Source of the DNA: Gillisia lutea | GTDB taxonomy: Bacteria; Bacteroidota; Bacteroidia; Flavobacteriales; Flavobacteriaceae | Assembly: GCF_021568705.1 (NCBI RefSeq) | Contig: NZ_JAKGTH010000006.1 | Span: forward strand, 868,001 to 932,000 | Length of the DNA stretch: 64,000 nt | Direction of reading: 5' to 3' | In this document: positions 1 to 64,000 of the stretch, piece after piece | Position numbering within the stretch: position 1 is the stretch's first letter | How the letters are laid out: each line of letters starts with the position of its first letter | Notes under the pieces: generated by a model | What the model was told of the DNA's origin: nothing | Seen by the model: only the letters and a program-made list of their open reading frames with translations | Databases searched by the model: none | Translations under genes and position numbers: made by a program

Positions 1-1
1 A

Positions 2-112
2 TTTAAAGAAAATCTATGGTTGGTGGCTTTGGAATATGTTGTGGTAATGGGTGTGTTTTGCAGGGAGGTTTTTACCACAAAAGAAAATCAAAAGCCGTTA
101 TTTGGCCTTTGA
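2..112 (+). CDS. Possible 3' end of a gene entering from the left edge
   Basis: The second forward frame is open from the first bases to a TGA at 110-112 and would give a 36-residue tail with a hydrophobic stretch followed by a polar end, as at the C-terminus of a membrane protein. It would overlap the end of the convergent LAB_N gene by 15 bases. Convergent overlaps of 4-8 bases occur at three other places in this window, so this is not unusual here. An open frame of 36 codons could also be chance, and the product cannot be named. Confidence 0.3.
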   Translation, partial: FKENLWLVALEYVVVMGVFCREVFTTKENQKPLFGL

Positions 113-724
113 TTTTTTCATGATATATAAATTCCTGATATATACAATCCCACCAAAGAAATGAGCAGCAAGTAATACAGGATCATCTCTAAAGATAGCA
201 TAGGTAAAAATGATGATAGACCCCATTAAACTCAGGATCCAAAAGCCCTTTGGAAGTGAAGATTCCTTATTTTTTTCAGAATAGAGCCACTGATAAATGA
301 AGCGAAGGGTGTAAACTATCTGACCTATCACTCCTAATATAATTAACCAAAGTGCTATGTTTTCGCCATGCACCAGTTGTTTCCATTCCATTTCTGTCAA
401 GAATAACAAATAACCGGCCAAAGCAATTGGAAAGCCAATTACCAAGATCTTAAGAAATACATTAGAACTACTCCATTCTTTTTGAAGTTGTAGATTTCTT
501 ATATAAACAGTGTATGTAATAAGTTGTCCCAACATAATTGCGAGATCTTCTCTTAGAAATCCGTAAACGAAAAGTAAGATGGAAGCAATTAAACTAAGCT
601 TCCAAAAGATGGAGGGAGTTTGTACTTCTTTGGCTTTTTCAGATAAAAACCATTGGGTAATTAACCTTGCAGAAAATAATAGTTGGGCTGTAAATCCAAC
701 GCTATAGATAATCCAATCACTCAT
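98..724 (-). CDS. LAB_N (lipid A-disaccharide synthase N-terminal-like) membrane protein, duplicated domain
   Basis: 208 residues, almost entirely membrane segments. The LAB_N pattern appears twice: residues about 8-80 (RLITQWFLSEK ... FWKLSLIAS ... YIRNL) and about 120-200 (RFIYQWLYSEK ... FWILSLMGS ... YIRNL). The protein is therefore an internal tandem duplication of a domain usually found once. LAB_N domains occur alone or fused to lipid A enzymes, and are often near glycosyltransferases that modify envelope lipids; their exact activity is not settled. Its neighbour on the left is cut off, so the pathway cannot be read. No promoter box was recognised upstream. The family assignment is good; the role is unknown. 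Confidence 0.85.
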   Translation of the reverse strand: MSDWIIYSVGFTAQLLFSARLITQWFLSEKAKEVQTPSIFWKLSLIASILLFVYGFLREDLAIMLGQLITYTVYIRNLQLQKEWSSSNVFLKILVIGFPIALAGYLLFLTEMEWKQLVHGENIALWLIILGVIGQIVYTLRFIYQWLYSEKNKESSLPKGFWILSLMGSIIIFTYAIFRDDPVLLAAHFFGGIVYIRNLYIMKKSKAK

Positions 725-773
725 AATTGATGTTCACCAAAACTGGTGCTTTAACGGCTAAATTAGCCAGAAT

Positions 774-832
774 ATAAAAAGACTGTTCAATAAATGTGGC
801 GCATGGCCTAAGCAAATATCAAACAGTCTTAT
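774..832 (-). terminator. Terminator of the polyamine operon
   Basis: An inverted repeat AAGACTGTT (779-787) / AACAGTCTT (822-830) flanks a smaller GGC/GCC hairpin. Read on the minus strand it is followed by a run of T (776-780). It lies 20 bases past the stop of the deoxyhypusine-synthase-like gene, so it should end the speA-speB transcript. Confidence 0.6.
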
Positions 833-852
833 TTTCTTTAAATTTAACGGAA

Positions 853-1824
853 TTACATATCCAATAAGTAAGCAAATATCAAAGGAGCAACAATGGTGGC
901 GTCACTTTCGATGATAAACTTTGGCGTATCGATATCTAATTTACCCCAGGTGATCTTCTCGTTAGGAACAGCTCCTGAATAAGACCCGTAACTAGTTGTT
1001 GAATCTGAAATCTGGCAGAAATAGTTCCAGAAAGGAGTGTCGGTGCGCTCCATATCTTGATATAACATTGGCACTACGCATATTGGGAAATCTCCGGCAA
1101 TCCCTCCTCCAATTTGGAAGAATCCAATTCCTTCTTTAGAATTTTCGGTATACCAATCGGCAAGAAAAGTCATATACTCAATTCCAGATTTCATGGTGCT
1201 GGCTTTTAATTCGCCCTTCAGCACGTATGATGCAAAGATGTTACCCATGGTGCTGTCTTCCCATCCGGGAACAACAATAGGAAGGTTCTTCTTAGCGGCA
1301 GCATACATCCATGAATCTTTGATGTCTATTTCATAATATTCTTCAAGAACTCCTGATAGTAAAAGTTTGTACATAAATTCATGTGGAAAATAACGTTCTC
1401 CAGCAGCCTCAGCATCTTTCCAGATCTTTACTATATGTTCCTGAATTCTTCTGAAAGCTTCTTCTTCAGGAATGCAGGTGTCTGTAACACGATTCAATCC
1501 TTTTTCCAAAAGATCCCATTCATCCTGAGGTGTAAGGTCTCTATAATTTGGCACTCTTTTGTAATGTGAATGCGCAACTAGATTCATTACATCTTCTTCA
1601 AGATTTGCCCCGGTACAAGAGATAATTTGCACCTTATCTTTTCTGATAATTTCAGCAAAGATTTTTCCCAGTTCTGCAGTACTCATTGCTCCGGCAAGAG
1701 ATACCAACATCTTTGATCCTTTTGCCAGTTGTTTCTCGTAAGCTTCAGCAGCGTCTACAAGTGCAGCGGCATTAAAGTGTAAATAATATTTTGAAATAAA
1801 TTGAGAAATCGCTCCTTTACTCAT
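853..1824 (-). CDS. Deoxyhypusine synthase-like protein, probable homospermidine/spermidine-forming enzyme
   Basis: 323 residues matching the deoxyhypusine synthase fold throughout. The catalytic lysine of that family, which forms the enzyme-imine intermediate, is seen at K295 in ITWGK, and the NAD-binding regions SCTGANLEED and GGGIAGDFP are present. Bacteria lack eIF5A, so protein deoxyhypusination is not expected. Bacterial homologues are known to move the aminobutyl group between polyamines, and homospermidine is the characteristic polyamine of Flavobacteriaceae, so homospermidine synthase is the likely role. The start overlaps the end of the agmatinase gene by 8 bases, and arginine decarboxylase lies upstream in the same operon: arginine to agmatine to putrescine to a longer polyamine. 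The substrate is inferred, not shown. Confidence 0.85.
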   Translation of the reverse strand: MSKGAISQFISKYYLHFNAAALVDAAEAYEKQLAKGSKMLVSLAGAMSTAELGKIFAEIIRKDKVQIISCTGANLEEDVMNLVAHSHYKRVPNYRDLTPQDEWDLLEKGLNRVTDTCIPEEEAFRRIQEHIVKIWKDAEAAGERYFPHEFMYKLLLSGVLEEYYEIDIKDSWMYAAAKKNLPIVVPGWEDSTMGNIFASYVLKGELKASTMKSGIEYMTFLADWYTENSKEGIGFFQIGGGIAGDFPICVVPMLYQDMERTDTPFWNYFCQISDSTTSYGSYSGAVPNEKITWGKLDIDTPKFIIESDATIVAPLIFAYLLDM

Positions 1825-2692
1825 CGTCTTCGTCAGGGTTATGGTTTAAATATTTGAACTTATAGCTCAACATTTTATAATATAGTTTTGCTGCAAGGAA
1901 ATCTGATGATCTCTCATTTTCATTCGGACAAAGTTCTACGATGTCGAAACCTACAACATTCTTCTTTTTGAACATCAGCTTCAAGAATTCCAAAGTCTCA
2001 TACCAAAACATTCCGCCCGGTTCTGGGGTTCCTGTAGAGGGCATGATAGAAGGGTCAAAAGCATCAAGATCTATAGTGATAAAAACATTTGGAGTCATTT
2101 GCCCTATAGCATCATCCATCCAATCTTCATAAAGATTATCGGCAAAATACACTTGGTTTTCATCCATATTATCTACTTCGCTTATATCCATAGAACGAAT
2201 TCCTACTTGTATAAGGTTGGTAGTTTTACTTGCCTCATAAACAGCACAGGCGTGATTACAGGAAGAACCTTCATATTCTTCACGAAGATCGGCGTGCGCA
2301 TCAATTTGCACCACTGTTAAATCTGCAAAAGATTCATTAAAAGCGCGAATAGAACCAATACTAACCGAATGTTCACCACCAAAAAGGGTAACGAATTTAT
2401 CTTGTTTTATATAGTTCTTTGTGGTTTTATAAACAGCCTCTACCATTTTTTCAGGAGAAGAATCTTCGGTTACCGGAGGAGCAAGGTAAATACCTTTTTT
2501 GTACACCTCGGTACGAGTTTCAATATCATAAAGTTCCATGTTTTCTGATGCTTCCAAGAAAGCTTCAGGACCTTTATCTGCGCCTTTTTGCCAAGAACTG
2601 GTTCCATCATAAGGAACCGGAATCAATACCACCTGTGCATCGTCTAAACGTGCATTTTTATCTGGTATCCCGGCGTAATTCTTTTTGCTCAT
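1817..2692 (-). CDS. speB: Agmatinase (ureohydrolase family)
   Basis: 291 residues, usual length for the ureohydrolase family. The binuclear manganese ligands are all visible: H108 in GGEHSVS, D131/H133/D135 in DAHADLRE, and D208/D210 in TIDLDAFDPS. The enzyme would hydrolyse agmatine to putrescine and urea in the cytoplasm. Agmatinase is preferred over arginase because the gene sits directly downstream of arginine decarboxylase (68-base gap) and overlaps the deoxyhypusine-synthase-like gene by 8 bases. Guanidinobutyrase or another family member is possible but less likely in this setting. Confidence 0.88.
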   Translation of the reverse strand: MSKKNYAGIPDKNARLDDAQVVLIPVPYDGTSSWQKGADKGPEAFLEASENMELYDIETRTEVYKKGIYLAPPVTEDSSPEKMVEAVYKTTKNYIKQDKFVTLFGGEHSVSIGSIRAFNESFADLTVVQIDAHADLREEYEGSSCNHACAVYEASKTTNLIQVGIRSMDISEVDNMDENQVYFADNLYEDWMDDAIGQMTPNVFITIDLDAFDPSIMPSTGTPEPGGMFWYETLEFLKLMFKKKNVVGFDIVELCPNENERSSDFLAAKLYYKMLSYKFKYLNHNPDEDDE

Positions 2693-2760
2693 TGCTTGAT
2701 TTTAATGGTTTTAAGTTTAAAGTGGAATGAATAGTTAAATGTATAAATTATTTTTTAATC

Positions 2761-4164
2761 TTATTTTTCGTTGCTATAGCCTAATATATTCAAAAGATCG
2801 GCAGACGTTTGTTGTTCACTGAACAACTCTGTTACTAAATTTCCATTTTCGTCTTTGTCTATTAAGATATGCTTTGGTTGTGGAATAAGGCAGTGTTGTA
2901 GTCCGCCAAAACCTCCAATAGTTTCCTGATAAGCTCCGGTGTTAAAAAAACCGATATATAATGGCTTGTCTTTTTTGTATTTAGGAAGGTAGATAGCGTT
3001 GGTATTTTGCTCAGAGTTATAATAATCGTCACTATCGCAGGTTAATCCGCCTAACAAAACTCTTTCATATTCATCATTCCAACGGTTAACGGCCAGCATC
3101 ACAAATTTCTTACTAATTGCCCAGGTATCTGGTAAAGTAGTAATGAATGAGGAGTTGATCATATTCCACTTCTCTCTGTCGTTCTGTTGTTTTTGATAAA
3201 GGATCTCATAAATAGCTCCGCCACTTTCCCCTACCGTAAATGAACCAAATTCCGTAAAGATATGAGGAACTTCCACATCCGATTCCTCACAGGTAAGTTT
3301 TATTTGATTGATGATTTCTGAAACCATATACTGGTAATCGTAATCGAAAGCCAGGGAATTTTTAATGGGGAAACCACCTCCAATATTCAAGCTGTCTAAT
3401 GATGGACATACCTTTTTAAGGTTGATATATACTTTTAAACATTTATTCAGCTCGTTCCAGTAATAAGCTGTGTCGCGTATTCCTGTATTTATGAAGAAGT
3501 GAAGCATTTTAAGCTCAACCTTTGGATTGTCTTTTATCTTTCGATTATAGAAGGGAACAATGTTTTTGTACCCAATTCCAAGACGGGAGGTATAAAACTC
3601 AAATTTAGGCTCTTCTTCAGAGGCAATTCTAATTCCTATTTTATAAGGGTCGTTGATCTTTTCTGAAAGCAGATCGATCTCTTCGTAATTATCAATTATC
3701 GGGATGCAGTTCTTATGCCCGCTATTTAGTAATTCAGCAATATTAGTAATGTATTGATCTCGTTTAAAGCCGTTGCAAATTACGTAAGCATCCTTAGAAA
3801 GTTTTCCGCTGCTTTTTAAATTTTGTACAATATTAATATCAAAAGCTGAAGAGGTTTCAATATGGATATCATTCTTTAAAGCTTCATTTAAAATATGTTT
3901 AAAATGAGAGCTTTTGGTGCAATAACAATAGTTGTAATTTCCCTTATAATCATGCTTTTCTATGGCCTCTTTGAACCAGCTTTTAGCACGATTGATGTTT
4001 TGAGAAATTTTAGGCAAATAGGTGAATTTTAAAGGGGCACCATACTTTTCCACCAATTCCATAAGGTCGATATCATGAAATTGTAACTCGTTATCTTCCA
4101 GTTTAAATTCTTCTTGTGGAAAATAATATGTCTGGTCTATTAGATCGCTGTATTTAGTATTCAA
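2761..4164 (-). CDS. speA: Biosynthetic arginine decarboxylase, short form
   Basis: 467 residues of PLP fold type III decarboxylase. The PLP lysine is K84 in YCTKSSHFKH; the glycine-rich phosphate site is LNIGGGFP; the substrate-side cysteine motif is TCDSDD. It decarboxylates arginine to agmatine, the first step of the polyamine route encoded by the next two genes. At 467 residues it is much shorter than the E. coli SpeA type (about 630-660), so the insertions of the long form are absent. A diaminopimelate or carboxynorspermidine decarboxylase is an alternative within the fold, but the agmatinase neighbour argues for arginine. It is preceded by a long untranslated leader. Confidence 0.87.
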   Translation of the reverse strand: MNTKYSDLIDQTYYFPQEEFKLEDNELQFHDIDLMELVEKYGAPLKFTYLPKISQNINRAKSWFKEAIEKHDYKGNYNYCYCTKSSHFKHILNEALKNDIHIETSSAFDINIVQNLKSSGKLSKDAYVICNGFKRDQYITNIAELLNSGHKNCIPIIDNYEEIDLLSEKINDPYKIGIRIASEEEPKFEFYTSRLGIGYKNIVPFYNRKIKDNPKVELKMLHFFINTGIRDTAYYWNELNKCLKVYINLKKVCPSLDSLNIGGGFPIKNSLAFDYDYQYMVSEIINQIKLTCEESDVEVPHIFTEFGSFTVGESGGAIYEILYQKQQNDREKWNMINSSFITTLPDTWAISKKFVMLAVNRWNDEYERVLLGGLTCDSDDYYNSEQNTNAIYLPKYKKDKPLYIGFFNTGAYQETIGGFGGLQHCLIPQPKHILIDKDENGNLVTELFSEQQTSADLLNILGYSNEK

Positions 4165-4529
4165 TGCTTAGGTTTAGATTATTAAAGTGAGAAATTAGGC
4201 ATTAATTTATACTGCCAAAAAAATTGACTGGTAAATGTTTGTTAAGATAAGTGTAAACCAAGAAGGTAGGTGTGTCCAGTTGATAAATAAAACTGGTATT
4301 CTTGTTTTGTTGATCCGGAATGGCACCAACCGCATAAAAAATAAGCTTACTCAACCGGATGCAATTTTTTATAAAAATGAATCTAAGTGTTTGTTATTCA
4401 GATTTTAAAAAAAGTATGACTTAGGAAATAAACAATCAAAATAGTGAGGTTATTTATTTCCTAGTTATAACATAATCAAGGCAAAAGTATTAAAAAAATC
4501 CATGCAAGAGGATTTAAATTTAATAGCAA
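4165..4529 (-). promoter_or_regulatory. Gene-free 365-base leader of speA with several hairpins
   Basis: No convincing gene lies here. On the minus strand a -7-like box TACTTTTG (4482-4489) would start a transcript with a leader of about 310 bases. Inverted repeats within it are TAGGAAATAAA (4422-4432) with TTTATTTCCTA (4453-4463), ATCCGG (4313-4318) with CCGGAT (4355-4360), and CCAGTT (4276-4281) with AACTGG (4291-4296). A 42-codon reading frame at 4207-4335 on the minus strand has Arg at codons 2, 7 and 12; it may be a leader peptide or chance. The arrangement suggests post-initiation control of polyamine synthesis, but no known riboswitch class was recognised. Confidence 0.35.
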
Positions 4530-5384
4530 TTACAGCATCTTGATGTTTATGATTTCCTGTTTGGTAAGTGGGCGCCAGTTTCCTCGTGGAAGATCTTTTT
4601 TGGTGAGCCCGCCAAAAACAACCCTGTCTAGTTTTTCTACTTCAAAGCCCATGCTTTTAAATAGCCTTTGTACAACGTGAGGCTTCACACTGTTAATTTC
4701 TAAGCCTATTTCGTTCTTTGGTCTGTTGTCTATAAAACTTACATCCTGCACCTTCACTTTACCATCTTCAAGGGTGATTCCGTCATTTATTTTTTTAAGA
4801 TCATCAAAACTTAGAGGCTTGTTAAGCTCCACATGAAATATCTGGCGAATTCCATTTTTAGGTTTCCCCAGTTGTTTTTCTAAAGCTCCATCGTTAGTAA
4901 ATAATAGGAGGCCAGTGGCTTGTCTGTCCAGTTTTCCAACCGGAACTATTTTTGACTTTGTGGCATTTGCCACAAGATCCATTACCGTTTTGTTTCCTTT
5001 ATCTAAACTCCCTGTTGTGAAAAAACCTCGAGGTTTGTTAAGTAAGATATATTCGGGTTTCTCAGGAGTAATTCTTCGGCCGTCAAACTTAACTTCATCA
5101 GAAAGCTTTACACGATACCCCATCTCGGTAATAGGGGTGCCATTTACAGTAACATTCCCTGCCTGAATAAAAATATCGGCGTCTCTTCTGGAACATGCTC
5201 CGGAATTGGCAATATATTTATTTAAACGAATCCCTTCAGCTTTAACCGCTGGCTTGCTTTCCTCTTTTGGAGCAGCCGGTTTGCTTTTAATGGGTGCATT
5301 TCCCCTTGCGTAGGATTTCTTAATTTTTCCGCCACCTTGTCTTCCACTAAATTTTCCGCCTGAAGATTTTTGGTTCTTGCTCAT
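4530..5384 (-). CDS. RluB/RsuA-family pseudouridine synthase
   Basis: A basic, Gly/Lys/Ser-rich N-terminal tail of about 55 residues is followed by an S4 RNA-binding domain (RLNKYIANSGACSRRDAD) and the RsuA-type catalytic domain with the active Asp in VGKLDRQATGLLL. It converts a uridine of rRNA to pseudouridine; the RluB branch acts on 23S rRNA, but the exact site cannot be read from sequence. The start is placed at the ATG at 5384. An upstream in-frame TTG at 5402 falls inside the -7 promoter box, so it cannot be translated from that promoter. Low-complexity basic N-terminal tails are common in Bacteroidota members of this family. Confidence 0.88.
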   Translation of the reverse strand: MSKNQKSSGGKFSGRQGGGKIKKSYARGNAPIKSKPAAPKEESKPAVKAEGIRLNKYIANSGACSRRDADIFIQAGNVTVNGTPITEMGYRVKLSDEVKFDGRRITPEKPEYILLNKPRGFFTTGSLDKGNKTVMDLVANATKSKIVPVGKLDRQATGLLLFTNDGALEKQLGKPKNGIRQIFHVELNKPLSFDDLKKINDGITLEDGKVKVQDVSFIDNRPKNEIGLEINSVKPHVVQRLFKSMGFEVEKLDRVVFGGLTKKDLPRGNWRPLTKQEIINIKML

Positions 5385-5399
5385 ATCGCTTATTTTTTG

Positions 5400-5407
5400 C
5401 AAAGATA
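5400..5407 (-). promoter_or_regulatory. -7 promoter box of the pseudouridine synthase gene
   Basis: TATCTTTG on the minus strand is an exact match to the Bacteroidota consensus TAnnTTTG and lies 16 bases before the ATG at 5384. A well-placed -33 TTTG was not found. Confidence 0.5.
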
Positions 5408-5476
5408 GTGGATAAATGTAACTCTGTGGTTGAAAGCTTAAAAGATTTAAAAGTGTAGTAAAATGGGGATATGCAA

Positions 5477-6382
5477 TTAAAAAACACGGTTAAGCACTTC
5501 TGCCGGATCGATAAGTAAAATGCTGAAAACGCCGGCAACAATAATAAATTTCAGAATATTATGGAGTAGTAAATATTGCCATTTTGCTGTGCTGAAATAT
5601 AGAAATAATAAGAAAAATATCAATAAGACTAAAGAAGCGTAAAAATAATAGTCCATTAATCCCGTGTTGAATTTTGTGGTTAGAAGAAGAATAGGAATTA
5701 CAGCCAATATTGTTAATACCGATAGAAAGAATTTACTCCATTTCTCTCCGTATACCACAGGTATGGTATGGTAGTTTTGTATAAGATCTCCTTTTAGGTT
5801 TTCCAAATCCTTTACTAATTCACGCATTACTATCATTAAATACAGGAAGGTGGCATGTAAAAAAATAACTGTTTCTAAATTCTTATAATATACAAAGACC
5901 ACAAAAAAGGGTGTAATTGCTAAGATGCTGGCAACAAGATTTCCTAGGAATAAGATCTTTTTTAGTCGATGGGAATACAGCCAGATCATGAAAATGTAGA
6001 TGGAGAAAAATACTACTGCTCGAAATGATACATAACTCGCAAAGAAGATAGCTGCGAAATTCAGAATAAAATATACTGAGAGTTTGGTGCGCTGACTCAC
6101 AAACCTGTCAAGCATTGTTTTTTTTGGTCTGTTAATAAGATCTTTTTCGCTGTCGTAAAAGTTGTTAATAATATACCCAGAAGCAATTACTGTAGCAGAG
6201 GAGAGAATCAAAAAAAACAGGTTCGCATCGAAAATCACCTTCCTTAATGGTAATTGCGGAGCTAATATAAATGCCGAAGTTAAATACTGGGCAATCACAA
6301 GAATGAGAATGTTATAGCCTCGCACTACCGAAAACAAACTCAACATCTTTAATAATAATCGTTTGTTTTTAGCAGCCGCCAT
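5477..6382 (-). CDS. UbiA-family prenyltransferase
   Basis: 301 residues, about eight to nine membrane segments. The first Asp-rich prenyl-diphosphate motif is NNFYDSEKD at residues 73-81, with NRPKK just after it; the second acidic motif is DLENLKGD near residue 195. The enzyme would attach a prenyl chain to an acceptor in the inner membrane. Flavobacterial members are often annotated as geranylgeranylglycerol-phosphate geranylgeranyltransferase-like, but a quinone or other acceptor is equally compatible. It follows the mevalonate kinase-like gene after 16 bases, so it is probably co-transcribed with isoprenoid precursor genes. The acceptor is unknown. Confidence 0.83.
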   Translation of the reverse strand: MAAAKNKRLLLKMLSLFSVVRGYNILILVIAQYLTSAFILAPQLPLRKVIFDANLFFLILSSATVIASGYIINNFYDSEKDLINRPKKTMLDRFVSQRTKLSVYFILNFAAIFFASYVSFRAVVFFSIYIFMIWLYSHRLKKILFLGNLVASILAITPFFVVFVYYKNLETVIFLHATFLYLMIVMRELVKDLENLKGDLIQNYHTIPVVYGEKWSKFFLSVLTILAVIPILLLTTKFNTGLMDYYFYASLVLLIFFLLFLYFSTAKWQYLLLHNILKFIIVAGVFSILLIDPAEVLNRVF

Positions 6383-6398
6383 GAAATATTAAGTAATT

Positions 6399-7337
6399 CT
6401 AGAAGTTGTAAACGATCTCTAAATTGTAGTCTTTTAAAGATTTTCTGGCCTTGTCAATATCTTCAGTAAATCCTAAGATGTAACCACCTCCACCAGAGCC
6501 ACAAAGTTTTAAATAATAGTCGTTAGTATCAATTCCGTGTTTCCAAAGTTTATGGAACTGCGCGGGAATCATTGGTTTAAAATTGTCCAGTACTACGTGA
6601 GATAATTTTTTGATGTTACCGAAGAGCGATTTCACATCTCCCTGCAAAAAGTCGTCTACACAGGCATCGGTATGTTTTACGAACTGTGTTTTCAGCATTT
6701 TTCTGAAAGGCTCTTGTTTCATGTTCTCCATAAAGATCTGCACCATAGGAGCGGTTTCTCCAATAGAGCCACTGTCTAATAGGAATACTGCGCCTTTTCC
6801 ATTCTCTGTTTGAGACGGAATACCGGCAGGTTCAATATTATCTTTTGAATTGATAAGAATAGGAATGCTTAAGTAACTGTTCAAAGGGTCCAGGCCTGAG
6901 GATTTTCCGTGAAAGAAAGATTCCATTTCACCGAAGATCTTTTTCAATTTCAATAGCTTTTCTCTGGTTAGATTCTCCAGAACTGTAATTTTTCCGGTTG
7001 CATATTCGTCATAAATAGCAGCTACTAATGCACCACTGCTTCCAACACCATAACCCTGAGGAATGGTAGAATCAAAATACATCCCTTTTTCAACGTCTTC
7101 TTTTAAAGCTTCAATATCGAATTGCACTAATTCTGGTTGAGAAGCTTGGAGTTCTTCCAGATAAAGGGCAAATTTCTTTAAACTCAGATTGGATTTTATT
7201 GCTTCTTCCGATGGATTTTCATCCACTTTTAAAGCGCCATTATAAAAGTTATAAGGAATAGATAAACCTTTAGAGTCCTTTATAATACCGTATTCCCCGA
7301 ATAATAAGATCTTAGAATAAAATAATGGTCCTTTCAT
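6399..7337 (-). CDS. GHMP kinase, probable mevalonate kinase
   Basis: 312 residues of GHMP kinase. The N-terminal motif is KILLFGEYGI; the ATP loop is PQGYGVGSSGAL at residues 93-104; HGKSSGLDP carries the Asp expected for mevalonate kinases; the C-terminal glycine motif is LCGSGGGGYILGF. It would phosphorylate mevalonate in the cytoplasm. It lies between diphosphomevalonate decarboxylase and a prenyltransferase, which supports this. A second GHMP kinase at 53789-54706, beside HMG-CoA reductase, shares the pathway; which of the two acts on mevalonate and which on phosphomevalonate cannot be settled from sequence. Confidence 0.82.
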   Translation of the reverse strand: MKGPLFYSKILLFGEYGIIKDSKGLSIPYNFYNGALKVDENPSEEAIKSNLSLKKFALYLEELQASQPELVQFDIEALKEDVEKGMYFDSTIPQGYGVGSSGALVAAIYDEYATGKITVLENLTREKLLKLKKIFGEMESFFHGKSSGLDPLNSYLSIPILINSKDNIEPAGIPSQTENGKGAVFLLDSGSIGETAPMVQIFMENMKQEPFRKMLKTQFVKHTDACVDDFLQGDVKSLFGNIKKLSHVVLDNFKPMIPAQFHKLWKHGIDTNDYYLKLCGSGGGGYILGFTEDIDKARKSLKDYNLEIVYNF

Positions 7338-7389
7338 AAGCTTTATATTAATCTGAATTCAAATTGAATTTTAACACTAGATTAAGTGG

Positions 7390-7397
7390 CAAATATA
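7390..7397 (-). promoter_or_regulatory. -7 promoter box before the mevalonate kinase-like gene
   Basis: TATATTTG on the minus strand matches TAnnTTTG and is 52 bases upstream of the kinase start, just past the stop of mvaD. It would let the kinase and the prenyltransferase be transcribed apart from mvaD. No good -33 box was seen. Confidence 0.4.
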
Positions 7398-7408
7398 ATC
7401 AATTAAAT

Positions 7409-8497
7409 CTACAACTTTTTAGCTCCTTTCCCAATCTCATCACAAAGATATTGTTCGTGCTCGCAAAATCTAATCAATTCATTTTTAATGAATTCTAAAA
7501 CTTCTTCTTTATATTGATTAGGATATAGCACATGTACATTTGCTCCCGCATCTAGGGTAAAACATACCGGTACTTTTGAAGCTTCTCTATATTCCCAGAT
7601 CTTATTAATAATCTCCAGGGTGTTGGGCTTCATTAAAATAAAATAAGGATTGCTGCTCATCATCATACTATGCAAGGTGAGCGCTTCGCTTTCAACAATG
7701 CTTATAAAATTCTCCAAATCACCGTTCTCAAAAACCTGTTGAAGTTTGTCTAGGTTGGTATGTGCCTGTTCAAATCTGGCATCAGCAAAGGGATGGCCAT
7801 ACATCAGGTTATGCCCCACACTACTACTTACCTGTTTCTGACCTTTGTCAACCAATAAAATGGTGTCCTGATAGTTGTTGAAAACCTCATGCATAACAAA
7901 AGGATATTTTATTCCGAAGAGATCACTGCTGCCCTCAATATTTTTATGAGTCCCCCACGCAATTAACGGACCCTCTATACTTCTACAGGCGCTTCCTGAA
8001 CCTAAGCGGGCTAAGAATGAGGCTTTTTTATTAAAGTACTTCTCAGAAATATCCGGGTTGAGTTCTTTTTCTAAGCTCATCACGCAAAGTGCCAAAGCGC
8101 TCATGCCACTGGCAGAAGAAGCGATGCCGCTACTGTGCGGAAAAGAGTTTTCAGATTTAATAACCAACTTGTAGTTCTTTAAATACGGACAGAACTCTTC
8201 AATTCTTTTAAAAAAAGTCTCAATTTTGGGCTTAAAATCTTCTTTCTTCTTACCTTCAAAATAAAATTCAAAATCGAATGTATTAGAAAGTTTTCTATCT
8301 GTTTTTTTCTGAAACTCTAAGCTGGTAGTGGTTTTACAAGAATTTAAGGTGAAACTCAACGAGGGGTTGGCAGGAATTTGATGGTCCTTTTTACCCCAAT
8401 ACTTTACCAGTGCAATATTGCTTGGAGATTGCCAAGTGGCGCTCCCGGTTTCAGGCATTTGCTGAGCTGCTTTGAACTGAAAATCTTTTTCGGTCAT
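7409..8497 (-). CDS. mvaD: Diphosphomevalonate decarboxylase
   Basis: 362 residues. The family signature SPSNIALVKYWGKKD is at residues 24-38, the GHMP ATP motif is SSGIASSASGMSALAL, and the catalytic Asp is in FTLDAGANVHVLY near residue 315. It converts mevalonate 5-diphosphate to isopentenyl diphosphate with ATP. It heads a minus-strand run with the mevalonate kinase-like gene and the UbiA prenyltransferase. HMG-CoA reductase and another GHMP kinase are 45 kb away in the same window, so the pathway is split between two loci. Confidence 0.93.
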   Translation of the reverse strand: MTEKDFQFKAAQQMPETGSATWQSPSNIALVKYWGKKDHQIPANPSLSFTLNSCKTTTSLEFQKKTDRKLSNTFDFEFYFEGKKKEDFKPKIETFFKRIEEFCPYLKNYKLVIKSENSFPHSSGIASSASGMSALALCVMSLEKELNPDISEKYFNKKASFLARLGSGSACRSIEGPLIAWGTHKNIEGSSDLFGIKYPFVMHEVFNNYQDTILLVDKGQKQVSSSVGHNLMYGHPFADARFEQAHTNLDKLQQVFENGDLENFISIVESEALTLHSMMMSSNPYFILMKPNTLEIINKIWEYREASKVPVCFTLDAGANVHVLYPNQYKEEVLEFIKNELIRFCEHEQYLCDEIGKGAKKL

Positions 8498-8514
8498 GCT
8501 TAAAAAAATTTAAG

Positions 8515-8522
8515 CAAATATA
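8515..8522 (-). promoter_or_regulatory. -7 promoter box of mvaD
   Basis: TATATTTG on the minus strand, an exact TAnnTTTG match, lies 17 bases before the mvaD ATG. The -33 element is not obvious. Confidence 0.5.
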
Positions 8523-8594
8523 CTTTTTTAGTTCACAGAGGCTCTGCCAAGTTTTCAAATAAATTCTTTATTTTAGACATGTAATTCTGATACT

Positions 8595-9071
8595 ATGGCG
8601 CAAAAACGATATATCCGAATTTTTCTGGCGATGGCATTTTGTTTGTTTATCGGCTTTTTGGGGGCGCTCGCAACTCAAACCAGTATTGCCGACTGGTACC
8701 CGCAATTGAACAAACCGTGGTTCAATCCCCCGAATTCGTTGTTTGGACCCGTATGGACCATTCTTTATATCATGATGGGAATAGCGGCCGGGATAGTTTG
8801 GAGCAAAGGCTTTTATCATAAATGGGTAAAAACCGCTTTATATCATTTTGCATTTCAACTACTGCTGAATGCTTTTTGGTCCCTTTTATTCTTCGGCTTA
8901 AAAGAACCTTTTTGGGCTTTGCTGGATATTATTGCCTTATTCGTTGTGTTGCTGCTAACTATAAAGTGGTTCAAAGTAGTGAGTAATATCGCAGCCTACC
9001 TTCTTATTCCTTACGCAGTTTGGGTGCTATATGCTGCAGTATTGAACTTTGAGATATGGAGGCTTAATTAG
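8595..9071 (+). CDS. tspO: TspO/MBR family membrane protein
   Basis: 158 residues with five membrane segments, the size and topology of TspO. The family landmarks WYPQLNKPWFNPPNSLFGPVW and WTILYIMMGIAAG are at residues about 34-65, and the tryptophan-rich later segment (NAFWSLLFFGLKEPFWAL) is present. TspO proteins bind porphyrins and related ligands in the membrane and have been linked to oxidative and light stress. The 3' end overlaps the convergent flavoprotein gene by 8 bases. The divergent neighbour is mvaD; no functional link is apparent. Confidence 0.92.
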   Translation: MAQKRYIRIFLAMAFCLFIGFLGALATQTSIADWYPQLNKPWFNPPNSLFGPVWTILYIMMGIAAGIVWSKGFYHKWVKTALYHFAFQLLLNAFWSLLFFGLKEPFWALLDIIALFVVLLLTIKWFKVVSNIAAYLLIPYAVWVLYAAVLNFEIWRLN

Positions 9072-10290
9072 TGTTTTGGGAGCTCATTGCTTTTGCCGCA
9101 AGATAACCACCTGTCCACGCGTTTTGAAAATTAAACCCTCCCGTAATGGCATCGATATTTAAAACTTCTCCGGCAAAAAACAGGTTTTTTTGAAGTTTGC
9201 TTTCAAAGGTTTTAAAATTTACTTCGGTAAGATCAATTCCTCCCGCCGTTACAAATTCCTCTTTAAATGTGCTCTTTCCGTCCACATTGAAAATGCAATT
9301 GGTAAGTTGTGCGCTAAGTTGCTTCAGATGCTGTTTATTTAAATCAGCCCAAATACTGGTTTCTGAAATAGTAGCGGCTTTAAGTAAGCTTTGCCACAAT
9401 CTTTTAGGAAGGTCGAATTGGGTATATTTTGAAGCCTGTTGCTTAGCATATTTAATTTTAAGCTTTTTCAAATCTTCAAGAATTTCTTCTGAAGTTTTTT
9501 CCGGAAGCCAATTCACAGAAATTTGGAACTTATAGCCAAGCTCAAATAACTCTCTTGCTCCCCACGCCGATAATTTTAAGATGGCAGGTCCGCTCAATCC
9601 CCAATGTGTAATTAATAAAGGTCCGTCGCTTTCCAAATTCCCGTTTTTGGAGATCACCTTTACGGAAGCGTAGGTAGCTATTCCCGGTAATCCCTTTATT
9701 CTTTCATCTTTAATGTTGAATGTGAAAAGGGAGGGTACTGCAGAGATTATGGAATGCCCCAGTTTTTCCAGTAGTTTCCATATTTTAGGATTACTTCCAG
9801 TAGCTATAAGAATTTTTTCAGCGTAGAAATCACCGTGATTAGTCTTTAATTTCCAAATCTCATCTTCATTGGTAATATCCTGTACTGAGTGGTTTTTGAG
9901 AATTTGTATTTTCAAACGTTGCGCTTCCGAAAGAAAACAATTAATAATACTTTCCGAAGAATCTGAATCTGGGAACATACGGCCGTCGTCTTCTGTTTTT
10001 AGTGTAACACCTCTGTCTTCAAACCAGGCCACAGTATCTCCTGTCATAAAAGAATGGAAAGGTCCTCTTAGTTCCTTCTCACCGCGGGGATAATTTTTTA
10101 TAAGCTCATTTGGAATAAACTCGGCATGAGTTACATTGCATCGCCCTCCACCCGAGATTCGAACTTTAGTGAGTACTTCCTTTCCTCTTTCCAAAATTAG
10201 GATCTTCGCCTGCGGATTCATTTCAGCGGCATTTATTGCTGTGAAAAAACCTGCGGCACCTCCACCAACTATAATTATATCGTACTTCAT
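9064..10290 (-). CDS. YhiN/HI0933-family FAD-dependent oxidoreductase
   Basis: 408 residues. The N-terminal dinucleotide-binding motif is IIVGGGAAGFF (residues 6-16), followed by the family-specific SGGGRCNVTHA near residue 48; the C-terminal markers TAGGIDLTEVN and GEVLNIDAITGGFNFQNA are typical of the HI0933 family. It is a soluble flavoprotein whose natural reaction has not been fixed; relatives have been grouped with tRNA- or quinone-linked flavoproteins. It stands alone, convergent with tspO and overlapping it by 8 bases, with its own promoter box upstream. Confidence 0.9.
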   Translation of the reverse strand: MKYDIIIVGGGAAGFFTAINAAEMNPQAKILILERGKEVLTKVRISGGGRCNVTHAEFIPNELIKNYPRGEKELRGPFHSFMTGDTVAWFEDRGVTLKTEDDGRMFPDSDSSESIINCFLSEAQRLKIQILKNHSVQDITNEDEIWKLKTNHGDFYAEKILIATGSNPKIWKLLEKLGHSIISAVPSLFTFNIKDERIKGLPGIATYASVKVISKNGNLESDGPLLITHWGLSGPAILKLSAWGARELFELGYKFQISVNWLPEKTSEEILEDLKKLKIKYAKQQASKYTQFDLPKRLWQSLLKAATISETSIWADLNKQHLKQLSAQLTNCIFNVDGKSTFKEEFVTAGGIDLTEVNFKTFESKLQKNLFFAGEVLNIDAITGGFNFQNAWTGGYLAAKAMSSQNTN

Positions 10291-10310
10291 TAAAAGAAAA
10301 ATTGTAGCTT

Positions 10311-10318
10311 CAAAGTTA
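10311..10318 (-). promoter_or_regulatory. -7 promoter box of the YhiN-like gene
   Basis: TAACTTTG on the minus strand matches TAnnTTTG exactly and lies 20 bases before the ATG at 10290. Confidence 0.5.
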
Positions 10319-10360
10319 TGGGTTTTGCATACAAAAACTCGGAAGATGTCAGGTTACATT

Positions 10361-11050
10361 TTAAATTAGTCTGTCAGGAAAATCAGAAATAATCCCATCT
10401 ACTCCAAAAGATTTCATTCTTTCAATAGCTTCTGGTTCATTTACAGTCCACACGTTTACGATAAAGCCCGCCTCATGAGAGGCAATCACATTTTTTCTGG
10501 TGATAATCCCTATAGATGGATGGATGGCTGTTGCCTTTAATTGTTTTCCTAATTCAATAGCCTGAGTTACACTTGCCTTGCTAAGTACTCCAATAGGAAT
10601 ATGTTCATCTAATTTCCGAATCTGAAAGAGTTCGTTTATCTGAAAACTTGAAACTATAAAATCTGAATACTGCCATCCTTTGGTTTCAATATAAGCTTGA
10701 ATAATTTGGCAAGTTGGTTCTGCAGTATTAGATCCCTTTAATTCGATATTTATCTTGCATTTTCCCGTAATAAGATTGAGGACATCTGTTAAAAGAGGTA
10801 TTTTATACTTATCTTTTACTTGAAGGCTTTGAAGTTTTTTCCACGATTTTCGGGCGACCTCGCCACTACCATTGGTAGTTCTGTCTAATGTGAAATCATG
10901 AATAACCACCACCTCTCCTGTTTTGCATTTATGAACGTCCAATTCTATAGCATCTACCCCAAGTTCAATAGCTTTAGAAATGCTTTCTAAAGTATTTTCA
11001 GCCAAATGACCTTTGGCGCCGCGATGTCCAATTTTTTGATATGTGCTCAT
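10361..11050 (-). CDS. Glycerophosphodiester phosphodiesterase
   Basis: 229 residues from the chosen start. The GDPD signature begins with KIGHRGAKGHLAENT (catalytic His and the HRG motif) and continues with the metal ligands ELDVHKCKTGEVVVIHD and NIELKG; a C-terminal VNVWTVNE is typical. It hydrolyses deacylated phospholipids to sn-glycerol 3-phosphate and an alcohol. No signal peptide is seen from this start, so it is probably cytoplasmic. An in-frame ATG 45 bases upstream (11095) is possible but adds a non-conserved 15 residues, and a -7 box lies between the two. Confidence 0.88.
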   Translation of the reverse strand: MSTYQKIGHRGAKGHLAENTLESISKAIELGVDAIELDVHKCKTGEVVVIHDFTLDRTTNGSGEVARKSWKKLQSLQVKDKYKIPLLTDVLNLITGKCKINIELKGSNTAEPTCQIIQAYIETKGWQYSDFIVSSFQINELFQIRKLDEHIPIGVLSKASVTQAIELGKQLKATAIHPSIGIITRKNVIASHEAGFIVNVWTVNEPEAIERMKSFGVDGIISDFPDRLI

Positions 11051-11054
11051 ATTG

Positions 11055-11062
11055 CAAATGTA
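11055..11062 (-). promoter_or_regulatory. Possible -7 box close to the GDPD start
   Basis: TACATTTG on the minus strand matches TAnnTTTG but ends only 4 bases before the preferred ATG at 11050. If active it would give an almost leaderless message, so it is either that or a chance match. Confidence 0.25.
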
Positions 11063-11215
11063 TTTAAAAAATGCATGGAGATTATTGTGTTGCAAATGGC
11101 CTGTTAAAAGTTTCTATAATTTGTTTTAAAGTATATTATATGAAGTTGGAGCTTGGATACATTTATAAAATATTATGAATTGTTTCAGATCATTATCAAC
11201 TATAAAAGAGTAATT

Positions 11216-12067
11216 ATGAAGAAGCCAGATAAATTTCCTGAACAGCATCAATCTAAGCAGCCTGGAGATGAGTATAAAATGGAGCCGGCCCCCGAAATTA
11301 TAAGAGATACATATAAGGGAAGTGGTAAATTGAGTGATAAAATAGCGCTCATTACCGGCGGTGATAGCGGTATAGGGCGGAGTGTGGCTGTGCACTTTGC
11401 AAAAGAAGGTGCAAATGTGGCCATCGTTTATCTTAATGAGGATGAAGATGCCATAGAGACTAAGAAAATGGTGGAACGTGAAGGCAGAAAATGTCTTATT
11501 TTAGAAGGAGACCTTAAAGAAGAAGATTTTTGTAGATCGATTATTGACTCATGTATTGCAGAATTTGGCAAATTGAACATTCTGGTTAATAATGCTGCGG
11601 TGCAATTTCCGAAGGATAAATTGGAAGATATAGAGATGGGCCAAGTAAAAGAAACATTTGAGACAAATATTTACCCTTACTTTATGATCTCAAAAGAGGC
11701 TTTGAAACATCTGGGGGAAGGTGATGCTATAATTAATACCACTTCTGTTACTGCCTATCGCGGGAGTGAGCATTTACTAGACTACTCTAGCACCAAAGGT
11801 GCTATTACTACTTTTACTCGTTCTTTATCAAAAATGTTGGCTAAGAGAAAAATTAGGGTGAATGGGGTGGCTCCCGGGCCTATCTGGACTCCGCTGATTC
11901 CTGCAACTTTTGATGAGGTAAAAAACTTCGGGAATGATACCCCAATGGGACGAGCGGGCCAGCCAAGCGAAGTGGCACCTGCCTACGTTTTCCTGGCATG
12001 TGAGGATAGTAGCTATATCACCGGACAGGTAATTCATGTTAACGGAGGCGAGATTATTGGTGGATAA
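11216..12067 (+). CDS. Short-chain dehydrogenase/reductase (YghA/YhxC-like)
   Basis: 283 residues. A polar N-terminal extension of about 45 residues (KFPEQHQSKQPGDEYKMEP) precedes the Rossmann fold, as in the YghA/YhxC branch. Cofactor motif TGGDSGIGRSVA, structural NNAAVQ, catalytic Ser in NTTSVTAYRG and YSSTKG are all visible. It reduces or oxidises an alcohol/aldehyde with NAD(P); the substrate is not known, and relatives are often stress-induced. The start is the ATG at 11216, since the only longer alternative in this frame is a TTG at 11153. It begins a run with a DAO flavoprotein, DUF421 and SemiSWEET genes separated by 9-37 bases. Confidence 0.88.
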   Translation: MKKPDKFPEQHQSKQPGDEYKMEPAPEIIRDTYKGSGKLSDKIALITGGDSGIGRSVAVHFAKEGANVAIVYLNEDEDAIETKKMVEREGRKCLILEGDLKEEDFCRSIIDSCIAEFGKLNILVNNAAVQFPKDKLEDIEMGQVKETFETNIYPYFMISKEALKHLGEGDAIINTTSVTAYRGSEHLLDYSSTKGAITTFTRSLSKMLAKRKIRVNGVAPGPIWTPLIPATFDEVKNFGNDTPMGRAGQPSEVAPAYVFLACEDSSYITGQVIHVNGGEIIGG

Positions 12068-12104
12068 TATTTAAATTGAACCTAACTTATATAAGAGCTT
12101 TATA

Positions 12105-13304
12105 ATGGATATACGTTCTAATGAACCATTCTGGTTAATTAAAAATTCACTTGCCAGTAGCTACCCTTCATTAAATGAAGATGTGCAAACCGAAATTCTA
12201 ATAGTTGGAGGAGGAATAACCGGAGCGTTGATGGCTTTCAAATTTTTGAAAGAAGGAAAGAAGGTAGTTCTTCTGGATAGGAGAGATGTGTGCAGTGGGA
12301 GCAGTGCTGCAAGTACAGCAATGTTGCAATATGAAATTGATGTTTCCTTGAGTGAATTGATCGAGCAACGCGGATTAACCTGTGCTGTTTCCAGTTATAA
12401 AAGTTGTGAAAAGGCCATTTTTGAACTTAAGGAGATCATAGATGAAATAAAATCAGATTGTCCTTTTCAATTTAAAAAAAGCGTGTATTTCAGCTCTACA
12501 AAAAAGGATTTAGACTTTTTGAAAACGGAATTTGAAACGAGAAAGCAACATGGTTTTAAAGTGAGATGGCTGGAGAAAGAAGATCTGGAAAAATTCGGGT
12601 TAAAGGCCTATGCTGCTATAGAATCTGAATCGGGCGCAATTACTGATACCTATAAGCTTGCAAACGACCTGTTGAAATATTGCAGTGAAAAGGGAGTACG
12701 AATATTCGACCGTACCGAAGTTGTGAAGCAGGAATCAGTAGATGGCGGAATGAGAGCCTTAACTTCTTCTAATTATAAAATTGATGCATCACATATTATC
12801 AACTGTACCGGCTATGAGAGTACAGAACAGTTGCAGGAATCTGTGGTGGATCTAAAAAGTACCTATGCATTGGCTTCAGAAGCTTTTGAAAAAATCCCTG
12901 AGGCTTTTAAAGATCGTATTTATTGGAATACCTCCTCTCCGTATTTATACTTCAGAAGTACTGATGACGGTAGGATTATTATGGGTGGTGGAGATGAAAA
13001 CTTTAAAAATGCAACCAAAAGAGATGCCTTGCTTTCAAAAAAAGAGCAGTCTTTACAGAAGGAATTTGAAAAATGCTTTCCAGAAATAGATTTTAAATTA
13101 GATTATTCATGGGCGGGGACCTTCGGCGAGACAAAAGACGGTTTGCCTTATTTCGGAAAACCCGATAGTGAGGTTAATGAACATTATATTCTGGGTTTTG
13201 GAGGAAATGGAATCACTTTTAGTGTAATGGGAATGGAAGCTATTAAGCATTCGGTAGAAAATACTCCCCACCCCTCTTTAGAGTATTACAAATTTAAACG
13301 ATAA
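12105..13304 (+). CDS. DAO-type FAD-dependent oxidoreductase
   Basis: 399 residues. The FAD-binding motif ILIVGGGITGALMAF is near residue 30, followed by DRRDVCSGSSAAST; the C-terminal part has SWAGTFGETKDGLPYFG and LGFGGNGITFSVMG, as in the D-amino acid oxidase/glycine oxidase-like superfamily. It would oxidise an amine or amino acid, but the substrate cannot be read. It follows the SDR gene by 37 bases and precedes a DUF421 gene by 30, so the four plus-strand genes probably form one transcript. Confidence 0.88.
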   Translation: MDIRSNEPFWLIKNSLASSYPSLNEDVQTEILIVGGGITGALMAFKFLKEGKKVVLLDRRDVCSGSSAASTAMLQYEIDVSLSELIEQRGLTCAVSSYKSCEKAIFELKEIIDEIKSDCPFQFKKSVYFSSTKKDLDFLKTEFETRKQHGFKVRWLEKEDLEKFGLKAYAAIESESGAITDTYKLANDLLKYCSEKGVRIFDRTEVVKQESVDGGMRALTSSNYKIDASHIINCTGYESTEQLQESVVDLKSTYALASEAFEKIPEAFKDRIYWNTSSPYLYFRSTDDGRIIMGGGDENFKNATKRDALLSKKEQSLQKEFEKCFPEIDFKLDYSWAGTFGETKDGLPYFGKPDSEVNEHYILGFGGNGITFSVMGMEAIKHSVENTPHPSLEYYKFKR

Positions 13305-13334
13305 CTTGATTAATTAAATTTTGAAACAACACTT

Positions 13335-13853
13335 ATGGAAACTTGGTTTGAGGCATCTGGAACTTCTTTAATAGCAATTTGTATTTCGGCAGTTGGAATT
13401 TATGCTGCGGTTATAATTTTCACTAGGATCGCCGGAAAGCGAAGCTTTTCTAAAATGTCCAGCTTTGATTTTGCTATGACAGTTGCTATTGGATCGATTA
13501 TAGCGAGTACCGTCCTTTCAAAATCTGTAAGTTTACTACAAGGGGTAGTTGGTCTTGCGATTGTATATGTTCTTCAAATATCAGCTGCATTGCTCAGGCG
13601 TTTTGAGGTTTTTCAAAAAGCAATTGATAATACACCGCTTTTACTGATGGATGGTGAAAAAATATTGGAACATAATCTTAGAAAGGCAAGAGTAACGGAA
13701 TCTGATCTACGCTCCAAATTGCGCGAAGCGAATGTTATTCAATTATCGCAAGTGAAAGCAGTGATTTTTGAGACCACAGGAGATATTTCAGTCTTGCATT
13801 GTGATGATGGGACTTCATTGGAGGAGTGGTTGTTAAAAGGAGTAAAACGTTAA
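13335..13853 (+). CDS. DUF421 (YetF-like) membrane protein
   Basis: 172 residues. Three N-terminal membrane segments (about residues 12-35, 45-62, 65-85) are followed by a cytoplasmic domain with the DUF421 landmarks RIAGKRSFSKMSSFDFAMTVAIGS and PLLLMDGEKILEHNL. YetF-like proteins are widespread and of unsettled function. It lies in the SDR/DAO/SemiSWEET run and ends 9 bases before the SemiSWEET gene. Confidence 0.88.
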   Translation: METWFEASGTSLIAICISAVGIYAAVIIFTRIAGKRSFSKMSSFDFAMTVAIGSIIASTVLSKSVSLLQGVVGLAIVYVLQISAALLRRFEVFQKAIDNTPLLLMDGEKILEHNLRKARVTESDLRSKLREANVIQLSQVKAVIFETTGDISVLHCDDGTSLEEWLLKGVKR

Positions 13854-13862
13854 GCCGAGATC

Positions 13863-14123
13863 ATGGAATGGACAGACATTTTAGGCTTGGTCGCAGGAAT
13901 TTGCACAACCGTTGCAGTAGTACCTCAAATAAAAAAGGCCTGGCAAACTAAAAAAGTGGAGGATGTTTCCCCCGTGATGTTCAGTATTTTAATAATAGGA
14001 GTTTTTTTATGGACGGTGTATGGTATTACTAAAAAAGATATGCCCATAATTGTTACTAATGGTGTTTCTTTAGCGCTAAATGGCGTGATGTTATATCTTA
14101 TGTTGCGATATCGTCAAAAATGA
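13863..14123 (+). CDS. SemiSWEET/PQ-loop transporter
   Basis: 86 residues, three membrane segments, the size of a bacterial SemiSWEET that works as a dimer. The PQ-loop motif is VVPQIKKAWQTKKVEDVSP near residues 19-37. SemiSWEETs pass sugars across the inner membrane down a gradient; the sugar is not evident here. It is the last gene of the plus-strand run, with its stop 1 base from the convergent gene that follows. Confidence 0.88.
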   Translation: MEWTDILGLVAGICTTVAVVPQIKKAWQTKKVEDVSPVMFSILIIGVFLWTVYGITKKDMPIIVTNGVSLALNGVMLYLMLRYRQK

Positions 14124-14124
14124 C

Positions 14125-14562
14125 CTACCAAGAGAGAAACACCAAGGCGGCAGTCACACCAAAAATGATATGCGCAATAATGAGTTGTAGGTAATATTCA
14201 CTCCAGTCTATCTTTGGTGGGTTATTGCTTAACGAGAAAAATATTTTCCACCCAAACACTCCAATAATGCCCGCTACTAAACCTAATAGAGCCCCTGAAA
14301 GAACAGAGAAAGGTGGGAAATTGAATTTCCATAGAACATCAAATATAATCACAAAGATCCATCCTATTACGTAATGCAAAACCCACCCTACACTGCTTTT
14401 TTTTGACAGCTTAAAGTTGAGAAGATCAGATCTCGATATCAAAATATTAAGCAATTCTGGCTCTCTGAACTGCTTGTTTTTTATTCTGGAAACAAGATAA
14501 CTAAAGGCCGTCATTAATGAAGTGGCAGCAAAGCCTGAGCAAATTATTTTGGTTACTTCCAT
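14125..14562 (-). CDS. Unrecognised four-helix membrane protein
   Basis: 145 residues that I do not recognise. Four probable membrane segments lie at about residues 5-22, 60-80, 85-105 and 122-143, separated by a basic loop (SRIKNKQ) and a polar stretch (NNPPKIDWSEYY). There is no signal peptide or obvious catalytic motif. It is convergent with the SemiSWEET gene and stands alone on the minus strand. Confidence 0.72.
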   Translation of the reverse strand: MEVTKIICSGFAATSLMTAFSYLVSRIKNKQFREPELLNILISRSDLLNFKLSKKSSVGWVLHYVIGWIFVIIFDVLWKFNFPPFSVLSGALLGLVAGIIGVFGWKIFFSLSNNPPKIDWSEYYLQLIIAHIIFGVTAALVFLSW

Positions 14563-14666
14563 CGCATGTTAATCTTTTTTAAAGTTAAATTAATTTCTTC
14601 TTAAACGCCCTTGAAATTTACGGTTGTGGCTATAAATTTACACGATACCACCAAAAAACCAAGGTC

Positions 14667-15368
14667 ATGATATCGGAAATTGAAAAAAAAGGAAAAGCAG
14701 AACGCTTAGGTTTAGATGATGATAAGAAAATTAAAGCTGAATTTGAAGATTTCATCATTAATAAAAATCATCCATGTGTAATGGCCCAAACGGTCTTTAG
14801 CATGGATAAAGTAGATTTTCATGTATATGATAACTTCGGATCTAAAAATACTGCCACCAAGATCCTTAAAGATCTAAAACAATACATTGCTAAGTATGAT
14901 TTTGAATCGAAGCAATTCTTCACTTTTATGGCTGTTTTCAAGGGAAGAAAGTCCTTTACAGAAAAGCAATTCGAAGATATTCTATGGAAACAGTTAGACT
15001 TTTTACACGAAGTAGATACTGATGCATGGGATCCCGCAGTAAGTAATGATCCAGAAAATAAGGATTTTAGTTTTAGTCTAGGTGGGAAAGCTTTTTATAT
15101 GGTTGGACTGCATCCCAACAGTTCCAGAATGGCTAGACAGACTCCTTATCCGGCAATTGCATTTAATTTGCACTGGCAATTTGAAAAGTTAAGAGAAATG
15201 GGTACGTACGAAGTAGTACGTGATAAGATTCGGGAAAGAGACACAGAACTTCAAGGGGATATAAACCCTGTGCTGCAAGATTTTGGAGCAAATAGTGAAG
15301 CCAGACAATACAGTGGAAGAAAAGTTGGAGATGAATGGAAATGTCCGTTTCTTTCTGGGAAAATGTAA
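14667..15368 (+). CDS. YqcI/YcgG family protein
   Basis: 233 residues with the YcgG pattern: an N-terminal FIINKNHPCVMAQTVF, a central HEVDTDAWDPAVSNDPE and a GLHPNSSRMARQTPYPAIAF block, and a C-terminal CPFLSGK. The function of the family is unknown; some members are heme-associated or sit in hydroxylase-like pathways. It starts an operon with a PaiB-like gene (3-base gap) and a DUF1989 gene (14-base overlap), so the three are probably used together. Confidence 0.85.
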   Translation: MISEIEKKGKAERLGLDDDKKIKAEFEDFIINKNHPCVMAQTVFSMDKVDFHVYDNFGSKNTATKILKDLKQYIAKYDFESKQFFTFMAVFKGRKSFTEKQFEDILWKQLDFLHEVDTDAWDPAVSNDPENKDFSFSLGGKAFYMVGLHPNSSRMARQTPYPAIAFNLHWQFEKLREMGTYEVVRDKIRERDTELQGDINPVLQDFGANSEARQYSGRKVGDEWKCPFLSGKM

Positions 15369-15371
15369 TGC

Positions 15372-15989
15372 ATGTACCAGCCCAAAAAATATAAGAAGCA
15401 AGACCCTCAGTATTTATTCGAATTTATAAAACAACATCCTTTTGCAAGTTTCATTCTGAAAGGTGAAAGGTTGTTGGCTACCCACATCCCGGTGCTGGCT
15501 GAAGGAAATGCTCACAGCTTTCGATTGTACTCTCATATTGCCAATCATAATGAACAGTTTAGCTATCTTAAAGATGGAGTGGAGGCTTTAATGATCTTTC
15601 AAGGAGCAAACGCTTATATTTCATCATCTTGGTATAAAGAGAAGGATATAAGCACGTGGGACTATTCAGCAGTGCATGTAAATGTGAAATTGAAATTACA
15701 AAGCCGTGTAGAGTTAGAAAACTCTTTAGAAAACCTGGTGAATAATTTTGAGAAATCTCAAGAATCTCCTTTGTATTATAAAGATATTCCTAAGCAGATG
15801 CTGGAAGATCATCTTCCTTTAATTACCGGTTTTTGGGCAGAGCCTGTTAAAGTTGAAGGGGTGGCAAAACTGCATCAGACTTACGAAAAAGATGATGTTG
15901 AAGCTGTGATAGGACATTTAAAAAAAGGAGACGCGCTAAGTCAGAAATTAAGTATGGATATTAGAGAAGAAAATAATGGAAGTTATTAA
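15372..15989 (+). CDS. FMN-binding PaiB-family protein
   Basis: 205 residues, the normal length of PaiB proteins, with the family's N-terminal MYQPKKYKKQDPQYLFEFI, the HIPVL strand, the HIANHNEQ segment, and the PWYK-like block SSSWYKEKDISTWDYSAVHV. The split-barrel fold binds FMN. In Bacillus, PaiB was described as a negative regulator of sporulation and protease genes; here a flavin-linked enzyme role is as likely. It lies between a YcgG-like and a DUF1989 gene, and the downstream start is inside this gene. Confidence 0.86.
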   Translation: MYQPKKYKKQDPQYLFEFIKQHPFASFILKGERLLATHIPVLAEGNAHSFRLYSHIANHNEQFSYLKDGVEALMIFQGANAYISSSWYKEKDISTWDYSAVHVNVKLKLQSRVELENSLENLVNNFEKSQESPLYYKDIPKQMLEDHLPLITGFWAEPVKVEGVAKLHQTYEKDDVEAVIGHLKKGDALSQKLSMDIREENNGSY

Positions 15990-16554
15990 AAAACAAACAG
16001 GAGCGGCCTTTAAGTTAAAAAAGGGTCAAAAATTAAAAGTAATAGATCCTCAAGGAGAGCAAGTGAGTGATATGGTATTGTTTAATGCTGAAGATACACG
16101 TGAAAAAATCTCTTCCGGAAAAACATTGGATTTTGAGGAAAGCATCCTGATTACAAAAGGTAATTTTCTATGGAGTAACCGCAGTCATAAAATGATGGAG
16201 ATCTTAGAAGATACCAATGGGAGGAATGATTTTTTGTTAGCACCTTGTAGTCCGGAGACCTTCCAAATAATGTATAATAATCCAGACTACCACCCAAGTT
16301 GCTTTGAAAATCTATACACCAACCTGGAAAAATTTGATATCCAGCCTGATGATGTGCCTACTGCTTTCAACATTTTTATGAATGTACAGTTTGCGCCGGA
16401 TGGTAAGTTAAGTGTTGATCCGCCACTAAGTAAAGCCGGAGATTACGTGCTGTTTCAGGCTCAAATGGACCTTATTGTTGCCTTAACTGCCTGTTCTGCC
16501 GAAGATAGTAACAACGGAAGTTTTAAGCCAATACATTATGCGATAATAGACTAA
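15976..16554 (+). CDS. DUF1989 / urea carboxylase-associated family protein
   Basis: 192 residues with the DUF1989 pattern: KLKKGQKLKVIDPQGEQVSD, SNRSHKMMEILEDT, LLAPCSPETF, FNIFMNVQF and a late ALTACSAEDSNNG. Some members of the family sit beside urea carboxylase, where they are thought to help in amine or urea use; no urea genes occur here. It starts 14 bases inside the PaiB-like gene, so the two are translationally coupled, and it overlaps the convergent terC-like gene by 4 bases. Confidence 0.87.
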   Translation: MEVIKKQTGAAFKLKKGQKLKVIDPQGEQVSDMVLFNAEDTREKISSGKTLDFEESILITKGNFLWSNRSHKMMEILEDTNGRNDFLLAPCSPETFQIMYNNPDYHPSCFENLYTNLEKFDIQPDDVPTAFNIFMNVQFAPDGKLSVDPPLSKAGDYVLFQAQMDLIVALTACSAEDSNNGSFKPIHYAIID

Positions 16555-17279
16555 TCTTCAGTTTTTCCTATTTGGCGTTGCTTTCTTCGAAATCTTAAAT
16601 TCAGCATTTCTATACTTAAAGAGAAGAAGAGTGCAAAGTATATATAGCCTTTGGGAACATGGTAGTGTAATCCTTCTACTACAAGCATAAATCCTATTAA
16701 GATTAAAAATGAAAGTGCCAGTATTTGAACTGTAGGATGTTTGTTTACGAAGTCTCCCACAGATTTAGCGAAGATCATCATAATAATAATTGAAACTATC
16801 ACAGCAATCACCATCAGCACCAGTTCATCTGTCAAACCTACCGCTGTTAGGATAGAATCAAAAGAAAAGATAATGTCAAGCAAAACTATTTGTACTAGGG
16901 CATAACCAAAGGAAGAGACCTTCCCTAAATTTTTTTCGTGCTCTCTTCCTTCCACTTTTTCATGTATTTCTAAAGTGGTTTTCGTGAGTAAGAAGATACC
17001 TCCGGCAGCTAGTATTATATCTCTCCAGCTTAATTCAAATTCAGCAATAGTTAGAACTGGTTGGGTAAGACCTATCAGCCAGGTGATACTTAATAACAAC
17101 AGTATACGCATGATCAAAGCCAGCGACAGGCCTGTTATCCATGCTTTTTTTTGTTGTTTTTGAGGCAGTTTTCCTGTTACTATGGAAATAAAGATGATGT
17201 TATCTATACCCAACACAATTTCCATAAAAGTTAGGGTAAGAAGCGCGATCCAGGCATCTGGCTGTAATAATATTTCCAT
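16551..17279 (-). CDS. TerC-family integral membrane protein
   Basis: 242 residues with about seven membrane segments. The TerC landmarks LEIVLGIDNIIFISIVTGKL near residue 21 (acidic residues within the membrane) and DIIFSFDSILTAVGL near residue 134 are clear. TerC proteins have been linked to tellurium resistance and to manganese export during protein secretion. The gene is single and convergent with the DUF1989 gene. No promoter box was recognised before it. Confidence 0.9.
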   Translation of the reverse strand: MEILLQPDAWIALLTLTFMEIVLGIDNIIFISIVTGKLPQKQQKKAWITGLSLALIMRILLLLSITWLIGLTQPVLTIAEFELSWRDIILAAGGIFLLTKTTLEIHEKVEGREHEKNLGKVSSFGYALVQIVLLDIIFSFDSILTAVGLTDELVLMVIAVIVSIIIMMIFAKSVGDFVNKHPTVQILALSFLILIGFMLVVEGLHYHVPKGYIYFALFFSLSIEMLNLRFRRKQRQIGKTED

Positions 17280-17410
17280 AGAGACTGATAGAGACTGAAA
17301 GAGTTGATAAATAAGGACGAAAATTACTAAATCTTCCGAACTTTAAATAATCAATATTCCCAAAGTAAATATAAATATGATAGGTGAGAAATATCAAGAC
17401 ATATATAAAT

Positions 17411-17436
17411 AAAAAAAACTTCAGATTTCTCTGAAG
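17411..17436 (-). terminator. Terminator of tRNA-Leu
   Basis: On the minus strand a perfect 7-bp hairpin (17430-17436 with 17419-17425, GAAA loop) is followed by eight T residues (17411-17418). It lies 8 bases past the tRNA 3' end. Confidence 0.8.
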
Positions 17437-17444
17437 CTTTTTGC

Positions 17445-17529
17445 TGGTGCGGGCGGAGAGACTCGAACTCTCACACCTCGCGGCACTAGATCCTAAGTCT
17501 AGCGTGTCTACCAATTCCACCACGCCCGC
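17445..17529 (-). tRNA. tRNA-Leu (anticodon TAG)
   Basis: 85 nt including an encoded CCA. The acceptor stem GCGGGCG pairs with CGCCCGC. The anticodon arm CTAGA-CTTAGGA-TCTAG places TAG as the anticodon. A long variable arm is present, as expected for leucine tRNA, and the T loop TTCGAGT is standard. It has its own promoter and terminator. Confidence 0.95.
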
Positions 17530-17589
17530 ATTTTAATTTTATAACACTTAGGACTCGTTATAAAACCCGCTTGATTAACTAAGCGGGTG

Positions 17590-17619
17590 CAAATATACAT
17601 AAAGATTTCAATTTTCAAA
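17590..17619 (-). promoter_or_regulatory. Promoter of tRNA-Leu
   Basis: On the minus strand TTTG (17616-17619), an 18-base spacer, and TATATTTG (17590-17597) fit the Bacteroidota -33/-7 pattern. The 17 bases 17581-17597, covering the -7 box and the start region, are identical to those at the tRNA-Phe promoter. An inverted repeat ACCCGCTT / AAGCGGGT (17565-17588) lies at the start of the transcript. Confidence 0.75.
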
Positions 17620-17675
17620 TAGTTCTATAAAAAAATATCAAATTTGTATCTTTACCTAATTTCAAAAACTAAAGA

Positions 17676-19067
17676 ATGGACAACTTAAATACGTATGTAG
17701 AAGATAATAAGGATCGGTTTTTAAATGAATTAATTGAACTTTTAAAAATTCCTTCTATCAGTGCAGATTCGGCTTATAAAAATGATATTCTAAAAACCGC
17801 CGATGCGGTAAAGATGCGTTTGGAAGAAGCAGGCTGTGATAAAGTTGAAATATGTGAAACTCCTGGAAATCCAATTGTCTTTGGAGAAAAGATAATCGAT
17901 AAAAATTTACCAACTGTTCTAGTGTATGGACATTATGATGTGCAACCCCCAGACCCAATAAACCTTTGGGACAGCCCACCTTTCGAGCCTATTATTAAAG
18001 AAACAAAGATACATCCGGAAGGTGCTATTTTTGCACGTGGTGCTTGTGATGATAAGGGGCAGATGTATATGCATGTGAAAGCACTTGAATATATGACAAG
18101 TTCTGGAACGCTTCCTTGTAATGTGAAATTTATGATTGAAGGCGAGGAAGAAGTTGGAAGTGAAAGCCTTGGATGGTTTATAGAACGCAATAAAGAAAAA
18201 CTTTCAAACGATGTAATTCTGATCTCTGATACGGGTATGATCGCAAAGGATGTTCCCTCCATAACAACCGGATTACGCGGGTTAAGCTATGTAGAAGTTG
18301 AAGTTACAGGACCAAATAGAGATTTACATAGCGGATTATATGGAGGAGCTGTTGCAAACCCTATTAATGTGCTAACTAAAATGATCGCTTCGTTGCATGA
18401 TGAGAACAATCATATTACCGTACCCGGATTTTATGATAAAGTAGAAGAGGCAAGTGAGTTGGAACGCGCTAAGATGGCTGAGGCACCATTTTCTTTAGAT
18501 AAATATAAAGAAGCCTTAGATATTGATGATGTATATGGAGAAAAAGGATATTCTACCAATGAGCGTAATTCTATTAGACCAACCTTAGATGTGAATGGAA
18601 TTTGGGGAGGCTATATTGGAGAAGGTGCAAAAACCGTAATTGCGAGTAAAGCTTTTGCCAAGATCTCTATGCGTTTAGTGCCAGATCAAGACTGGAAAGA
18701 GATCACTCAACTATTCAAAAAGCATTTTGAAAGTATCGCGCCAAAAGGAGTGAGAGTAGAAGTGAAGCCACATCATGGAGGACAGGCATATGTTACACCT
18801 ATTGATACTATTGAATACCAAGCAGCAAATGATGCTTATGTAGAATCTTTCGGGAAAACACCTATTCCGCAGCGTAGTGGAGGAAGTATCCCAATTGTAG
18901 CATTGTTTGAGAAAGAACTTAAAAGTAAGACCATTCTTATGGGGTTTGGACTGGACAGCGATGCTATTCATTCGCCTAACGAACATTTTGGAATTTGGAA
19001 CTATTTGAAAGGGATCAAAACAATTCCGTTGTTCTATAAACATTTCACAAAATTAAGCCAGGAATAA
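17676..19067 (+). CDS. M20-family dipeptidase/metallopeptidase
   Basis: 463 residues, matching M20 dipeptidases. The first metal ligand and its Asp are in YGHYDVQPPDP (H86, D88); the bridging Asp is in RGACDDKGQ, and the catalytic Glu in EGEEEVGSES. The dimerisation/lid part carries RDLHSGLYGGAVANP. It removes residues from short peptides in the cytoplasm; no signal peptide is present. It stands alone and ends at a strong bidirectional terminator. A related peptide-use operon is at 56-62 kb. Confidence 0.92.
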   Translation: MDNLNTYVEDNKDRFLNELIELLKIPSISADSAYKNDILKTADAVKMRLEEAGCDKVEICETPGNPIVFGEKIIDKNLPTVLVYGHYDVQPPDPINLWDSPPFEPIIKETKIHPEGAIFARGACDDKGQMYMHVKALEYMTSSGTLPCNVKFMIEGEEEVGSESLGWFIERNKEKLSNDVILISDTGMIAKDVPSITTGLRGLSYVEVEVTGPNRDLHSGLYGGAVANPINVLTKMIASLHDENNHITVPGFYDKVEEASELERAKMAEAPFSLDKYKEALDIDDVYGEKGYSTNERNSIRPTLDVNGIWGGYIGEGAKTVIASKAFAKISMRLVPDQDWKEITQLFKKHFESIAPKGVRVEVKPHHGGQAYVTPIDTIEYQAANDAYVESFGKTPIPQRSGGSIPIVALFEKELKSKTILMGFGLDSDAIHSPNEHFGIWNYLKGIKTIPLFYKHFTKLSQE

Positions 19068-19086
19068 AACCTTGTTTTAAAAATAT

Positions 19087-19122
19087 AAAAGGCCGATTCT
19101 ATTATTTAGAATCGGCCTTTTT
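19087..19122. terminator. Bidirectional terminator between the M20 peptidase and PhnA-like genes
   Basis: Perfect 11-bp hairpin GGCCGATTCTA (19091-19101) / TAGAATCGGCC (19107-19117) with a 5-base loop, flanked by A-rich and T-rich runs, so it can serve both convergent genes. Confidence 0.9.
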
Positions 19123-19139
19123 GTTCGTTATGAAAAAGC

Positions 19140-19715
19140 TTATAATTTCTTTACATATTTGGTGATGATCACAATTTGCTGTCCATCAACTTTCCCTTCA
19201 ATGTATTCCTCATTTTCATGATCTAAGGAGATTCGACGAACGGCTGTTCCTTGTTTGGCTACCATACTACTTCCTTTTACTTTCAGATCTTTTATAAGCA
19301 CCACAGAGTCTCCGGCTTCCAGAATGACTCCGTTACTATCTCTATGTACAATAGATTTTGCTGCAGGATCGGCAATTTGTGAAGCTTTCGCCCATTCCAT
19401 TACTTCCTCTTCCATATACATCATATCCAAAAGATCCTGAGGCCAACCTTCATTTTTAAGTTGAGTAAGCATTCTCCAGGCCATTACCTGCACTGCGGGA
19501 ACTGTGCTCCACATACTGTCATTCAAACATCTCCAATGACTGGGAACCACTTTTTCTGGATCTTCAATTTGTTCTTTGCAAGTTTCACAAACCAAAATGC
19601 TGTTTTCAACATTTGCCGGAGAATCCGGTATTTCAAAGATCTCCAAGTTTTCTTTTGAAGCACATAATTCGCACTGGGAGCCACTACGCTGCATTAATTC
19701 TTGTTCCAAACTCAT
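19140..19715 (-). CDS. PhnA-like zinc-ribbon protein
   Basis: 191 residues. Two CxxC pairs near the N-terminus (SQCELCASKE and ILVCETCKEQ) form the zinc ribbon; the C-terminal part has the PhnA SH3-like block GDSVVLIKDLKVKGSS. PhnA was named for the phosphonoacetate/phn context in other bacteria, but its general role is not known. The ATG at 19715 is chosen because the upstream ATG at 19745 overlaps the -7 box and the extra residues do not match the family. Convergent with the M20 peptidase and sharing its terminator. Confidence 0.87.
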   Translation of the reverse strand: MSLEQELMQRSGSQCELCASKENLEIFEIPDSPANVENSILVCETCKEQIEDPEKVVPSHWRCLNDSMWSTVPAVQVMAWRMLTQLKNEGWPQDLLDMMYMEEEVMEWAKASQIADPAAKSIVHRDSNGVILEAGDSVVLIKDLKVKGSSMVAKQGTAVRRISLDHENEEYIEGKVDGQQIVIITKYVKKL

Positions 19716-19734
19716 TAATATGTATTTTGAAAAA

Positions 19735-19764
19735 CAAAGGTACATGGATTAAAATATAAATCAA
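19735..19764 (-). promoter_or_regulatory. Promoter of the PhnA-like gene
   Basis: Minus-strand TACCTTTG (19735-19742) matches TAnnTTTG, and a TTG at 19762-19764 stands 19 bases further upstream. The -7 box lies on top of an alternative ATG (19743-19745), which decides the start of the gene. Confidence 0.6.
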
Positions 19765-19794
19765 GATTTAATTATTTGTTATAAAAAAGTTACT

Positions 19795-19833
19795 CTATGT
19801 TTGTAGAATTGAATTATTATTCTACATTTGTAG
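19795..19833 (+). promoter_or_regulatory. Promoter with BlaI-type operators
   Basis: CTACATTTGTAG (19822-19833) contains TACAnnTGTA, the BlaI/MecI operator core, and its TACATTTG is also a perfect -7 box. A second, weaker copy CTATGTTTGTAG (19795-19806) lies 27 bases upstream; its TTTG (19800-19803) is a -33 box at the ideal 19-base spacing. Repressor binding would cover both promoter elements, which predicts autoregulation of the downstream pair. Confidence 0.75.
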
Positions 19834-19857
19834 AGTTGAATAGAATCTGGAATAAAA

Positions 19858-20223
19858 ATGCAATTATCTAAAGCTGAAGAACAACTCATGCAAATTTTAT
19901 GGAAGCAGGAGCGCGCCTTAATGAAAGATCTCATTGATGCTTATGACGATCCGAAACCGGCCACTACTACGGTTGCTACTTTGTTGAAAAGAATGCAGGA
20001 TAAGAATTTTATTGATTATGTTCAGTTAGGAAGATCACGAGAATATTTTCCTTTAGTTAAAAAGAAGGATTATTTCTCGAAACATGTTAATGGCCTTATT
20101 AAGAATTTTTTCAATGATTCGGCTTCGCAATTTGCATCATTCTTTACCAAGGAGACCAATTTAACAAAGGAGGAATTAGAAGATCTTAAAAGTATAATAG
20201 ATAGCGAAATTGATAAAAAGTAA
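19858..20223 (+). CDS. BlaI/MecI-family transcriptional repressor
   Basis: 121 residues, the length of BlaI. A winged-helix domain covers residues 1-75 (LSKAEEQLMQILWKQERALM, then TTTVATLLKRMQDKNF), and the C-terminal part is the dimerisation helix region that the partner protease would cut. It should bind the TACAnnTGTA repeats just upstream and repress its own operon. It is followed after 2 bases by an M56 peptidase gene, the usual sensor partner. No beta-lactamase gene is present nearby, so the output is not resistance as far as this window shows. Confidence 0.92.
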   Translation: MQLSKAEEQLMQILWKQERALMKDLIDAYDDPKPATTTVATLLKRMQDKNFIDYVQLGRSREYFPLVKKKDYFSKHVNGLIKNFFNDSASQFASFFTKETNLTKEELEDLKSIIDSEIDKK

Positions 20224-20225
20224 TT

Positions 20226-21851
20226 ATGGAACTGTATTTCTTAAAATCGGCAGCCTGTCTGGGAATCTTCTTTTTATTCTATAAACTGATTTTGGAACAG
20301 GAGAATATGCATGTTTTTAAGCGAATATATCTGTTGTTCTCTGTAATAGCATCAATGCTAATTCCGCTTATTACTTTCTATACATACGTGGAAGCTAGCG
20401 AAGCAGGTAGCTTACTATCACAACAAGTTATTCAGGAAATTGATGCACTACATTCTACAGGGGAAAATCTTGACTGGACATTTATACTTTGGTCGATCTA
20501 CTTCATTGGAGTAATTTTCTTTAGCTTAAAATTCAGTAAAAACCTGGGAGAACTGATCTTCAGAATTAAGAGAAACCCGAAATTTAAAGATCATGATGTC
20601 ACTAATGTGCTGCTTCCCTCTAAAATAGAACCACATACATTTTTCAGGTATATCTTTTTAAATAAGAAACGATTTGAAAGGGGAGAGATTCCGGCTGAAG
20701 TGCTTTTGCATGAACAAGCGCATGCTAGGCAAAAGCACAGTTTAGATATATTATTTATCGAGCTTTTACAAATATGGATGTGGTTTAATCCGCTAATATA
20801 TTTAGTGAAACACGCCATTAAACTCAATCATGAATTTCTTGCAGATCAAGCTGTGATACGCAAAGGAACTCCTAAAGCAACCTATCAAAAAATCTTGTTG
20901 GCATTCTCATCAAATGCTGAAACAAGTAACCTGGCAAGCGCCATTAATTATTCATCAATCAAAAAACGATTTACAGTTATGAAAACACACACCTCAAAAA
21001 AAGGAATTCTAATTAGAAGCTTATTGCTACTACCGCTCTTAGCAGTATTGTTGTATAGTTTTAGCACTAATGAAATTGTTCAGCTAGAAGAAAAGGTACA
21101 AGTTGAAGGCAAATCGGCAATTGCTGATTTTCCAACTCAACAGGAAAAGGCTACCAAGAAGATGATCAAGGAGTATAACAAACTCGCCAAACATTATAAT
21201 TCTCAGGAAGTAGATAGAATTATTATAAAAATGAAGGATGTTGAAAGAATGAAATATATCTATAGTTTGATGACTCCGAAACAAAGAGAGGCTGCAGAGG
21301 AATTTCCACATTTCCCTTTACCACCAAGGCCTGAAGCGCCAAGGCATCCGGAACGTATAGCAAATGTTGAACGTGTAGCGCGAATTGCGCATCCAGAACC
21401 ACCAACAGCCCCTGAGCCTCCAGCTCCTCATTTTGAACAATCCGAAATGCCCTCTCCCCCAGAAGAATATTTAGGACATGACGGGCAGAGAGAAATGGAA
21501 CGTGTTCAGGTAATCGAGGAACGTAAAATGAAAATTGCTGCACGAAATATGGAAAGAGAAAGCAGAGAGATGCAAAAGCAGGAGCGTATGATGAAGCGGG
21601 CAGAAAGAGACATGCAAAAAAGAGAGATGGAAATAAAATTTAATACTCCACCACCGCCTCCCGTGCCTGAAATACATATGAAACAATTGGCAGAGGAAGG
21701 AGCAGAGTTCTTCTACAATGGAAAATCGATCTCTTCTGAAGAGGCCATAAAAATTGTGAAGACAAATAAGAATATCAACATCAATGTTAGGAAATCTAAC
21801 AATGAGAAGCCCACGGTAAAGTTGACTACCGACCCAATTGAAATAAATTAA
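20226..21851 (+). CDS. BlaR1-like M56 membrane metallopeptidase
   Basis: 541 residues. The N-terminal membrane part (residues 1-280) carries the HEQAH zinc motif near residue 162, in VLLHEQAHARQKHS, and a following HEFLADQAV. A further membrane segment (GILIRSLLLLPLLAVLLYSF) leads to the outside part. There is no penicillin-binding sensor domain. Instead, residues about 360-420 are Pro/Glu/His-rich and residues about 430-480 are a charged Met/Arg/Glu-rich stretch likely to be helical, followed by another proline run and a small C-terminal domain. It would cleave the BlaI-like repressor on an unknown envelope signal. Confidence 0.9.
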   Translation: MELYFLKSAACLGIFFLFYKLILEQENMHVFKRIYLLFSVIASMLIPLITFYTYVEASEAGSLLSQQVIQEIDALHSTGENLDWTFILWSIYFIGVIFFSLKFSKNLGELIFRIKRNPKFKDHDVTNVLLPSKIEPHTFFRYIFLNKKRFERGEIPAEVLLHEQAHARQKHSLDILFIELLQIWMWFNPLIYLVKHAIKLNHEFLADQAVIRKGTPKATYQKILLAFSSNAETSNLASAINYSSIKKRFTVMKTHTSKKGILIRSLLLLPLLAVLLYSFSTNEIVQLEEKVQVEGKSAIADFPTQQEKATKKMIKEYNKLAKHYNSQEVDRIIIKMKDVERMKYIYSLMTPKQREAAEEFPHFPLPPRPEAPRHPERIANVERVARIAHPEPPTAPEPPAPHFEQSEMPSPPEEYLGHDGQREMERVQVIEERKMKIAARNMERESREMQKQERMMKRAERDMQKREMEIKFNTPPPPPVPEIHMKQLAEEGAEFFYNGKSISSEEAIKIVKTNKNININVRKSNNEKPTVKLTTDPIEIN

Positions 21852-21863
21852 GATAATTAAGCA

Positions 21864-21903
21864 AAAAATCCCCCGATACCTTAAAAAGTAGCGGGGGTTT
21901 CTT
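21864..21903 (+). terminator. Terminator after the BlaI/BlaR1-type operon
   Basis: GC-rich stem CCCCCG (21870-21875) / CGGGGG (21892-21897), extended by A/T pairs, followed by TTT; preceded by an A run, so it may also act on the convergent gene. Confidence 0.75.
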
Positions 21904-21919
21904 GTTTGAAATTAGTTCA

Positions 21920-22921
21920 TCAATTTCCCCAAACCCGGCTGCTAAGATCGCTTAATAACTTAGTAGCATCTTCCGGGTCTCTTGGTACTTCTGTTATTTC
22001 CAAATTATCAGAATTCGTTTTTAACAGGTAACTGAATATAAATTTTGGGTTTTCTTCATGCAAGTTTACTGCGCCAAAGCGAAGATCGTTAAGATAAATG
22101 TTGCCATTCCTATTCGAGATAGTGTACCAGCCTTGAGAGATGGCTATAATTCTTTGAATTCTATCTTCAGTTCTAATAAAATCAATCAATTCATGATTTT
22201 TTGGAATTCGGGTAAATTGAATTGGCTGGCTATCAAAAAAAGAATAGTCGCCTAATAAATAGGCATCGTGTAATTCAATGTTGGCAGACCACATAATAGT
22301 ATTGAAAGGACTGGGCCGGGTTTGCATTTGTAAATAGGAAATGTCTTGCTCTTCCAGCGCTTCTTGAAATTTCATATAACTTAATCCTTTCAATCCAATA
22401 GTAATAAGCATATAGATACTACTTACAATAAGCCCCAGATTATTATACTTCCTTCGTTTTTCTGATCCTCGCTTGGAGCGCATTGCCAAAATTAGAAATA
22501 CCAAAAACGGAATGGTATATAATGGGTCTATTACAAATATGTTCTTATAGGCAATCCTTAGATCGAATGGCCAGAACAACTGTGTGCCCCAAGTGGTATG
22601 AGCATCTAATAGCGGGTGTGTTATCAAGCCCCAAAACATCAACCACGACCACTCCTTCCAAGTAGCAATTGATTTTCTTTCTATCCTAGAAATAAGCCCT
22701 CCAAAAATGGGAGCGAACAGTATGGCAAAAAGTAGGGAATGCGAAAATCCACGATGAATTTCAATAGCGGTAATAAAATCGGTGAAAAGGGGAGCAAAAG
22801 AGTCTAGATCGGGAATTGTTCCGGCAATGGCTCCGTAGAGCATCGCCTTATTTCCTACTTTTTTACCTAATACAGCTTCACCAACTGCTGCTCCCAGAAC
22901 TATTTGAGTAAGAGAATCCAT
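21920..22921 (-). CDS. YdjM/YfhO-like membrane-bound metal-dependent hydrolase
   Basis: 333 residues. The family begins with MDSLTQIVLGAAVGEAVLG, followed by the metal-site residues in GTIPDLDSF, HRGFSHSLLF and HPLLDAHTTWG; five membrane segments lie in the first 200 residues, and a C-terminal polar domain of about 130 residues follows. E. coli YdjM is a LexA-regulated inner-membrane protein; the substrate of the group is not known. It ends 2 bases from the start region of the glycosyltransferase gene upstream in the same orientation, so it is likely co-transcribed with the two glycosyltransferases. Confidence 0.88.
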   Translation of the reverse strand: MDSLTQIVLGAAVGEAVLGKKVGNKAMLYGAIAGTIPDLDSFAPLFTDFITAIEIHRGFSHSLLFAILFAPIFGGLISRIERKSIATWKEWSWLMFWGLITHPLLDAHTTWGTQLFWPFDLRIAYKNIFVIDPLYTIPFLVFLILAMRSKRGSEKRRKYNNLGLIVSSIYMLITIGLKGLSYMKFQEALEEQDISYLQMQTRPSPFNTIMWSANIELHDAYLLGDYSFFDSQPIQFTRIPKNHELIDFIRTEDRIQRIIAISQGWYTISNRNGNIYLNDLRFGAVNLHEENPKFIFSYLLKTNSDNLEITEVPRDPEDATKLLSDLSSRVWGN

Positions 22922-22923
22922 AA

Positions 22924-24396
22924 TTAAGCTTTAGAGGCAAATGATTTATAAACTACAAATCCAAATCCGCTGAACAACATTAAATGAAAGAGCAGCAAAC
23001 TAAAATCGTTTAAACGGAAGGCGCTATAAATGGCAAATCCGAAATAAAGAAATAAGATAGCTTCTATAAGGTTACTCACAGAAAGATGTTTGGAAAGGTA
23101 TTTATTTTCCTTCCAGGAATCTCTAACGTTGTTAACATTGAATTTGGGCGTGCGTATAAAATCACTTTTTTTACCCAAATGCCCTTCTATGGCAGCAAGC
23201 GAGTTATGCACGCTAAAACCCATAGCAATGGAGAAAAAACTCAGAAACATTCCTATAAATTTCAAAAAACTCTTAAAGCTTTTCCCATGGATCTTGGTAT
23301 AAGTGATCCAGTACGAAATTAAGAAAATTAAAGTGCTAATAGCAAAAAAAGCCATCACATTAAAATACGAGCTAAACTGCGGATTGGTATTTTTTATATA
23401 GAGAACCGGTAGACTCAAAACTGCCAATATCAAAATAACCAAGAACATACTTGAGTTCAATAAATGGAAGAATCCGTGAAATTTAGTTGAGGTATTTAAT
23501 GTTTTATTATGTAATAATTTAGAATAATTCTTCTGAAAATTCTCTGCAGCTCCTTTATTCCATCGAAATTGTTGCGAGCGAGCGGCGCTAAGCACTACAG
23601 GAAGTTCTGCGGGTGTTTCCACGTCTTCTAAATATTTGAATTTCCACTTTTTTAGTTGCGCACGATAGGAAAGATCGAGATCTTCGGTAAGGGTGTCACC
23701 ACTCCAGTTACCGGCACTATAAATACATTCTTTTCGCCAAAGACCAGCTGTACCGTTGAAGTTTATAAAATGTTTGCCGAAGTTTCTTCCAACCTGCTCT
23801 AGCGTAAAATGAAAATCTAATGCGAAGGCCTGAATTTTAGTGAGTAAAGAGTAATTCCTGTTAATGTGACCCCATCGCGTTTGAACAACGCCAATCTCAG
23901 GATCCTTGAAATAAGGTACTGTTTGTAATAACCAGTTTGAGCCTGGTAAAAAATCGGAATCAAAAATTGCGATATATTCTCCTTTCGCACTTTTAAGTCC
24001 TTCTTTTAAAGCTCCGGCTTTAAAGCCTGTTCTAATTTTTCTGCGGATATGTTGAATATTAAGCCCTGTCTTTCTAAGATTTTTTATTTGAATGGCGGTA
24101 CTTTCAACCGATTCATCTGTAGAATCGTCTAACACCTGGATCTCTAATTTATGAGGAGGATATTCAATTTTGGAGATATTATTCAGAAGCCGCTCTACCA
24201 CATACATTTCATTATACAGGGGGAGTTGTATAGTTATAAAGGGTATCTCTTCGGAATTGGAAAAATCAAATTTAGGGGAGTGATCCTCCTGTTTTTTAGA
24301 TTGAAGGTATTTAAAAAGTAGGCTTAATTGAGACAGACTGTAAAAGAAAATCAGTAATAAAGAGAGCGTATAGATACTTATAATTACAACGTCCAT
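22924..24396 (-). CDS. Membrane family 2 glycosyltransferase (cellulose-synthase-like)
   Basis: 490 residues. One N-terminal membrane helix (3-27), a GT-A domain with FDSDF near residue 150 and TEDLDLS near residue 240, the processive-enzyme motif QQFRWNKG near residue 275, and four C-terminal membrane helices (about 310-490). The D,D,D,QxxRW set and the topology are those of polymer-forming or lipid-linked glycosyltransferases. It would act at the inner membrane; the sugar is not known. Its start overlaps the stop of the next upstream glycosyltransferase by one base. Confidence 0.88.
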   Translation of the reverse strand: MDVVIISIYTLSLLLIFFYSLSQLSLLFKYLQSKKQEDHSPKFDFSNSEEIPFITIQLPLYNEMYVVERLLNNISKIEYPPHKLEIQVLDDSTDESVESTAIQIKNLRKTGLNIQHIRRKIRTGFKAGALKEGLKSAKGEYIAIFDSDFLPGSNWLLQTVPYFKDPEIGVVQTRWGHINRNYSLLTKIQAFALDFHFTLEQVGRNFGKHFINFNGTAGLWRKECIYSAGNWSGDTLTEDLDLSYRAQLKKWKFKYLEDVETPAELPVVLSAARSQQFRWNKGAAENFQKNYSKLLHNKTLNTSTKFHGFFHLLNSSMFLVILILAVLSLPVLYIKNTNPQFSSYFNVMAFFAISTLIFLISYWITYTKIHGKSFKSFLKFIGMFLSFFSIAMGFSVHNSLAAIEGHLGKKSDFIRTPKFNVNNVRDSWKENKYLSKHLSVSNLIEAILFLYFGFAIYSAFRLNDFSLLLFHLMLFSGFGFVVYKSFASKA

Positions 24397-25088
24397 TATT
24401 TAAAACTGTATTTGAAGATCCAACCTAAAATTTTAATTCCGGCAAAGATAGCTCCTTTTATAGTCCCCGAAACCTTTGAAACTCCTATTCTGTTTTTGTA
24501 ATGTACAGGAATTTCTACATAGCTAAGCTTTTGCTTGATCGCTTTTAGTTGCATCTCTACCGTCCAGCCATAGGTTTTATCCTGCATTTCCAGATCCAGT
24601 AATTTTTGATACTTAATGGCTCTAAACGGGCCCAAATCTGTGAATTTTGCTCTGAACATAAGACGCATCAAATTGGTAGCCAGCCAATTTCCAAAGATCT
24701 GAGGGAGGGTCATAGACCCTTCTTCTCGCCATTTTTTCACCCTTGCACCTACCACAAAATCTATATTATCTTTAAGAATGGGTTTTAGGAGGGTATCCAT
24801 TTCAGAAGGATAATCGCTATAATCACCATCGAGAAATACCACTATATCTGGTAGGATTTCTTGAGAGGCTATATATTCCATACCTTTTAGACAGGCATAT
24901 CCATAACCTTTTCGTTTTTCCTCTAAAACAGTGGCTCCAGAATTTTGCGCAACCATCCCGGTAGAATCGGTCGAATTATTGTTTACCACAATAACTTCAG
25001 TAATGTTTTTTGGAATTTCAGAAATAACCTTCCCTATGGAAGCTTCTTCATTAAAGGCAGGGATAATAACTTTTATAATTAATTCCAT
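24396..25088 (-). CDS. Dolichyl-phosphate-mannosyltransferase-like family 2 glycosyltransferase
   Basis: 230 residues. The N-terminal IIPAFNEEASIGKVISEIP and VVNNNSTDSTG mark the nucleotide-binding part, and FLDGDYSDYPSE holds the metal-binding DxD. The absence of multiple membrane segments and the overall length match polyprenol-phosphate glycosyltransferases, which move a sugar from NDP to a lipid carrier. It is coupled by one base to the membrane glycosyltransferase downstream, so the two may use one lipid-linked sugar pool. Confidence 0.88.
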   Translation of the reverse strand: MELIIKVIIPAFNEEASIGKVISEIPKNITEVIVVNNNSTDSTGMVAQNSGATVLEEKRKGYGYACLKGMEYIASQEILPDIVVFLDGDYSDYPSEMDTLLKPILKDNIDFVVGARVKKWREEGSMTLPQIFGNWLATNLMRLMFRAKFTDLGPFRAIKYQKLLDLEMQDKTYGWTVEMQLKAIKQKLSYVEIPVHYKNRIGVSKVSGTIKGAIFAGIKILGWIFKYSFK

Positions 25089-25156
25089 TCAAATATGTTG
25101 ACTCTTGGCGAGCTAAGGTTCATGTTTAGTTCGCAAAAGAAAGAATTTAATTACAA

Positions 25157-26740
25157 TTATTGTTTCTGATTTAGTAAATCCAATAGATCTACATCATTTC
25201 CCAGCAGGACTTCTTTTGAATTGATTCTACCTTTCATAGAATCGTTCTCAAGTTTTAACACTCCTCTTGGGCAAACCGCAGCACAAATTCCGCAGCCTAC
25301 ACAGCTCGAACGTACAATATTTTCACCTTTTTGAGCATAGGCTCTTACATCGATTCCCATTTCACAGTAGGTTGAACAATTTCCGCAGGAAATGCATTGT
25401 CCGCCGTTGGTTGTAATTCTAAATTTAGAAAATAAGCGTTGTTGAAAACCCAAAATTGCAGCCATAGGACAACCAAATCTGCACCATACTCTATTCCCGA
25501 AAATAGGATAGAAGCCGGTACCAATAACTCCAGAGAAGATACTTCCTATTAAAAATCCGTAGAAAGATCGCAACTGATAGGCATCAAAAAGAAAAAGATT
25601 CTTTCCGCTTAAATAATGAAAAGCAATTAGTGCCAGAATAATGGCCATATAACCAATAGCGCCATAGCGAGCATCTTTTTTGAACTCATTTCGTTTAAAA
25701 ACCATGACCAGCGTGAAAATAGCGGTAAGTAATAGCGCCACCCCAATTAAAAACACATCTCTGGTAAGCCAATATCCTTTAGATGAATCTCCTAAATAGG
25801 AATAAACAACTGCAGTGGTCATTAAAACCACAAATACCACTACGCTATGTACTACCCAGCGTTCTATTTTCCAGGCCGATTGTCTCTTATCGCTTAAATG
25901 ACGAAATGGATCTCCGGCAGTTTCGGCTAACCCACCACAGCCACATACCCAGGAGCAGTACCAGCGTTTCCCGTATTTATAAGTAAGTATGGGAGTGATT
26001 ATAAAGATGGAAGCTATTCCAAATAACAATAAAGCGATCCCTATATTGCCTGCAGAAATGTATTCATCTACTCTATATTGATCGAAGTTATAATAATTTA
26101 GAGGCCAGATGCTTTTAAGATCTGAATAGGGCAGTGAGAAACTATCGCTATTTAAGCGGGCCATGAATTCTGGAATCAAGAAGGCAAAGGCCGTTTGAAA
26201 GAACATCACCGAAATTGTTCGCAAGCGTTCATAGCGGTTATGCCGATATTTCCAAATGAATTTTATACCGAATGCTAAAATAGCGATGGTGTAAAGGGTT
26301 CCATAAACAAACCACTGACTGGCAGGGCCGCCACTCAAAAGCTTGCTAAGTGGATCGAAAAAGACTATAAGTCCGGTATTATCACCCTTCTCAACCAAAC
26401 CAAGATATTCAGGGTAAAAATAAAGCACTATATAAAAGCCTGTGAGTAGTATTCCGGAGATCCAGGCAAGATAGCCCCTATTGGAAATGGCTTTGAACCA
26501 AACTCCATCATTCTTGATCCCCTCATGTTTGTTGGCGTAGGTGGCTTTGGAAAACCAAATAATTCCTACGGTAATTGCAGAAAGGGAAATACTTAACCAA
26601 ACTGTTTTATTGGGAAAATTTGTGTTTAAACCGGCTAGAACAAGAATGAACAATCCTGCAATTCCTACAAAGGTGGCAGCTTTCTGGGGTATGGATAATG
26701 ATGCGGGAACATCACCGGTAATAGACATATTATTTTCCAT
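25157..26740 (-). CDS. NosR/NapH-like membrane ferredoxin
   Basis: 527 residues. Multiple membrane helices span the protein; the half-motifs CSWVCGCGG (near residue 260) and CRFGCPMAA (near residue 420) are those of NosR/NapH/RdxA-type proteins, and two 4Fe-4S clusters are in CISCGNCSTYC and CVGCGICAAVCP near residues 445-485. It would pass electrons across or along the inner membrane. Upstream, 34 bases away, is an FAD/NAD oxidoreductase, a plausible donor. No nitrate, nitrous-oxide or cytochrome oxidase gene is near, so the acceptor is unknown. The arsenosugar-like operon lies 2.6 kb further on. Confidence 0.88.
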   Translation of the reverse strand: MENNMSITGDVPASLSIPQKAATFVGIAGLFILVLAGLNTNFPNKTVWLSISLSAITVGIIWFSKATYANKHEGIKNDGVWFKAISNRGYLAWISGILLTGFYIVLYFYPEYLGLVEKGDNTGLIVFFDPLSKLLSGGPASQWFVYGTLYTIAILAFGIKFIWKYRHNRYERLRTISVMFFQTAFAFLIPEFMARLNSDSFSLPYSDLKSIWPLNYYNFDQYRVDEYISAGNIGIALLLFGIASIFIITPILTYKYGKRWYCSWVCGCGGLAETAGDPFRHLSDKRQSAWKIERWVVHSVVVFVVLMTTAVVYSYLGDSSKGYWLTRDVFLIGVALLLTAIFTLVMVFKRNEFKKDARYGAIGYMAIILALIAFHYLSGKNLFLFDAYQLRSFYGFLIGSIFSGVIGTGFYPIFGNRVWCRFGCPMAAILGFQQRLFSKFRITTNGGQCISCGNCSTYCEMGIDVRAYAQKGENIVRSSCVGCGICAAVCPRGVLKLENDSMKGRINSKEVLLGNDVDLLDLLNQKQ

Positions 26741-26774
26741 GGGGAGTATTTATGCGGTGCTTTATTAAATTGGT

Positions 26775-28064
26775 TTAAACGCTAACTTGATATTCTTTTT
26801 GAAATTTATCAAAAATTGAAGCTTCATAGCGTTTATAGAATTCGGGATCAAAATTAGCTTCTTTTAAATGTGAGATCACATACCCTACAGAGCGTTCATC
26901 ACTCAGCCATGTGTCAAATTTTTCATGACGCATTCTAATTCCAAAGGTGTTAATTCCTAAAAACTTATTTGAAATTGTATCATATGAAATGGTGAGAAAC
27001 TTTTTATTATCCTGATGAACCCAGTGAAAATGCGTCTCACTCTCTTTAGGCTTATTAAATACCCAACCATACGTTTGATATTCGATATCAAAGAATTTAG
27101 CCGAATTAAACCAATGTCCGGGGTTATATTCTCTCTTATTTCCAGTAAGAGTTTGTGCTACAGTTTCTCCCATCATTCTCCCGGTATACCACACAGCCTC
27201 AATAGACTTTCTTTGCCCAATAGGTTGTCGTTGCTGTACGCAATCTCCAATGGCATATACATCTTTGATATTGGTTTGCAAAAAGCTATTCACTAGAATC
27301 CCTTTATCAATCTCTAAAGCTGTATTCCTTAAAAAATCTACATTTGGGTGTACACCGGCACAAAGCCCTACAAGCTCGCATTCTATTTCTTCTCCGGTCT
27401 TGGTTACGATCGATCTTACATTACCCTCTTTATCTCCAACTATTTTATCAAGCTCAGTTCTATGTTTTATCTCCACGCCATGCGAAGTAATATGTTTCGA
27501 GATAAGGTCGGCATTTTTTTGTGGAAGGATACCCGACCAAAAGCCTTCTTCTCTAATTAAAAAAGTAACCTGAATATTTCTTGTTAATAGCATCTCTGCC
27601 AATTCTACACCAATCAAGCCACCTCCAATTATCACTGCCTTTTTACAATTCTTTGTGTTTTCCTCCAGCAATTCTAGGTCTTGTTTGGTAACCAAACCCT
27701 GTACTCCTTTAAGCTCCTGACCTTCCCAGCCAAATTTATTATGAATAGAACCCGTTGCTAGTATCAGTTTGTCGTAGTTCATACTTTGTTTGGAGGAAAA
27801 ATGCAGTGTCTTATTATCAAAATCTACGCTTTCTACCCACTCCTTCTTTAATTCGATCCTGTTTTTTTCCCAAAACCAATCTTCATAAGGTTTTAAATGT
27901 TCCCATTTCATGTGTCCCATATATACATACATAAGAGCGGTACGAGAAAAGAAATGCTCACTTTCCGCAGAGATAACTGTAATTCGTTTATCTGAATTCT
28001 TTCTAATGTGGCGTGCTGCGGTAATACCCGAGATTCCGTTTCCAATAATAACAATATGTTCCAT
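26775..28064 (-). CDS. FAD/NAD(P)-dependent oxidoreductase (rubredoxin-reductase-like)
   Basis: 429 residues, pyridine nucleotide-disulphide oxidoreductase class I/II fold without a redox CxxC. FAD is bound by IVIIGNGISGITAARH at residue 4, NAD(P) by AVIIGGGLIGVELAEM near residue 147, and the second FAD motif is VYAIGDCVQ near residue 268. The C-terminal 130 residues are longer than in simple NADH oxidases. It probably feeds electrons to the membrane ferredoxin encoded 34 bases downstream. Electron donor and acceptor are inferred from position. Confidence 0.88.
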   Translation of the reverse strand: MEHIVIIGNGISGITAARHIRKNSDKRITVISAESEHFFSRTALMYVYMGHMKWEHLKPYEDWFWEKNRIELKKEWVESVDFDNKTLHFSSKQSMNYDKLILATGSIHNKFGWEGQELKGVQGLVTKQDLELLEENTKNCKKAVIIGGGLIGVELAEMLLTRNIQVTFLIREEGFWSGILPQKNADLISKHITSHGVEIKHRTELDKIVGDKEGNVRSIVTKTGEEIECELVGLCAGVHPNVDFLRNTALEIDKGILVNSFLQTNIKDVYAIGDCVQQRQPIGQRKSIEAVWYTGRMMGETVAQTLTGNKREYNPGHWFNSAKFFDIEYQTYGWVFNKPKESETHFHWVHQDNKKFLTISYDTISNKFLGINTFGIRMRHEKFDTWLSDERSVGYVISHLKEANFDPEFYKRYEASIFDKFQKEYQVSV

Positions 28065-28270
28065 GTGGATGTTTAAAGAGTAATTGAGATGAAAAAAACA
28101 TGTCGATTGGTCGAAGCTAACTATATTAACTTATACAATAATATGCATATAAAATCTGCTTTTTGTTAAAACTGCTGGGGATTACACTTTGCAATTAAAA
28201 AGATGAAATTATCTCTTAACTTTAAAAGCAATTAATGTATTCATCCAGAACCTATAATAAAGGAAAGTTA

Positions 28271-29314
28271 ATGAATTTTAAGGTTTTAAGAAGTTTAGAG
28301 ATACCTGTCTTTTGTATACTATTATTGGCAGTTATACATTCCTGTCAGTCACCACAACAGCTGGAAGAAAAGATTAACGGGATAAGTCTTGTGGCGTCAA
28401 GAGACTCGATACTGCCGGGACAAGTATTGCCAATAAAGGAAATTCATGCCAATGCAGTAGCTTTAATGCCTTTTGGTTTTTTGGAGAAGTTGGATAGCCC
28501 TCATTTAAAATTTAATATGGAAAGACAATGGTTTGGAGAGCGCGAGGAGGGAGTTAGAAAAAGTATAAGGATGCTACGTACTAATAAAATGAAAGTAATG
28601 CTGAAACCCCAAATTTGGATATGGCGGGGAGAATTTACCGGAGATATTAAAATGAATTCTGAAGCCGATTGGAAGGAATTTGAGAAGAACTATAGAAATT
28701 TCATTCTTTTATATGCGCAAGTAGCTGCAGAAGAAAAAGTGGATATTTTTACCTTAGGCACCGAGCTCTACGGATTTGTGCATGAAAGACAGAATTTCTG
28801 GAGTGTTCTAATAGCTGATGTTAGGAGAATTTACAAAGGACAACTCACTTATGCCGAAAATTGGGATAAGGTGGAGAAAGTGACGTTTTGGAGGGAGTTG
28901 GATTATGTGGGAGTTGATGCTTATTTTCCTTTGAATAGTGAAAGATCTCCCGAAGTAGAAAAGCTAAGAAGTGCTTGGCAAAGTTATAAAGTTAAGCTGG
29001 AAGATCTCTCGCATGAAGTGGAACAACCCATCCTGTTTACGGAGTATGGGTATAGAAATACCGATTACGCAACCGAGTATCCCTGGGAATCATCCCGGGA
29101 AACTAATAGCTTTAATGATGATTTACAGGCTAATGCACTTACGGCACTTTACGAAGAGTTTTGGAAAGAAAACTGGTTTGCAGGCGGCTTTCTTTGGAAA
29201 TGGCATCAAGACCATGAAAATGCGGGCGGATTGGGGAATAACCAGTTCACACCGCAAAATAAACCGGCTCAGGAAGTGGTGAAAAAGTATTACGGGAACA
29301 CTCTTATTAACTAA
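28271..29314 (+). CDS. GH113-like glycoside hydrolase lipoprotein
   Basis: 347 residues. The start at 28271 gives a clean lipoprotein signal (hydrophobic ILLLAVIHSC, lipidated Cys near residue 25); the ATG at 28235 would add 12 polar residues before it. The rest is a TIM barrel of the GH113/phage-tail-glycosidase type: KPQIWIWRGEFTGD, acid/base Glu in TLGTELYGFV, GVDAYFPL, and the probable nucleophile Glu in LFTEYGYRN, with WKWHQDHENAG at the end. Known GH113 members are beta-mannanases. It is the only plus-strand gene between 22 and 41 kb and overlaps the end of the TIGR04283 gene by 8 bases. Confidence 0.83.
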   Translation: MNFKVLRSLEIPVFCILLLAVIHSCQSPQQLEEKINGISLVASRDSILPGQVLPIKEIHANAVALMPFGFLEKLDSPHLKFNMERQWFGEREEGVRKSIRMLRTNKMKVMLKPQIWIWRGEFTGDIKMNSEADWKEFEKNYRNFILLYAQVAAEEKVDIFTLGTELYGFVHERQNFWSVLIADVRRIYKGQLTYAENWDKVEKVTFWRELDYVGVDAYFPLNSERSPEVEKLRSAWQSYKVKLEDLSHEVEQPILFTEYGYRNTDYATEYPWESSRETNSFNDDLQANALTALYEEFWKENWFAGGFLWKWHQDHENAGGLGNNQFTPQNKPAQEVVKKYYGNTLIN

Positions 29315-29990
29315 GTTTCTTCTTATAATATTGATATAACTCTTCGGGTGTAGCCCCTTTCATCTTTTTAAGATAAAGGAGTGCAAAAAAGTACTGTAAT
29401 TTCCAGATCCCTACTTTTTCATATCTACGAGCTGAAGTAGTTAGCCATTTTGGAATAATTGTAAATGATTTTCTCTTATATAATTTGCCAATAAGATCAT
29501 TGTCTTCAAAGACTATATAAATTTCATCAAAACCGCCAATTTCATTAAACAGTTCTTTAGTGATAAATAAAGACTGATCTCCACCTCGGCAAGCTTTATG
29601 ATTAATAGTAGTAAACCATCCCATTAAATTGAGCCACCAATGGTTCTTATCAAATTTCATTCGAAAGCAGCCAGCTTTATTACCTGTACCTACCTGATTT
29701 ACGATAGCTGAATCAAAATGAAGAGGAGGAAAGCTGTCGGCATGTAAAAAGTAAAGAATTTTAGAAGTGGCAGCAGCAGCACCGGCATTCATCTGTTTTG
29801 CTCGTCCTTTTTCAGAATAGATAAAGCGTACCGCCGGGGTCTTTCTCACAATTTCCTTGGTGGCATCGGTACTTCCCCCATCTACCACAATAATTTCAGT
29901 TATGTTATTAGATGAAAATTCCTGTATATGCTGAAGTAGTCTCGGGAGTTGAGCTTCTTCATTATATACAGGAATTATAATACTTATCAT
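29307..29990 (-). CDS. TIGR04283-family (arsenosugar-associated) glycosyltransferase
   Basis: 227 residues, family 2 GT-A fold: SIIIPVYNEEAQLPRLLQ at the start, VVDGGSTDATKEI, then the family-specific GRAKQMNAGAAAATS, LHADSFPP (DxD-like) and the later WWLNLMGWFTTINH. This subfamily is annotated as arsenosugar biosynthesis glycosyltransferase because of its co-occurrence with ArsS; its reaction has not been shown as far as I know. It is the last gene of an eleven-gene minus-strand operon, starting 1 base after the stop of the DUF547 gene. Confidence 0.88.
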   Translation of the reverse strand: MISIIIPVYNEEAQLPRLLQHIQEFSSNNITEIIVVDGGSTDATKEIVRKTPAVRFIYSEKGRAKQMNAGAAAATSKILYFLHADSFPPLHFDSAIVNQVGTGNKAGCFRMKFDKNHWWLNLMGWFTTINHKACRGGDQSLFITKELFNEIGGFDEIYIVFEDNDLIGKLYKRKSFTIIPKWLTTSARRYEKVGIWKLQYFFALLYLKKMKGATPEELYQYYKKKLS

Positions 29991-29991
29991 C

Positions 29992-30798
29992 TTACTTAGG
30001 CTCGTTTAAAGACCAGTCGTATTCCTTATAAGTTATTTTTGCTGAGGCTTTTATCTTCACGTTTGAATAATGGTTGATATAATCTATTACACTACCACCT
30101 TCTTTGAAATCTTTTTTATACCAGTCGAAAATAGAACTCAGTTTAACCGAATTCTCTAAAATTATATTTTTATCAGAATTGATGAATTCTTTAGTGGCAG
30201 TTTCTAATTGCTCATTGATCTTGGCTGCAGTATAAGCCTCATTTAATAGCTTCGGACAAGAATAGGATGCACAGTTAATTGCAAAGTGTATTCTAGGATC
30301 GTTCATTTTTCTAAGTATACTATTCTCAATCCCTCCTAAAGACATTTTTACATCGCCAATATCTACAATATCTTTTGTCCATGCGCCGTTTATGTCTTTA
30401 ATACTCTTAATCGGATAGTTTTCAATAATCAGCTTTACGGTATATGCATTGTAGATGTTTATATAATAGGCAAGTTGCTCCTGAACTGACCAGGTTTTAG
30501 AGGGTTTATTTTCAGAAAGCATTTCCAGATATTCCTTCAACTTTACCTCATCTTTTTTGAAGCCTTTATAATCTACCAGCCCATCTTTTGAAACATGCTT
30601 TTTTAATAATGCTGTCCACGTGCTATGATCTAAATTTACCTGAGAGTTCGCAGTAGAGGAGGTCAAATCTTCCCCAACCTTTGCTGTGGGAAGGCCTTTG
30701 TCATTAAGTCCAGCAGCCGATAATAGAGTGCAACCATTCAAGGTGTAAAAGCAAAGTGAAAATACTAATAGCATGCTACCAAAGAGTGCCTTTTTCAT
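29992..30798 (-). CDS. DUF547 lipoprotein
   Basis: 268 residues. A lipoprotein signal (LVFSLCFYTLNGC, Cys at residue 23) targets it to an envelope membrane. The DUF547 domain follows: LAYYINIYNAYTVKLI near residue 107 and INCASYSCPKLLNEAYT near residue 175, with two conserved Cys. DUF547 is of unknown function and has been suggested to resemble papain-like or transglutaminase-like folds. It occurs in the arsenosugar-type operon between the phosphorylase and the TIGR04283 glycosyltransferase. Confidence 0.86.
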   Translation of the reverse strand: MKKALFGSMLLVFSLCFYTLNGCTLLSAAGLNDKGLPTAKVGEDLTSSTANSQVNLDHSTWTALLKKHVSKDGLVDYKGFKKDEVKLKEYLEMLSENKPSKTWSVQEQLAYYINIYNAYTVKLIIENYPIKSIKDINGAWTKDIVDIGDVKMSLGGIENSILRKMNDPRIHFAINCASYSCPKLLNEAYTAAKINEQLETATKEFINSDKNIILENSVKLSSIFDWYKKDFKEGGSVIDYINHYSNVKIKASAKITYKEYDWSLNEPK

Positions 30799-30833
30799 AT
30801 TGAATGGGTTTAAAAAGATTGGCTATTTTAAAT

Positions 30834-31646
30834 TTATAACTGAGCTATCAGTTCCTTGAATATCGTTATAAGCTGAGGTTCTGCTTTGTGAGCCATAGCA
30901 ATGATCTCACTAATTTCTACCGGCTTCAAATTGTCTGGGTCACCTTCATCGGTGATCACCGAGATTGCTGATACGGGTAGGTTTAAATGATTAGCCACAA
31001 TAACTTCGGGCACAGTACTCATTCCAACAGCGTCTGCACCAATTAGTTTAAGATAACGATACTCTGCTCTTGTTTCCAGTTGTGGGCCCAGTACCGAAGC
31101 ATATACCCCTTTATGTAATTTGATGTTATTATTTTTTGCAATAGCTTCTATGTTCTGGTTCATTTCTGTATTGTAAGGAGCGCTCATATCAACAAAACGT
31201 TCACCTAAATGTTCTACTCCTAAAAATGCCAATGGCGATCCTCCCTGCAGGTTAATATGGTCGTCTATAAGCATTAGTTCTCCTTTTTTGAAATCGAGAT
31301 TGATAGATCCTGACGCATTGGAGACTAACAATTTCTTGATACCCAATTTTTCCATAATACGTACAGGATAGGTCACATCTTGCAGCGTATAGCCTTCATA
31401 TAGATGAAAACGGCCTTGCATTACTACCACTTTTTTTCCGGCTAAATTTCCAAAAATAAGCTTGCCTTTATGAAATTCTACCGTTGCGGTAGGAAAGCTA
31501 GGAATATGGTTATAACTAACTTCTGCTAGAATTTCTATTTCATCTACCAGCTGTCCCAGTCCTGTGCCTAAAATGATACCCACTTCAGGACTGTCAAATC
31601 CTTTTTCAATTAGATAATCTGTTGTTTCTTGAATTCTTTTTATCAT
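30834..31646 (-). CDS. Purine nucleoside phosphorylase, trimeric type, with Asp at the base-selecting site
   Basis: 270 residues of the trimeric PNP/MTAP family: GIILGTGLG (phosphate), VSNASGSIN, GPQLETRAEYR with E191 matching human Glu201, GMSTVPEVIVA with M209, and then ITDEG with D233 at the place of human Asn243. In human PNP changing Asn243 to Asp is known to allow adenosine. Here this suggests an adenine nucleoside as substrate. In the operon context it could remove adenine from the 5'-deoxyadenosyl product proposed for ArsS. It overlaps the TIGR04282 gene by 4 bases. A general salvage role cannot be excluded, since the Asp may be common in this phylum. Confidence 0.9.
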   Translation of the reverse strand: MIKRIQETTDYLIEKGFDSPEVGIILGTGLGQLVDEIEILAEVSYNHIPSFPTATVEFHKGKLIFGNLAGKKVVVMQGRFHLYEGYTLQDVTYPVRIMEKLGIKKLLVSNASGSINLDFKKGELMLIDDHINLQGGSPLAFLGVEHLGERFVDMSAPYNTEMNQNIEAIAKNNNIKLHKGVYASVLGPQLETRAEYRYLKLIGADAVGMSTVPEVIVANHLNLPVSAISVITDEGDPDNLKPVEISEIIAMAHKAEPQLITIFKELIAQL

Positions 31647-32266
31647 GATGTTATGTGTTGGAAGAAATGTTGAAAATCTTCATGTTCTTTTATATCGCTG
31701 TAATAATCTACATCATTACGTGTTTCCAGTAATTTTGTGTTATTCAAACCAAGATTTTTAAGCGTGTCGGTTAAAACTGTAGCTGTTCCCCATTCTTTTC
31801 TCTGGAAGACTTTTGTGTTTAATTTTTTCATTCCTAGAAGATAGTATCCACCATCTTCTGCAGGACCTAACACGAAATCTTTATCATCTAAAGCTTTAAA
31901 GGCATTTTCAATATCGGTTTGATCCATGTCGTACATGTCACTTCCAATAATGATAATCTTCTCGTATCCATTTTTAAAGCCCTCCTCGAAGGCATGTTGC
32001 ATACGCTCTCCAAGATCTCTTCCTTCTTGTTTGCATTTCAAATAAATATTAGAGTTCCATATATCGTCTTCAAATATCTTTTCAGAATAATGGACCTCTT
32101 TAGCTACATTAAGATCCTTGGTGATTTCCAAGGTATGAGCAAGTAAAAATTTATAGATGTCTAAGGCGGTTTGTTCTCCCACATCTTTTGCCAATCTGGA
32201 TTTTACTTTTCCCAGCTCGGGGTTACGGGTAAAAATGAGTAGTAATTCTTTAGAAGTTGTAATCAA
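31643..32266 (-). CDS. TIGR04282-family (CofC-like, arsenosugar-associated) transferase
   Basis: 207 residues of the CofC/MobA-like GT-A fold: LLIFTRNPELGKVKSRLAKD at the start, IIIGSDMYDM in the middle and LGPAEDGGYYLLGMKKL, which is the family hallmark. CofC relatives are nucleotidyltransferases, so it may activate a sugar phosphate or transfer a sugar; the family is annotated as arsenosugar biosynthesis glycosyltransferase from genome context. It is coupled by 4 bases to the nucleoside phosphorylase, whose sugar-1-phosphate product would be a natural substrate. Confidence 0.88.
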   Translation of the reverse strand: MITTSKELLLIFTRNPELGKVKSRLAKDVGEQTALDIYKFLLAHTLEITKDLNVAKEVHYSEKIFEDDIWNSNIYLKCKQEGRDLGERMQHAFEEGFKNGYEKIIIIGSDMYDMDQTDIENAFKALDDKDFVLGPAEDGGYYLLGMKKLNTKVFQRKEWGTATVLTDTLKNLGLNNTKLLETRNDVDYYSDIKEHEDFQHFFQHITS

Positions 32267-32281
32267 AACAATAAAATTTTA

Positions 32282-32785
32282 TTAGTATACTTTCTCACCA
32301 TTGGTTAAATATTTAGACCAGTGTTTTGAAAAAGCGTGAATTTTCTCGGTTTCCTTTCCATTAGCATCAAAAACAGCATATCCCTTGTTCTTCCATTCAA
32401 AAATACCACCATAAAGATTTCTAATATTTGTATAACCGGCGTTTTTCAGTTTTTCTGAAATGGTTTCAGAGCGAATTCCCAAAGAACAATATACTACGAT
32501 TAAGGCTGATTTATTTGTAATTAAATGTGAAATTTCCTTTGTTGAAAAAGTGGAATATCCTACAAAAAGGGCTTTTTTAAGATGACTCACCTCAAATTCT
32601 TCCTCTTCACGGGCATCCAATACTACAACATTAGCATCTGAATGCAGCATTTTTAATTCTTCCACAGAAATATATGGCGTAGAATGTGAATTGTATTTAG
32701 AGAGTATTTTTTCAATTGAACTCTGGGCCTGGCCAACAGTCAAGTTCAGGAAAAATATAAGAAATAGTAATTTTTTTAAATTCAT
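32282..32785 (-). CDS. Periplasmic rhodanese-like protein
   Basis: 167 residues. A signal peptide (KKLLFLIFFLNLTVGQAQ, cut after about residue 20) exports it. The rhodanese domain covers residues 35-140, with VVLDAREEEEF and the active loop YCSLGIRS, C100 being the expected persulfide Cys; the CxxGxR form is that of sulfurtransferases. It is placed between the metallophosphoesterase-like and TIGR04282 genes of the arsenosugar-type operon. Possible roles are sulfur transfer or reduction/binding of an oxyanion in the periplasm, but neither is shown. Confidence 0.9.
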   Translation of the reverse strand: MNLKKLLFLIFFLNLTVGQAQSSIEKILSKYNSHSTPYISVEELKMLHSDANVVVLDAREEEEFEVSHLKKALFVGYSTFSTKEISHLITNKSALIVVYCSLGIRSETISEKLKNAGYTNIRNLYGGIFEWKNKGYAVFDANGKETEKIHAFSKHWSKYLTNGEKVY

Positions 32786-32844
32786 AAAATTAAAGGTGTG
32801 CGCTATATTTACGATTAAAACCAGTACTTGGATGTAAACGATAC

Positions 32845-33669
32845 TTAAAACTTGATAGGTTTACCCTGTAATTCACTTTCTGCTATTGGAAGAATCTCCG
32901 TATTATCCCAGATTCCGGTTTTTAACGTTTGAGCATATTCTTTAGGTAAATTATTCTTCAACATTAGTTCACTTGCGAGTTCATGATCATAACTAAAACT
33001 GAAGTGCTTATAAATAGGTGTTTTGCGTTCATCTAAAATAACAGCCCAGACCTTTGCCAACCCGTCGTTGGCAGGCATTCCAATAACCCCAGGATTTATC
33101 CAAATTTTATCAGCTTTTACATCGGTAAAAGGCAATCCGCAGTGTCCTGCTACAATTACATCACAGTTCAAGGCATCAAAAGAAGCTTTTTTGACCTCCC
33201 ATGAGGTAGAACTAAATATGAATTCTGATACATTGCTGTAAGCACCGTGTACTACGCCAATCGTTTTTCCAGCATAATCGAATTGTATATTTCTGGGAAG
33301 AGTTTTTATCCATTCAATAGCATCGTTTTGCAAATGCGCTTTGGCAAAAGGGTACCAGAGTTGCGAGAGGTCATCGCATTTAGAACCTTCCCTAAAGTCG
33401 CAGCCACAATCTTCTTTATCTTCGGCTAACTGAATCTCTACATTTCCCACAATACTTTTTGCTCCCCATTTTTTAAAAAGGGAAATAGTCTGCTGAGGTT
33501 GGCCGCAGTACCCGATAATATCTCCAGTACAAATACAATTGGAGGGAGCAACACCTTCTTTATTAGCAATCGATATTAGTGCTTCCAATGCCTGTAAGTT
33601 GCTGTAAACGCCTCCAAACAAAAGCACTTTACCCTTAAGTTGGCCAAGATGTTCTATAGGTTTATCCAT
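32845..33669 (-). CDS. Metallophosphoesterase-like protein with eroded first motif
   Basis: 274 residues from the ATG at 33669, which lies inside the symporter gene (16-base overlap); the longer frame from 33813 adds non-homologous residues that only mirror the symporter. The fold is that of YfcE/MJ0936 phosphoesterases: CTGDIIGYCGQP, VGNVE, VVHGAYSN, VAGHCGLPF and INPGVIGMP. However the usual DxHGN of motif I is GGVYSN (residues 19-24), losing the first Asp and His ligands, GNHE/GNCD is GNVE and GHTH is GHCG. A Cys-rich insert DCGCDFREGSKC follows. Phosphatase activity is therefore doubtful; a binding role or a different metal site is possible. Confidence 0.85.
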   Translation of the reverse strand: MDKPIEHLGQLKGKVLLFGGVYSNLQALEALISIANKEGVAPSNCICTGDIIGYCGQPQQTISLFKKWGAKSIVGNVEIQLAEDKEDCGCDFREGSKCDDLSQLWYPFAKAHLQNDAIEWIKTLPRNIQFDYAGKTIGVVHGAYSNVSEFIFSSTSWEVKKASFDALNCDVIVAGHCGLPFTDVKADKIWINPGVIGMPANDGLAKVWAVILDERKTPIYKHFSFSYDHELASELMLKNNLPKEYAQTLKTGIWDNTEILPIAESELQGKPIKF

Positions 33670-35003
33670 TTTGGAATTAAAAATAATAAGATACATGAAA
33701 TTATTCCCCAAACATTGATCCATAATAGTTCCGCATATGCCCCGGAGGAGAATATGAGTGATTGCGGAAATAGGTTGAAAACCAGTAGGAACCCAAAAAC
33801 CAATCCACAGCATACACTCAAATAGAAACTTATTTTAGGAACCTTCATTTTCCAGAACAGGAAAACCGGGGTAAGGCCTATCACCATGGTACCACTAATT
33901 GTAGTAGCAGATAATATTTCGGCATTTAGAAACACCGGAATCGTACCTAATACTGCTACGATGATCATGGCAATCCTTCCGAATTTTACAGTTGGTTTTA
34001 TTTTAAGATCTACGGCCAGTAATTTAGAGGAAGATGAAAATGTTGAATCTAAGGTGGATGCTGCTGAAGTGATCATTATAAAGTTGATGACTAATAGAAT
34101 CACGACTCCAAAAGCTTTTCCAACTTCTACCGCAGCCTGCCCCTGCATTCCTTCTCTTTGAGCATACACTCCAATAATACTGAACAGCACAATGCAAATT
34201 CCCCCAAAAACGCCGGCCATTAAAAAACTTCGTAAAGTTGATTTCGGGCTGCTAATAAAGCCTCTGTCGGTTAGCACGGGGTCATGAAACGGATAACTAA
34301 AAGATTGGATAATGGCTGCAAATAGTAAATTCATTCCTGTTGCCATGGTCCAACTTCCCGAAGTTGCCACTTCTTTCACGCTAATCTCACCTACATTAAA
34401 AATATTCCATAGAATAATGCATAACAAAATAGCGAAAAGTCCCATTTGTATCACATCCGTAAAAATGGAACTGCTTAGTCCGCCTTTTAAAGCATATGCC
34501 AAGGTTAGTATAGTAAAAGCAATTATAGCCCAATAGAATGAAGAACTCCCCTGATCACCGAAATAGGTGCCAATTACAATGGTGTTAGACCATACTTCAT
34601 TGAATAATCGAATACTTATGAGAATAGAAAAAAGTGCTACCGCCCCCGTGCCAAATTTCGATACCAAAAATTGATGAATACTTGTAAAACTTCCTCGGGT
34701 TCTGATAAGGTAGATCAAAATTCCTGCTATGGCGAAGGAAAGATAATACCCTGCATAGGCCACTCCACCAACGATCCCAAACTCCAAGCCTAAATTCGCG
34801 GCATTGGTAATGCTTTTTGCAAAGATCCAGGAAATTATAAGGCTCCCGGTGAGCATAGCAGTATTAGGTACTTTGTTTTTATAAGAGGCTTTAAAGAATT
34901 GCTGGGCTGTTTTTGCTAAAGGAGAAAGAATTAGAAGCGCAATGCTGGAAAACAGCATTAACCACCATTGCCAAAAACTGGTTTCTAAGGAAAGTAACTC
35001 CAT
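33654..35003 (-). CDS. Sodium:solute symporter family protein
   Basis: 449 residues with about thirteen membrane segments, SLC5/SSS family. Landmarks include the early TAMLTGSLIISW, the VGGVAYAGYYLSFAIAG helix pair, and the unwound segment TSAASTLDSTFSSSSKLLA near residue 320. It would move a small solute with sodium across the inner membrane. It follows a SusC/SusD pair by 54 bases and is translationally coupled to the phosphoesterase-like gene, so its solute is probably the one handled by SusCD and this operon. The substrate is not readable from sequence. Confidence 0.88.
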   Translation of the reverse strand: MELLSLETSFWQWWLMLFSSIALLILSPLAKTAQQFFKASYKNKVPNTAMLTGSLIISWIFAKSITNAANLGLEFGIVGGVAYAGYYLSFAIAGILIYLIRTRGSFTSIHQFLVSKFGTGAVALFSILISIRLFNEVWSNTIVIGTYFGDQGSSSFYWAIIAFTILTLAYALKGGLSSSIFTDVIQMGLFAILLCIILWNIFNVGEISVKEVATSGSWTMATGMNLLFAAIIQSFSYPFHDPVLTDRGFISSPKSTLRSFLMAGVFGGICIVLFSIIGVYAQREGMQGQAAVEVGKAFGVVILLVINFIMITSAASTLDSTFSSSSKLLAVDLKIKPTVKFGRIAMIIVAVLGTIPVFLNAEILSATTISGTMVIGLTPVFLFWKMKVPKISFYLSVCCGLVFGFLLVFNLFPQSLIFSSGAYAELLWINVWGIISCILLFLIPKWINL

Positions 35004-35057
35004 TACTTCTTGAACTTTTTTAATGAAAGCACATAAGGCTCGAATATCATAATTTAC

Positions 35058-36512
35058 TTATTCGCTATCCCACCAAACGGGGAAATTAATACTGTTTTGA
35101 TCTGTGCTTCCGGCTGCAGCTTCATAGTTTTGTAAGTTAAGAGCTGCTTCCTCTGTTGGATAAGGTATTCTTATTGGGAATTGCCCCTCATTCAAACTAG
35201 CTGAAATCGCTTTTAAATTTGGAAAACCTGTGCGGCGGTACTCTATCCATCCCTCGTACCCGTTTATCATATTGGCTATCCATTTTTGAGTAATGATCTT
35301 TTCCAGATTATCTTCTGCACCTAATTCATAGGCAGCACTTGCCTTGAGGTAATTTGCAGGAAGAGGTGTGTGCCAGTACTCGAAGGCTTGGCTTACCCCA
35401 AGTTCATAGAGCCTTTTAGCATCAGCAGATATCAAATTCTTTTCTGCAGCTTCCGCCAGTAAAAGGTTGGTTTCCCAAGCGGTTAAGAAATTGGCATCCA
35501 GCATTGCTGTATTTTCTCTGAAAATTGTTCCAGCTCTCGAATAATCGGCGGGAGAAATGGAGGTTTGTGAAGCATCAATTCCATTTAATAATCCATTGAA
35601 AACCTCTGGATTATTATCTGTTGTACGGAATAGCACTCCAATTCGTGGATCATCAAGACCAGTTAGAATCTCTTCCATGGTTTCAGCCATCACAAAATTA
35701 TTGAAGTCGCCCACTCTAAGTTGCGCCATCCTGAAGCTATTGGGCTCCCCAGCTGTAAAATTAAAACTGGCATTTTGGGAATTCAATTGTATATAATTCG
35801 ACTGATTATATATTTCCTGCAATTGACCTGAAACATCCACCTTGGAGGAAATTCGCATTAGGTGCTTTATCTTTAAGGAATTTGCAAATTTTATCCACGC
35901 TTGAAGGTCGCCATCAAATAGGATGTCTCCTTCCAATTTAATAGCACCCTCATAATTTTCTAATGCGATAATTCCTTTGTTCAAATTATCTAAAATTCCT
36001 CCTTCGGCTAAATAAATATCTTCCTGAGGATCATATTTTGGAGTAGTTGTAAGTTCCTTTCCTTTGAAAGCTTCAGAATATGGTACATCTCCAAATAAAT
36101 CGGTAAGCGAAGCAGTTATGTATGCTTTCATTATTAAGGCAGGGCCTTCATACACTTTAAAAGCTTCGGTTTCGCGGGTCATATTTAAAATGATCTCGTT
36201 ATCTCGAAGATTGGTATATAGAACAGGCCATGGATTTCCTCCTAATTGTGGAGATTTAAGCGCATGCCGGTCAAATAGATTAAAATCGAGTGCGGTTAAA
36301 TATTGGCCTAATAAATTTCCGGCCACAAAACCTTCGTAAGACATTTGTTCCCCATAATCGTAGATTACTTGCCTAAGCAATAAGCCTGGCTGAACTGATA
36401 CGGGCGTATTAGGGTTGGTATTGATCTCTTCAAAATTTTTTGAGCAAGAAGTGAAGAGTGTAAGCCCAAATATTAGTATAAATGTATATTTTCTCATCTT
36501 GTTAGTATTCAA
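35058..36512 (-). CDS. SusD/RagB-like outer-membrane lipoprotein
   Basis: 484 residues. Lipoprotein signal with lipidated Cys near residue 23 (FGLTLFTSCSKNFEEIN), then a SusD-like helical body with the typical NTNPNTP start, DLFGDVPYSEAF near residue 140 and WIEYRRTGFPNL near residue 425. SusD proteins form the lid of a SusC channel and bind the ligand on the cell surface. A start at the second Met (36497) is equally possible. It is unusual that no glycanase, sulfatase or other polysaccharide gene accompanies the pair within this operon. Confidence 0.92.
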   Translation of the reverse strand: MNTNKMRKYTFILIFGLTLFTSCSKNFEEINTNPNTPVSVQPGLLLRQVIYDYGEQMSYEGFVAGNLLGQYLTALDFNLFDRHALKSPQLGGNPWPVLYTNLRDNEIILNMTRETEAFKVYEGPALIMKAYITASLTDLFGDVPYSEAFKGKELTTTPKYDPQEDIYLAEGGILDNLNKGIIALENYEGAIKLEGDILFDGDLQAWIKFANSLKIKHLMRISSKVDVSGQLQEIYNQSNYIQLNSQNASFNFTAGEPNSFRMAQLRVGDFNNFVMAETMEEILTGLDDPRIGVLFRTTDNNPEVFNGLLNGIDASQTSISPADYSRAGTIFRENTAMLDANFLTAWETNLLLAEAAEKNLISADAKRLYELGVSQAFEYWHTPLPANYLKASAAYELGAEDNLEKIITQKWIANMINGYEGWIEYRRTGFPNLKAISASLNEGQFPIRIPYPTEEAALNLQNYEAAAGSTDQNSINFPVWWDSE

Positions 36513-36538
36513 AAGTTTTGCTTCAGAATATGTTAGAG

Positions 36539-39500
36539 TTAAAAGTTTATACCCGCTTTAAATCCAATGCTTCGGGTGGTTGCATAAGACATATCTTCCA
36601 CTCCGCTTACAAATCCCTGCCCCTGAACTGCCAGTTGTTCAGGATCGAAATGAGGGATCTTACTAAATACGAATAAGTTTCGCCCTATTAAAGACACATT
36701 CATGGAGGCACCATTTTTCAATCCTAAGGCGCCGTCTTTTAAACTGAAATCATAGCCAAGTGCAAGTTGTCGTAATTTTAAATATGAAGCATCATAAGTA
36801 TTATTTGCCTCGTGATTCCTATCGTAATATTGACGATAGTAAGATTCGGCACTCACAGCTGTAGTGTTGGGGATGTAAATTGGATTGTTTGAAGTTCCTG
36901 AATTTACCACACCTTTTGGAACGATCCCTTCTTCAGGTCGAAGTTCGGTTTCTTTTAATTGGCCGCCCACTGCGGCTAGAGCCAAGGTTCGCGAGATCAA
37001 AATTCCGCCTTGTCGCCAATCGAATAAAAAGCTGAGGTCCCAGTTTTTATATTGAAACTGATTATTGAAGCCTAATATGAAATCGGGATTATAATTTCCT
37101 AATTTTTCAAGGTTGTTATCTGCAATATACCTCCCTTCAGAAGTGAGTATGAAGTCTCCCTTATCATTCTTCAAATATCCGGTGCCATAAAGGTCACCAA
37201 TCTCGCCTCCTTGTTCCACCTGCAGCCAGACCGTTTGATCGGGATTATCGTAAACTCTGGAATATGCCAGAGTTAACCGTCCGGCTTCCTGAGGTAATTC
37301 TGTTACTCTCGATGTGTTTTTGCTAAAGTTGAAAGTTGATTTCCATAGGAAATTGATAGTTTTTATTGGGGTGATTCCAGCGATGATCTCTATTCCCTGT
37401 GATCTCACTTTTCCTGCGTTTACCACCTGTTGCCTGTAACCTGAGGAGATGCCAATAGGTAAGGATAGAATCTGATCTTCGGTAAGGGCATTATAATAGG
37501 TAAAGTCAAAATTTAACCTGTCTTTAAAAAACCTTATATCGGCACCCACTTCGTAAGAAGTAGTCCGCTCCGGCCTTAGATTAGGATTTGAAATAGTATT
37601 TCCATCGCTAAAAGTAGGCTGTGAATTATAGGGGGTTTGCGCTACAAAAGCTCCGGTAGTTTGATACGGATTGGTATCATTACCTACCTGTGCCCAACTT
37701 GCCCTTGCCTGAAAGTATGAGAACACTTTTGGTAAGGCTACTACATTAGAAAGGATAAAACTTCCCGAAACCGACGGATAAAAGAAGGAGACATTTGCAA
37801 CAGAGGTAGGGGAGGCCAACGCACTGGACCAATCGTTTCTCCCGGTAATATCTAGAAAGAGGAAATTTTTGTACCCGAGTTTAGCAATTCCATACAGGCT
37901 GTTAATACGTTTACGCGATTCAAATTCAAATACTTCAATAGGAGAAGCTGCATTAGAAAGTTTAAAGATTCCCGGCTGTGCCAAAGTGGTGGTTTGTGCT
38001 TGAGAAGTTGAAGCTTTTTGATCCAATCTACTTCCTCCAAAGGAAAGATCAGTTGAAAAATTCCCGAAGGAATTGTAGTAGTTTAAAAGGAAATCGGTGT
38101 TGATCTCTCTAAAGAAAACATCATGCTCGGCATAGGCTCCATTTTTAAATCGGTTGGAACTGAAAGCTCTTTTCAGCTGCCTTTTTTCATTAGAATAATC
38201 CATTCCTGAGCGAAGGCTTAAGCTAAGATGTTCATTAAACTGCTGAGTAACCGCGATATTTCCAAATATCCTGTCCCTATTAAAGGAATTGGTGTTTTCT
38301 TTTAATATGAAATAAGGATTATCAAAATAAGTATAATTATAGGAATATTGCTGCACTCCTTCTAAGCCGGGTTGCCAGTAATCTTTAAGGTTTTTGATAT
38401 TCAATGATCGGGGTCCCCAGGCTACCAGAGAATAATTCACGTTCTCGGAACCGTAGCCGTTAGAAGGCCTGTTGTCGCTTCCGGAATTCACATAATTAAT
38501 ACTCGCGTTAACCTTAAGTTTGTCTATTGGCCGAAAGTGGAGTTTTGCAGCGACTGTTTGCCTGTTCAGGTTAACGCCCGGAATAATGGATTCACTTCTA
38601 AGATCAGTGAAAGATAACCTGTAGTTCCCTGTATTGAAACCTGAGGAGATAGCCACATTGTTAATGGTAGTAATTCCGGTTTGATAAAAATCTTTCAAAT
38701 TATCGGGATGGGAATTAAAGGGAGTAGGAGTAATTGGCAGTCCTCCGTGTACCGATGTATCTCCTCCGCGAACTACAGTTCCATCGGCCAAGCTTACTGG
38801 GCTGTCAAACTGTGGAATAAGAATTTCCTGATCCAATCTCGGGCCCCAGCTATAGGTGATAAGATCATTCACGCCGCCACCTAAGCCGTTCACAAAAGCG
38901 AATTCTCCTGAGTTACCCTGTCCGTATTTATTTTGAAATTCAGGTAATTGAAAGGGAGAATCTACAAACAGGCTAGTGTTAATGCTAATTCCAAGGTCTT
39001 TTGTTTTCGTGCCATCTTTGGTGTTTATTATGATAACGCCATTCGAAGCTCGGGATCCGTATAATGCGGCTGCATTGGCTCCTTTTAACACAGACACCGA
39101 AGCGATGTCATCGGGATTCACTTCCATCGCACCATTCCCAAAATCTATTTCCTGAAATCCGGCAGCAGCTTCATTTGTAAAGTTAAGCACCGAATTATTA
39201 TTGATGGGAGTTCCATCTACAATGAATAAAGGGTTGTTGTTAGAGAAAGAAGCTTCTCCACGAATTGTGATCTTAGAACTGGATCCGGTACCTGTTGCTC
39301 CCTGGCTAATTGTGACTCCTGCTAATTTTCCGCTGAGATTATCCAGGAAATTTACCGCTTTTACTCTTGATATTTCTTTCTCCTGTATCTTTTGTACAGC
39401 ATACCCCAGTTCTTTAGTCTCCCGTTTAACTCCTAAAGCCGTTATTACCACTTCATTTAAACCGGTAGCCGAAATAGAAAGTGTTATATCGAGGGTCCAG

Positions 39501-39757
39501 CGTCCGTCTATTTCAATGAGTTTGGTCTCAAAGCCCAAGGAGGAGAATTCTAGAGTCCCCGTTGAGGTGGGAATAGACAATTCATAAACTCCATTCTCAT
39601 TGGAAATAGTTCCCAAAGAGGTGTTTTTCAGAATTACACTTACAAAAGGAATAGCTGTTCCCGCGGCATCGGTAACTCTTCCATTAATAATATGTTGAGA
39701 GAAAACATTTATGAATGCGAAAAAACAGAAGCTAAGGCAGAGGTAGAATTTCTTCAT
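36539..39757 (-). CDS. SusC/RagA-type TonB-linked outer membrane transporter
   Basis: 1072 residues, full length. Signal peptide at 1-20 (ends FINVFSQ), a carboxypeptidase-like beta-sandwich with INGRVTDAAGTAIPFVSVIL (23-42), a plug domain with VTISQGATGTGSSSKITIRG and LFIVDGTPINNN near residues 150-190, then a 22-strand barrel ending in an aromatic residue (GFKAGINF). It imports a ligand with energy from TonB together with the SusD downstream. It lies 22 bases from the ArsS gene in the same operon, which is why its cargo may be an arsenic compound or the sugar part of one; this is inference. Confidence 0.94.
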   Translation of the reverse strand: MKKFYLCLSFCFFAFINVFSQHIINGRVTDAAGTAIPFVSVILKNTSLGTISNENGVYELSIPTSTGTLEFSSLGFETKLIEIDGRWTLDITLSISATGLNEVVITALGVKRETKELGYAVQKIQEKEISRVKAVNFLDNLSGKLAGVTISQGATGTGSSSKITIRGEASFSNNNPLFIVDGTPINNNSVLNFTNEAAAGFQEIDFGNGAMEVNPDDIASVSVLKGANAAALYGSRASNGVIIINTKDGTKTKDLGISINTSLFVDSPFQLPEFQNKYGQGNSGEFAFVNGLGGGVNDLITYSWGPRLDQEILIPQFDSPVSLADGTVVRGGDTSVHGGLPITPTPFNSHPDNLKDFYQTGITTINNVAISSGFNTGNYRLSFTDLRSESIIPGVNLNRQTVAAKLHFRPIDKLKVNASINYVNSGSDNRPSNGYGSENVNYSLVAWGPRSLNIKNLKDYWQPGLEGVQQYSYNYTYFDNPYFILKENTNSFNRDRIFGNIAVTQQFNEHLSLSLRSGMDYSNEKRQLKRAFSSNRFKNGAYAEHDVFFREINTDFLLNYYNSFGNFSTDLSFGGSRLDQKASTSQAQTTTLAQPGIFKLSNAASPIEVFEFESRKRINSLYGIAKLGYKNFLFLDITGRNDWSSALASPTSVANVSFFYPSVSGSFILSNVVALPKVFSYFQARASWAQVGNDTNPYQTTGAFVAQTPYNSQPTFSDGNTISNPNLRPERTTSYEVGADIRFFKDRLNFDFTYYNALTEDQILSLPIGISSGYRQQVVNAGKVRSQGIEIIAGITPIKTINFLWKSTFNFSKNTSRVTELPQEAGRLTLAYSRVYDNPDQTVWLQVEQGGEIGDLYGTGYLKNDKGDFILTSEGRYIADNNLEKLGNYNPDFILGFNNQFQYKNWDLSFLFDWRQGGILISRTLALAAVGGQLKETELRPEEGIVPKGVVNSGTSNNPIYIPNTTAVSAESYYRQYYDRNHEANNTYDASYLKLRQLALGYDFSLKDGALGLKNGASMNVSLIGRNLFVFSKIPHFDPEQLAVQGQGFVSGVEDMSYATTRSIGFKAGINF

Positions 39758-39779
39758 TCGTTAATTAAAGGTGAGGGGA

Positions 39780-40838
39780 TTAAGCAACAGAGCCCTGACA
39801 GCTACTTCCTGCACCGGCGGTACAACCATAGCAATGTTGAGAGATAATTATATCTCTGTCATTTAATAAGTCTTCATTATACTGGCTGATGTGTTTAACT
39901 TTACTGGCAACCTTCAGTTCCAGCATTTGGTTAAAGTCACAATCGTATAACCAGCCATCCCAACTTATAGAAATGGTATTGGTGCACATCACGTTCTCCA
40001 CCGCAGTTGGGTTATAGGCATCTACAAGAGCATACATATAATCTTCATAATTCTCGGAAGCAATTAAATATTCCAAAAATCTGCTAATCGGAAGATTGGT
40101 AATAGCGAAAAGGTTATTGAAGTCTATGTTGAAGTCTTCTTTTAGAGCAACTTTAAAATCGTTTTCCAATAAATTTTGATCTGTTGGAAGAAATGCTCCT
40201 GAAGGGTTATATACCAAATCTAATTTTAAACCTGTGCCTTCCTGAGAATAACCTACTGCGTTTAGCATTTGGAGCGCTTTAATAGATTTGTCGAACACAC
40301 CATCCCCACGTTGTTTGTCGGTTTTATCACGTTTATAGAAAGGAAGGGAAGAAACTACATGCACTTTGTGCTTTTTAAAGAATTCTGGCAGGTCGTGATA
40401 TTTTTTGTTGGCTAAAATGATGGTAAGGTTAGAGCGAACAATAAAATCTTTGATTCCTGCTTTAGAGGCCTCTTCAACGAACCATCTGAAATTAGGATTC
40501 ATTTCAGGGGCTCCTCCCGTAAGATCCAGGGTGTGGGCACCAGTAGTTCTAATTACTTCCAAACATTGCAGCATGGTTTCCTTGGTCATGATCTCTTTCC
40601 TATCTGGTCCAGCATCTACATGGCAGTGAGAGCACACCTGATTGCACATATACCCTAAATTTAGTTGGAGTATCTCCAATTTTTTAGGCTTTAAGGGGAA
40701 GTGGTTGGTTTGGGCAATTTTGTCCTTAAAAAGAGGAAGTTTTCCTTTTTTAAAGACACCATTACTTAGAAATTCAAGTTGATTGGCCGGGCTGGAAAGA
40801 TCATCTTTCCTTGCGGCCAAGGATTTTAATAATGCCAT
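39780..40838 (-). CDS. arsS: Radical SAM protein ArsS (arsenosugar biosynthesis)
   Basis: 352 residues. The radical SAM cluster motif is C65/C69/C72 in YMCNQVCSHCHVDAGP, followed by the SAM-binding TGGAPEMNP. The C-terminal domain is Cys-rich, ending HCYGCTAGAGSSCQG (C336, C339, C347), as in the TIGR04167 family. ArsS is reported to attach a 5'-deoxyadenosyl group from SAM to dimethylarsenic, giving the precursor of arsenosugars. The enzyme acts in the cytoplasm. It is second in the operon, 60 bases after the AhpD-like gene. No arsM methyltransferase is found in this window, so dimethylarsenic must come from elsewhere. Confidence 0.9.
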   Translation of the reverse strand: MALLKSLAARKDDLSSPANQLEFLSNGVFKKGKLPLFKDKIAQTNHFPLKPKKLEILQLNLGYMCNQVCSHCHVDAGPDRKEIMTKETMLQCLEVIRTTGAHTLDLTGGAPEMNPNFRWFVEEASKAGIKDFIVRSNLTIILANKKYHDLPEFFKKHKVHVVSSLPFYKRDKTDKQRGDGVFDKSIKALQMLNAVGYSQEGTGLKLDLVYNPSGAFLPTDQNLLENDFKVALKEDFNIDFNNLFAITNLPISRFLEYLIASENYEDYMYALVDAYNPTAVENVMCTNTISISWDGWLYDCDFNQMLELKVASKVKHISQYNEDLLNDRDIIISQHCYGCTAGAGSSCQGSVA

Positions 40839-40898
40839 AACAGGTGTACTTCAATAATTATAATTTTTAATCATATATGCAGGTTGATTAAAAATTAA

Positions 40899-41234
40899 TT
40901 ACATGCTTAATTTCTCGTACTTATTCATCATTTGCACTCCATGTACCAGGGTTGCTCCACTTTTAATTGCAGCTCCTACATGAACTGCTTCCATCATCTC
41001 TTCTTTTTCAATTCCTCTTTGCAATCCGTCTTTTGTATAAGCATCTATACAATATGGGCACTGCACAACATGAGAAACCGCTAATGCGATCAAGGATTTT
41101 TCCCTTGCGGAAAGAGCACCTTCTTCGAAGACTTTTCCGTAGTAATCAAAAAATTTCGCACCAAGTTCTTCGTTCCATTCAGAGATATTTCCAAATTTTC
41201 TTAAATCGGCTGGATCATAATAGGTTTTAGACAT
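40899..41234 (-). CDS. AhpD-like arsenosugar-associated CxxC protein
   Basis: 111 residues of the carboxymuconolactone decarboxylase/AhpD fold. The redox pair is C59/C62 in VVQCPYCIDAY, with the following conserved His and LVHG region near residue 100. This is the TIGR04169 subfamily, which co-occurs with ArsS and is annotated as peroxidase-like. It may reduce an arsenical or protect the radical SAM step; this has not been shown. It is the first gene of the operon. No -7 box was recognised in its upstream region. Confidence 0.9.
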   Translation of the reverse strand: MSKTYYDPADLRKFGNISEWNEELGAKFFDYYGKVFEEGALSAREKSLIALAVSHVVQCPYCIDAYTKDGLQRGIEKEEMMEAVHVGAAIKSGATLVHGVQMMNKYEKLSM

Positions 41235-41480
41235 GATAAGTAGATTATACTTAAGCTGTAATCGAATAAGTTTATGAATACTTACGAAATTCGCTTAATA
41301 AAGGTTTTATAAAATAATTTAAACATTAATATGAAAGCCCTATTACAGATCAAAACTCATTAAAGAAATTGATGTAATAGCATCTTCCAGAATTGTAAAG
41401 ATAGGAATAGACTTCAACTTTATCCATGATGAGGATCTAAGGTTGAAAGAAAAGGATGAAGCTACTTAAACAGAAATTTT

Positions 41481-41513
41481 GAAATTCTTTGAGTAAAGAA
41501 AGTGTTCTCAAAG
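41481..41513 (-). terminator. AT-rich hairpin after the 35-codon gene
   Basis: Inverted repeat around 41481-41513: GAAATTCTTTGAG facing CTCAAAGAATTT with a loop of about 13 bases; the arms are perfect over 12 bp. It follows the small gene stop and resembles a weak terminator or an RNA hairpin. Confidence 0.45.
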
Positions 41514-41517
41514 AATT

Positions 41518-41625
41518 TTAGCAATTCTTGCATTTGGGAAGTTTGGACCCTCGAATTAAGAGAGAAATTCCGACAAGGAGAACCAGCATAATTTCAAAAC
41601 CGTAAAAAAGATATAATATGGTCAT
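41518..41625 (-). CDS. Candidate 35-residue membrane peptide with C-terminal CxxC
   Basis: The minus-strand frame reads MTILYLFYGFEIMLVLLVG, then SLLIRGSKLPKCKNC and a TAA stop. It has one membrane helix, a positive juxtamembrane segment and a terminal CKNC pair. The upstream bases are A/T-rich as before most genes here, and a perfect 12-bp inverted repeat follows the stop. It lies 283 bases before the AhpD-like gene, on the same strand. There is no homology evidence; a chance frame of this size is possible. Confidence 0.35.
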   Translation of the reverse strand: MTILYLFYGFEIMLVLLVGISLLIRGSKLPKCKNC

Positions 41626-41807
41626 AATTAAAAATTAATTAAATGCTCCTAAACTGTCACATTGCTAGCTATAAGTTTAGAATGGTAAAGATGATCCATT
41701 CTAAAGGAAGTTCTTAGCCCGTATCCAATTTAAAATATGACAAAGCGTTAATTTTTTAACATTCTTTATTTAATTCTCAGGAATAATATATATTAGGTGC
41801 CTTAAGG

Positions 41808-41821
41808 TTATACACGTATAA
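41808..41821. promoter_or_regulatory. Dyad before the AraC-family gene
   Basis: TTATAC (41808-41813) and GTATAA (41816-41821) form a perfect inverted repeat with a 2-base centre, 134 bases upstream of the regulator start. It may be an operator, but AT-rich dyads also arise by chance. Confidence 0.25.
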
Positions 41822-41955
41822 AGTACATTCTTAGTCTGGAAAATCATGATTCTGCTGTCCCTACCTCAGACGATTTTTTATTTATTAGCTGAAATGTTTC
41901 GTTTATTTGTACGCACAATAGCAAAAGGATATTAGTATTTTGAGGGAATATATTT

Positions 41956-42975
41956 ATGAGAATTGATGTTAAAACGTTACCTGTTAATGAGATAATACAG
42001 GATATAGCGGAAAATTTAAATGCACCTATACATGATGGAAGCGGAGAACTTTCAATTAAAATACCGGAGGAAATAGGCGAGGGTTATGTAAGAGCTTCCG
42101 GCTTTGATTCGGGTATTGGGATTATTTCCTACAATTGCAAATTCTATAAAGATGTAGAGATACATTTTTCATTAGATACCGTCCATCCTTTAAAATTCAT
42201 TTTTTGTTCTGAAGGGAGTGTAGCCCATTCATTTCAGCAAAGTGAAGATCTTCATACTATCGAAACCTACCAGAACATCATTGTTTCCAGTAGTGGTTAT
42301 AACGGTCATGTATTATATTTTAAAGCCAATGTTAGAACACATGTTTCCAGTCTGGAAATCATAAGGTCTACTTTTTCTCATCGTAGTAACTACGATTTTA
42401 AAGATCTTGACCCTACCCTTAAGGAACTTTTTAAAGATGCGGTTTCAAAGCAGCAGTTCTTTTATCAGGGAAATTACAGTATAAAAGCTGCAGATCTAAT
42501 GGATGAGATGGATACTAAAGATTTTACCGGCTTTCTAAGGTCCCTATATTTAGAAGGTAAATCTTTTCAGATGTTGGTTATTCAAATAGATCAATATCAG
42601 GATGATGAATCGGAGGATAAGTTGCCGAAGATTTTAAGAAAATCTGATATTCAAAAAGTGGACTATGTTACAAAGCGAATAATTGGCGATATGGGAAGCA
42701 ATTTAACGGTAGAGAGGCTCGCCAAAGAAGCTGGTACCAATGTAAACAAGTTGCAGGAAGGCTTTAAATATGTGTATGATCTTACCGTGAACAAGTACAT
42801 TCAGCATGTAAAGCTGGAAGCCGCCAAGGATATGATGATGAATACCGAAAAGAATATATCCGAAATAGTAGTAGCCATAGGCTTGAATAATCGCAGCTAT
42901 TTTTCTAAGATCTTCAAGGAAAAATATGGGGTTAATCCTAAATACTTTCTTAAAACACGGAAGAATGACATTTAA
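41956..42975 (+). CDS. AraC-family transcriptional regulator
   Basis: 339 residues. The C-terminal 100 residues form the double helix-turn-helix: NLTVERLAKEAGTNVNKLQE (first) and ISEIVVAIGLNNRSYFSKIF (second), followed by GVNPKYFLKTR. The N-terminal 220 residues are a sensing domain without a recognised ligand motif. It is encoded alone, upstream of a sensor kinase gene (106-base gap) and facing away from the arsenosugar-type operon. Regulation of that operon is possible but not shown. Confidence 0.9.
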   Translation: MRIDVKTLPVNEIIQDIAENLNAPIHDGSGELSIKIPEEIGEGYVRASGFDSGIGIISYNCKFYKDVEIHFSLDTVHPLKFIFCSEGSVAHSFQQSEDLHTIETYQNIIVSSSGYNGHVLYFKANVRTHVSSLEIIRSTFSHRSNYDFKDLDPTLKELFKDAVSKQQFFYQGNYSIKAADLMDEMDTKDFTGFLRSLYLEGKSFQMLVIQIDQYQDDESEDKLPKILRKSDIQKVDYVTKRIIGDMGSNLTVERLAKEAGTNVNKLQEGFKYVYDLTVNKYIQHVKLEAAKDMMMNTEKNISEIVVAIGLNNRSYFSKIFKEKYGVNPKYFLKTRKNDI

Positions 42976-43081
42976 GGTTGCTTGAAAGAGCTATTTTCAA
43001 ACAACAACCACTCTACAGTATGTTTAAGGTGTAAATATCTTACCAGAATGTACTTGTAAAGTAAGATGATCTTATAAAAAT

Positions 43082-45427
43082 ATGGAGCTAAATAAAGAGA
43101 AAATAAAAAAGAGTGGTATAAATCCCAGACTGGCAGGGGTACTTACAGCATTATTCTTTCTTTGTTTAGGATTTTTCATATTATGGCAACGCTATCATAT
43201 TTTGGTGAAAGCGGAAGAAAGAGAAATGTCCACAATAGTGAATATTGTAAAACAGGACATCGATCAATCCTTGAAAAACAGTTATTCCGCAGCACTCAGT
43301 CTGGCGCTATTAATAAATGATGACGGTGAAATTGGTAATTTTGAAGCTGTAGCACCCAAGATATTAGAAGGAAACCCAAATATTGATGGGCTTCAATTGG
43401 TTCCCGGCGGAGTTATACGTAAAGTTTATCCTTACCAAGAAAACAAAGAGGCTTTAGATTACAATATTCTACAGGACCCCAGTAGAAATAAGGAAGCATT
43501 ACGCGCCATAAAAATGCGAAAGATGTATTTCGCAGGACCCTTTGAGCTTAGGCAAGGCGGAATGGCCGTAGTGGGAAGGCTTCCGGTATTTATTCGTGAT
43601 GAATTCTGGGGGTTTTCAGCAGTTATTATTAAAATGGATCACCTTATTCATCTTGACCGTATTGAAGATATGGTGAAGGATAAATATTATTATCAATTTT
43701 CTAAAGTTGATATCACAACAGGGGAAGAATTCAATTATTTTCCCAAGTTTTCCAAGGGTAATACTTCATATTCTGAAGTGGTGGAATTGCCCGATGGCGA
43801 TTGGAAGTTTTATTTGGCTACTCAAGATCAAAGCTATCTTTTACTTAGTTTAATTCCTCTGGCGCTACTTATTATACTACTTTCATTCTGGTTTGGATGG
43901 TCTATGACATCTATCTTAAAGCAGCCTCTTAAATTACAAGCTCTGGTAAAGGCACAGGCGGGTAAACTTTTGGAAAGTGAACTTAACTTCCGTACCATAT
44001 TTAATCAAGCGGCAATTGGAATGGTAAGGGTAGATACCTTGACCGGAAAATTCATTCAATCGAATAAGAGATATATCGAGTTATTGGGATACACTGAAGA
44101 GGAGCTCATGGCGATGGATTATAAGGATATTTCTTATCCCGAAGATGTGGGTATCAATTCTATACGAATGCGGCAGCTTCTAAATGGGGAGATCCGGGAG
44201 TATAGCTTGCAAAAGCGGTTAGTAAGAAAGGATGGTTCGCTGCTTTGGATAAAAGTAACTGTATCTCCACTTTGGCAAAAAGGGGAGCAACCAACATCTC
44301 ATATAGCTCTTATTGAAGATATTTCAGATAAGATGCAGGCGCAAGAAGAACTTATTCATAATGAAAAAAGGTTTCGGGCGTTAGTAGAAAATAGTGAAGA
44401 AGTGATATGTATATTCACTCAAAAAGGACAGACCTTCTATTTTTCACCCGCTATTGAAAGAGTTTCCGGTTATACCGAGAGTGAGATTAGAGAGTTGAAT
44501 TTAATCTCCCTAATGCACCCCGATGACCTGGACTATATAAATGCCCAGATGGAAATTTCCATAAATACCCCAATGGTTCCGGTTTCAGGAATTGCCTGCA
44601 GGGCCAGACATAAAGACGGAACCTGGAAGTGGATAGAAATAACTATTACGAACCTGCTTGAAGACCCTGCTATTGGGGGATTTGTGGCTAATTTTAAAGA
44701 TATTACACTACGAAAAGAAGTGGAGATCAATTTAAATAAATCTTATCAGTTGGTAATGGATCAGAATAGAAGGTTTTTAAACTTCTCTTATATTGTATCT
44801 CATAACCTTCGTTCGCATTCTAGCAATATTGAAGCTATTCTTACCCTTTATCATTCTGCAGATTCAGCTGAAGAAAAAGTTACTTATATAGAACTGCTTT
44901 CTAAAGTTTCTACGGCTCTTAATCAGACCTTAATGGATTTGAATGAAGTGGTCTCCATTCAGAATAATATCGACCTGAGTGTTGAACCATTAAGTGTACT
45001 ATCTTACGTAAACCAAACTCTTGACCTGCTTGAAGTACAGGTGAAAAATAAAGAGGCAGTTATAAAGAAGGATATTCCAAAGGAGATGGTGGTAGTGTTC
45101 AATTCGGCATATCTTGAAAGTGTCCTGCTTAACTTCCTGTCTAATGCTTTAAGATATAGCAGTAGTAAGAGAATACCTGAAATTTCATTAAAAGGTTATA
45201 AATTAGAGGATAAATGGATCTTAGAGATCATGGATAATGGCGTGGGAATAGACTTAAAACGATATGGAGACAAGCTTTTTGGGTTGTATAAAACATTTAC
45301 AAACAAATCTGGTTCTCGTGGAGTAGGGCTATTCATTACAAAAAATCAGATAGACGCTATGGGAGGGCAGGTTAATGTGGAAAGTGAATTAGGCATAGGT
45401 ACTACTTTCAAAATAAGCTTTAAATGA
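43082..45427 (+). CDS. PAS-domain sensor histidine kinase
   Basis: 781 residues. Membrane helices at about 20-40 and 257-280 enclose a CHASE-like periplasmic sensor; two PAS/PAC units follow at about 295-420 (FIQSNKRYIELLGYTEEEL) and 425-555 (VSGYTESEIRELN). The phospho-acceptor region is YIVSHNLRSHSSNIEAI with H574, and the ATPase domain has the N box NFLSNALRYSS, DNGVGID and GSRGVGLFITKN. The H-box form SHNLRSH is typical of Bacteroidota kinases. It overlaps the response-regulator gene by 4 bases (ATGA), so the pair is one signalling unit. The signal is unknown. Confidence 0.92.
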   Translation: MELNKEKIKKSGINPRLAGVLTALFFLCLGFFILWQRYHILVKAEEREMSTIVNIVKQDIDQSLKNSYSAALSLALLINDDGEIGNFEAVAPKILEGNPNIDGLQLVPGGVIRKVYPYQENKEALDYNILQDPSRNKEALRAIKMRKMYFAGPFELRQGGMAVVGRLPVFIRDEFWGFSAVIIKMDHLIHLDRIEDMVKDKYYYQFSKVDITTGEEFNYFPKFSKGNTSYSEVVELPDGDWKFYLATQDQSYLLLSLIPLALLIILLSFWFGWSMTSILKQPLKLQALVKAQAGKLLESELNFRTIFNQAAIGMVRVDTLTGKFIQSNKRYIELLGYTEEELMAMDYKDISYPEDVGINSIRMRQLLNGEIREYSLQKRLVRKDGSLLWIKVTVSPLWQKGEQPTSHIALIEDISDKMQAQEELIHNEKRFRALVENSEEVICIFTQKGQTFYFSPAIERVSGYTESEIRELNLISLMHPDDLDYINAQMEISINTPMVPVSGIACRARHKDGTWKWIEITITNLLEDPAIGGFVANFKDITLRKEVEINLNKSYQLVMDQNRRFLNFSYIVSHNLRSHSSNIEAILTLYHSADSAEEKVTYIELLSKVSTALNQTLMDLNEVVSIQNNIDLSVEPLSVLSYVNQTLDLLEVQVKNKEAVIKKDIPKEMVVVFNSAYLESVLLNFLSNALRYSSSKRIPEISLKGYKLEDKWILEIMDNGVGIDLKRYGDKLFGLYKTFTNKSGSRGVGLFITKNQIDAMGGQVNVESELGIGTTFKISFK

Positions 45428-45810
45428 AAAAAAGCATTTGTGTAATAGACGACGACATGATATATCAATTGATAATTGGTAAAATTATCAGTCGGTCCGG
45501 CTATTTTCACAAACCTTTATTCTATAAAAATGCCACAAAGGCCCTAGCCGATTTTAAATCTCTTGAAACTGAATTACCGCAGGTAATACTTCTTGATATC
45601 AATATGCCTCAAATGGATGGATGGCAATTTCTGGAAGCTCTTATAAAGGAACGGCCCAATTTAGATTCGGAAACCGACATTTATATTGTAACCTCATCAA
45701 TAGCACATTCTGATAGATTAAAAGCCTCTACTTATAAACAGGTTTCCGGTTTTTTGAGCAAACCGATCACGGTTAGTAAGATCAAAGAAATGGGAGTTAG
45801 ACTTAAATAA
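45424..45810 (+). CDS. Single-domain response regulator
   Basis: 128 residues, only a receiver domain. Acidic pocket IDDDM (D9-D11), phospho-acceptor D58 in ILLDINMPQMDG, the Thr/Ser switch VTSSI and the Lys in FLSKPI. No output domain is present, so it must act through protein contact, for example on another kinase or relay. It is translationally coupled to the PAS kinase and ends before a terminator shared with tRNA-Phe. Confidence 0.92.
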   Translation: MKKSICVIDDDMIYQLIIGKIISRSGYFHKPLFYKNATKALADFKSLETELPQVILLDINMPQMDGWQFLEALIKERPNLDSETDIYIVTSSIAHSDRLKASTYKQVSGFLSKPITVSKIKEMGVRLK

Positions 45811-45825
45811 GCTAAATTCATAAAA

Positions 45826-45858
45826 CAAAAAACCTCGAAACATTGTTTCGAGGTTTTT
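45826..45858. terminator. Bidirectional terminator between response regulator and tRNA-Phe
   Basis: Perfect 11-bp hairpin AACCTCGAAAC (45831-45841) / GTTTCGAGGTT (45845-45855) with a 3-base loop, flanked by A and T runs. Confidence 0.9.
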
Positions 45859-45862
45859 GAGG

Positions 45863-45935
45863 TGGTGCCTCCAGGAATCGAACCAGGGACACAAGGATTT
45901 TCAGTCCTTTGCTCTACCAACTGAGCTAAGGCACC
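45863..45935 (-). tRNA. tRNA-Phe (anticodon GAA)
   Basis: 73 nt. Acceptor GGTGCCT pairs with AGGCACC; the anticodon loop CTGAAAA contains GAA; the D arm (AGCTCAGTTGGTAGAGC) and T loop (TTCGATT) are standard. The three bases after the discriminator read CCT, so the CCA end is not encoded, unlike the tRNA-Leu gene in this window. Confidence 0.95.
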
Positions 45936-45975
45936 AGTTGCTTTACATGCTTGTAGTAAGCCTTGCAAGCGGGTG

Positions 45976-46007
45976 CAAATATAATAGCATTTTTATTATC
46001 CCACAAA
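45976..46007 (-). promoter_or_regulatory. Promoter of tRNA-Phe
   Basis: Minus-strand TTTG (46004-46007), 20-base spacer, TATATTTG (45976-45983). Bases 45967-45983 are identical over 17 bases to the tRNA-Leu promoter. The shared part continues past the -7 box into the first transcribed bases (CACCCGCTT). Confidence 0.75.
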
Positions 46008-46057
46008 GGAAATTTTAAAAAAATGCTTTTGTAAATTAGCTTTTTTAAATATTATCT

Positions 46058-46789
46058 ATGAATTTGGTAATCGATATTGGAAATACGCTGGTAAAAATGG
46101 CTGTATTTCAAGATGCTACGCTAATCAAGAAGAAAATTAGCCTTCGACAAGATTTTTTAAAAAATCTTGAAGAATTTGATAAAATTTATTCCAAAATAGA
46201 AGATGTGATGCTTTCCTCGGTAGGGAAGCTTCCTGAAAAATGGGTTAAAAAGCTAAAAGAAGACTATAATCTTCTTACTTTATCTCAGGATCTCCCACAG
46301 GTGTTCAATAACAAGTATTCCACCCCAAAGACATTAGGGAATGATAGGGTAGCCTTAGTGTCGGCTGCAAGTAAATATCATTTTAAGGAAAATGTATTAG
46401 TAATTGACGCCGGAACATGTGTTACCTATGATTTAAAAACAGCAGATAATGAATATGTAGGTGGCGCAATTTCCCCAGGGCTTCAAATGAGATATAAGGC
46501 TATGCACACTTTTACTGAAAACTTACCGTTATTAGAGCCTGAAGCTGAAGTGAATTTAATTGGAAATACAACAAAGAGCAGCATGCATTCGGGAGTGATA
46601 TTTGGCTTGGTAGCCGAATTGGATGGAGTAATTGATGCTTATCGCGCTCAGTATAAAGATTTAACAATTATTTTGACAGGCGGCGACGCACAATTTTTGT
46701 GTAAACGATTAAAAAATAGCATATTTGCCAACTCTAATTTTCTCTTAGAGGGATTGAATCATATTTTAGAATTTAACAAATCTCAATGA
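46058..46789 (+). CDS. coaX: Type III pantothenate kinase
   Basis: 243 residues. The ASKHA-fold motifs are clear: VIDIGNTLVKMAVF at residue 4, VIDAGTCVTYDL near residue 120, GGAISPGLQMRYKAMH near residue 140, and ILTGGDAQF near residue 205. It phosphorylates pantothenate, the first step of coenzyme A synthesis; the type III enzyme needs a monovalent cation and is not inhibited by CoA. It starts a seven-gene envelope block by sharing a 4-base overlap with the next gene. Confidence 0.95.
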   Translation: MNLVIDIGNTLVKMAVFQDATLIKKKISLRQDFLKNLEEFDKIYSKIEDVMLSSVGKLPEKWVKKLKEDYNLLTLSQDLPQVFNNKYSTPKTLGNDRVALVSAASKYHFKENVLVIDAGTCVTYDLKTADNEYVGGAISPGLQMRYKAMHTFTENLPLLEPEAEVNLIGNTTKSSMHSGVIFGLVAELDGVIDAYRAQYKDLTIILTGGDAQFLCKRLKNSIFANSNFLLEGLNHILEFNKSQ

Positions 46790-48030
46790 TTAAACGATTT
46801 ATAATAATCGTGGCCTTACTATCTACCGTGCTTATGGCTGCGCAGGAAGGAATTTCTTCTCCTTATTCCTATTACGGTATTGGACTTACAAAATTTAAGG
46901 GTACAGTTGAAAATCGGTCTATGGGAGGCTTAAGGATGTTCTCCGATAGCATACACCTTAATTTGCGGAATCCTGCTGCCTATGGGAGATTACAGCTTAC
47001 AACCTTTGCGGTTGCTGGGAGCAACACACAGGGGAGTTGGGAGAATGACCAGGATTCAGAAAAGTCTAGCAATACTTCTTTCGATTATTTAGCGATAGGA
47101 ATCCCTACCGGAAAGTTGAATTTTGGCTTGGGGCTGGTTCCTTATACTTCGGTTGGGTATCGTATCTTAAATACCAATACCGACCTTGCTAACAAATTCA
47201 CAGGACGAGGTGGAATGAATAAGGTGTTTTTAACAACTGCCTATGCTTTTAATGATAATTTGAGTTTAGGAGTTGATGTTAATTATAACTTTGGAAATAT
47301 TCAAAACAGCTTTACCGCGGTTCAGAAAGATATTCAGTATGGAACAAGAATTATCAATCGGACAGATATTCGTGGTTTTAATTTTAATATCGGACTTGAT
47401 TATCAAAGGAAGATTTCAAATAATCTGATGTTTTATACAGCCGCAACCTATGCCCCTGAAATGACCATCACTGAGGAAAGATCGAGTAATGTGGCAACAA
47501 TTACCTTTGCTGCCGATGGTAGTGAGCTTCCAACAAACGATAGTTCTGTAACTTTTCCAGATTCAGATTTAACCTTGCCTGCAGAATTAAGCTTAGGAGC
47601 AGGGGTTGGAGCGCCAAATAAGTGGTTTTTAGGTGCAGAATATGGTAATGTGAAAGCGAGCGACTTCGACTTTAATACAGGATTCAACGGGCAAGAGTTT
47701 AAATATGAAGATGCTTCTCAATATAGAGTGGGTGGCTATTATATTCCGCAGTACAATTCGTTGACTAGCTATTTTAATCGAATTGTTTATCGTGCAGGTT
47801 TCCGCTTTGAAGAGACCGGTTTGAATATCAATAACGAGAGCATTAATGAGTTTGGCATATCTTTTGGAATAGGATTGCCAGCAGGATCTGATTTTTCTAA
47901 TGCAAACCTTGGAATTGAGTATGGACAGCGCGGTACAAGAAATTCCGGATTGATAAAAGAAAACTTTTTTAAACTATCCATAAGTTTGTCATTAAATGAT
48001 AAATGGTTCGTGCAGAGTAAATTTGATTAA
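46786..48030 (+). CDS. Outer membrane beta-barrel protein
   Basis: 414 residues. Signal peptide (FIIIVALLSTVLMAAQ) and then the start SSPYSYYGIGLTKFKGTVEN, a Bacteroidota barrel family related to FadL-like or PorV-like proteins; the rest alternates beta strands and turns and ends with FVQSKFD. The cargo is unknown. The ATGA overlap with coaX and the 20-base gap to a TPR gene place it in the coaX-lptC block, which suggests an envelope-assembly role. Confidence 0.82.
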   Translation: MIKRFIIIVALLSTVLMAAQEGISSPYSYYGIGLTKFKGTVENRSMGGLRMFSDSIHLNLRNPAAYGRLQLTTFAVAGSNTQGSWENDQDSEKSSNTSFDYLAIGIPTGKLNFGLGLVPYTSVGYRILNTNTDLANKFTGRGGMNKVFLTTAYAFNDNLSLGVDVNYNFGNIQNSFTAVQKDIQYGTRIINRTDIRGFNFNIGLDYQRKISNNLMFYTAATYAPEMTITEERSSNVATITFAADGSELPTNDSSVTFPDSDLTLPAELSLGAGVGAPNKWFLGAEYGNVKASDFDFNTGFNGQEFKYEDASQYRVGGYYIPQYNSLTSYFNRIVYRAGFRFEETGLNINNESINEFGISFGIGLPAGSDFSNANLGIEYGQRGTRNSGLIKENFFKLSISLSLNDKWFVQSKFD

Positions 48031-48050
48031 CCACAATAAAAACTAAAAAG

Positions 48051-49424
48051 ATGAAAAAGACATTTATACTAACACTATCATTATTGTTGGCGGGGTCTGG
48101 CTTGATGAAAGCTCAAAATAATGCTGAGTGTGTCACAAAAGCTGCGCTGGCATATGATGATGCTAAGGCGAAAAGATACGAGCAGGCATACAAGCCTTTA
48201 ATGGAAGTTAAAGAAAAGTGCCCTACTTATAGTCTTGCTACCTTTCAGTACTTAGACAGAGTTCTAAAATTTAAAATGGAAACTGCTGAAGGTGCACAAA
48301 AAGATGCATTAATTGAGGAAATGATTCAGTTAATGAATGATAGATTGAAGTATTTTCCAAACAAAACCAGTAAAGGTGATGTTCAGGGAGATATTGCAAT
48401 GTTGAAATTTGAAAATGGGATAGGAACGAAAGAGGAGCAGTATGCAGCTTTTGATGCGGCTTTTAAAGCTGATAGAGCTAACTTCAAGAGTCCTAAAGCT
48501 TTATATGCTTATTTCTCTTTGTTAGTAGATCTTCAGGATGAAGGAAAAAAATCATTAGAAGATGTCTTCGCTAATTATGATGAGGTTATTTCAAAATTAG
48601 AGGAGGAAGAAAATGCTCTGGCTCAAAACCTTTCTCCTCTTTTAGAGAAACAAGATGCTGGAACTGCATTAACCTCAAAAGAGCAAACTTTGGTTAAAAA
48701 CTCTGAGATCAACTTAAATGCTTACAGCCAGGTTAAAGGTAGTATCAATGCTAAATTAGGTCAGAGAGCCGATTGTGATAACCTGATCCCTCTTTATAAT
48801 AAAGATTTTGAGGCTAAAAAATCTGATGTTTCTTGGTTGAAGAATGCTTCTGAGAGACTGTCTGTAAAAGATTGTACTGAAGATCCAATCTTCTTTAAGC
48901 TTTCTGAGGCTTTACACAAAGCTGAACCATCTGCAAAATCTGCCTTATATTTAGGTCAGTTAGCTGATGCCAAAGGAAACGGAGCTCAGGCTTTGAAATA
49001 CTATAACGAATCTGCAGAGTTAGAAACTAATGCTTCAGATAAGTCTAGAGTATACATGAAAATAGCTGATAACTACAAGAAAAAAGGTAGCTTTGGTCAG
49101 GCAAGAACTTACTATAATAAAGCACTTGCTGCTAAGCCATCTGCTGGTAGAGCTTACTTGCAAATTGCAAACATGATCGCTCAAAGTGCTAATAACTGTG
49201 GTGAGAATGCTTTCGATAAAAGAGCTGTTTACTGGTTAGCTGCAGATTATGCTGCAAGAGCTGGTAGAGTAGACCCTTCATTGAGTGGTGTTGCAGGAGA
49301 ATCTGTTAGAGCTTATAAGGGAAGAGCCCCACAAAAAGCTGACATTTTCCAAGCTGGAAAAGAAGGTCAGAGCATTAGAATAGGTTGCTGGATTGGTGAA
49401 ACAGTAAGAGTTCCTTCATTGTAA
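48051..49424 (+). CDS. TPR-repeat exported protein
   Basis: 457 residues. Signal peptide at 1-21 (LSLLLAGSGLMKAQ). The C-terminal half shows TPR pairs, for example NGAQALKYYNESAELE and GSFGQARTYYNKALAAKP, followed by AGRAYLQIANMIAQSA. TPR proteins serve as binding scaffolds; here in the periplasm or at the outer membrane. The codon use is A/T-ended but strongly regular (many GCT, GAT, AAA), which hints at good expression. It lies 20 bases after the barrel protein and 3 before lptC. Confidence 0.85.
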   Translation: MKKTFILTLSLLLAGSGLMKAQNNAECVTKAALAYDDAKAKRYEQAYKPLMEVKEKCPTYSLATFQYLDRVLKFKMETAEGAQKDALIEEMIQLMNDRLKYFPNKTSKGDVQGDIAMLKFENGIGTKEEQYAAFDAAFKADRANFKSPKALYAYFSLLVDLQDEGKKSLEDVFANYDEVISKLEEEENALAQNLSPLLEKQDAGTALTSKEQTLVKNSEINLNAYSQVKGSINAKLGQRADCDNLIPLYNKDFEAKKSDVSWLKNASERLSVKDCTEDPIFFKLSEALHKAEPSAKSALYLGQLADAKGNGAQALKYYNESAELETNASDKSRVYMKIADNYKKKGSFGQARTYYNKALAAKPSAGRAYLQIANMIAQSANNCGENAFDKRAVYWLAADYAARAGRVDPSLSGVAGESVRAYKGRAPQKADIFQAGKEGQSIRIGCWIGETVRVPSL

Positions 49425-49427
49425 TAG

Positions 49428-49991
49428 ATGATCACATATAAAAATATAATTTCAGGCATTGTCACAGTTATCGCTGTGACAATGCTTTTTTCATGTGAAG
49501 GGAATCTAAAAGGGGTTCGAGAAATGGATATGCATGGCTCCAGTCCTCAGGCTACCGGTGCGGGTTTGAATTTAAAGTATACAGATTCCGGTAGAGTAGT
49601 AGCTGCTTTAAGAAGTCCGAAAATGCTAGATTTCACTAATATGGAATTTCCTTACAGAGAGTTTCCTAATGGAGTGGAAGTTGAGTTTTATGATAAAGAG
49701 CACAATAAGAACACTGTTACTGCCAAGTATGCTATTATATATGATGAAACCGGTTTGATCGATTTACAGGGTGATGTTGTTCTAGTAACCAGCGACAGTA
49801 CTAGGTTAAAAGCTGATCAACTATTTTGGGATCAGAATGCAGGTTGGGTATTTACCGATAGACCAAATACCATACAGTTTTCAAATGGAGGTAGTAATGC
49901 AGGGCAGGGTTTTGATTCCGATTTAAATTTTACTAATTTCCGTTCACGAACCAATATTGGAGTTCAAATAATTGAAGAGAAAAAGAAATGA
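49428..49991 (+). CDS. lptC: LptC-like LPS export protein
   Basis: 187 residues. The N-terminal hydrophobic segment IVTVIAVTMLFSC ends in a possible lipobox Cys, as in Bacteroidota LptC. The OstA-like beta-jellyroll follows: GVEVEFYDKEHN, ARYAIIYDETGLIDLQGDVV, SDSTRLKADQLFWDQ. LptC links the inner-membrane LptBFG transporter to the periplasmic LPS bridge. It starts 3 bases after the TPR gene and overlaps the next small gene by 4 bases. Confidence 0.88.
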   Translation: MITYKNIISGIVTVIAVTMLFSCEGNLKGVREMDMHGSSPQATGAGLNLKYTDSGRVVAALRSPKMLDFTNMEFPYREFPNGVEVEFYDKEHNKNTVTAKYAIIYDETGLIDLQGDVVLVTSDSTRLKADQLFWDQNAGWVFTDRPNTIQFSNGGSNAGQGFDSDLNFTNFRSRTNIGVQIIEEKKK

Positions 49992-50179
49992 TGAAATTTT
50001 TTAAGTATTTCGAATACGCATATTTAGTGATTGCTGCATTTTTTCTTTTTGAAGTAATCCGCCTTTGGAACGTAGAAAGAAATAGGTCGTACCTCTTTAT
50101 TTTCTTTGTGATAATAGCCATTTTTATGTTCTTATTTAAAAGACGATTTAGGCGTAAATTAGAAGATAAAAACCGATAA
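49988..50179 (+). CDS. Small two-helix membrane protein
   Basis: 63 residues with two membrane segments (about 10-25 and 33-50) and a strongly basic tail FKRRFRRKLEDKNR. It shares a 4-base overlap with lptC and a 1-base overlap with the hemolysin-like gene, so it is almost certainly translated. No function is known; position suggests an envelope role linked to LptC or the CNNM/CBS protein. Confidence 0.7.
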   Translation: MMKFFKYFEYAYLVIAAFFLFEVIRLWNVERNRSYLFIFFVIIAIFMFLFKRRFRRKLEDKNR

Positions 50180-51468
50180 TGGAAGTAGATATATTTATAA
50201 TTGTCTGTACCTTAATTTTATCGGCATTTTTTTCAGGGATGGAGATTGCTTATGTTTCCTCCAATAAAATTTTTATAGAGATTGAAAAAAGACAATCAGG
50301 CTTTCTGGCCAATGTTTTAAAACGTCTCACAAAAAAACCTTCCAAATTTATTGCAACCATGCTGGTTGGTAATAATATTGCCCTGGTTGTTTATGGGTTT
50401 TATATGGGAGATCTTATCATGGCCTGGCTTTTAAGCTTGCAACCCATAGAAAATGGATTCCTGAATGTTCTTTTAGTCGATTTCAGTTTATTTACCCAAA
50501 CTGTTATTTCTACATTAGTGATTCTTTTTACGGCGGAATTCTTGCCAAAAGTATTTTTTCAAATTTATGCCAATTCCTTATTGAAGTTTTTTGCTGTTCC
50601 TGCATACTTGTTTTATCTGTTATTCAGCTTTGTCTCGTCATTTGTTATTTGGATTTCTGATGTTATTCTAAAAAGATTTTTCAAAACGGAGGGAGATGAA
50701 GTGCAGTTGGCATTTAGTAAACTGGAACTGGGGAATTTTATAAGTGAGCAAATGGAAACCGTAGAATCTGATGAAGAAGTAGATTCTGAGATTCAGATCT
50801 TTCAAAATGCTTTAGAATTTTCTGATATCAAAGCCCGCGAAGTAATGGTGCCTCGAACTGAGATCGTGGGTGTCGATCAAAATGTTGCACCAAAAGATCT
50901 TGTGCAAACCTTTACGGAAACCGGCTTGTCTAAAATTCTTATCTATAATGAAACAATAGACGATATCATTGGGTATATTCATTCTTTTGAGCTTTTTAAA
51001 AAGCCCAAAACCTTAAAATCGATACTTCTTCCTGTTGTGTTCGTGCCTGAAACCATGTGGGTAAAGGATGTTCTTAATATTCTTATTAAAAAGCGAAAGA
51101 GTATTGCGGTAGTGATTGATGAGTATGGTGGAACCAGTGGTATGATCACTATTGAGGATATTGTTGAGGAGTTATTTGGAGAGATCGAAGATGAACATGA
51201 TCCTGTAGTTTTAATTGAAGAGAAACTGGGGGACGATCATTATAAGTTCTCCGCGCGTCTGGAAGTGGATTATTTGAATGAAACTTATAAGTTGAACATT
51301 CCAGAAGGCGAAAATTATGAAACCTTAGGAGGGTTTATAACTAATTATACCGAAGAAATTCCACAGCAGTTGGAAGAGGTGAAAATCGAGAATTTTAAGA
51401 TAAAAATTCTGGAGGTTTCCAATACCAAAATAGAATTGATAGAATTGCAAATCAGGGATAAAGAGTAA
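50179..51468 (+). CDS. CNNM/CBS hemolysin-family (CorC/HlyC) membrane protein
   Basis: 429 residues. Four membrane helices of the CNNM/DUF21 domain (about 1-170: FFSGMEIAYVSSNKIFIE, LVGNNIALVVYGF), a CBS pair with REVMVPRTEIVGVD and VVIDEYGGTSGMITIEDIVE, and a C-terminal CorC/HlyC domain (ETLGGFITNYTEEIPQ). Such proteins are magnesium or cobalt exporters or regulators. A relative is gliding-motility GldE, but no gldD is present here. It is coupled to the small gene before it. Confidence 0.9.
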   Translation: MEVDIFIIVCTLILSAFFSGMEIAYVSSNKIFIEIEKRQSGFLANVLKRLTKKPSKFIATMLVGNNIALVVYGFYMGDLIMAWLLSLQPIENGFLNVLLVDFSLFTQTVISTLVILFTAEFLPKVFFQIYANSLLKFFAVPAYLFYLLFSFVSSFVIWISDVILKRFFKTEGDEVQLAFSKLELGNFISEQMETVESDEEVDSEIQIFQNALEFSDIKAREVMVPRTEIVGVDQNVAPKDLVQTFTETGLSKILIYNETIDDIIGYIHSFELFKKPKTLKSILLPVVFVPETMWVKDVLNILIKKRKSIAVVIDEYGGTSGMITIEDIVEELFGEIEDEHDPVVLIEEKLGDDHYKFSARLEVDYLNETYKLNIPEGENYETLGGFITNYTEEIPQQLEEVKIENFKIKILEVSNTKIELIELQIRDKE

Positions 51469-51564
51469 TTCCCTTGAATAGTTAATATTTTGCAAATATT
51501 AAGTTTTATAATTTGGTTAAAAACACTATTTTCGCCCACTATATTACATAAATCATAACTACAA

Positions 51565-53688
51565 ATGGCAGTATTAAATAAAATTAGACAACGTTCTGTT
51601 TTCTTAATCATTATAATTGCGTTGGCTTTATTTGCTTTCGTCCTTGCGGATGTAATTCGAAATGGAGGATTGAGCTCTCAAAAATCTCAAAATGTTGTTG
51701 CTACTGTGAACGGTGAGGAAATAAGCAGAGAAGAGTTTGCTCAACAAGTAGAGGCGTATCAAAGAAATGCTGGGCCAAATGCTACAACTTCTCAGGTTGT
51801 AAATCAGGTTTGGAACATGAAACTGCGTGAAGTTGTTTTAAAAGAAGAATTTGAAAAATTAGGAATAGAGGTAGGAGAAGCACAGGTGAGACAGATCCTG
51901 CGTGTTCAGCTTGCCAATAATCCAAACTTCAGCAATGAGGCCGGAATGTTTGATGAAAACAGGTTACAGGAATATGTGGCTAATCTTAAAGCTACTTCTC
52001 CACAGGCATACGACCAGTGGGTAGCTTACGAGAATTCAATTGCTGAAACTGCCAAAGAGAATATCTATTACAATTTAATAAGAGCAGGTGTTGGTGCAAC
52101 TTTAATTGAAGGAGAGCAGGCATATAAATTACAAAACGATAATGTAGACCTAAAATACGTGCAATTGCCTTATTCAAGCATTGCCGATTCTGAAGTATCT
52201 GTATCTAAAGATGATATTCGCAAATATGTAAAAGAGCATTCAGAGAGATTTCAAGTTGAAAAATCTAGAGATATTCAATTTGTATACTTCCCTGAGCAGG
52301 CTTCAGCAGAAGATGAAAAAGAAGCGAGAGCAAATGTAGATGCTGTGTTGAAAAGTCGTGTTGAGTTCAACGCTGCTACAAACAACAACGATACTTTGCC
52401 AAGTTTTAAAGACGTGAAAGATGTTGCCGGATTTGTAAACCAGAATTCAGATATTCAATACCAAGACCGCTTGATCTTTAAAGATGAATTTAGAAGTGAT
52501 TTCGCCGACCAGATTTTCAACTTGAATGAAGGTGAAATTTACGGACCTTATAAAGAAGCTGGTTACTGGAAAGTTTCTAAAATGATAGAGGCCCGTCAAA
52601 TTGCAGATTCTGCTAAGGCCAGTCATGTGATGGTTTCCTGGGAAGGTTTGGCTACTGCCGGAGAAGCAACTACTAGAACAAAAGCGGAAGCTAAAACTTT
52701 AGCAGATAGTATCGCGGGAGTTTTAAGAAATGATAAAGCTAAATTAGCTGAACTTGCATCTACTTATTCAGATGATACTGCCAGTAAAGAAAAATCTGGA
52801 GATTTAGGTTATTTCAGACCGGGAATGATGATTCCAGCATTCAACGATTTCGTTTTTGATAATAATGCAGGTACTATTGGTGTAGTTGAATCAGAATTCG
52901 GCTACCATGTGATCTCAATTGAAGAGAAAACCGCAGAAGAACGTGCTGTGAAAATTGCAACTATTGCTAGAGATATTGAGCCTTCTGAAAAATCTTTAAA
53001 TGATCTTTATACAAAGGTGACCAAGTTTGAAATAGCTGCAAAGGATAAAGGCTTCACTGATGTTGCTAAAACCGAAAGCTACGATGTTCGTACAGTAAGA
53101 GATATGAAAGCTCTTGATGAAAACATTTCTGGAGTTGGACCACAAAGAAGAATTGTGCAGTGGGCATTTGAGGATGATGTGAAATCTGGAGACATAAAAA
53201 GATTTGAAGTTCCAGGAGGATATGTTGTAGCACAAGTAACTGCAGTTAAAAAAGCCGGTGAGATGTCTGCAGAAGATGCTTCGGCAACGGTAACTCCTAT
53301 TCTTATTCAGGAAAAGAAAGCTGAACTATTGAAAGCGAAAGTGAAAGGAAGTACTTTAAGTGAAATCTCTAAAAATCAAAATGTAGGGATTCAAAATGCA
53401 AATGCTGTTAACCTTAGCAGTCCTACTCTTGCCGGTGCCGGTAATGAGCCTGAAGTTGTTGGAGCTGCATTTGGTATGAAAGTAGGGGAAGTTTCTAAAG
53501 CACTAACAGGAAATAAGGGTGTTTACTTTGTAGAGGTGGTTGCAAGAAACGAAGCTCCAAAAATGGAATCTTATAGAAATTTTGCAAATCAGGAAACAGC
53601 AAAAAGAAGGCAAGCTGTAGCTTCTAAGGTTTTTGAAGCTCTTAAGGAAAATGCAGATATTGAAGATAACAGAGCTAGATTTTATTAG
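51565..53688 (+). CDS. SurA/PpiD-like peptidyl-prolyl isomerase
   Basis: 707 residues. An N-terminal membrane anchor (SVFLIIIIALALFAFVLADV, residues 12-31), a SurA-N-like chaperone domain (about 40-220), one parvulin domain (SHVMVSW near residue 355 to GVVESEFGYHVISIEE near residue 455) and a C-terminal chaperone part. It assists folding of outer membrane proteins in the periplasm, with the anchor as in PpiD. It is the last gene of the coaX-lptC block, after a 96-base gap, and ends before a bidirectional terminator. Confidence 0.92.
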   Translation: MAVLNKIRQRSVFLIIIIALALFAFVLADVIRNGGLSSQKSQNVVATVNGEEISREEFAQQVEAYQRNAGPNATTSQVVNQVWNMKLREVVLKEEFEKLGIEVGEAQVRQILRVQLANNPNFSNEAGMFDENRLQEYVANLKATSPQAYDQWVAYENSIAETAKENIYYNLIRAGVGATLIEGEQAYKLQNDNVDLKYVQLPYSSIADSEVSVSKDDIRKYVKEHSERFQVEKSRDIQFVYFPEQASAEDEKEARANVDAVLKSRVEFNAATNNNDTLPSFKDVKDVAGFVNQNSDIQYQDRLIFKDEFRSDFADQIFNLNEGEIYGPYKEAGYWKVSKMIEARQIADSAKASHVMVSWEGLATAGEATTRTKAEAKTLADSIAGVLRNDKAKLAELASTYSDDTASKEKSGDLGYFRPGMMIPAFNDFVFDNNAGTIGVVESEFGYHVISIEEKTAEERAVKIATIARDIEPSEKSLNDLYTKVTKFEIAAKDKGFTDVAKTESYDVRTVRDMKALDENISGVGPQRRIVQWAFEDDVKSGDIKRFEVPGGYVVAQVTAVKKAGEMSAEDASATVTPILIQEKKAELLKAKVKGSTLSEISKNQNVGIQNANAVNLSSPTLAGAGNEPEVVGAAFGMKVGEVSKALTGNKGVYFVEVVARNEAPKMESYRNFANQETAKRRQAVASKVFEALKENADIEDNRARFY

Positions 53689-53732
53689 TAGCTAATCGAT
53701 AAAGTTGGTGTAAGTAATGTCAATGTCTAATT

Positions 53733-53766
53733 AAAAACCCCATAGATATAAGCTATGGGGTTTTTT
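53733..53766. terminator. Bidirectional terminator between PPIase and GHMP kinase genes
   Basis: Perfect 8-bp stem CCCCATAG (53738-53745) / CTATGGGG (53753-53760) with A run before and T run after. Confidence 0.9.
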
Positions 53767-53788
53767 CATTTAAAAAACGTAATCGAAT

Positions 53789-54706
53789 TTAGAGAACCAT
53801 ATCTTTATAAGATAGGATAGTGTTATATCCTTTTTCTCTAAAGTATTCTTTTTGTTCTTCACTTCCAGTTGCTAGGATAAAGTCACCTCCCCAGCCCCCA
53901 AGACTTTTAATGGCTCCCGGATACTCTGGAAATAATTCAGATTTCACCTTTGGAGTATTTATTAGTTGCGAGATTAGTGTTTCGTGAATTTCTATCAAAA
54001 GGTTAAATTCCCCAATCGTTTCGCAGTTAATTATGTTTTCTGTGAGGGCTGATATCTTTTCGACAGTAGATTGTAAGGTTTTCTTTGGTTGATCTTTATA
54101 ATGAGCAATAGCATCTCGGCTATCCTGTTTTTTATTAAGATGAACGAAGAAAATTTCATCTTTGAACGAGGGATTGAATGCAGCGCTGAGAACTCTTTTA
54201 GTATCCCCGTTTAATTGATAAGTTATTGGGGTGTTATTGCCGGCTGCCGCTATATCGTACCCACTGCCTCCAAAACTGTTTTTAAGCAGCTCATAAGCAT
54301 CAATACCAAACCACTGGGCAATGTTGTTTATGAGTGTAGAAGAAGACCCTAAGCCCCAGTCATTTGGGAAATCTAATTTTGTGGTAATTTTATAGCCTTT
54401 TCCACTTAATATTTTAGGGTTTAATAAATGTGCTTCCCATAAAATTTCACGAAGTTTCTTAACCACATTCGATTCTTTTGCAATGTCTTCAAGAGATTCT
54501 ATACCTGTATCGCTGAGGCCAAGTTTCGTCTGAAACCAGATTTCATTTAGACTGTTATAGGCAGTCCATGCAATAGTATTGGAAGTTGATTTTTGTACTT
54601 TTAAACTCTGGCCGAACTTTGTGGGAACAGCAAGTGCTAGGGCTCCATCTAACACCGCATATTCTGCGGTAATCAATAGTTTTCCGTGGCTGCAATAATT
54701 TATCAC
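53789..54706 (-). CDS. GYDIA-family GHMP kinase (mevalonate pathway)
   Basis: 305 residues. Motif 1 is KLLITAEYAVLDGALAL, the ATP loop is WGLGSSSTLINNI near residue 118, and the family-defining GYDIA is in GGSGYDIAAAGN near residue 145. The C-terminal motif is SLGGWGGDFILATG. The family is annotated as GHMP kinase of the mevalonate pathway and is a candidate phosphomevalonate kinase. It lies 36 bases after HMG-CoA reductase. The other kinase of the pathway is at 6399-7337. Confidence 0.87.
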   Translation of the reverse strand: MINYCSHGKLLITAEYAVLDGALALAVPTKFGQSLKVQKSTSNTIAWTAYNSLNEIWFQTKLGLSDTGIESLEDIAKESNVVKKLREILWEAHLLNPKILSGKGYKITTKLDFPNDWGLGSSSTLINNIAQWFGIDAYELLKNSFGGSGYDIAAAGNNTPITYQLNGDTKRVLSAAFNPSFKDEIFFVHLNKKQDSRDAIAHYKDQPKKTLQSTVEKISALTENIINCETIGEFNLLIEIHETLISQLINTPKVKSELFPEYPGAIKSLGGWGGDFILATGSEEQKEYFREKGYNTILSYKDMVL

Positions 54707-54742
54707 GTTGTAATCAGTTCTTTTATTTGTAAAACAGCTTTA

Positions 54743-56059
54743 TTAATTTCTTAGAAGCGTCAATTGTTCTTCAACATTACTATGAGTAACGGTGTGTTTC
54801 TTGAAGTAATGTATGAGCGTCTCTTTTTCTTGTGAACTGGCATTGTATTGGTTTAAGATGTTCATAAGATGCATTTTCATATGCCCTTGTTGAATTCCCG
54901 TAGTTACAAGCGATTTTACAGCTGCAAAATTTTGTGCAAGGCCTGCTACTGCCACTATTTCCATAAGTTCTTTAGCATTTGGTTTTTGAAGAATTTCCAA
55001 AGCTACTTTTACCAGCGGATGTAAATTGGTAAGCCCACCCACAGTTCCCAAGGCAAGAGGAATCTCCATCCAGAATGTGAAAACACCATTTTCAACAGCT
55101 GCATGTGTTAGGCTGCTATATTTTCCATCTTTAGCTGCGTAGGCGTGTACTCCGGCTTCCACCGCTCTAAAATCGTTGCCTGTAGCCAATACTACAGCGT
55201 CAATTCCATTCATGATCCCTTTATTGTGCGTAACCGCTCTATAGGGTTCTATCTCTGCTATTTTTATGGCGGTTAGAAATTTTTCAGCAAAGGTGTGAGA
55301 ATCGATTTTTTTATCATCAGATAATTCTTCAACCTTACAGGAAACTTCAGCTCTAACAATGCATTCGGGAACATAATTAGAAAGAATGCTCATTATGATT
55401 TCCGGATGTTTTTCTTCTTCATTGAAATCCTTATAATTTTCGGCCTGAGTCTTAAAGGTGTCGGCAAATTTTTCCAGACAGGAATTTATAAAATTCGCAC
55501 CCATAGAATCTTTAGTTTCAAAAGAACAATGAAGTTGATAATAATCAGCCATTTCAGAGGTCTTATCCTTAAGCTCAATATCTAAAACACCTCCCCCGCG
55601 TTTTTCCATGTTTTTGGTAATGCTACTAACGGCATCCCGTAACTGAGGTTTGCAGGTATTAAAAAATTGCTTTAGTTTTTCTTCATCGCCTTTGAAAAGA
55701 AAATGCACCTGTCCAATTTTAATAGTGTTACGCACCTCTACTTTAAACCCTCCTCGGTTGTGCCAATATTTCGCGGCTTTGCTGGCTGCTGCAATTACTG
55801 AGCTTTCCTCAATTGCCATTGGGATAGCTATCAACTTATCATTTATAAGAAAGTTGGGAGCAATTCCAAAAGGCAGGTAAAAGTTACTGATGGTGTTTTC
55901 TGTAAATTCGTCATGAAGCTGCTGTAGGTTATCATCTTCATTCCAATATTGGCGTAAGATGCCTTCGGCAGATTCAGATTCTTTTAGATATGTTTGGGAT
56001 AGCCAGGCTATTTTTTCCTCCTTTTTCAATTTGGAAAAACCGGAAATGGGTGCAATCAT
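54743..56059 (-). CDS. Class II HMG-CoA reductase
   Basis: 438 residues, the size of class II (bacterial) enzymes. Visible landmarks: ENTISNFYLPFGIAPNF (HMG-CoA site), DSMGANFINSC (Asp-containing cofactor loop), HNKGIMNGIDAV with the catalytic Lys, and GTVGGLTNLHP. It reduces HMG-CoA to mevalonate; class II enzymes usually prefer NADH or use either cofactor. It leads a two-gene operon with the GYDIA kinase and has its own promoter box. Confidence 0.94.
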   Translation of the reverse strand: MIAPISGFSKLKKEEKIAWLSQTYLKESESAEGILRQYWNEDDNLQQLHDEFTENTISNFYLPFGIAPNFLINDKLIAIPMAIEESSVIAAASKAAKYWHNRGGFKVEVRNTIKIGQVHFLFKGDEEKLKQFFNTCKPQLRDAVSSITKNMEKRGGGVLDIELKDKTSEMADYYQLHCSFETKDSMGANFINSCLEKFADTFKTQAENYKDFNEEEKHPEIIMSILSNYVPECIVRAEVSCKVEELSDDKKIDSHTFAEKFLTAIKIAEIEPYRAVTHNKGIMNGIDAVVLATGNDFRAVEAGVHAYAAKDGKYSSLTHAAVENGVFTFWMEIPLALGTVGGLTNLHPLVKVALEILQKPNAKELMEIVAVAGLAQNFAAVKSLVTTGIQQGHMKMHLMNILNQYNASSQEKETLIHYFKKHTVTHSNVEEQLTLLRN

Positions 56060-56078
56060 TTATAATAAATTTGGATGC

Positions 56079-56110
56079 CAAAGATACAATTCCTCTTCCT
56101 AATCAGGAAG
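56079..56110 (-). promoter_or_regulatory. -7 box and upstream dyad of the HMG-CoA reductase gene
   Basis: TATCTTTG (56079-56086, minus strand) matches TAnnTTTG and lies 19 bases before the ATG. A perfect dyad CTTCCT / AGGAAG (56095-56100, 56105-56110) stands where a regulator could cover the -33 region. No TTTG -33 was seen. Confidence 0.45.
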
Positions 56111-56248
56111 TCGCTTTGTTTCAAATAGATAAAACTGGAATAATCAAGTGTTCGGGTTTAACAAATTGTTAGTATTTAACAGGCGGAAATGGCGTTTTTT
56201 GCTGAATTTTTAGTAAACTTGGCGTGCATAACACATTTTCTACATTTT

Positions 56249-58420
56249 ATGAGATTTACAAGATTGATTCTTGCCCTGTTAGTGATAGGAACCTCTTCGG
56301 TTTTTGCTCAGGAAAAACAAATAACTTTAAATGAAATTTGGAATGGAACTTTTAGTCAGCAACGGCTAGAATCCCTTAATTCCCTTAACAATGGCACAGA
56401 GTATATAGTGCTTAATCAAGACAGGGATGCCGGTACTACTAGCATTGATGTATATGATTATAAAAGCGGGGAAAAGCAAGGAAGTCTTTTAAAGAGTAGT
56501 GACCTTGACCAAATAAACAGGTTTCAAAGCTATGAGCTTAGCGCGAACGAAGATAAAATTCTTTTAAGTACAGAAGGAGAGCAAATTTACAGACGTTCTT
56601 CTAGATCTATATACTATATTTACGATGTAGCTTCAAAAAAACTTACAAAGCTAAGTGAGAATAAGGTACAAGAACCAGCCTTTTCTCCAGATGCTTCAAA
56701 AGTTGCCTATGTGTATGACAATAACCTGTATATAAAAGACCTTGAGTCGGGGAAGGAAACACAAATAACTACCGATGGCAAAAAGAATAAAGTTATCAAT
56801 GGTATTACCGATTGGGTGTATGAAGAAGAGTTTGCATTTGTAAAAGCTTTTGAATGGAATGCGAACGGAACTACTGTTGCTTTCTTAAAATTTAATGAAG
56901 CAGATGTACCTGAATTTTCAATGGACATCTACGGTCAGGATCTATACCCGGGAGCTTCTACTTTTAAATACCCAAAAGCAGGAGAGGCTAACGCCATAGT
57001 TTCTTTGAATATGTATGACCTTAAAAGTGATTCTTCAAAAGAAATAACGCTAGGAAATTATACTGATTTTTATATCCCAAGAATAAAATGGACGAATGAG
57101 ACCGATGTGCTAAGTGTACAGGTTTTGAACCGTCATCAAAATAAATTGGATCTTATTTTTGTTGATGCTAAAAAAGATAAGGTTGAAGTGGTATTGACCG
57201 ATTCCGATAAGGCGTATGTTGACATTACTGATAATCTAACTTTCCTTGCAGATAACAGTTTTATATGGACAAGCGAGAAAGATGGTTTTAATCATATCTA
57301 CCATTACAACAAAAAAGGGAAGTTGATCAATCAAATTACTAAAGGAGATTGGGAAGTGACCAACTACTACGGATTTAATCCGAAGAGTAAAATGATCTAT
57401 TACCAGAGTACGGAAAATGGAAGCGTTAACAGAGATGTATACGCTATAAAAACCAACGGAAGAGGTAAAAAGAGATTAAGTGAGAAAGAAGGGACTAATT
57501 ATGCCGATTTCAGTGCAGATTATACCTACTTCATAAATACCTATACTTCTACCACTACTCCGGCAGAATACACCCTACGTGATGCAAAAACTGGGAAATT
57601 GGTGCGCAAGATAAAAGATAATGCAGCATTATTAGAAAAAGAAAAAGCATATGGTTTCTCTCCTAAAGAACTTTCTACTATTGAAGTGAATGGGAATGAG
57701 CTTAACATGTGGATGATAAAACCTTCTAATTTTGATCCTGCTAAAACGTATCCATTATTCATGTTTCAATACTCCGGGCCAGGATCTCAAACCGTTTCTA
57801 ATACCTATTTTGGTGCCAACGACTACTGGTATCAGTTATTGGCAAATGAAGGATATATAGTAGTGTCTGTTGATGGAAGAGGAACAGGGTTTAAAGGTGC
57901 AGCCTTTAAAAAAGTAACTCAAAATGAACTAGGGAAATATGAAGTTGAAGATCAAATAGAAGCTGCTAAGAAATTAGGAGATCTTGATTATATAGATAAA
58001 GAGCGAATTGGTATTTGGGGTTGGAGCTATGGTGGCTTCATGTCTACAAATGCTATTTTAAACGGGAATGATGTCTTCTCTATGGCCATTGCTGTAGCCC
58101 CGGTTACGAGTTGGAGGTTCTACGATAGCATATATACGGAACGTTATATGACCACTCCTCAGGAAAATGCATCTGGATATGATGAGAATTCACCTATTAA
58201 TCATGTAGAAAAATTAAAAGGAAAGTTCCTATTAGTACATGGAACGGGAGATGATAATGTACATGTTCAAAATTCAATGCGACTCATAGAAGCTTTGGTT
58301 CAGGCTAATAAGCAATTCGATTGGGCGATCTATCCAGATAAGAATCATGGTATCTATGGAGGGAATACAAGACTTCACCTCTATACAAAAATGACAAATT
58401 TCATTAAAGAAAATTTATAA
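56249..58420 (+). CDS. Dipeptidyl peptidase IV (S9B) family protein
   Basis: 723 residues. Signal peptide from the ATG at 56249 (RLILALLVIGTSSVFAQ); the upstream start at 56189 gives an unlikely extra hydrophobic lead. A beta-propeller of about 450 residues is followed by the hydrolase domain with the catalytic Ser in GWSYGGFMS, Asp in HGTGDDNVH and His in KNHGIYGG. The double-Glu substrate motif DWVYEEEF is present, as in true DPP IV. It removes X-Pro dipeptides in the periplasm and starts an operon with two peptide transporters. Confidence 0.92.
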   Translation: MRFTRLILALLVIGTSSVFAQEKQITLNEIWNGTFSQQRLESLNSLNNGTEYIVLNQDRDAGTTSIDVYDYKSGEKQGSLLKSSDLDQINRFQSYELSANEDKILLSTEGEQIYRRSSRSIYYIYDVASKKLTKLSENKVQEPAFSPDASKVAYVYDNNLYIKDLESGKETQITTDGKKNKVINGITDWVYEEEFAFVKAFEWNANGTTVAFLKFNEADVPEFSMDIYGQDLYPGASTFKYPKAGEANAIVSLNMYDLKSDSSKEITLGNYTDFYIPRIKWTNETDVLSVQVLNRHQNKLDLIFVDAKKDKVEVVLTDSDKAYVDITDNLTFLADNSFIWTSEKDGFNHIYHYNKKGKLINQITKGDWEVTNYYGFNPKSKMIYYQSTENGSVNRDVYAIKTNGRGKKRLSEKEGTNYADFSADYTYFINTYTSTTTPAEYTLRDAKTGKLVRKIKDNAALLEKEKAYGFSPKELSTIEVNGNELNMWMIKPSNFDPAKTYPLFMFQYSGPGSQTVSNTYFGANDYWYQLLANEGYIVVSVDGRGTGFKGAAFKKVTQNELGKYEVEDQIEAAKKLGDLDYIDKERIGIWGWSYGGFMSTNAILNGNDVFSMAIAVAPVTSWRFYDSIYTERYMTTPQENASGYDENSPINHVEKLKGKFLLVHGTGDDNVHVQNSMRLIEALVQANKQFDWAIYPDKNHGIYGGNTRLHLYTKMTNFIKENL

Positions 58421-58449
58421 TAACCCTAACTTATTTAAACATTAAATAG

Positions 58450-60021
58450 ATGGCAAATACTGCACCTCCAGCAACTCAAAAGGAACTCTTCGGGCATCCG
58501 GTTGGATTATATATTTTATTCTTTACAGAAATGTGGGAACGTTTTTCGTACTACGGTATGCGTGCCATATTAGTATTGTATTTAGTAAGTGCGACAACTA
58601 ACGGTAATGCCGGGTTGGGTTGGACTCAGGCTGAAGCTTTAGCCCTTTATGGATGGTACACCATGTTAGTATATGTTGTTTCTATACCTGGAGGAATTCT
58701 GGCCGATAAGGTATTCGGACAGAAAAAGGCAGTTCTTATTGGAGGTATAATTTTGGTGCTTGGTCACGGTATTTTAGCCGTGGAGGAAATGTGGGCTTTT
58801 TATACAGGTTTGGCACTTATTATTGCCGGAGTAGGGCTTTTAAAGCCAAATATATCTACGATGGTAGGTGGGCTATATAAAGAAGGAGATATTAGAAGAG
58901 ATAAAGGTTTTACCATTTTTTATATTGGAATTAATGTTGGGGCATTTCTTTCCAGCTTAATCGTGGGGTATGTAGGAGAAAACATTGGATGGCATTATGG
59001 CTTCGGATTAGCAGGAATTGCCATGGCACTTGGTTTATTGGTATACCTGTGGGGACAGAAATATTTAAAAGATGTTGGTAACCTACTTTCTAAAGTAGAG
59101 CGTGATGAGGGTGCATCTTTAGGAAGTCTATTCAGCGATTTGTTCCAGTCTCCAACTCAGTTGGTAATCTCAATTATATTATTAGGAGTATCTATATGGG
59201 GTTGGCTAAGTCTTGGTTTTGGATATGGATTGCTATTTATTTTCTTAACCTTAGTTGTGGCAATGATGATGATGGTGTATAAAGATCTTACCACTCAGGT
59301 AATGAAAGACCGTTATGTTGTAATGTTGCTTTCTTTTATTTTAGTAATTGTTTTCTGGGGTGCTTTTGAACAAGCAGGAGGTTTGATGAATATTTATGCT
59401 TTAGAAAATACGAATAGATCAATTCCTTTCAATTTACCTTTAATAGGAAATGAAGTACCTGCATCATGGTTTCAATCATTAAACGCGCTGTTTATTATAA
59501 TATTTGGAGTAATCGTTGCAAACTATTGGGCCAAACGTAAGTTGAAGAGTAAAGAAGCATCTTCTATCTTTAAAATGGCAACTGGAGTTATTATTATGGG
59601 CTTAGGTTTCGTCTTTATGGTGTTTGCTGCCTTACAGTTTGAGAGTAATGGCTCTTCTGCTATGTATTGGTTAGTATTGGCTTATTTGTTTCATACTATT
59701 GGGGAGCTTTGTTCCTCTCCGGTGGCTTTATCATTTATTACAAAACTGGCACCGGTAAAATATGCCTCTTTAATGATGGGGGTTTATTTTGCAGCTACTG
59801 GTTTAGGAAATAAAGTAGCGGGTGAACTCGGTGCCTTTGCTTCTGAAGCTGGAGATATTGCGATCTTCTCAGGGATAACAATTTTTACAGTAGTTTTTGC
59901 AAGTATAGTGCTTTTAATGCTGAAACCTTTAAAACGTCTTACGCACGGGGCAGAGGATAATGAGCGAAAGTTGAAGGAGCAAGAAGAATATGAACTAGCA
60001 GATTCTGAAGGGAAAGCATAA
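58450..60021 (+). CDS. POT-family peptide transporter 1
   Basis: 523 residues, about fourteen membrane segments. The proton-coupling motif is EMWERFSYYGMRAIL near residue 29, and the second POT signature is FYIGINVGAF near residue 157; SALYWL-type residues precede the last helices. It imports di- and tripeptides with protons. It follows DPP IV by 29 bases and another POT gene follows after 1 base, forming a peptide uptake operon. Confidence 0.93.
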   Translation: MANTAPPATQKELFGHPVGLYILFFTEMWERFSYYGMRAILVLYLVSATTNGNAGLGWTQAEALALYGWYTMLVYVVSIPGGILADKVFGQKKAVLIGGIILVLGHGILAVEEMWAFYTGLALIIAGVGLLKPNISTMVGGLYKEGDIRRDKGFTIFYIGINVGAFLSSLIVGYVGENIGWHYGFGLAGIAMALGLLVYLWGQKYLKDVGNLLSKVERDEGASLGSLFSDLFQSPTQLVISIILLGVSIWGWLSLGFGYGLLFIFLTLVVAMMMMVYKDLTTQVMKDRYVVMLLSFILVIVFWGAFEQAGGLMNIYALENTNRSIPFNLPLIGNEVPASWFQSLNALFIIIFGVIVANYWAKRKLKSKEASSIFKMATGVIIMGLGFVFMVFAALQFESNGSSAMYWLVLAYLFHTIGELCSSPVALSFITKLAPVKYASLMMGVYFAATGLGNKVAGELGAFASEAGDIAIFSGITIFTVVFASIVLLMLKPLKRLTHGAEDNERKLKEQEEYELADSEGKA

Positions 60022-60022
60022 T

Positions 60023-61804
60023 ATGGCAACGGTAAATTCATCTACAAACGATTTCTTTAAATCTAATGTACTAGGACATCCTGCCGGTCTATTCGTGCTG
60101 TTTTTTACCGAAATGTGGGAACGATTCTCATTCTACGGAATGAGAGTGCTATTGGTTAATTTTTTAACTATGGCAATAGTAGGAGTTGATAACCCTGGTT
60201 GGGGTTGGACTGCTGAAAATGCAGGTGCACTATTTGGAACCTATGCCGGTTTATTATATTTAACGCCAATACTTGGAGGTTTAATAGCCGATAAGTTTAC
60301 GGGTTATCGCTGGGCTGTAATTATTGGAGCAGGAATCATGACGCTCGGCCATGCTTCTATGGCTATTGAAACAGAATTCTCGTTGTATTTTGGGCTCGGT
60401 TTATTGGTTATTGGAACCGGGTTTTTTAAGCCTAATATCACCTCTATAATTTCTGAAATGTATGAAGGTAAGGCTGACAAGAAGGATGGCGCCTATACTA
60501 TTTTCTATATGGGAGTAAATGCCGGCGCATTCTTTGGAATGATGCTGTGCGGTTATCTTGCTGAAAAAATTGGTTGGAGCTGGGGCTTTGGTCTGGCAGG
60601 AATCTTCATGTTATTAGGAACTCTTCAATTCTGGCTCTCTAAACCTCTTTTTGGAAAAGTGGGGGGAGTACCCGATAAAGCTTTAGCAGAAAAACATTTG
60701 AAAGAAGAAGAGAGTAAAGGAGTGGCTCACAAATCGAACCCATTTACAATACTTGATAAAGTATTGGTAGCAGCTTCTGCGAGTATCGGGTTTATTTATT
60801 TAATAAACGATCCGCTTTCCAGAATCGCAAATATTAATCTTTTTCCTGAAGTATTTCCTATTAATATTGGTGCTGAGCCAATTTCAGGTCCAATTGGTAT
60901 GGCCTTAATCGGATTAATTTTATTTCTGATACTTGTTATATCAAGAATTTCAAGGTATGCGCCAATTGTAAGAGATAGATTAATTGCCGTTATCATTTTT
61001 GCATTTTTTACAGTGTTTTTCTTCATGTCTTTTGAACAAGGTGCATCCTCATTAATAATTTTTGCAAGAGACAACGTAGATAGGGTTTTAGAAGGTAACT
61101 CAGCCACTATTTTTAATTTTGTAAATGCATTATTAACCGTTGTGCCATTAGCCATAATTACTTGGGTACTATATCTTTTATGGAAGCAAACATTTAAGAA
61201 GATCCCTGGTTCTAATATTGTATTAGGTGTTTGTTTTGCTGCAATCTGGGGGCTTGTAATATGGATGCTTATAAGAGAATTTACTGCCGATACTACAGAG
61301 ATCACAGTGTCGTGGTTCAGTATTTTAAATTCGTTCTTTATTATTGTTTTTGCCTCCTTCTTTTCAAAATGGTGGGAAAGCAAATACAATCCGTCGGCAG
61401 CTTTTAAATACAGCTTTGGCCTCATCTTATTAGGTTTAGGTTTCGGTTTACTCGCACTAGGTTCCAGTGGAGTTGCAGAAGGAGCTAAAGTGAGTATGAT
61501 CTGGTTGATATTAGCATACCTGTTGCATACTTTAGGTGAATTGTGCCTTTCTCCCTTGGGCTTATCTTACGTAAGTAAATTGGTGCCGGCCAGAATGATC
61601 GCTTTTATGTTTGGAATGTGGTATTTAGCCATTGCAATTGGTAACAAACTGGCAGGGTCTTTAGGTGGAATGATTGAAACGGTTACTCAGGAATATGATT
61701 TGTCTACATTTTTCTTGATCTTCACAATAGTTCCAATAGCTGGTGGTGTTCTGGTGGCTTTACTGAATCCACTTCTTAAAAGGTTAATGCATGATATTCG
61801 ATAA
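60023..61804 (+). CDS. POT-family peptide transporter 2
   Basis: 593 residues. The same motifs as its neighbour (EMWERFSFYGMRVLL, FYMGVNAGAFFGM, HTLGELCLSPLG), with a longer middle section of about 70 residues between the two halves. The two proteins are clearly related but quite different, so the duplication is old; they may prefer different peptides. It starts 1 base after the stop of the first transporter. Confidence 0.93.
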   Translation: MATVNSSTNDFFKSNVLGHPAGLFVLFFTEMWERFSFYGMRVLLVNFLTMAIVGVDNPGWGWTAENAGALFGTYAGLLYLTPILGGLIADKFTGYRWAVIIGAGIMTLGHASMAIETEFSLYFGLGLLVIGTGFFKPNITSIISEMYEGKADKKDGAYTIFYMGVNAGAFFGMMLCGYLAEKIGWSWGFGLAGIFMLLGTLQFWLSKPLFGKVGGVPDKALAEKHLKEEESKGVAHKSNPFTILDKVLVAASASIGFIYLINDPLSRIANINLFPEVFPINIGAEPISGPIGMALIGLILFLILVISRISRYAPIVRDRLIAVIIFAFFTVFFFMSFEQGASSLIIFARDNVDRVLEGNSATIFNFVNALLTVVPLAIITWVLYLLWKQTFKKIPGSNIVLGVCFAAIWGLVIWMLIREFTADTTEITVSWFSILNSFFIIVFASFFSKWWESKYNPSAAFKYSFGLILLGLGFGLLALGSSGVAEGAKVSMIWLILAYLLHTLGELCLSPLGLSYVSKLVPARMIAFMFGMWYLAIAIGNKLAGSLGGMIETVTQEYDLSTFFLIFTIVPIAGGVLVALLNPLLKRLMHDIR

Positions 61805-61844
61805 AAAGGGAATGATAATTGTAAATCTGTAGAAAAATATAGTT

Positions 61845-62387
61845 ATGAAGTTACTTTTTACCTCGTTGATTTTTATTTGCTGTTTTGGCTTGACACAAGC
61901 TCAGGAAATTAAATGGATGAGCATGAATGAAGCACTTGCAGCACAAAAGAAAGAACCTAAGAAAATAGTGATGGATGCTTATACCTCATGGTGTGGGCCT
62001 TGTAAGCTAATGGATAAGAATACCTTTACCAATAAAGATGTTATTAATTACATCAATAAGCATTATTATGCGGTAAAATTTGATGCAGAAGGAACGGAAG
62101 AAGTGATGTATAAGGGTTTTAATTACACCAATCCTAATTACGATGCTAAAAGAAAAGGTAGGAATTCTCAGCACTTCTTTATTAATGCTTTGAAGGTGTC
62201 GGGATATCCCAGTTTGGTGTTCTTTGATGAAGAATCGAATGTAATTGCACCAATTGCAGGCTATAGAACTCCGGAACAATTAGAGATTTATTTAAAAATG
62301 ATTGCTAACGACGACTATAAAAAACTAACCTCTGCCGAAGCCTGGCAGAAGTATGAAAAGAACTTTAAAGGTGCTTTTAAAGATTAA
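61845..62387 (+). CDS. Exported thioredoxin-like protein
   Basis: 180 residues. Signal peptide (LLFTSLIFICCFGLTQAQ), then the DUF255/thioredoxin-like domain with CGPC in DAYTSWCGPCKLMDK and the cis-Pro strand SGYPSLVFFDEES. It would reduce or isomerise disulphides in the periplasm. It is 40 bases after the second POT gene and probably the last gene of the peptide operon; it ends 3 bases from the convergent comEC gene. Confidence 0.9.
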   Translation: MKLLFTSLIFICCFGLTQAQEIKWMSMNEALAAQKKEPKKIVMDAYTSWCGPCKLMDKNTFTNKDVINYINKHYYAVKFDAEGTEEVMYKGFNYTNPNYDAKRKGRNSQHFFINALKVSGYPSLVFFDEESNVIAPIAGYRTPEQLEIYLKMIANDDYKKLTSAEAWQKYEKNFKGAFKD

Positions 62388-62390
62388 GAC

Positions 62391-64000
62391 TTAGTTATTT
62401 TGAAAGACTTCGTTAGCGGAGTCAATAATAAAACCTCCCTTTTCAGCAGTAGCATGGAAAGGGATTTTTTCATTTTCAGCGGTCTGTTTCCACTTCGCTA
62501 TATACGTTTTAAAATTACTGCCGTCGGCAATTATTAACTTTGGCCTTAACCGGGCTAACACTCTTTCCAAATTCAGTTTTGGAGAATTGGAAAGCAAAAC
62601 TATATCGGGATGGAGTTTCGGTACATTATAAATAGAACTACTATCTATAATAAAAAGAGTTTTTCCTGAAAGATTATAAATGTTTTTAAGGGTATCTTCC
62701 TTTGTTCTTTTTATGTTCAACGCTGTTTTATATGATTTTATAAAGGTTTCTTGGGAGATATGTTTACTCGAATTATGGTACAAGTTTAATTCATTTCTCT
62801 CCCTAATTCCTAAGATGGTCATTTTGCTCTTTTGAAAAACAATACTTTCTTGAGAATTGACAAAGCTTTTTTCAAAAATAAAGCTCAGTTGTATGCCTAT
62901 AACAGCTAATAGGATCCATGCAAGATTTCTAAAACTTCTCTTTTTCAAGATAGGAATTATTGAAAGCAAGAAAATATAAAAACTAATACACATACGTGCT
63001 GAAAAGTGTATATCCTGAAATACAAAAGTTTCTTTGGATGCCACCCAACTTATAAAATGATTGAGCAGTGAAATAAGCTGACCGTAGTAAATAGCTAAAA
63101 ATTCAGGCAAAGCAGATAAACTTGCTAATATCAGAATTACAATACCAAATGCCAATAACACTCCTAAAAAAGGCAGTACAACTAAATTGGTGAGTAAAAA
63201 CAAAGCCGGAAATTGATGAAAATAGTATAAACTAAGTGGTAAAACTCCAATTTGTGCCGCCAGAGATACATTAATAAGACTCCACAAATATCTTAATCCT
63301 TTCAATTTTGGTTGATATAAGCGTTTTATAGCTGGTTGAAAGATAGCAATCGAAAATACAGCAGCATAACTCAGTTGGAATCCTGGTTGTAATATGAAAT
63401 AAGGATTTATTAGCAGTAAAATGAAAATAGAGGCAACTAAGGTGTTTAGCAAATTGGTCTTTCTACCCAATTGCATTCCAATAGCTATGAAACTGAACAT
63501 ACTTACTGCTCTAACTACCGAAGGTGATAAGCCGGTTAATAATGCAAATCCCCATAGAAATAACAGGAGTACTACTGTTTTAATTACTTTGCCATATGGT
63601 AAAACTTCTATCGGTTTAAAAAGGTAGGTTAATAGAAGAAGCAAAATTCCTATATGTAATCCGGAGATTGCTAAAATATGAATAGCTCCGGCATAGATGT
63701 AACTTCGGTTTAACTGTGGGGAGAGCTCCTGGCGTTCACCGAGAAGTAAGGCTTGTATAATAGCCATTTCGTCTTGTTTGAAATGGTATTTATTCAGCTT
63801 TTTGATTAGTCTACTTCTATAAATTCCGGCATAACTACGGGGGCTGTAGTTTTCGTTTTTTAATTTTAGAATGTTTTGGTGAGTTATATTAATTTGATGA
63901 TACACTCCTAAGTTTTCCATATAAGAGCGATAGTTAAATTGATAGGGGTTTGAGGGCGAATTAATTTTTGTGAATGGGGAAGCGATCAGAAGTTGATCTC
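62391..64000 (-). CDS. comEC: ComEC/Rec2-family DNA uptake channel, 5' end missing
   Basis: The frame is open from the stop at 62391 through the right window edge, so the gene is cut; the ATG at 63920 is internal, since residues before it (INSPSNPYQFNYRSYMEN) fit the family. The competence domain holds ILAISGLHIGILLLLL and LLTGLSPSVVRAVSMFSF and about eight membrane segments. The C-terminal 160 residues show no HxHxDH metallo-beta-lactamase motif, as is common in Bacteroidota. It forms the inner-membrane channel for single-stranded DNA in transformation. Confidence 0.9.
   Translation of the reverse strand, partial: DQLLIASPFTKINSPSNPYQFNYRSYMENLGVYHQINITHQNILKLKNENYSPRSYAGIYRSRLIKKLNKYHFKQDEMAIIQALLLGERQELSPQLNRSYIYAGAIHILAISGLHIGILLLLLTYLFKPIEVLPYGKVIKTVVLLLFLWGFALLTGLSPSVVRAVSMFSFIAIGMQLGRKTNLLNTLVASIFILLLINPYFILQPGFQLSYAAVFSIAIFQPAIKRLYQPKLKGLRYLWSLINVSLAAQIGVLPLSLYYFHQFPALFLLTNLVVLPFLGVLLAFGIVILILASLSALPEFLAIYYGQLISLLNHFISWVASKETFVFQDIHFSARMCISFYIFLLSIIPILKKRSFRNLAWILLAVIGIQLSFIFEKSFVNSQESIVFQKSKMTILGIRERNELNLYHNSSKHISQETFIKSYKTALNIKRTKEDTLKNIYNLSGKTLFIIDSSSIYNVPKLHPDIVLLSNSPKLNLERVLARLRPKLIIADGSNFKTYIAKWKQTAENEKIPFHATAEKGGFIIDSANEVFQNN

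Follow-up and report, generated by a model that had tools for sequence, protein, structure and literature searches.

An ArsS-linked SusC-SusD-sodium symporter module in Flavobacteriaceae and a possible route of methylated arsenic into arsenosugar synthesis

The arsenosugar operon of Gillisia lutea contains a SusC-type transporter, a SusD-like lipoprotein, an SSS-type sodium:solute symporter and a calcineurin-fold phosphoesterase-like protein (MPE), which on strong evidence form a recurring module linked to the radical SAM enzyme ArsS. We somewhat favor the view that this module serves the arsenosugar pathway as a dedicated uptake system. Its cargo would be an arsenical that already carries two methyl groups, with dimethylarsinate (DMA(V)) as the likeliest candidate, and the module would be able to stand in for the arsenic methyltransferase ArsM. 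The fuller picture, in which SusCD and the sodium symporter are dedicated to an organoarsenical, arsenosugars are built from the methylated arsenic of others without an ArsM of the cell's own, and a degenerate phosphoesterase serves as partner of AhpD and ArsS, stands at about even chances.

The eleven-gene run

The window analyzed here is a stretch of 64,000 nucleotides. As the earlier note had described, it holds an uninterrupted minus-strand run of eleven genes that overlap or lie 1-60 bases apart, and all eleven were found in their places. The run begins with an AhpD-like thiol protein (40899..41234; TIGR04169, 199 bits against a cut-off of 120; CPYC at residue 59), followed by ArsS (39780..40838; TIGR04167, 441 bits against a cut-off of 300; CxxxCxxC at residue 65). 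The module comes next, with a SusC-type TonB-linked outer-membrane transporter (36539..39757; TIGR04056) that has both plug and barrel and is adjoined by a SusD-type lipoprotein (35058..36512, possible ATG start at 36497; PF12771), as in a SusCD import locus, then the symporter (33654..35003; 22.7 bits to TIGR00813, cut-off 184) and MPE (32845..33669). The remaining genes encode a rhodanese-like protein with a signal-peptide-like N-terminus (32282..32785; NF045521), a TIGR04282 CofC-like transferase (31643..32266; 211 bits, cut-off 134), a purine nucleoside phosphorylase (PNP; 30834..31646; NF006054, 342 bits, cut-off 218), a DUF547 protein with a lipoprotein-like N-terminus (29992..30798; PF04784) and a TIGR04283 glycosyltransferase (29307..29990; 247 bits, cut-off 182). 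With ArsS above its curated cut-off and TIGR04282, TIGR04283, TIGR04169 and PNP nearby, the run resembles the known arsenosugar biosynthesis clusters that contain ArsM and ArsS (NCBIfam TIGR04167, TIGR04169, TIGR04282, TIGR04283 and NF038099).

Many Flavobacteriaceae loci likewise carry ArsS, the AhpD-like protein, TIGR04282, PNP, DUF547 and TIGR04283 in a single run, often with the rhodanese; the window differs from such clusters in that it has no ArsM and carries in addition a putative import module for the outer and inner membranes, which includes a cysteine-bearing MPE. A SusC/SusD pair and an inner-membrane transporter in one run also recall the SusCD polysaccharide utilization loci of Bacteroidota, but here the recurring partners are SSS, MPE and ArsS rather than glycosidases, and SusD comes from the PF12771 branch. 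The absence of any polysaccharide gene, which had been pointed out as unexpected, holds within the run, where no glycosidase or lyase was found. It is not exact for the surroundings, because a convergent GH113-family gene on the plus strand (28235-29314; PF22612) overlaps the end of the TIGR04283 gene by 8 bases; this gene also borders loci that have no module. At the other end, an AraC-type regulator (41956..42975, plus strand; HTH_18) is divergent from the run, occupies the equivalent position at six other loci (L032, L038, L055, L068, L222 and L223) and is a possible regulator of it. Promoter and terminator scans gave counts at or below those of shuffled sequence.

A recurring module linked to ArsS

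We read the 80 SSS loci closest to a query made from six ArsS-linked copies of the symporter. MPE was present at all 80, ArsS at 76, and SusC together with SusD at 75; two of the four loci without ArsS are cut contigs. Since the query and the loci were chosen in this way, the link to ArsS may be looser among more distant SSS relatives, of which G242 is one example. In a family sample of 397 genomes, ArsS occurred in 50 of the 51 genomes that have the module's SSS, compared with 288 of 397 overall, and in a phylum sample it occurred in all six genomes with SSS. These counts strongly support the earlier proposal that the TonB-linked pair and the symporter are part of the arsenosugar system. The gene order in relatives points the same way, as the module is neither limited to this strain nor moving independently of arsS.

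The arrangement of the module is not fixed. Some copies are embedded in the long operon or lie upstream of ArsS, others follow it on the opposite strand, and still others stand alone; at four loci (L135, L193, L209 and L229) SSS and MPE come directly after ArsS with no SusCD. ArsS is adjacent to the module in two further families of the class (L112 and L115), and in relatives, 12 ORFs encode a fusion of MPE with the AhpD-like protein, with ArsS following the fusion each time. It might be argued that an ordinary nutrient SusCD locus was inserted in the operon by chance, as SusCD pairs abound in Bacteroidota and the SSS is found in just 50 of the 288 ArsS genomes; the association at 50 of 51 genomes and 76 of 80 loci, the varied arrangements, the two further families and the gene fusion all contradict this, and we give it almost no credence. 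At one locus (L056), weak SusC and SusD matches of 87 and 177 bits were taken as another SusCD pair and not as the module.

Relatives have an additional gene at 72 of the 80 loci, encoding a second DUF2064 protein (T4282b) and located between ArsS and SusC or before SusC. It is absent from the window, and eight of the 80 loci, some of which are cut, show no copy; it was therefore ruled out as a necessary part. No such module appeared among the papers listed by literature searches, and SusC was absent among the arsenosugar matches listed.

Depletion of ArsM and the nature of the solute

ArsM and ArsS have been shown in Synechocystis, according to PMC8552651. The G. lutea operon has no ArsM, and profile searches, on which all genome-wide statements are based, found none over the cut-off in the genome (the best NF038099 match, at 34 bits, is below the cut-off, and NF008823 gave no match at E 1e-25). 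Among genomes with ArsS, 20 of the 50 that have the module's SSS encode NF038099 ArsM, as opposed to 205 of the 238 that do not. Cultured strains with the module and no NF038099 ArsM include Gillisia limnaea DSM 15749 (L154) and Polaribacter filamentus (L153). When canonical ArsM was added, the counts became 21 of 50 with SSS and 221 of 228 without, a further 10 genomes being outside the count; among 23 tested ArsS genomes having neither SSS nor NF038099 ArsM, seven also lacked canonical ArsM, which the module does not account for. The comparison within genera gave the same direction: of 13 genera containing both states, seven followed it, none showed the opposite and six were ties. Within Gillisia itself, G309 has ArsM and no module, and the window and G111 have the module and no ArsM.

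At the level of loci, ArsM was found in 22 of 67 next to the module versus 47 of 49 without it, and it was the sole depleted gene from ArsS to TIGR04283. Relatedness was taken into account with two trees of an identical 129 rows, from which two loci lacking ArsS (L132 and L202) were left out. On a joined seven-gene tree, which carries the caveats that it puts the two long rows L034 and L036 together and has 22 rows less than half filled, there were 15 independent pairs, none of them same-way in 200 pairings, with a median p of 0.001. The ArsS-only tree, with too few supported branches, gave 5 pairs and a median p of 0.125, which is not significant; same-way pairs averaged 0.0, one such pair appearing in 2 of 200 pairings. 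The idea that the module always replaces ArsM was ruled out, because ArsM is retained in 20 of the 50 genomes with the module, whose role therefore goes beyond substitution.

The earlier note had left the cargo as an arsenical, its precursor or its sugar. Because ArsM alone becomes rarer in the presence of the module, while the other genes between ArsS and TIGR04283 do not, a methylated precursor is favored for what is presumably an arsenical cargo. A solute without arsenic but needed by ArsS cells, for instance an acceptor lipid or sugar, or an ArsS substrate that differs in these hosts, would agree with the retention of ArsM in those 20 genomes. Such a solute leaves unexplained both the selective depletion of ArsM and the MPE-AhpD fusion beside ArsS, and we regard it as distinctly improbable. 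Import of inorganic arsenate or phosphate can draw on the Pst-like phosphate transport genes of one operon (L041) and the aquaporin-family gene of another (L243), which indicate that operons of this kind do sometimes include genes that could supply inorganic arsenic. Inorganic arsenic, however, would still need ArsM, the very gene that is missing, and the operon with Pst-like genes has ArsM and lacks the module, leaving inorganic import with next to no likelihood.

The uptake of whole arsenosugars or arsenolipids shed by algae, with breakdown yielding dimethylarsenic for ArsS or with the compound itself as the product, is unlikely, but it deserves real weight. SusCD pairs usually import large ligands, and DMA is small enough to pass porins, so a larger ligand may be the reason for having a SusCD importer. 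The named hosts belong to Flavobacteriaceae genera such as Polaribacter, Winogradskyella and Maribacter, which are largely marine, and the absence of ArsM is equally compatible with scavenging. On the other hand, ArsS is kept in 50 of the 51 module genomes and PNP, TIGR04282 and TIGR04283 are not depleted, a pattern that fits entry of the imported compound ahead of ArsS rather than downstream of it. In addition, no glycosidase was found inside the module, and several catalytic residues of MPE are missing.

A proposed route for imported methylated arsenic

Under our preferred reading, import of a dimethylated arsenical, SusCD, energized by TonB, would move the compound through the outer membrane, and the sodium symporter would carry it through the inner one. 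Binding and reduction to the trivalent form might then fall to MPE, with its cysteines, and to the CPYC-containing AhpD-like protein, after which ArsS would add the 5'-deoxyadenosyl group. The phosphorylase would presumably remove adenine, and TIGR04282, TIGR04283 and the remaining proteins may join the arsenoribose to an acceptor. We infer the arsenical nature of the solute, the inward direction and the role of MPE. The earlier description of a whole uptake-and-modification system fits, with inward transport as its presumptive part.

Export of an arsenical or of the finished product would be the reverse of this route. Arsenic operons commonly carry efflux genes, and the direction assigned here is putative; the characterized SusCD and SSS types, however, are importers, and export would leave the absence of ArsM unexplained, making it very unlikely. 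For the window symporter the family assignment is weak, with the TIGR00813 score far below the cut-off and no Pfam match; its ortholog at L115 passes PF00474, and a search of solved sequences with the SSS profile gave one match, SLC5A7 (9rws, E 2e-7). In a single case that bears on the class of solute, a relative 60% identical to the symporter lies inside a phenylacetate catabolic gene cluster, that is, beside genes for a small organic anion.

The MPE ORF (32845-33813) overlaps the symporter gene, and its conserved part begins at about 33669. In alignment with 3rqz, MPE has GGVYSN for SDVHAN, GNVE for GNHD and GHCG for GHTH. Taking the roles of the metallophosphoesterase motifs to apply to the MPE residues, D50, N76, H141 and H176 are kept, while both D and H of motif I, the GNH histidine and the second histidine of GHxH are lost, so that the complete set of metal ligands of an active enzyme is not present in this alignment. 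The lost motif residues and five invariant cysteines (C45, C55, C88, C90 and C98) set MPE apart from SapH-type Ap4A hydrolase and related metallophosphoesterases (PDB 3qfm, 3rqz). MPE may be a degenerate phosphoesterase that now works together with AhpD and ArsS by binding or reducing arsenic.

A comparable uptake of dimethylarsenic is described for SAR11, in which uptake of 14C-DMA was assayed; according to PMC6426599, this marine heterotroph imports dimethylarsenic made by phytoplankton, but it oxidizes the compound and the upregulated transporter is phnD, whereas in the module-bearing bacteria the methylated arsenic would enter arsenosugars. Our data suggest that these bacteria obtain ready-methylated arsenic from neighbors and not by their own synthesis. 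If so, the module would be a candidate importer for methylated arsenic, and arsenosugar makers would divide into self-sufficient and dependent strains. Arsenic methylation by one organism would be tied to arsenosugar synthesis by another, with methylated arsenic as a traded building block, and a gene set that includes ArsS and the module but lacks ArsM would serve in metagenomes as a marker of cells dependent on imported methylated arsenic. With ArsS in 288 of 397 family genomes, arsenosugar genes are widespread in Flavobacteriaceae.

The transport module beside ArsS

The eleven-gene minus-strand run of the window (29307-41234, neighbouring genes overlapping or 1-60 bases apart) and the gene families assigned to it in the earlier note were borne out, the symporter family only weakly. 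The window's ArsS has a CxxxCxxC motif at residue 65, and the CPYC motif is present in its AhpD-like protein. The SusC-SusD-SSS-MPE module, in which MPE is the phosphoesterase-like protein, is located between ArsS and the rhodanese; DUF547 comes directly after PNP, without an intervening ArsM, and the run has no arsM at all, a gap that the earlier note does not mention. A divergent AraC-type regulator (window 41956-42975) precedes the run and holds the same position in several related loci. The region after the operon (window 22924-28064) encodes an FAD oxidoreductase, an Fe-S membrane protein and two glycosyltransferases, a group kept after the operon in many Flavobacteriaceae ArsS loci.

With window proteins as queries, the module adjoined ArsS in 5 of 100 regions of roughly 20 kb around ArsS, comprising 60 family loci (one per genus, picked among the matches listed, 288 matches in all) and 40 phylum-sample loci, 5 of which belong to the same family. 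It occupied the same position as in the window in loci L086, L087 and L121, was upstream of ArsS in L112, and followed ArsS on the opposite strand in L115. For the converse search, an SSS profile (A1) was made from six copies, all ArsS-linked, and applied to 84,980 species, each represented by a single genome. SSS relatives were encoded in 464 pattern stretches, of which the 80 best, each a separate locus, were analysed. MPE was found in 80/80, ArsS in 76/80, SusC and SusD in 75/80 each and T4282b, the extra DUF2064 protein, in 72/80; because the 80 loci are the closest SSS relatives of the 464, the count leans towards linkage. Four loci had no ArsS: L137 and L186, which are cut contigs, L132, and L202, where the module stands alone. 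On the short contig of L132 (L132:180-13379, Salegentibacter tibetensis), the module lies between reverse transcriptase-like and integrase-like genes, identified by eye from sequence, and appears placed as if mobile. All 8 T4282b copies compared share an NKGSP motif close to the C-terminus, and the N-terminal part of the L087 copy (L087:5919-6602) has no TIGR04282 match.

Co-occurrence with ArsS and a compact arrangement

In a fixed sample of 397 family genomes (SSS threshold E 1e-100), ArsS was present in 288, SSS in 51 and both in 50 (Fisher p 9e-7, a statistic that ignores kinship). The lone SSS genome without ArsS, G242, has its SSS among phenylacetate genes, in a cluster that lacks MPE and SusCD. 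All 6 SSS genomes among the 296 of the phylum sample, the window's own included, had ArsS, compared with 121/296 overall. In genome G464, the contig that bears the module has no ArsS. Over 76 loci, protein distances correlated with those of ArsS at r 0.87 for SusC, 0.84 for SusD and 0.83 for SSS, as closely as for PNP (r 0.79, fewer pairs); the correlation for MPE was weaker (r 0.63). The earlier note's claim that the transport genes are linked to arsS passed the gene-order test set there, with linkage in 76 of 80 loci and 50 of 51 genomes.

MPE was fused with the AhpD-like protein in 12 ORFs (loci L112, L183, L192, L194, L195, L207, L227, L228, L233, L237, L239 and L241), with the domains confirmed by family models in L112 and L194, and ArsS followed the fusion in 12/12. 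The order T4282b-SusC-SusD-SSS-MPE/AhpD-ArsS was found in all 9 loci long enough to show it; L112 stops within SusC, and L183 and L192 start at SSS. Therefore, the module also occurs in a compact form of the ArsS locus. A search of 24 genomes, some of them with compact loci, found TIGR04283 in 23.

Depletion of ArsM in the presence of the module

The arsenosugar-type ArsM model (NF038099) matched 226/397 family genomes. Among ArsS genomes, it matched 20/50 with SSS versus 205/238 without (Fisher p 5e-11, again ignoring kinship). Canonical ArsM (NF008823) was found in 1/30 ArsS genomes with SSS but without NF038099 ArsM, in a copy with an internal stop, and in 16 of the 23 examined (33 in all) without either. 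ArsM of any type was present in 21/50 ArsS genomes with SSS versus 221/228 without, and the contrast holds (p 5e-15) even if all 10 further genomes outside this count are taken to have no ArsM. Among 54 genomes, 49 drawn from named module loci and 5 known by genome handle, NF038099 ArsM occurred in 20. In the window's whole genome, the best NF038099 score was 34 bits against a cut-off of 400 bits, and canonical ArsM had no match at E 1e-25. Genomes G257 (L068), G046, G063, G098, G268, G308 and G311 have ArsS, but neither the module SSS nor either ArsM at the cut-offs used.

To compare the operon's other genes, we used loci where PNP is also nearby, which are 67 of the 71 full-length loci with the module and 49 of the 62 family loci without it. 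In these, ArsM was present in 22/67 versus 47/49, and no difference was seen for ArsS, AhpD, TIGR04282, DUF547 or TIGR04283. The rhodanese (66/67 vs 36/49) and a fatty-acid-hydroxylase-like gene (54/67 vs 23/49) were commoner with the module. Farther out, GH113 and the FAD gene were rarer in module loci, as expected because the stretches have a set length, of which the module takes up about 7 kb. SSS occurred in 3/16 genomes of the genus sample. In G309 (L032), of the same genus, the rhodanese starts 11 bases after ArsS and ArsM separates PNP from DUF547, whereas junction alignment places the block between ArsS and rhodanese in the window, with no ArsM after PNP.

Kinship was addressed at two levels. 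Thirteen genera hold ArsS genomes both with and without SSS; 7 differed in ArsM in the expected direction, 0 in reverse and 6 were tied (sign test 0.016). On a tree of seven joined operon proteins (129 rows), supported branches carry no fewer than 15 changes of module state. Of 15 independent pairs differing in module state there, a mean of 10.5 had ArsM on the side without the module, 0 had it on the side with the module, and 4.5 showed no ArsM difference (median p 0.001). The ArsS-only tree yielded 5 pairs, and its ArsM-module test was not significant. The exchange of ArsM for a putative import module is a new point beyond the linkage claimed in the earlier note.

Proposed entry point of an imported compound

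Other possible supply genes were seen in relatives. L041:5943-10268 encodes a Pst-like phosphate transporter of the ABC type, made up of a binding protein, two permeases and a PstB-like ATPase. Its genes lie inside the arsenosugar operon between ArsM and DUF547, adjoining a fatty-acid-hydroxylase-like gene, and are a candidate arsenate supply route. In the module-bearing operon of L243, an aquaporin-family gene (PF00230; L243:11787-12452) lies between PNP and ArsM, and its product is perhaps an arsenite channel.

ArsS is described as adenosylating arsenic in oxo-arsenosugar synthesis (PMC12159101, which cites Cheng 2021) and as acting together with ArsM in Synechocystis (PMC8552651, which cites Xue 2019); 14C-DMA uptake was assayed in SAR11 (PMC6426599). 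Text searches, in a collection without most subscription papers, gave no title or displayed abstract that links SusCD or an SSS with arsenosugar synthesis. Since, of the genes from ArsS to TIGR04283, only ArsM is depleted and ArsS and the later genes are kept, the dispensable step is methylation, and adenosylation and the later steps stay. With methylation dispensable and ArsS kept, the imported compound would belong between ArsM and ArsS. Gene content suggests that it would be a dimethylarsenical, entering the pathway at that point.
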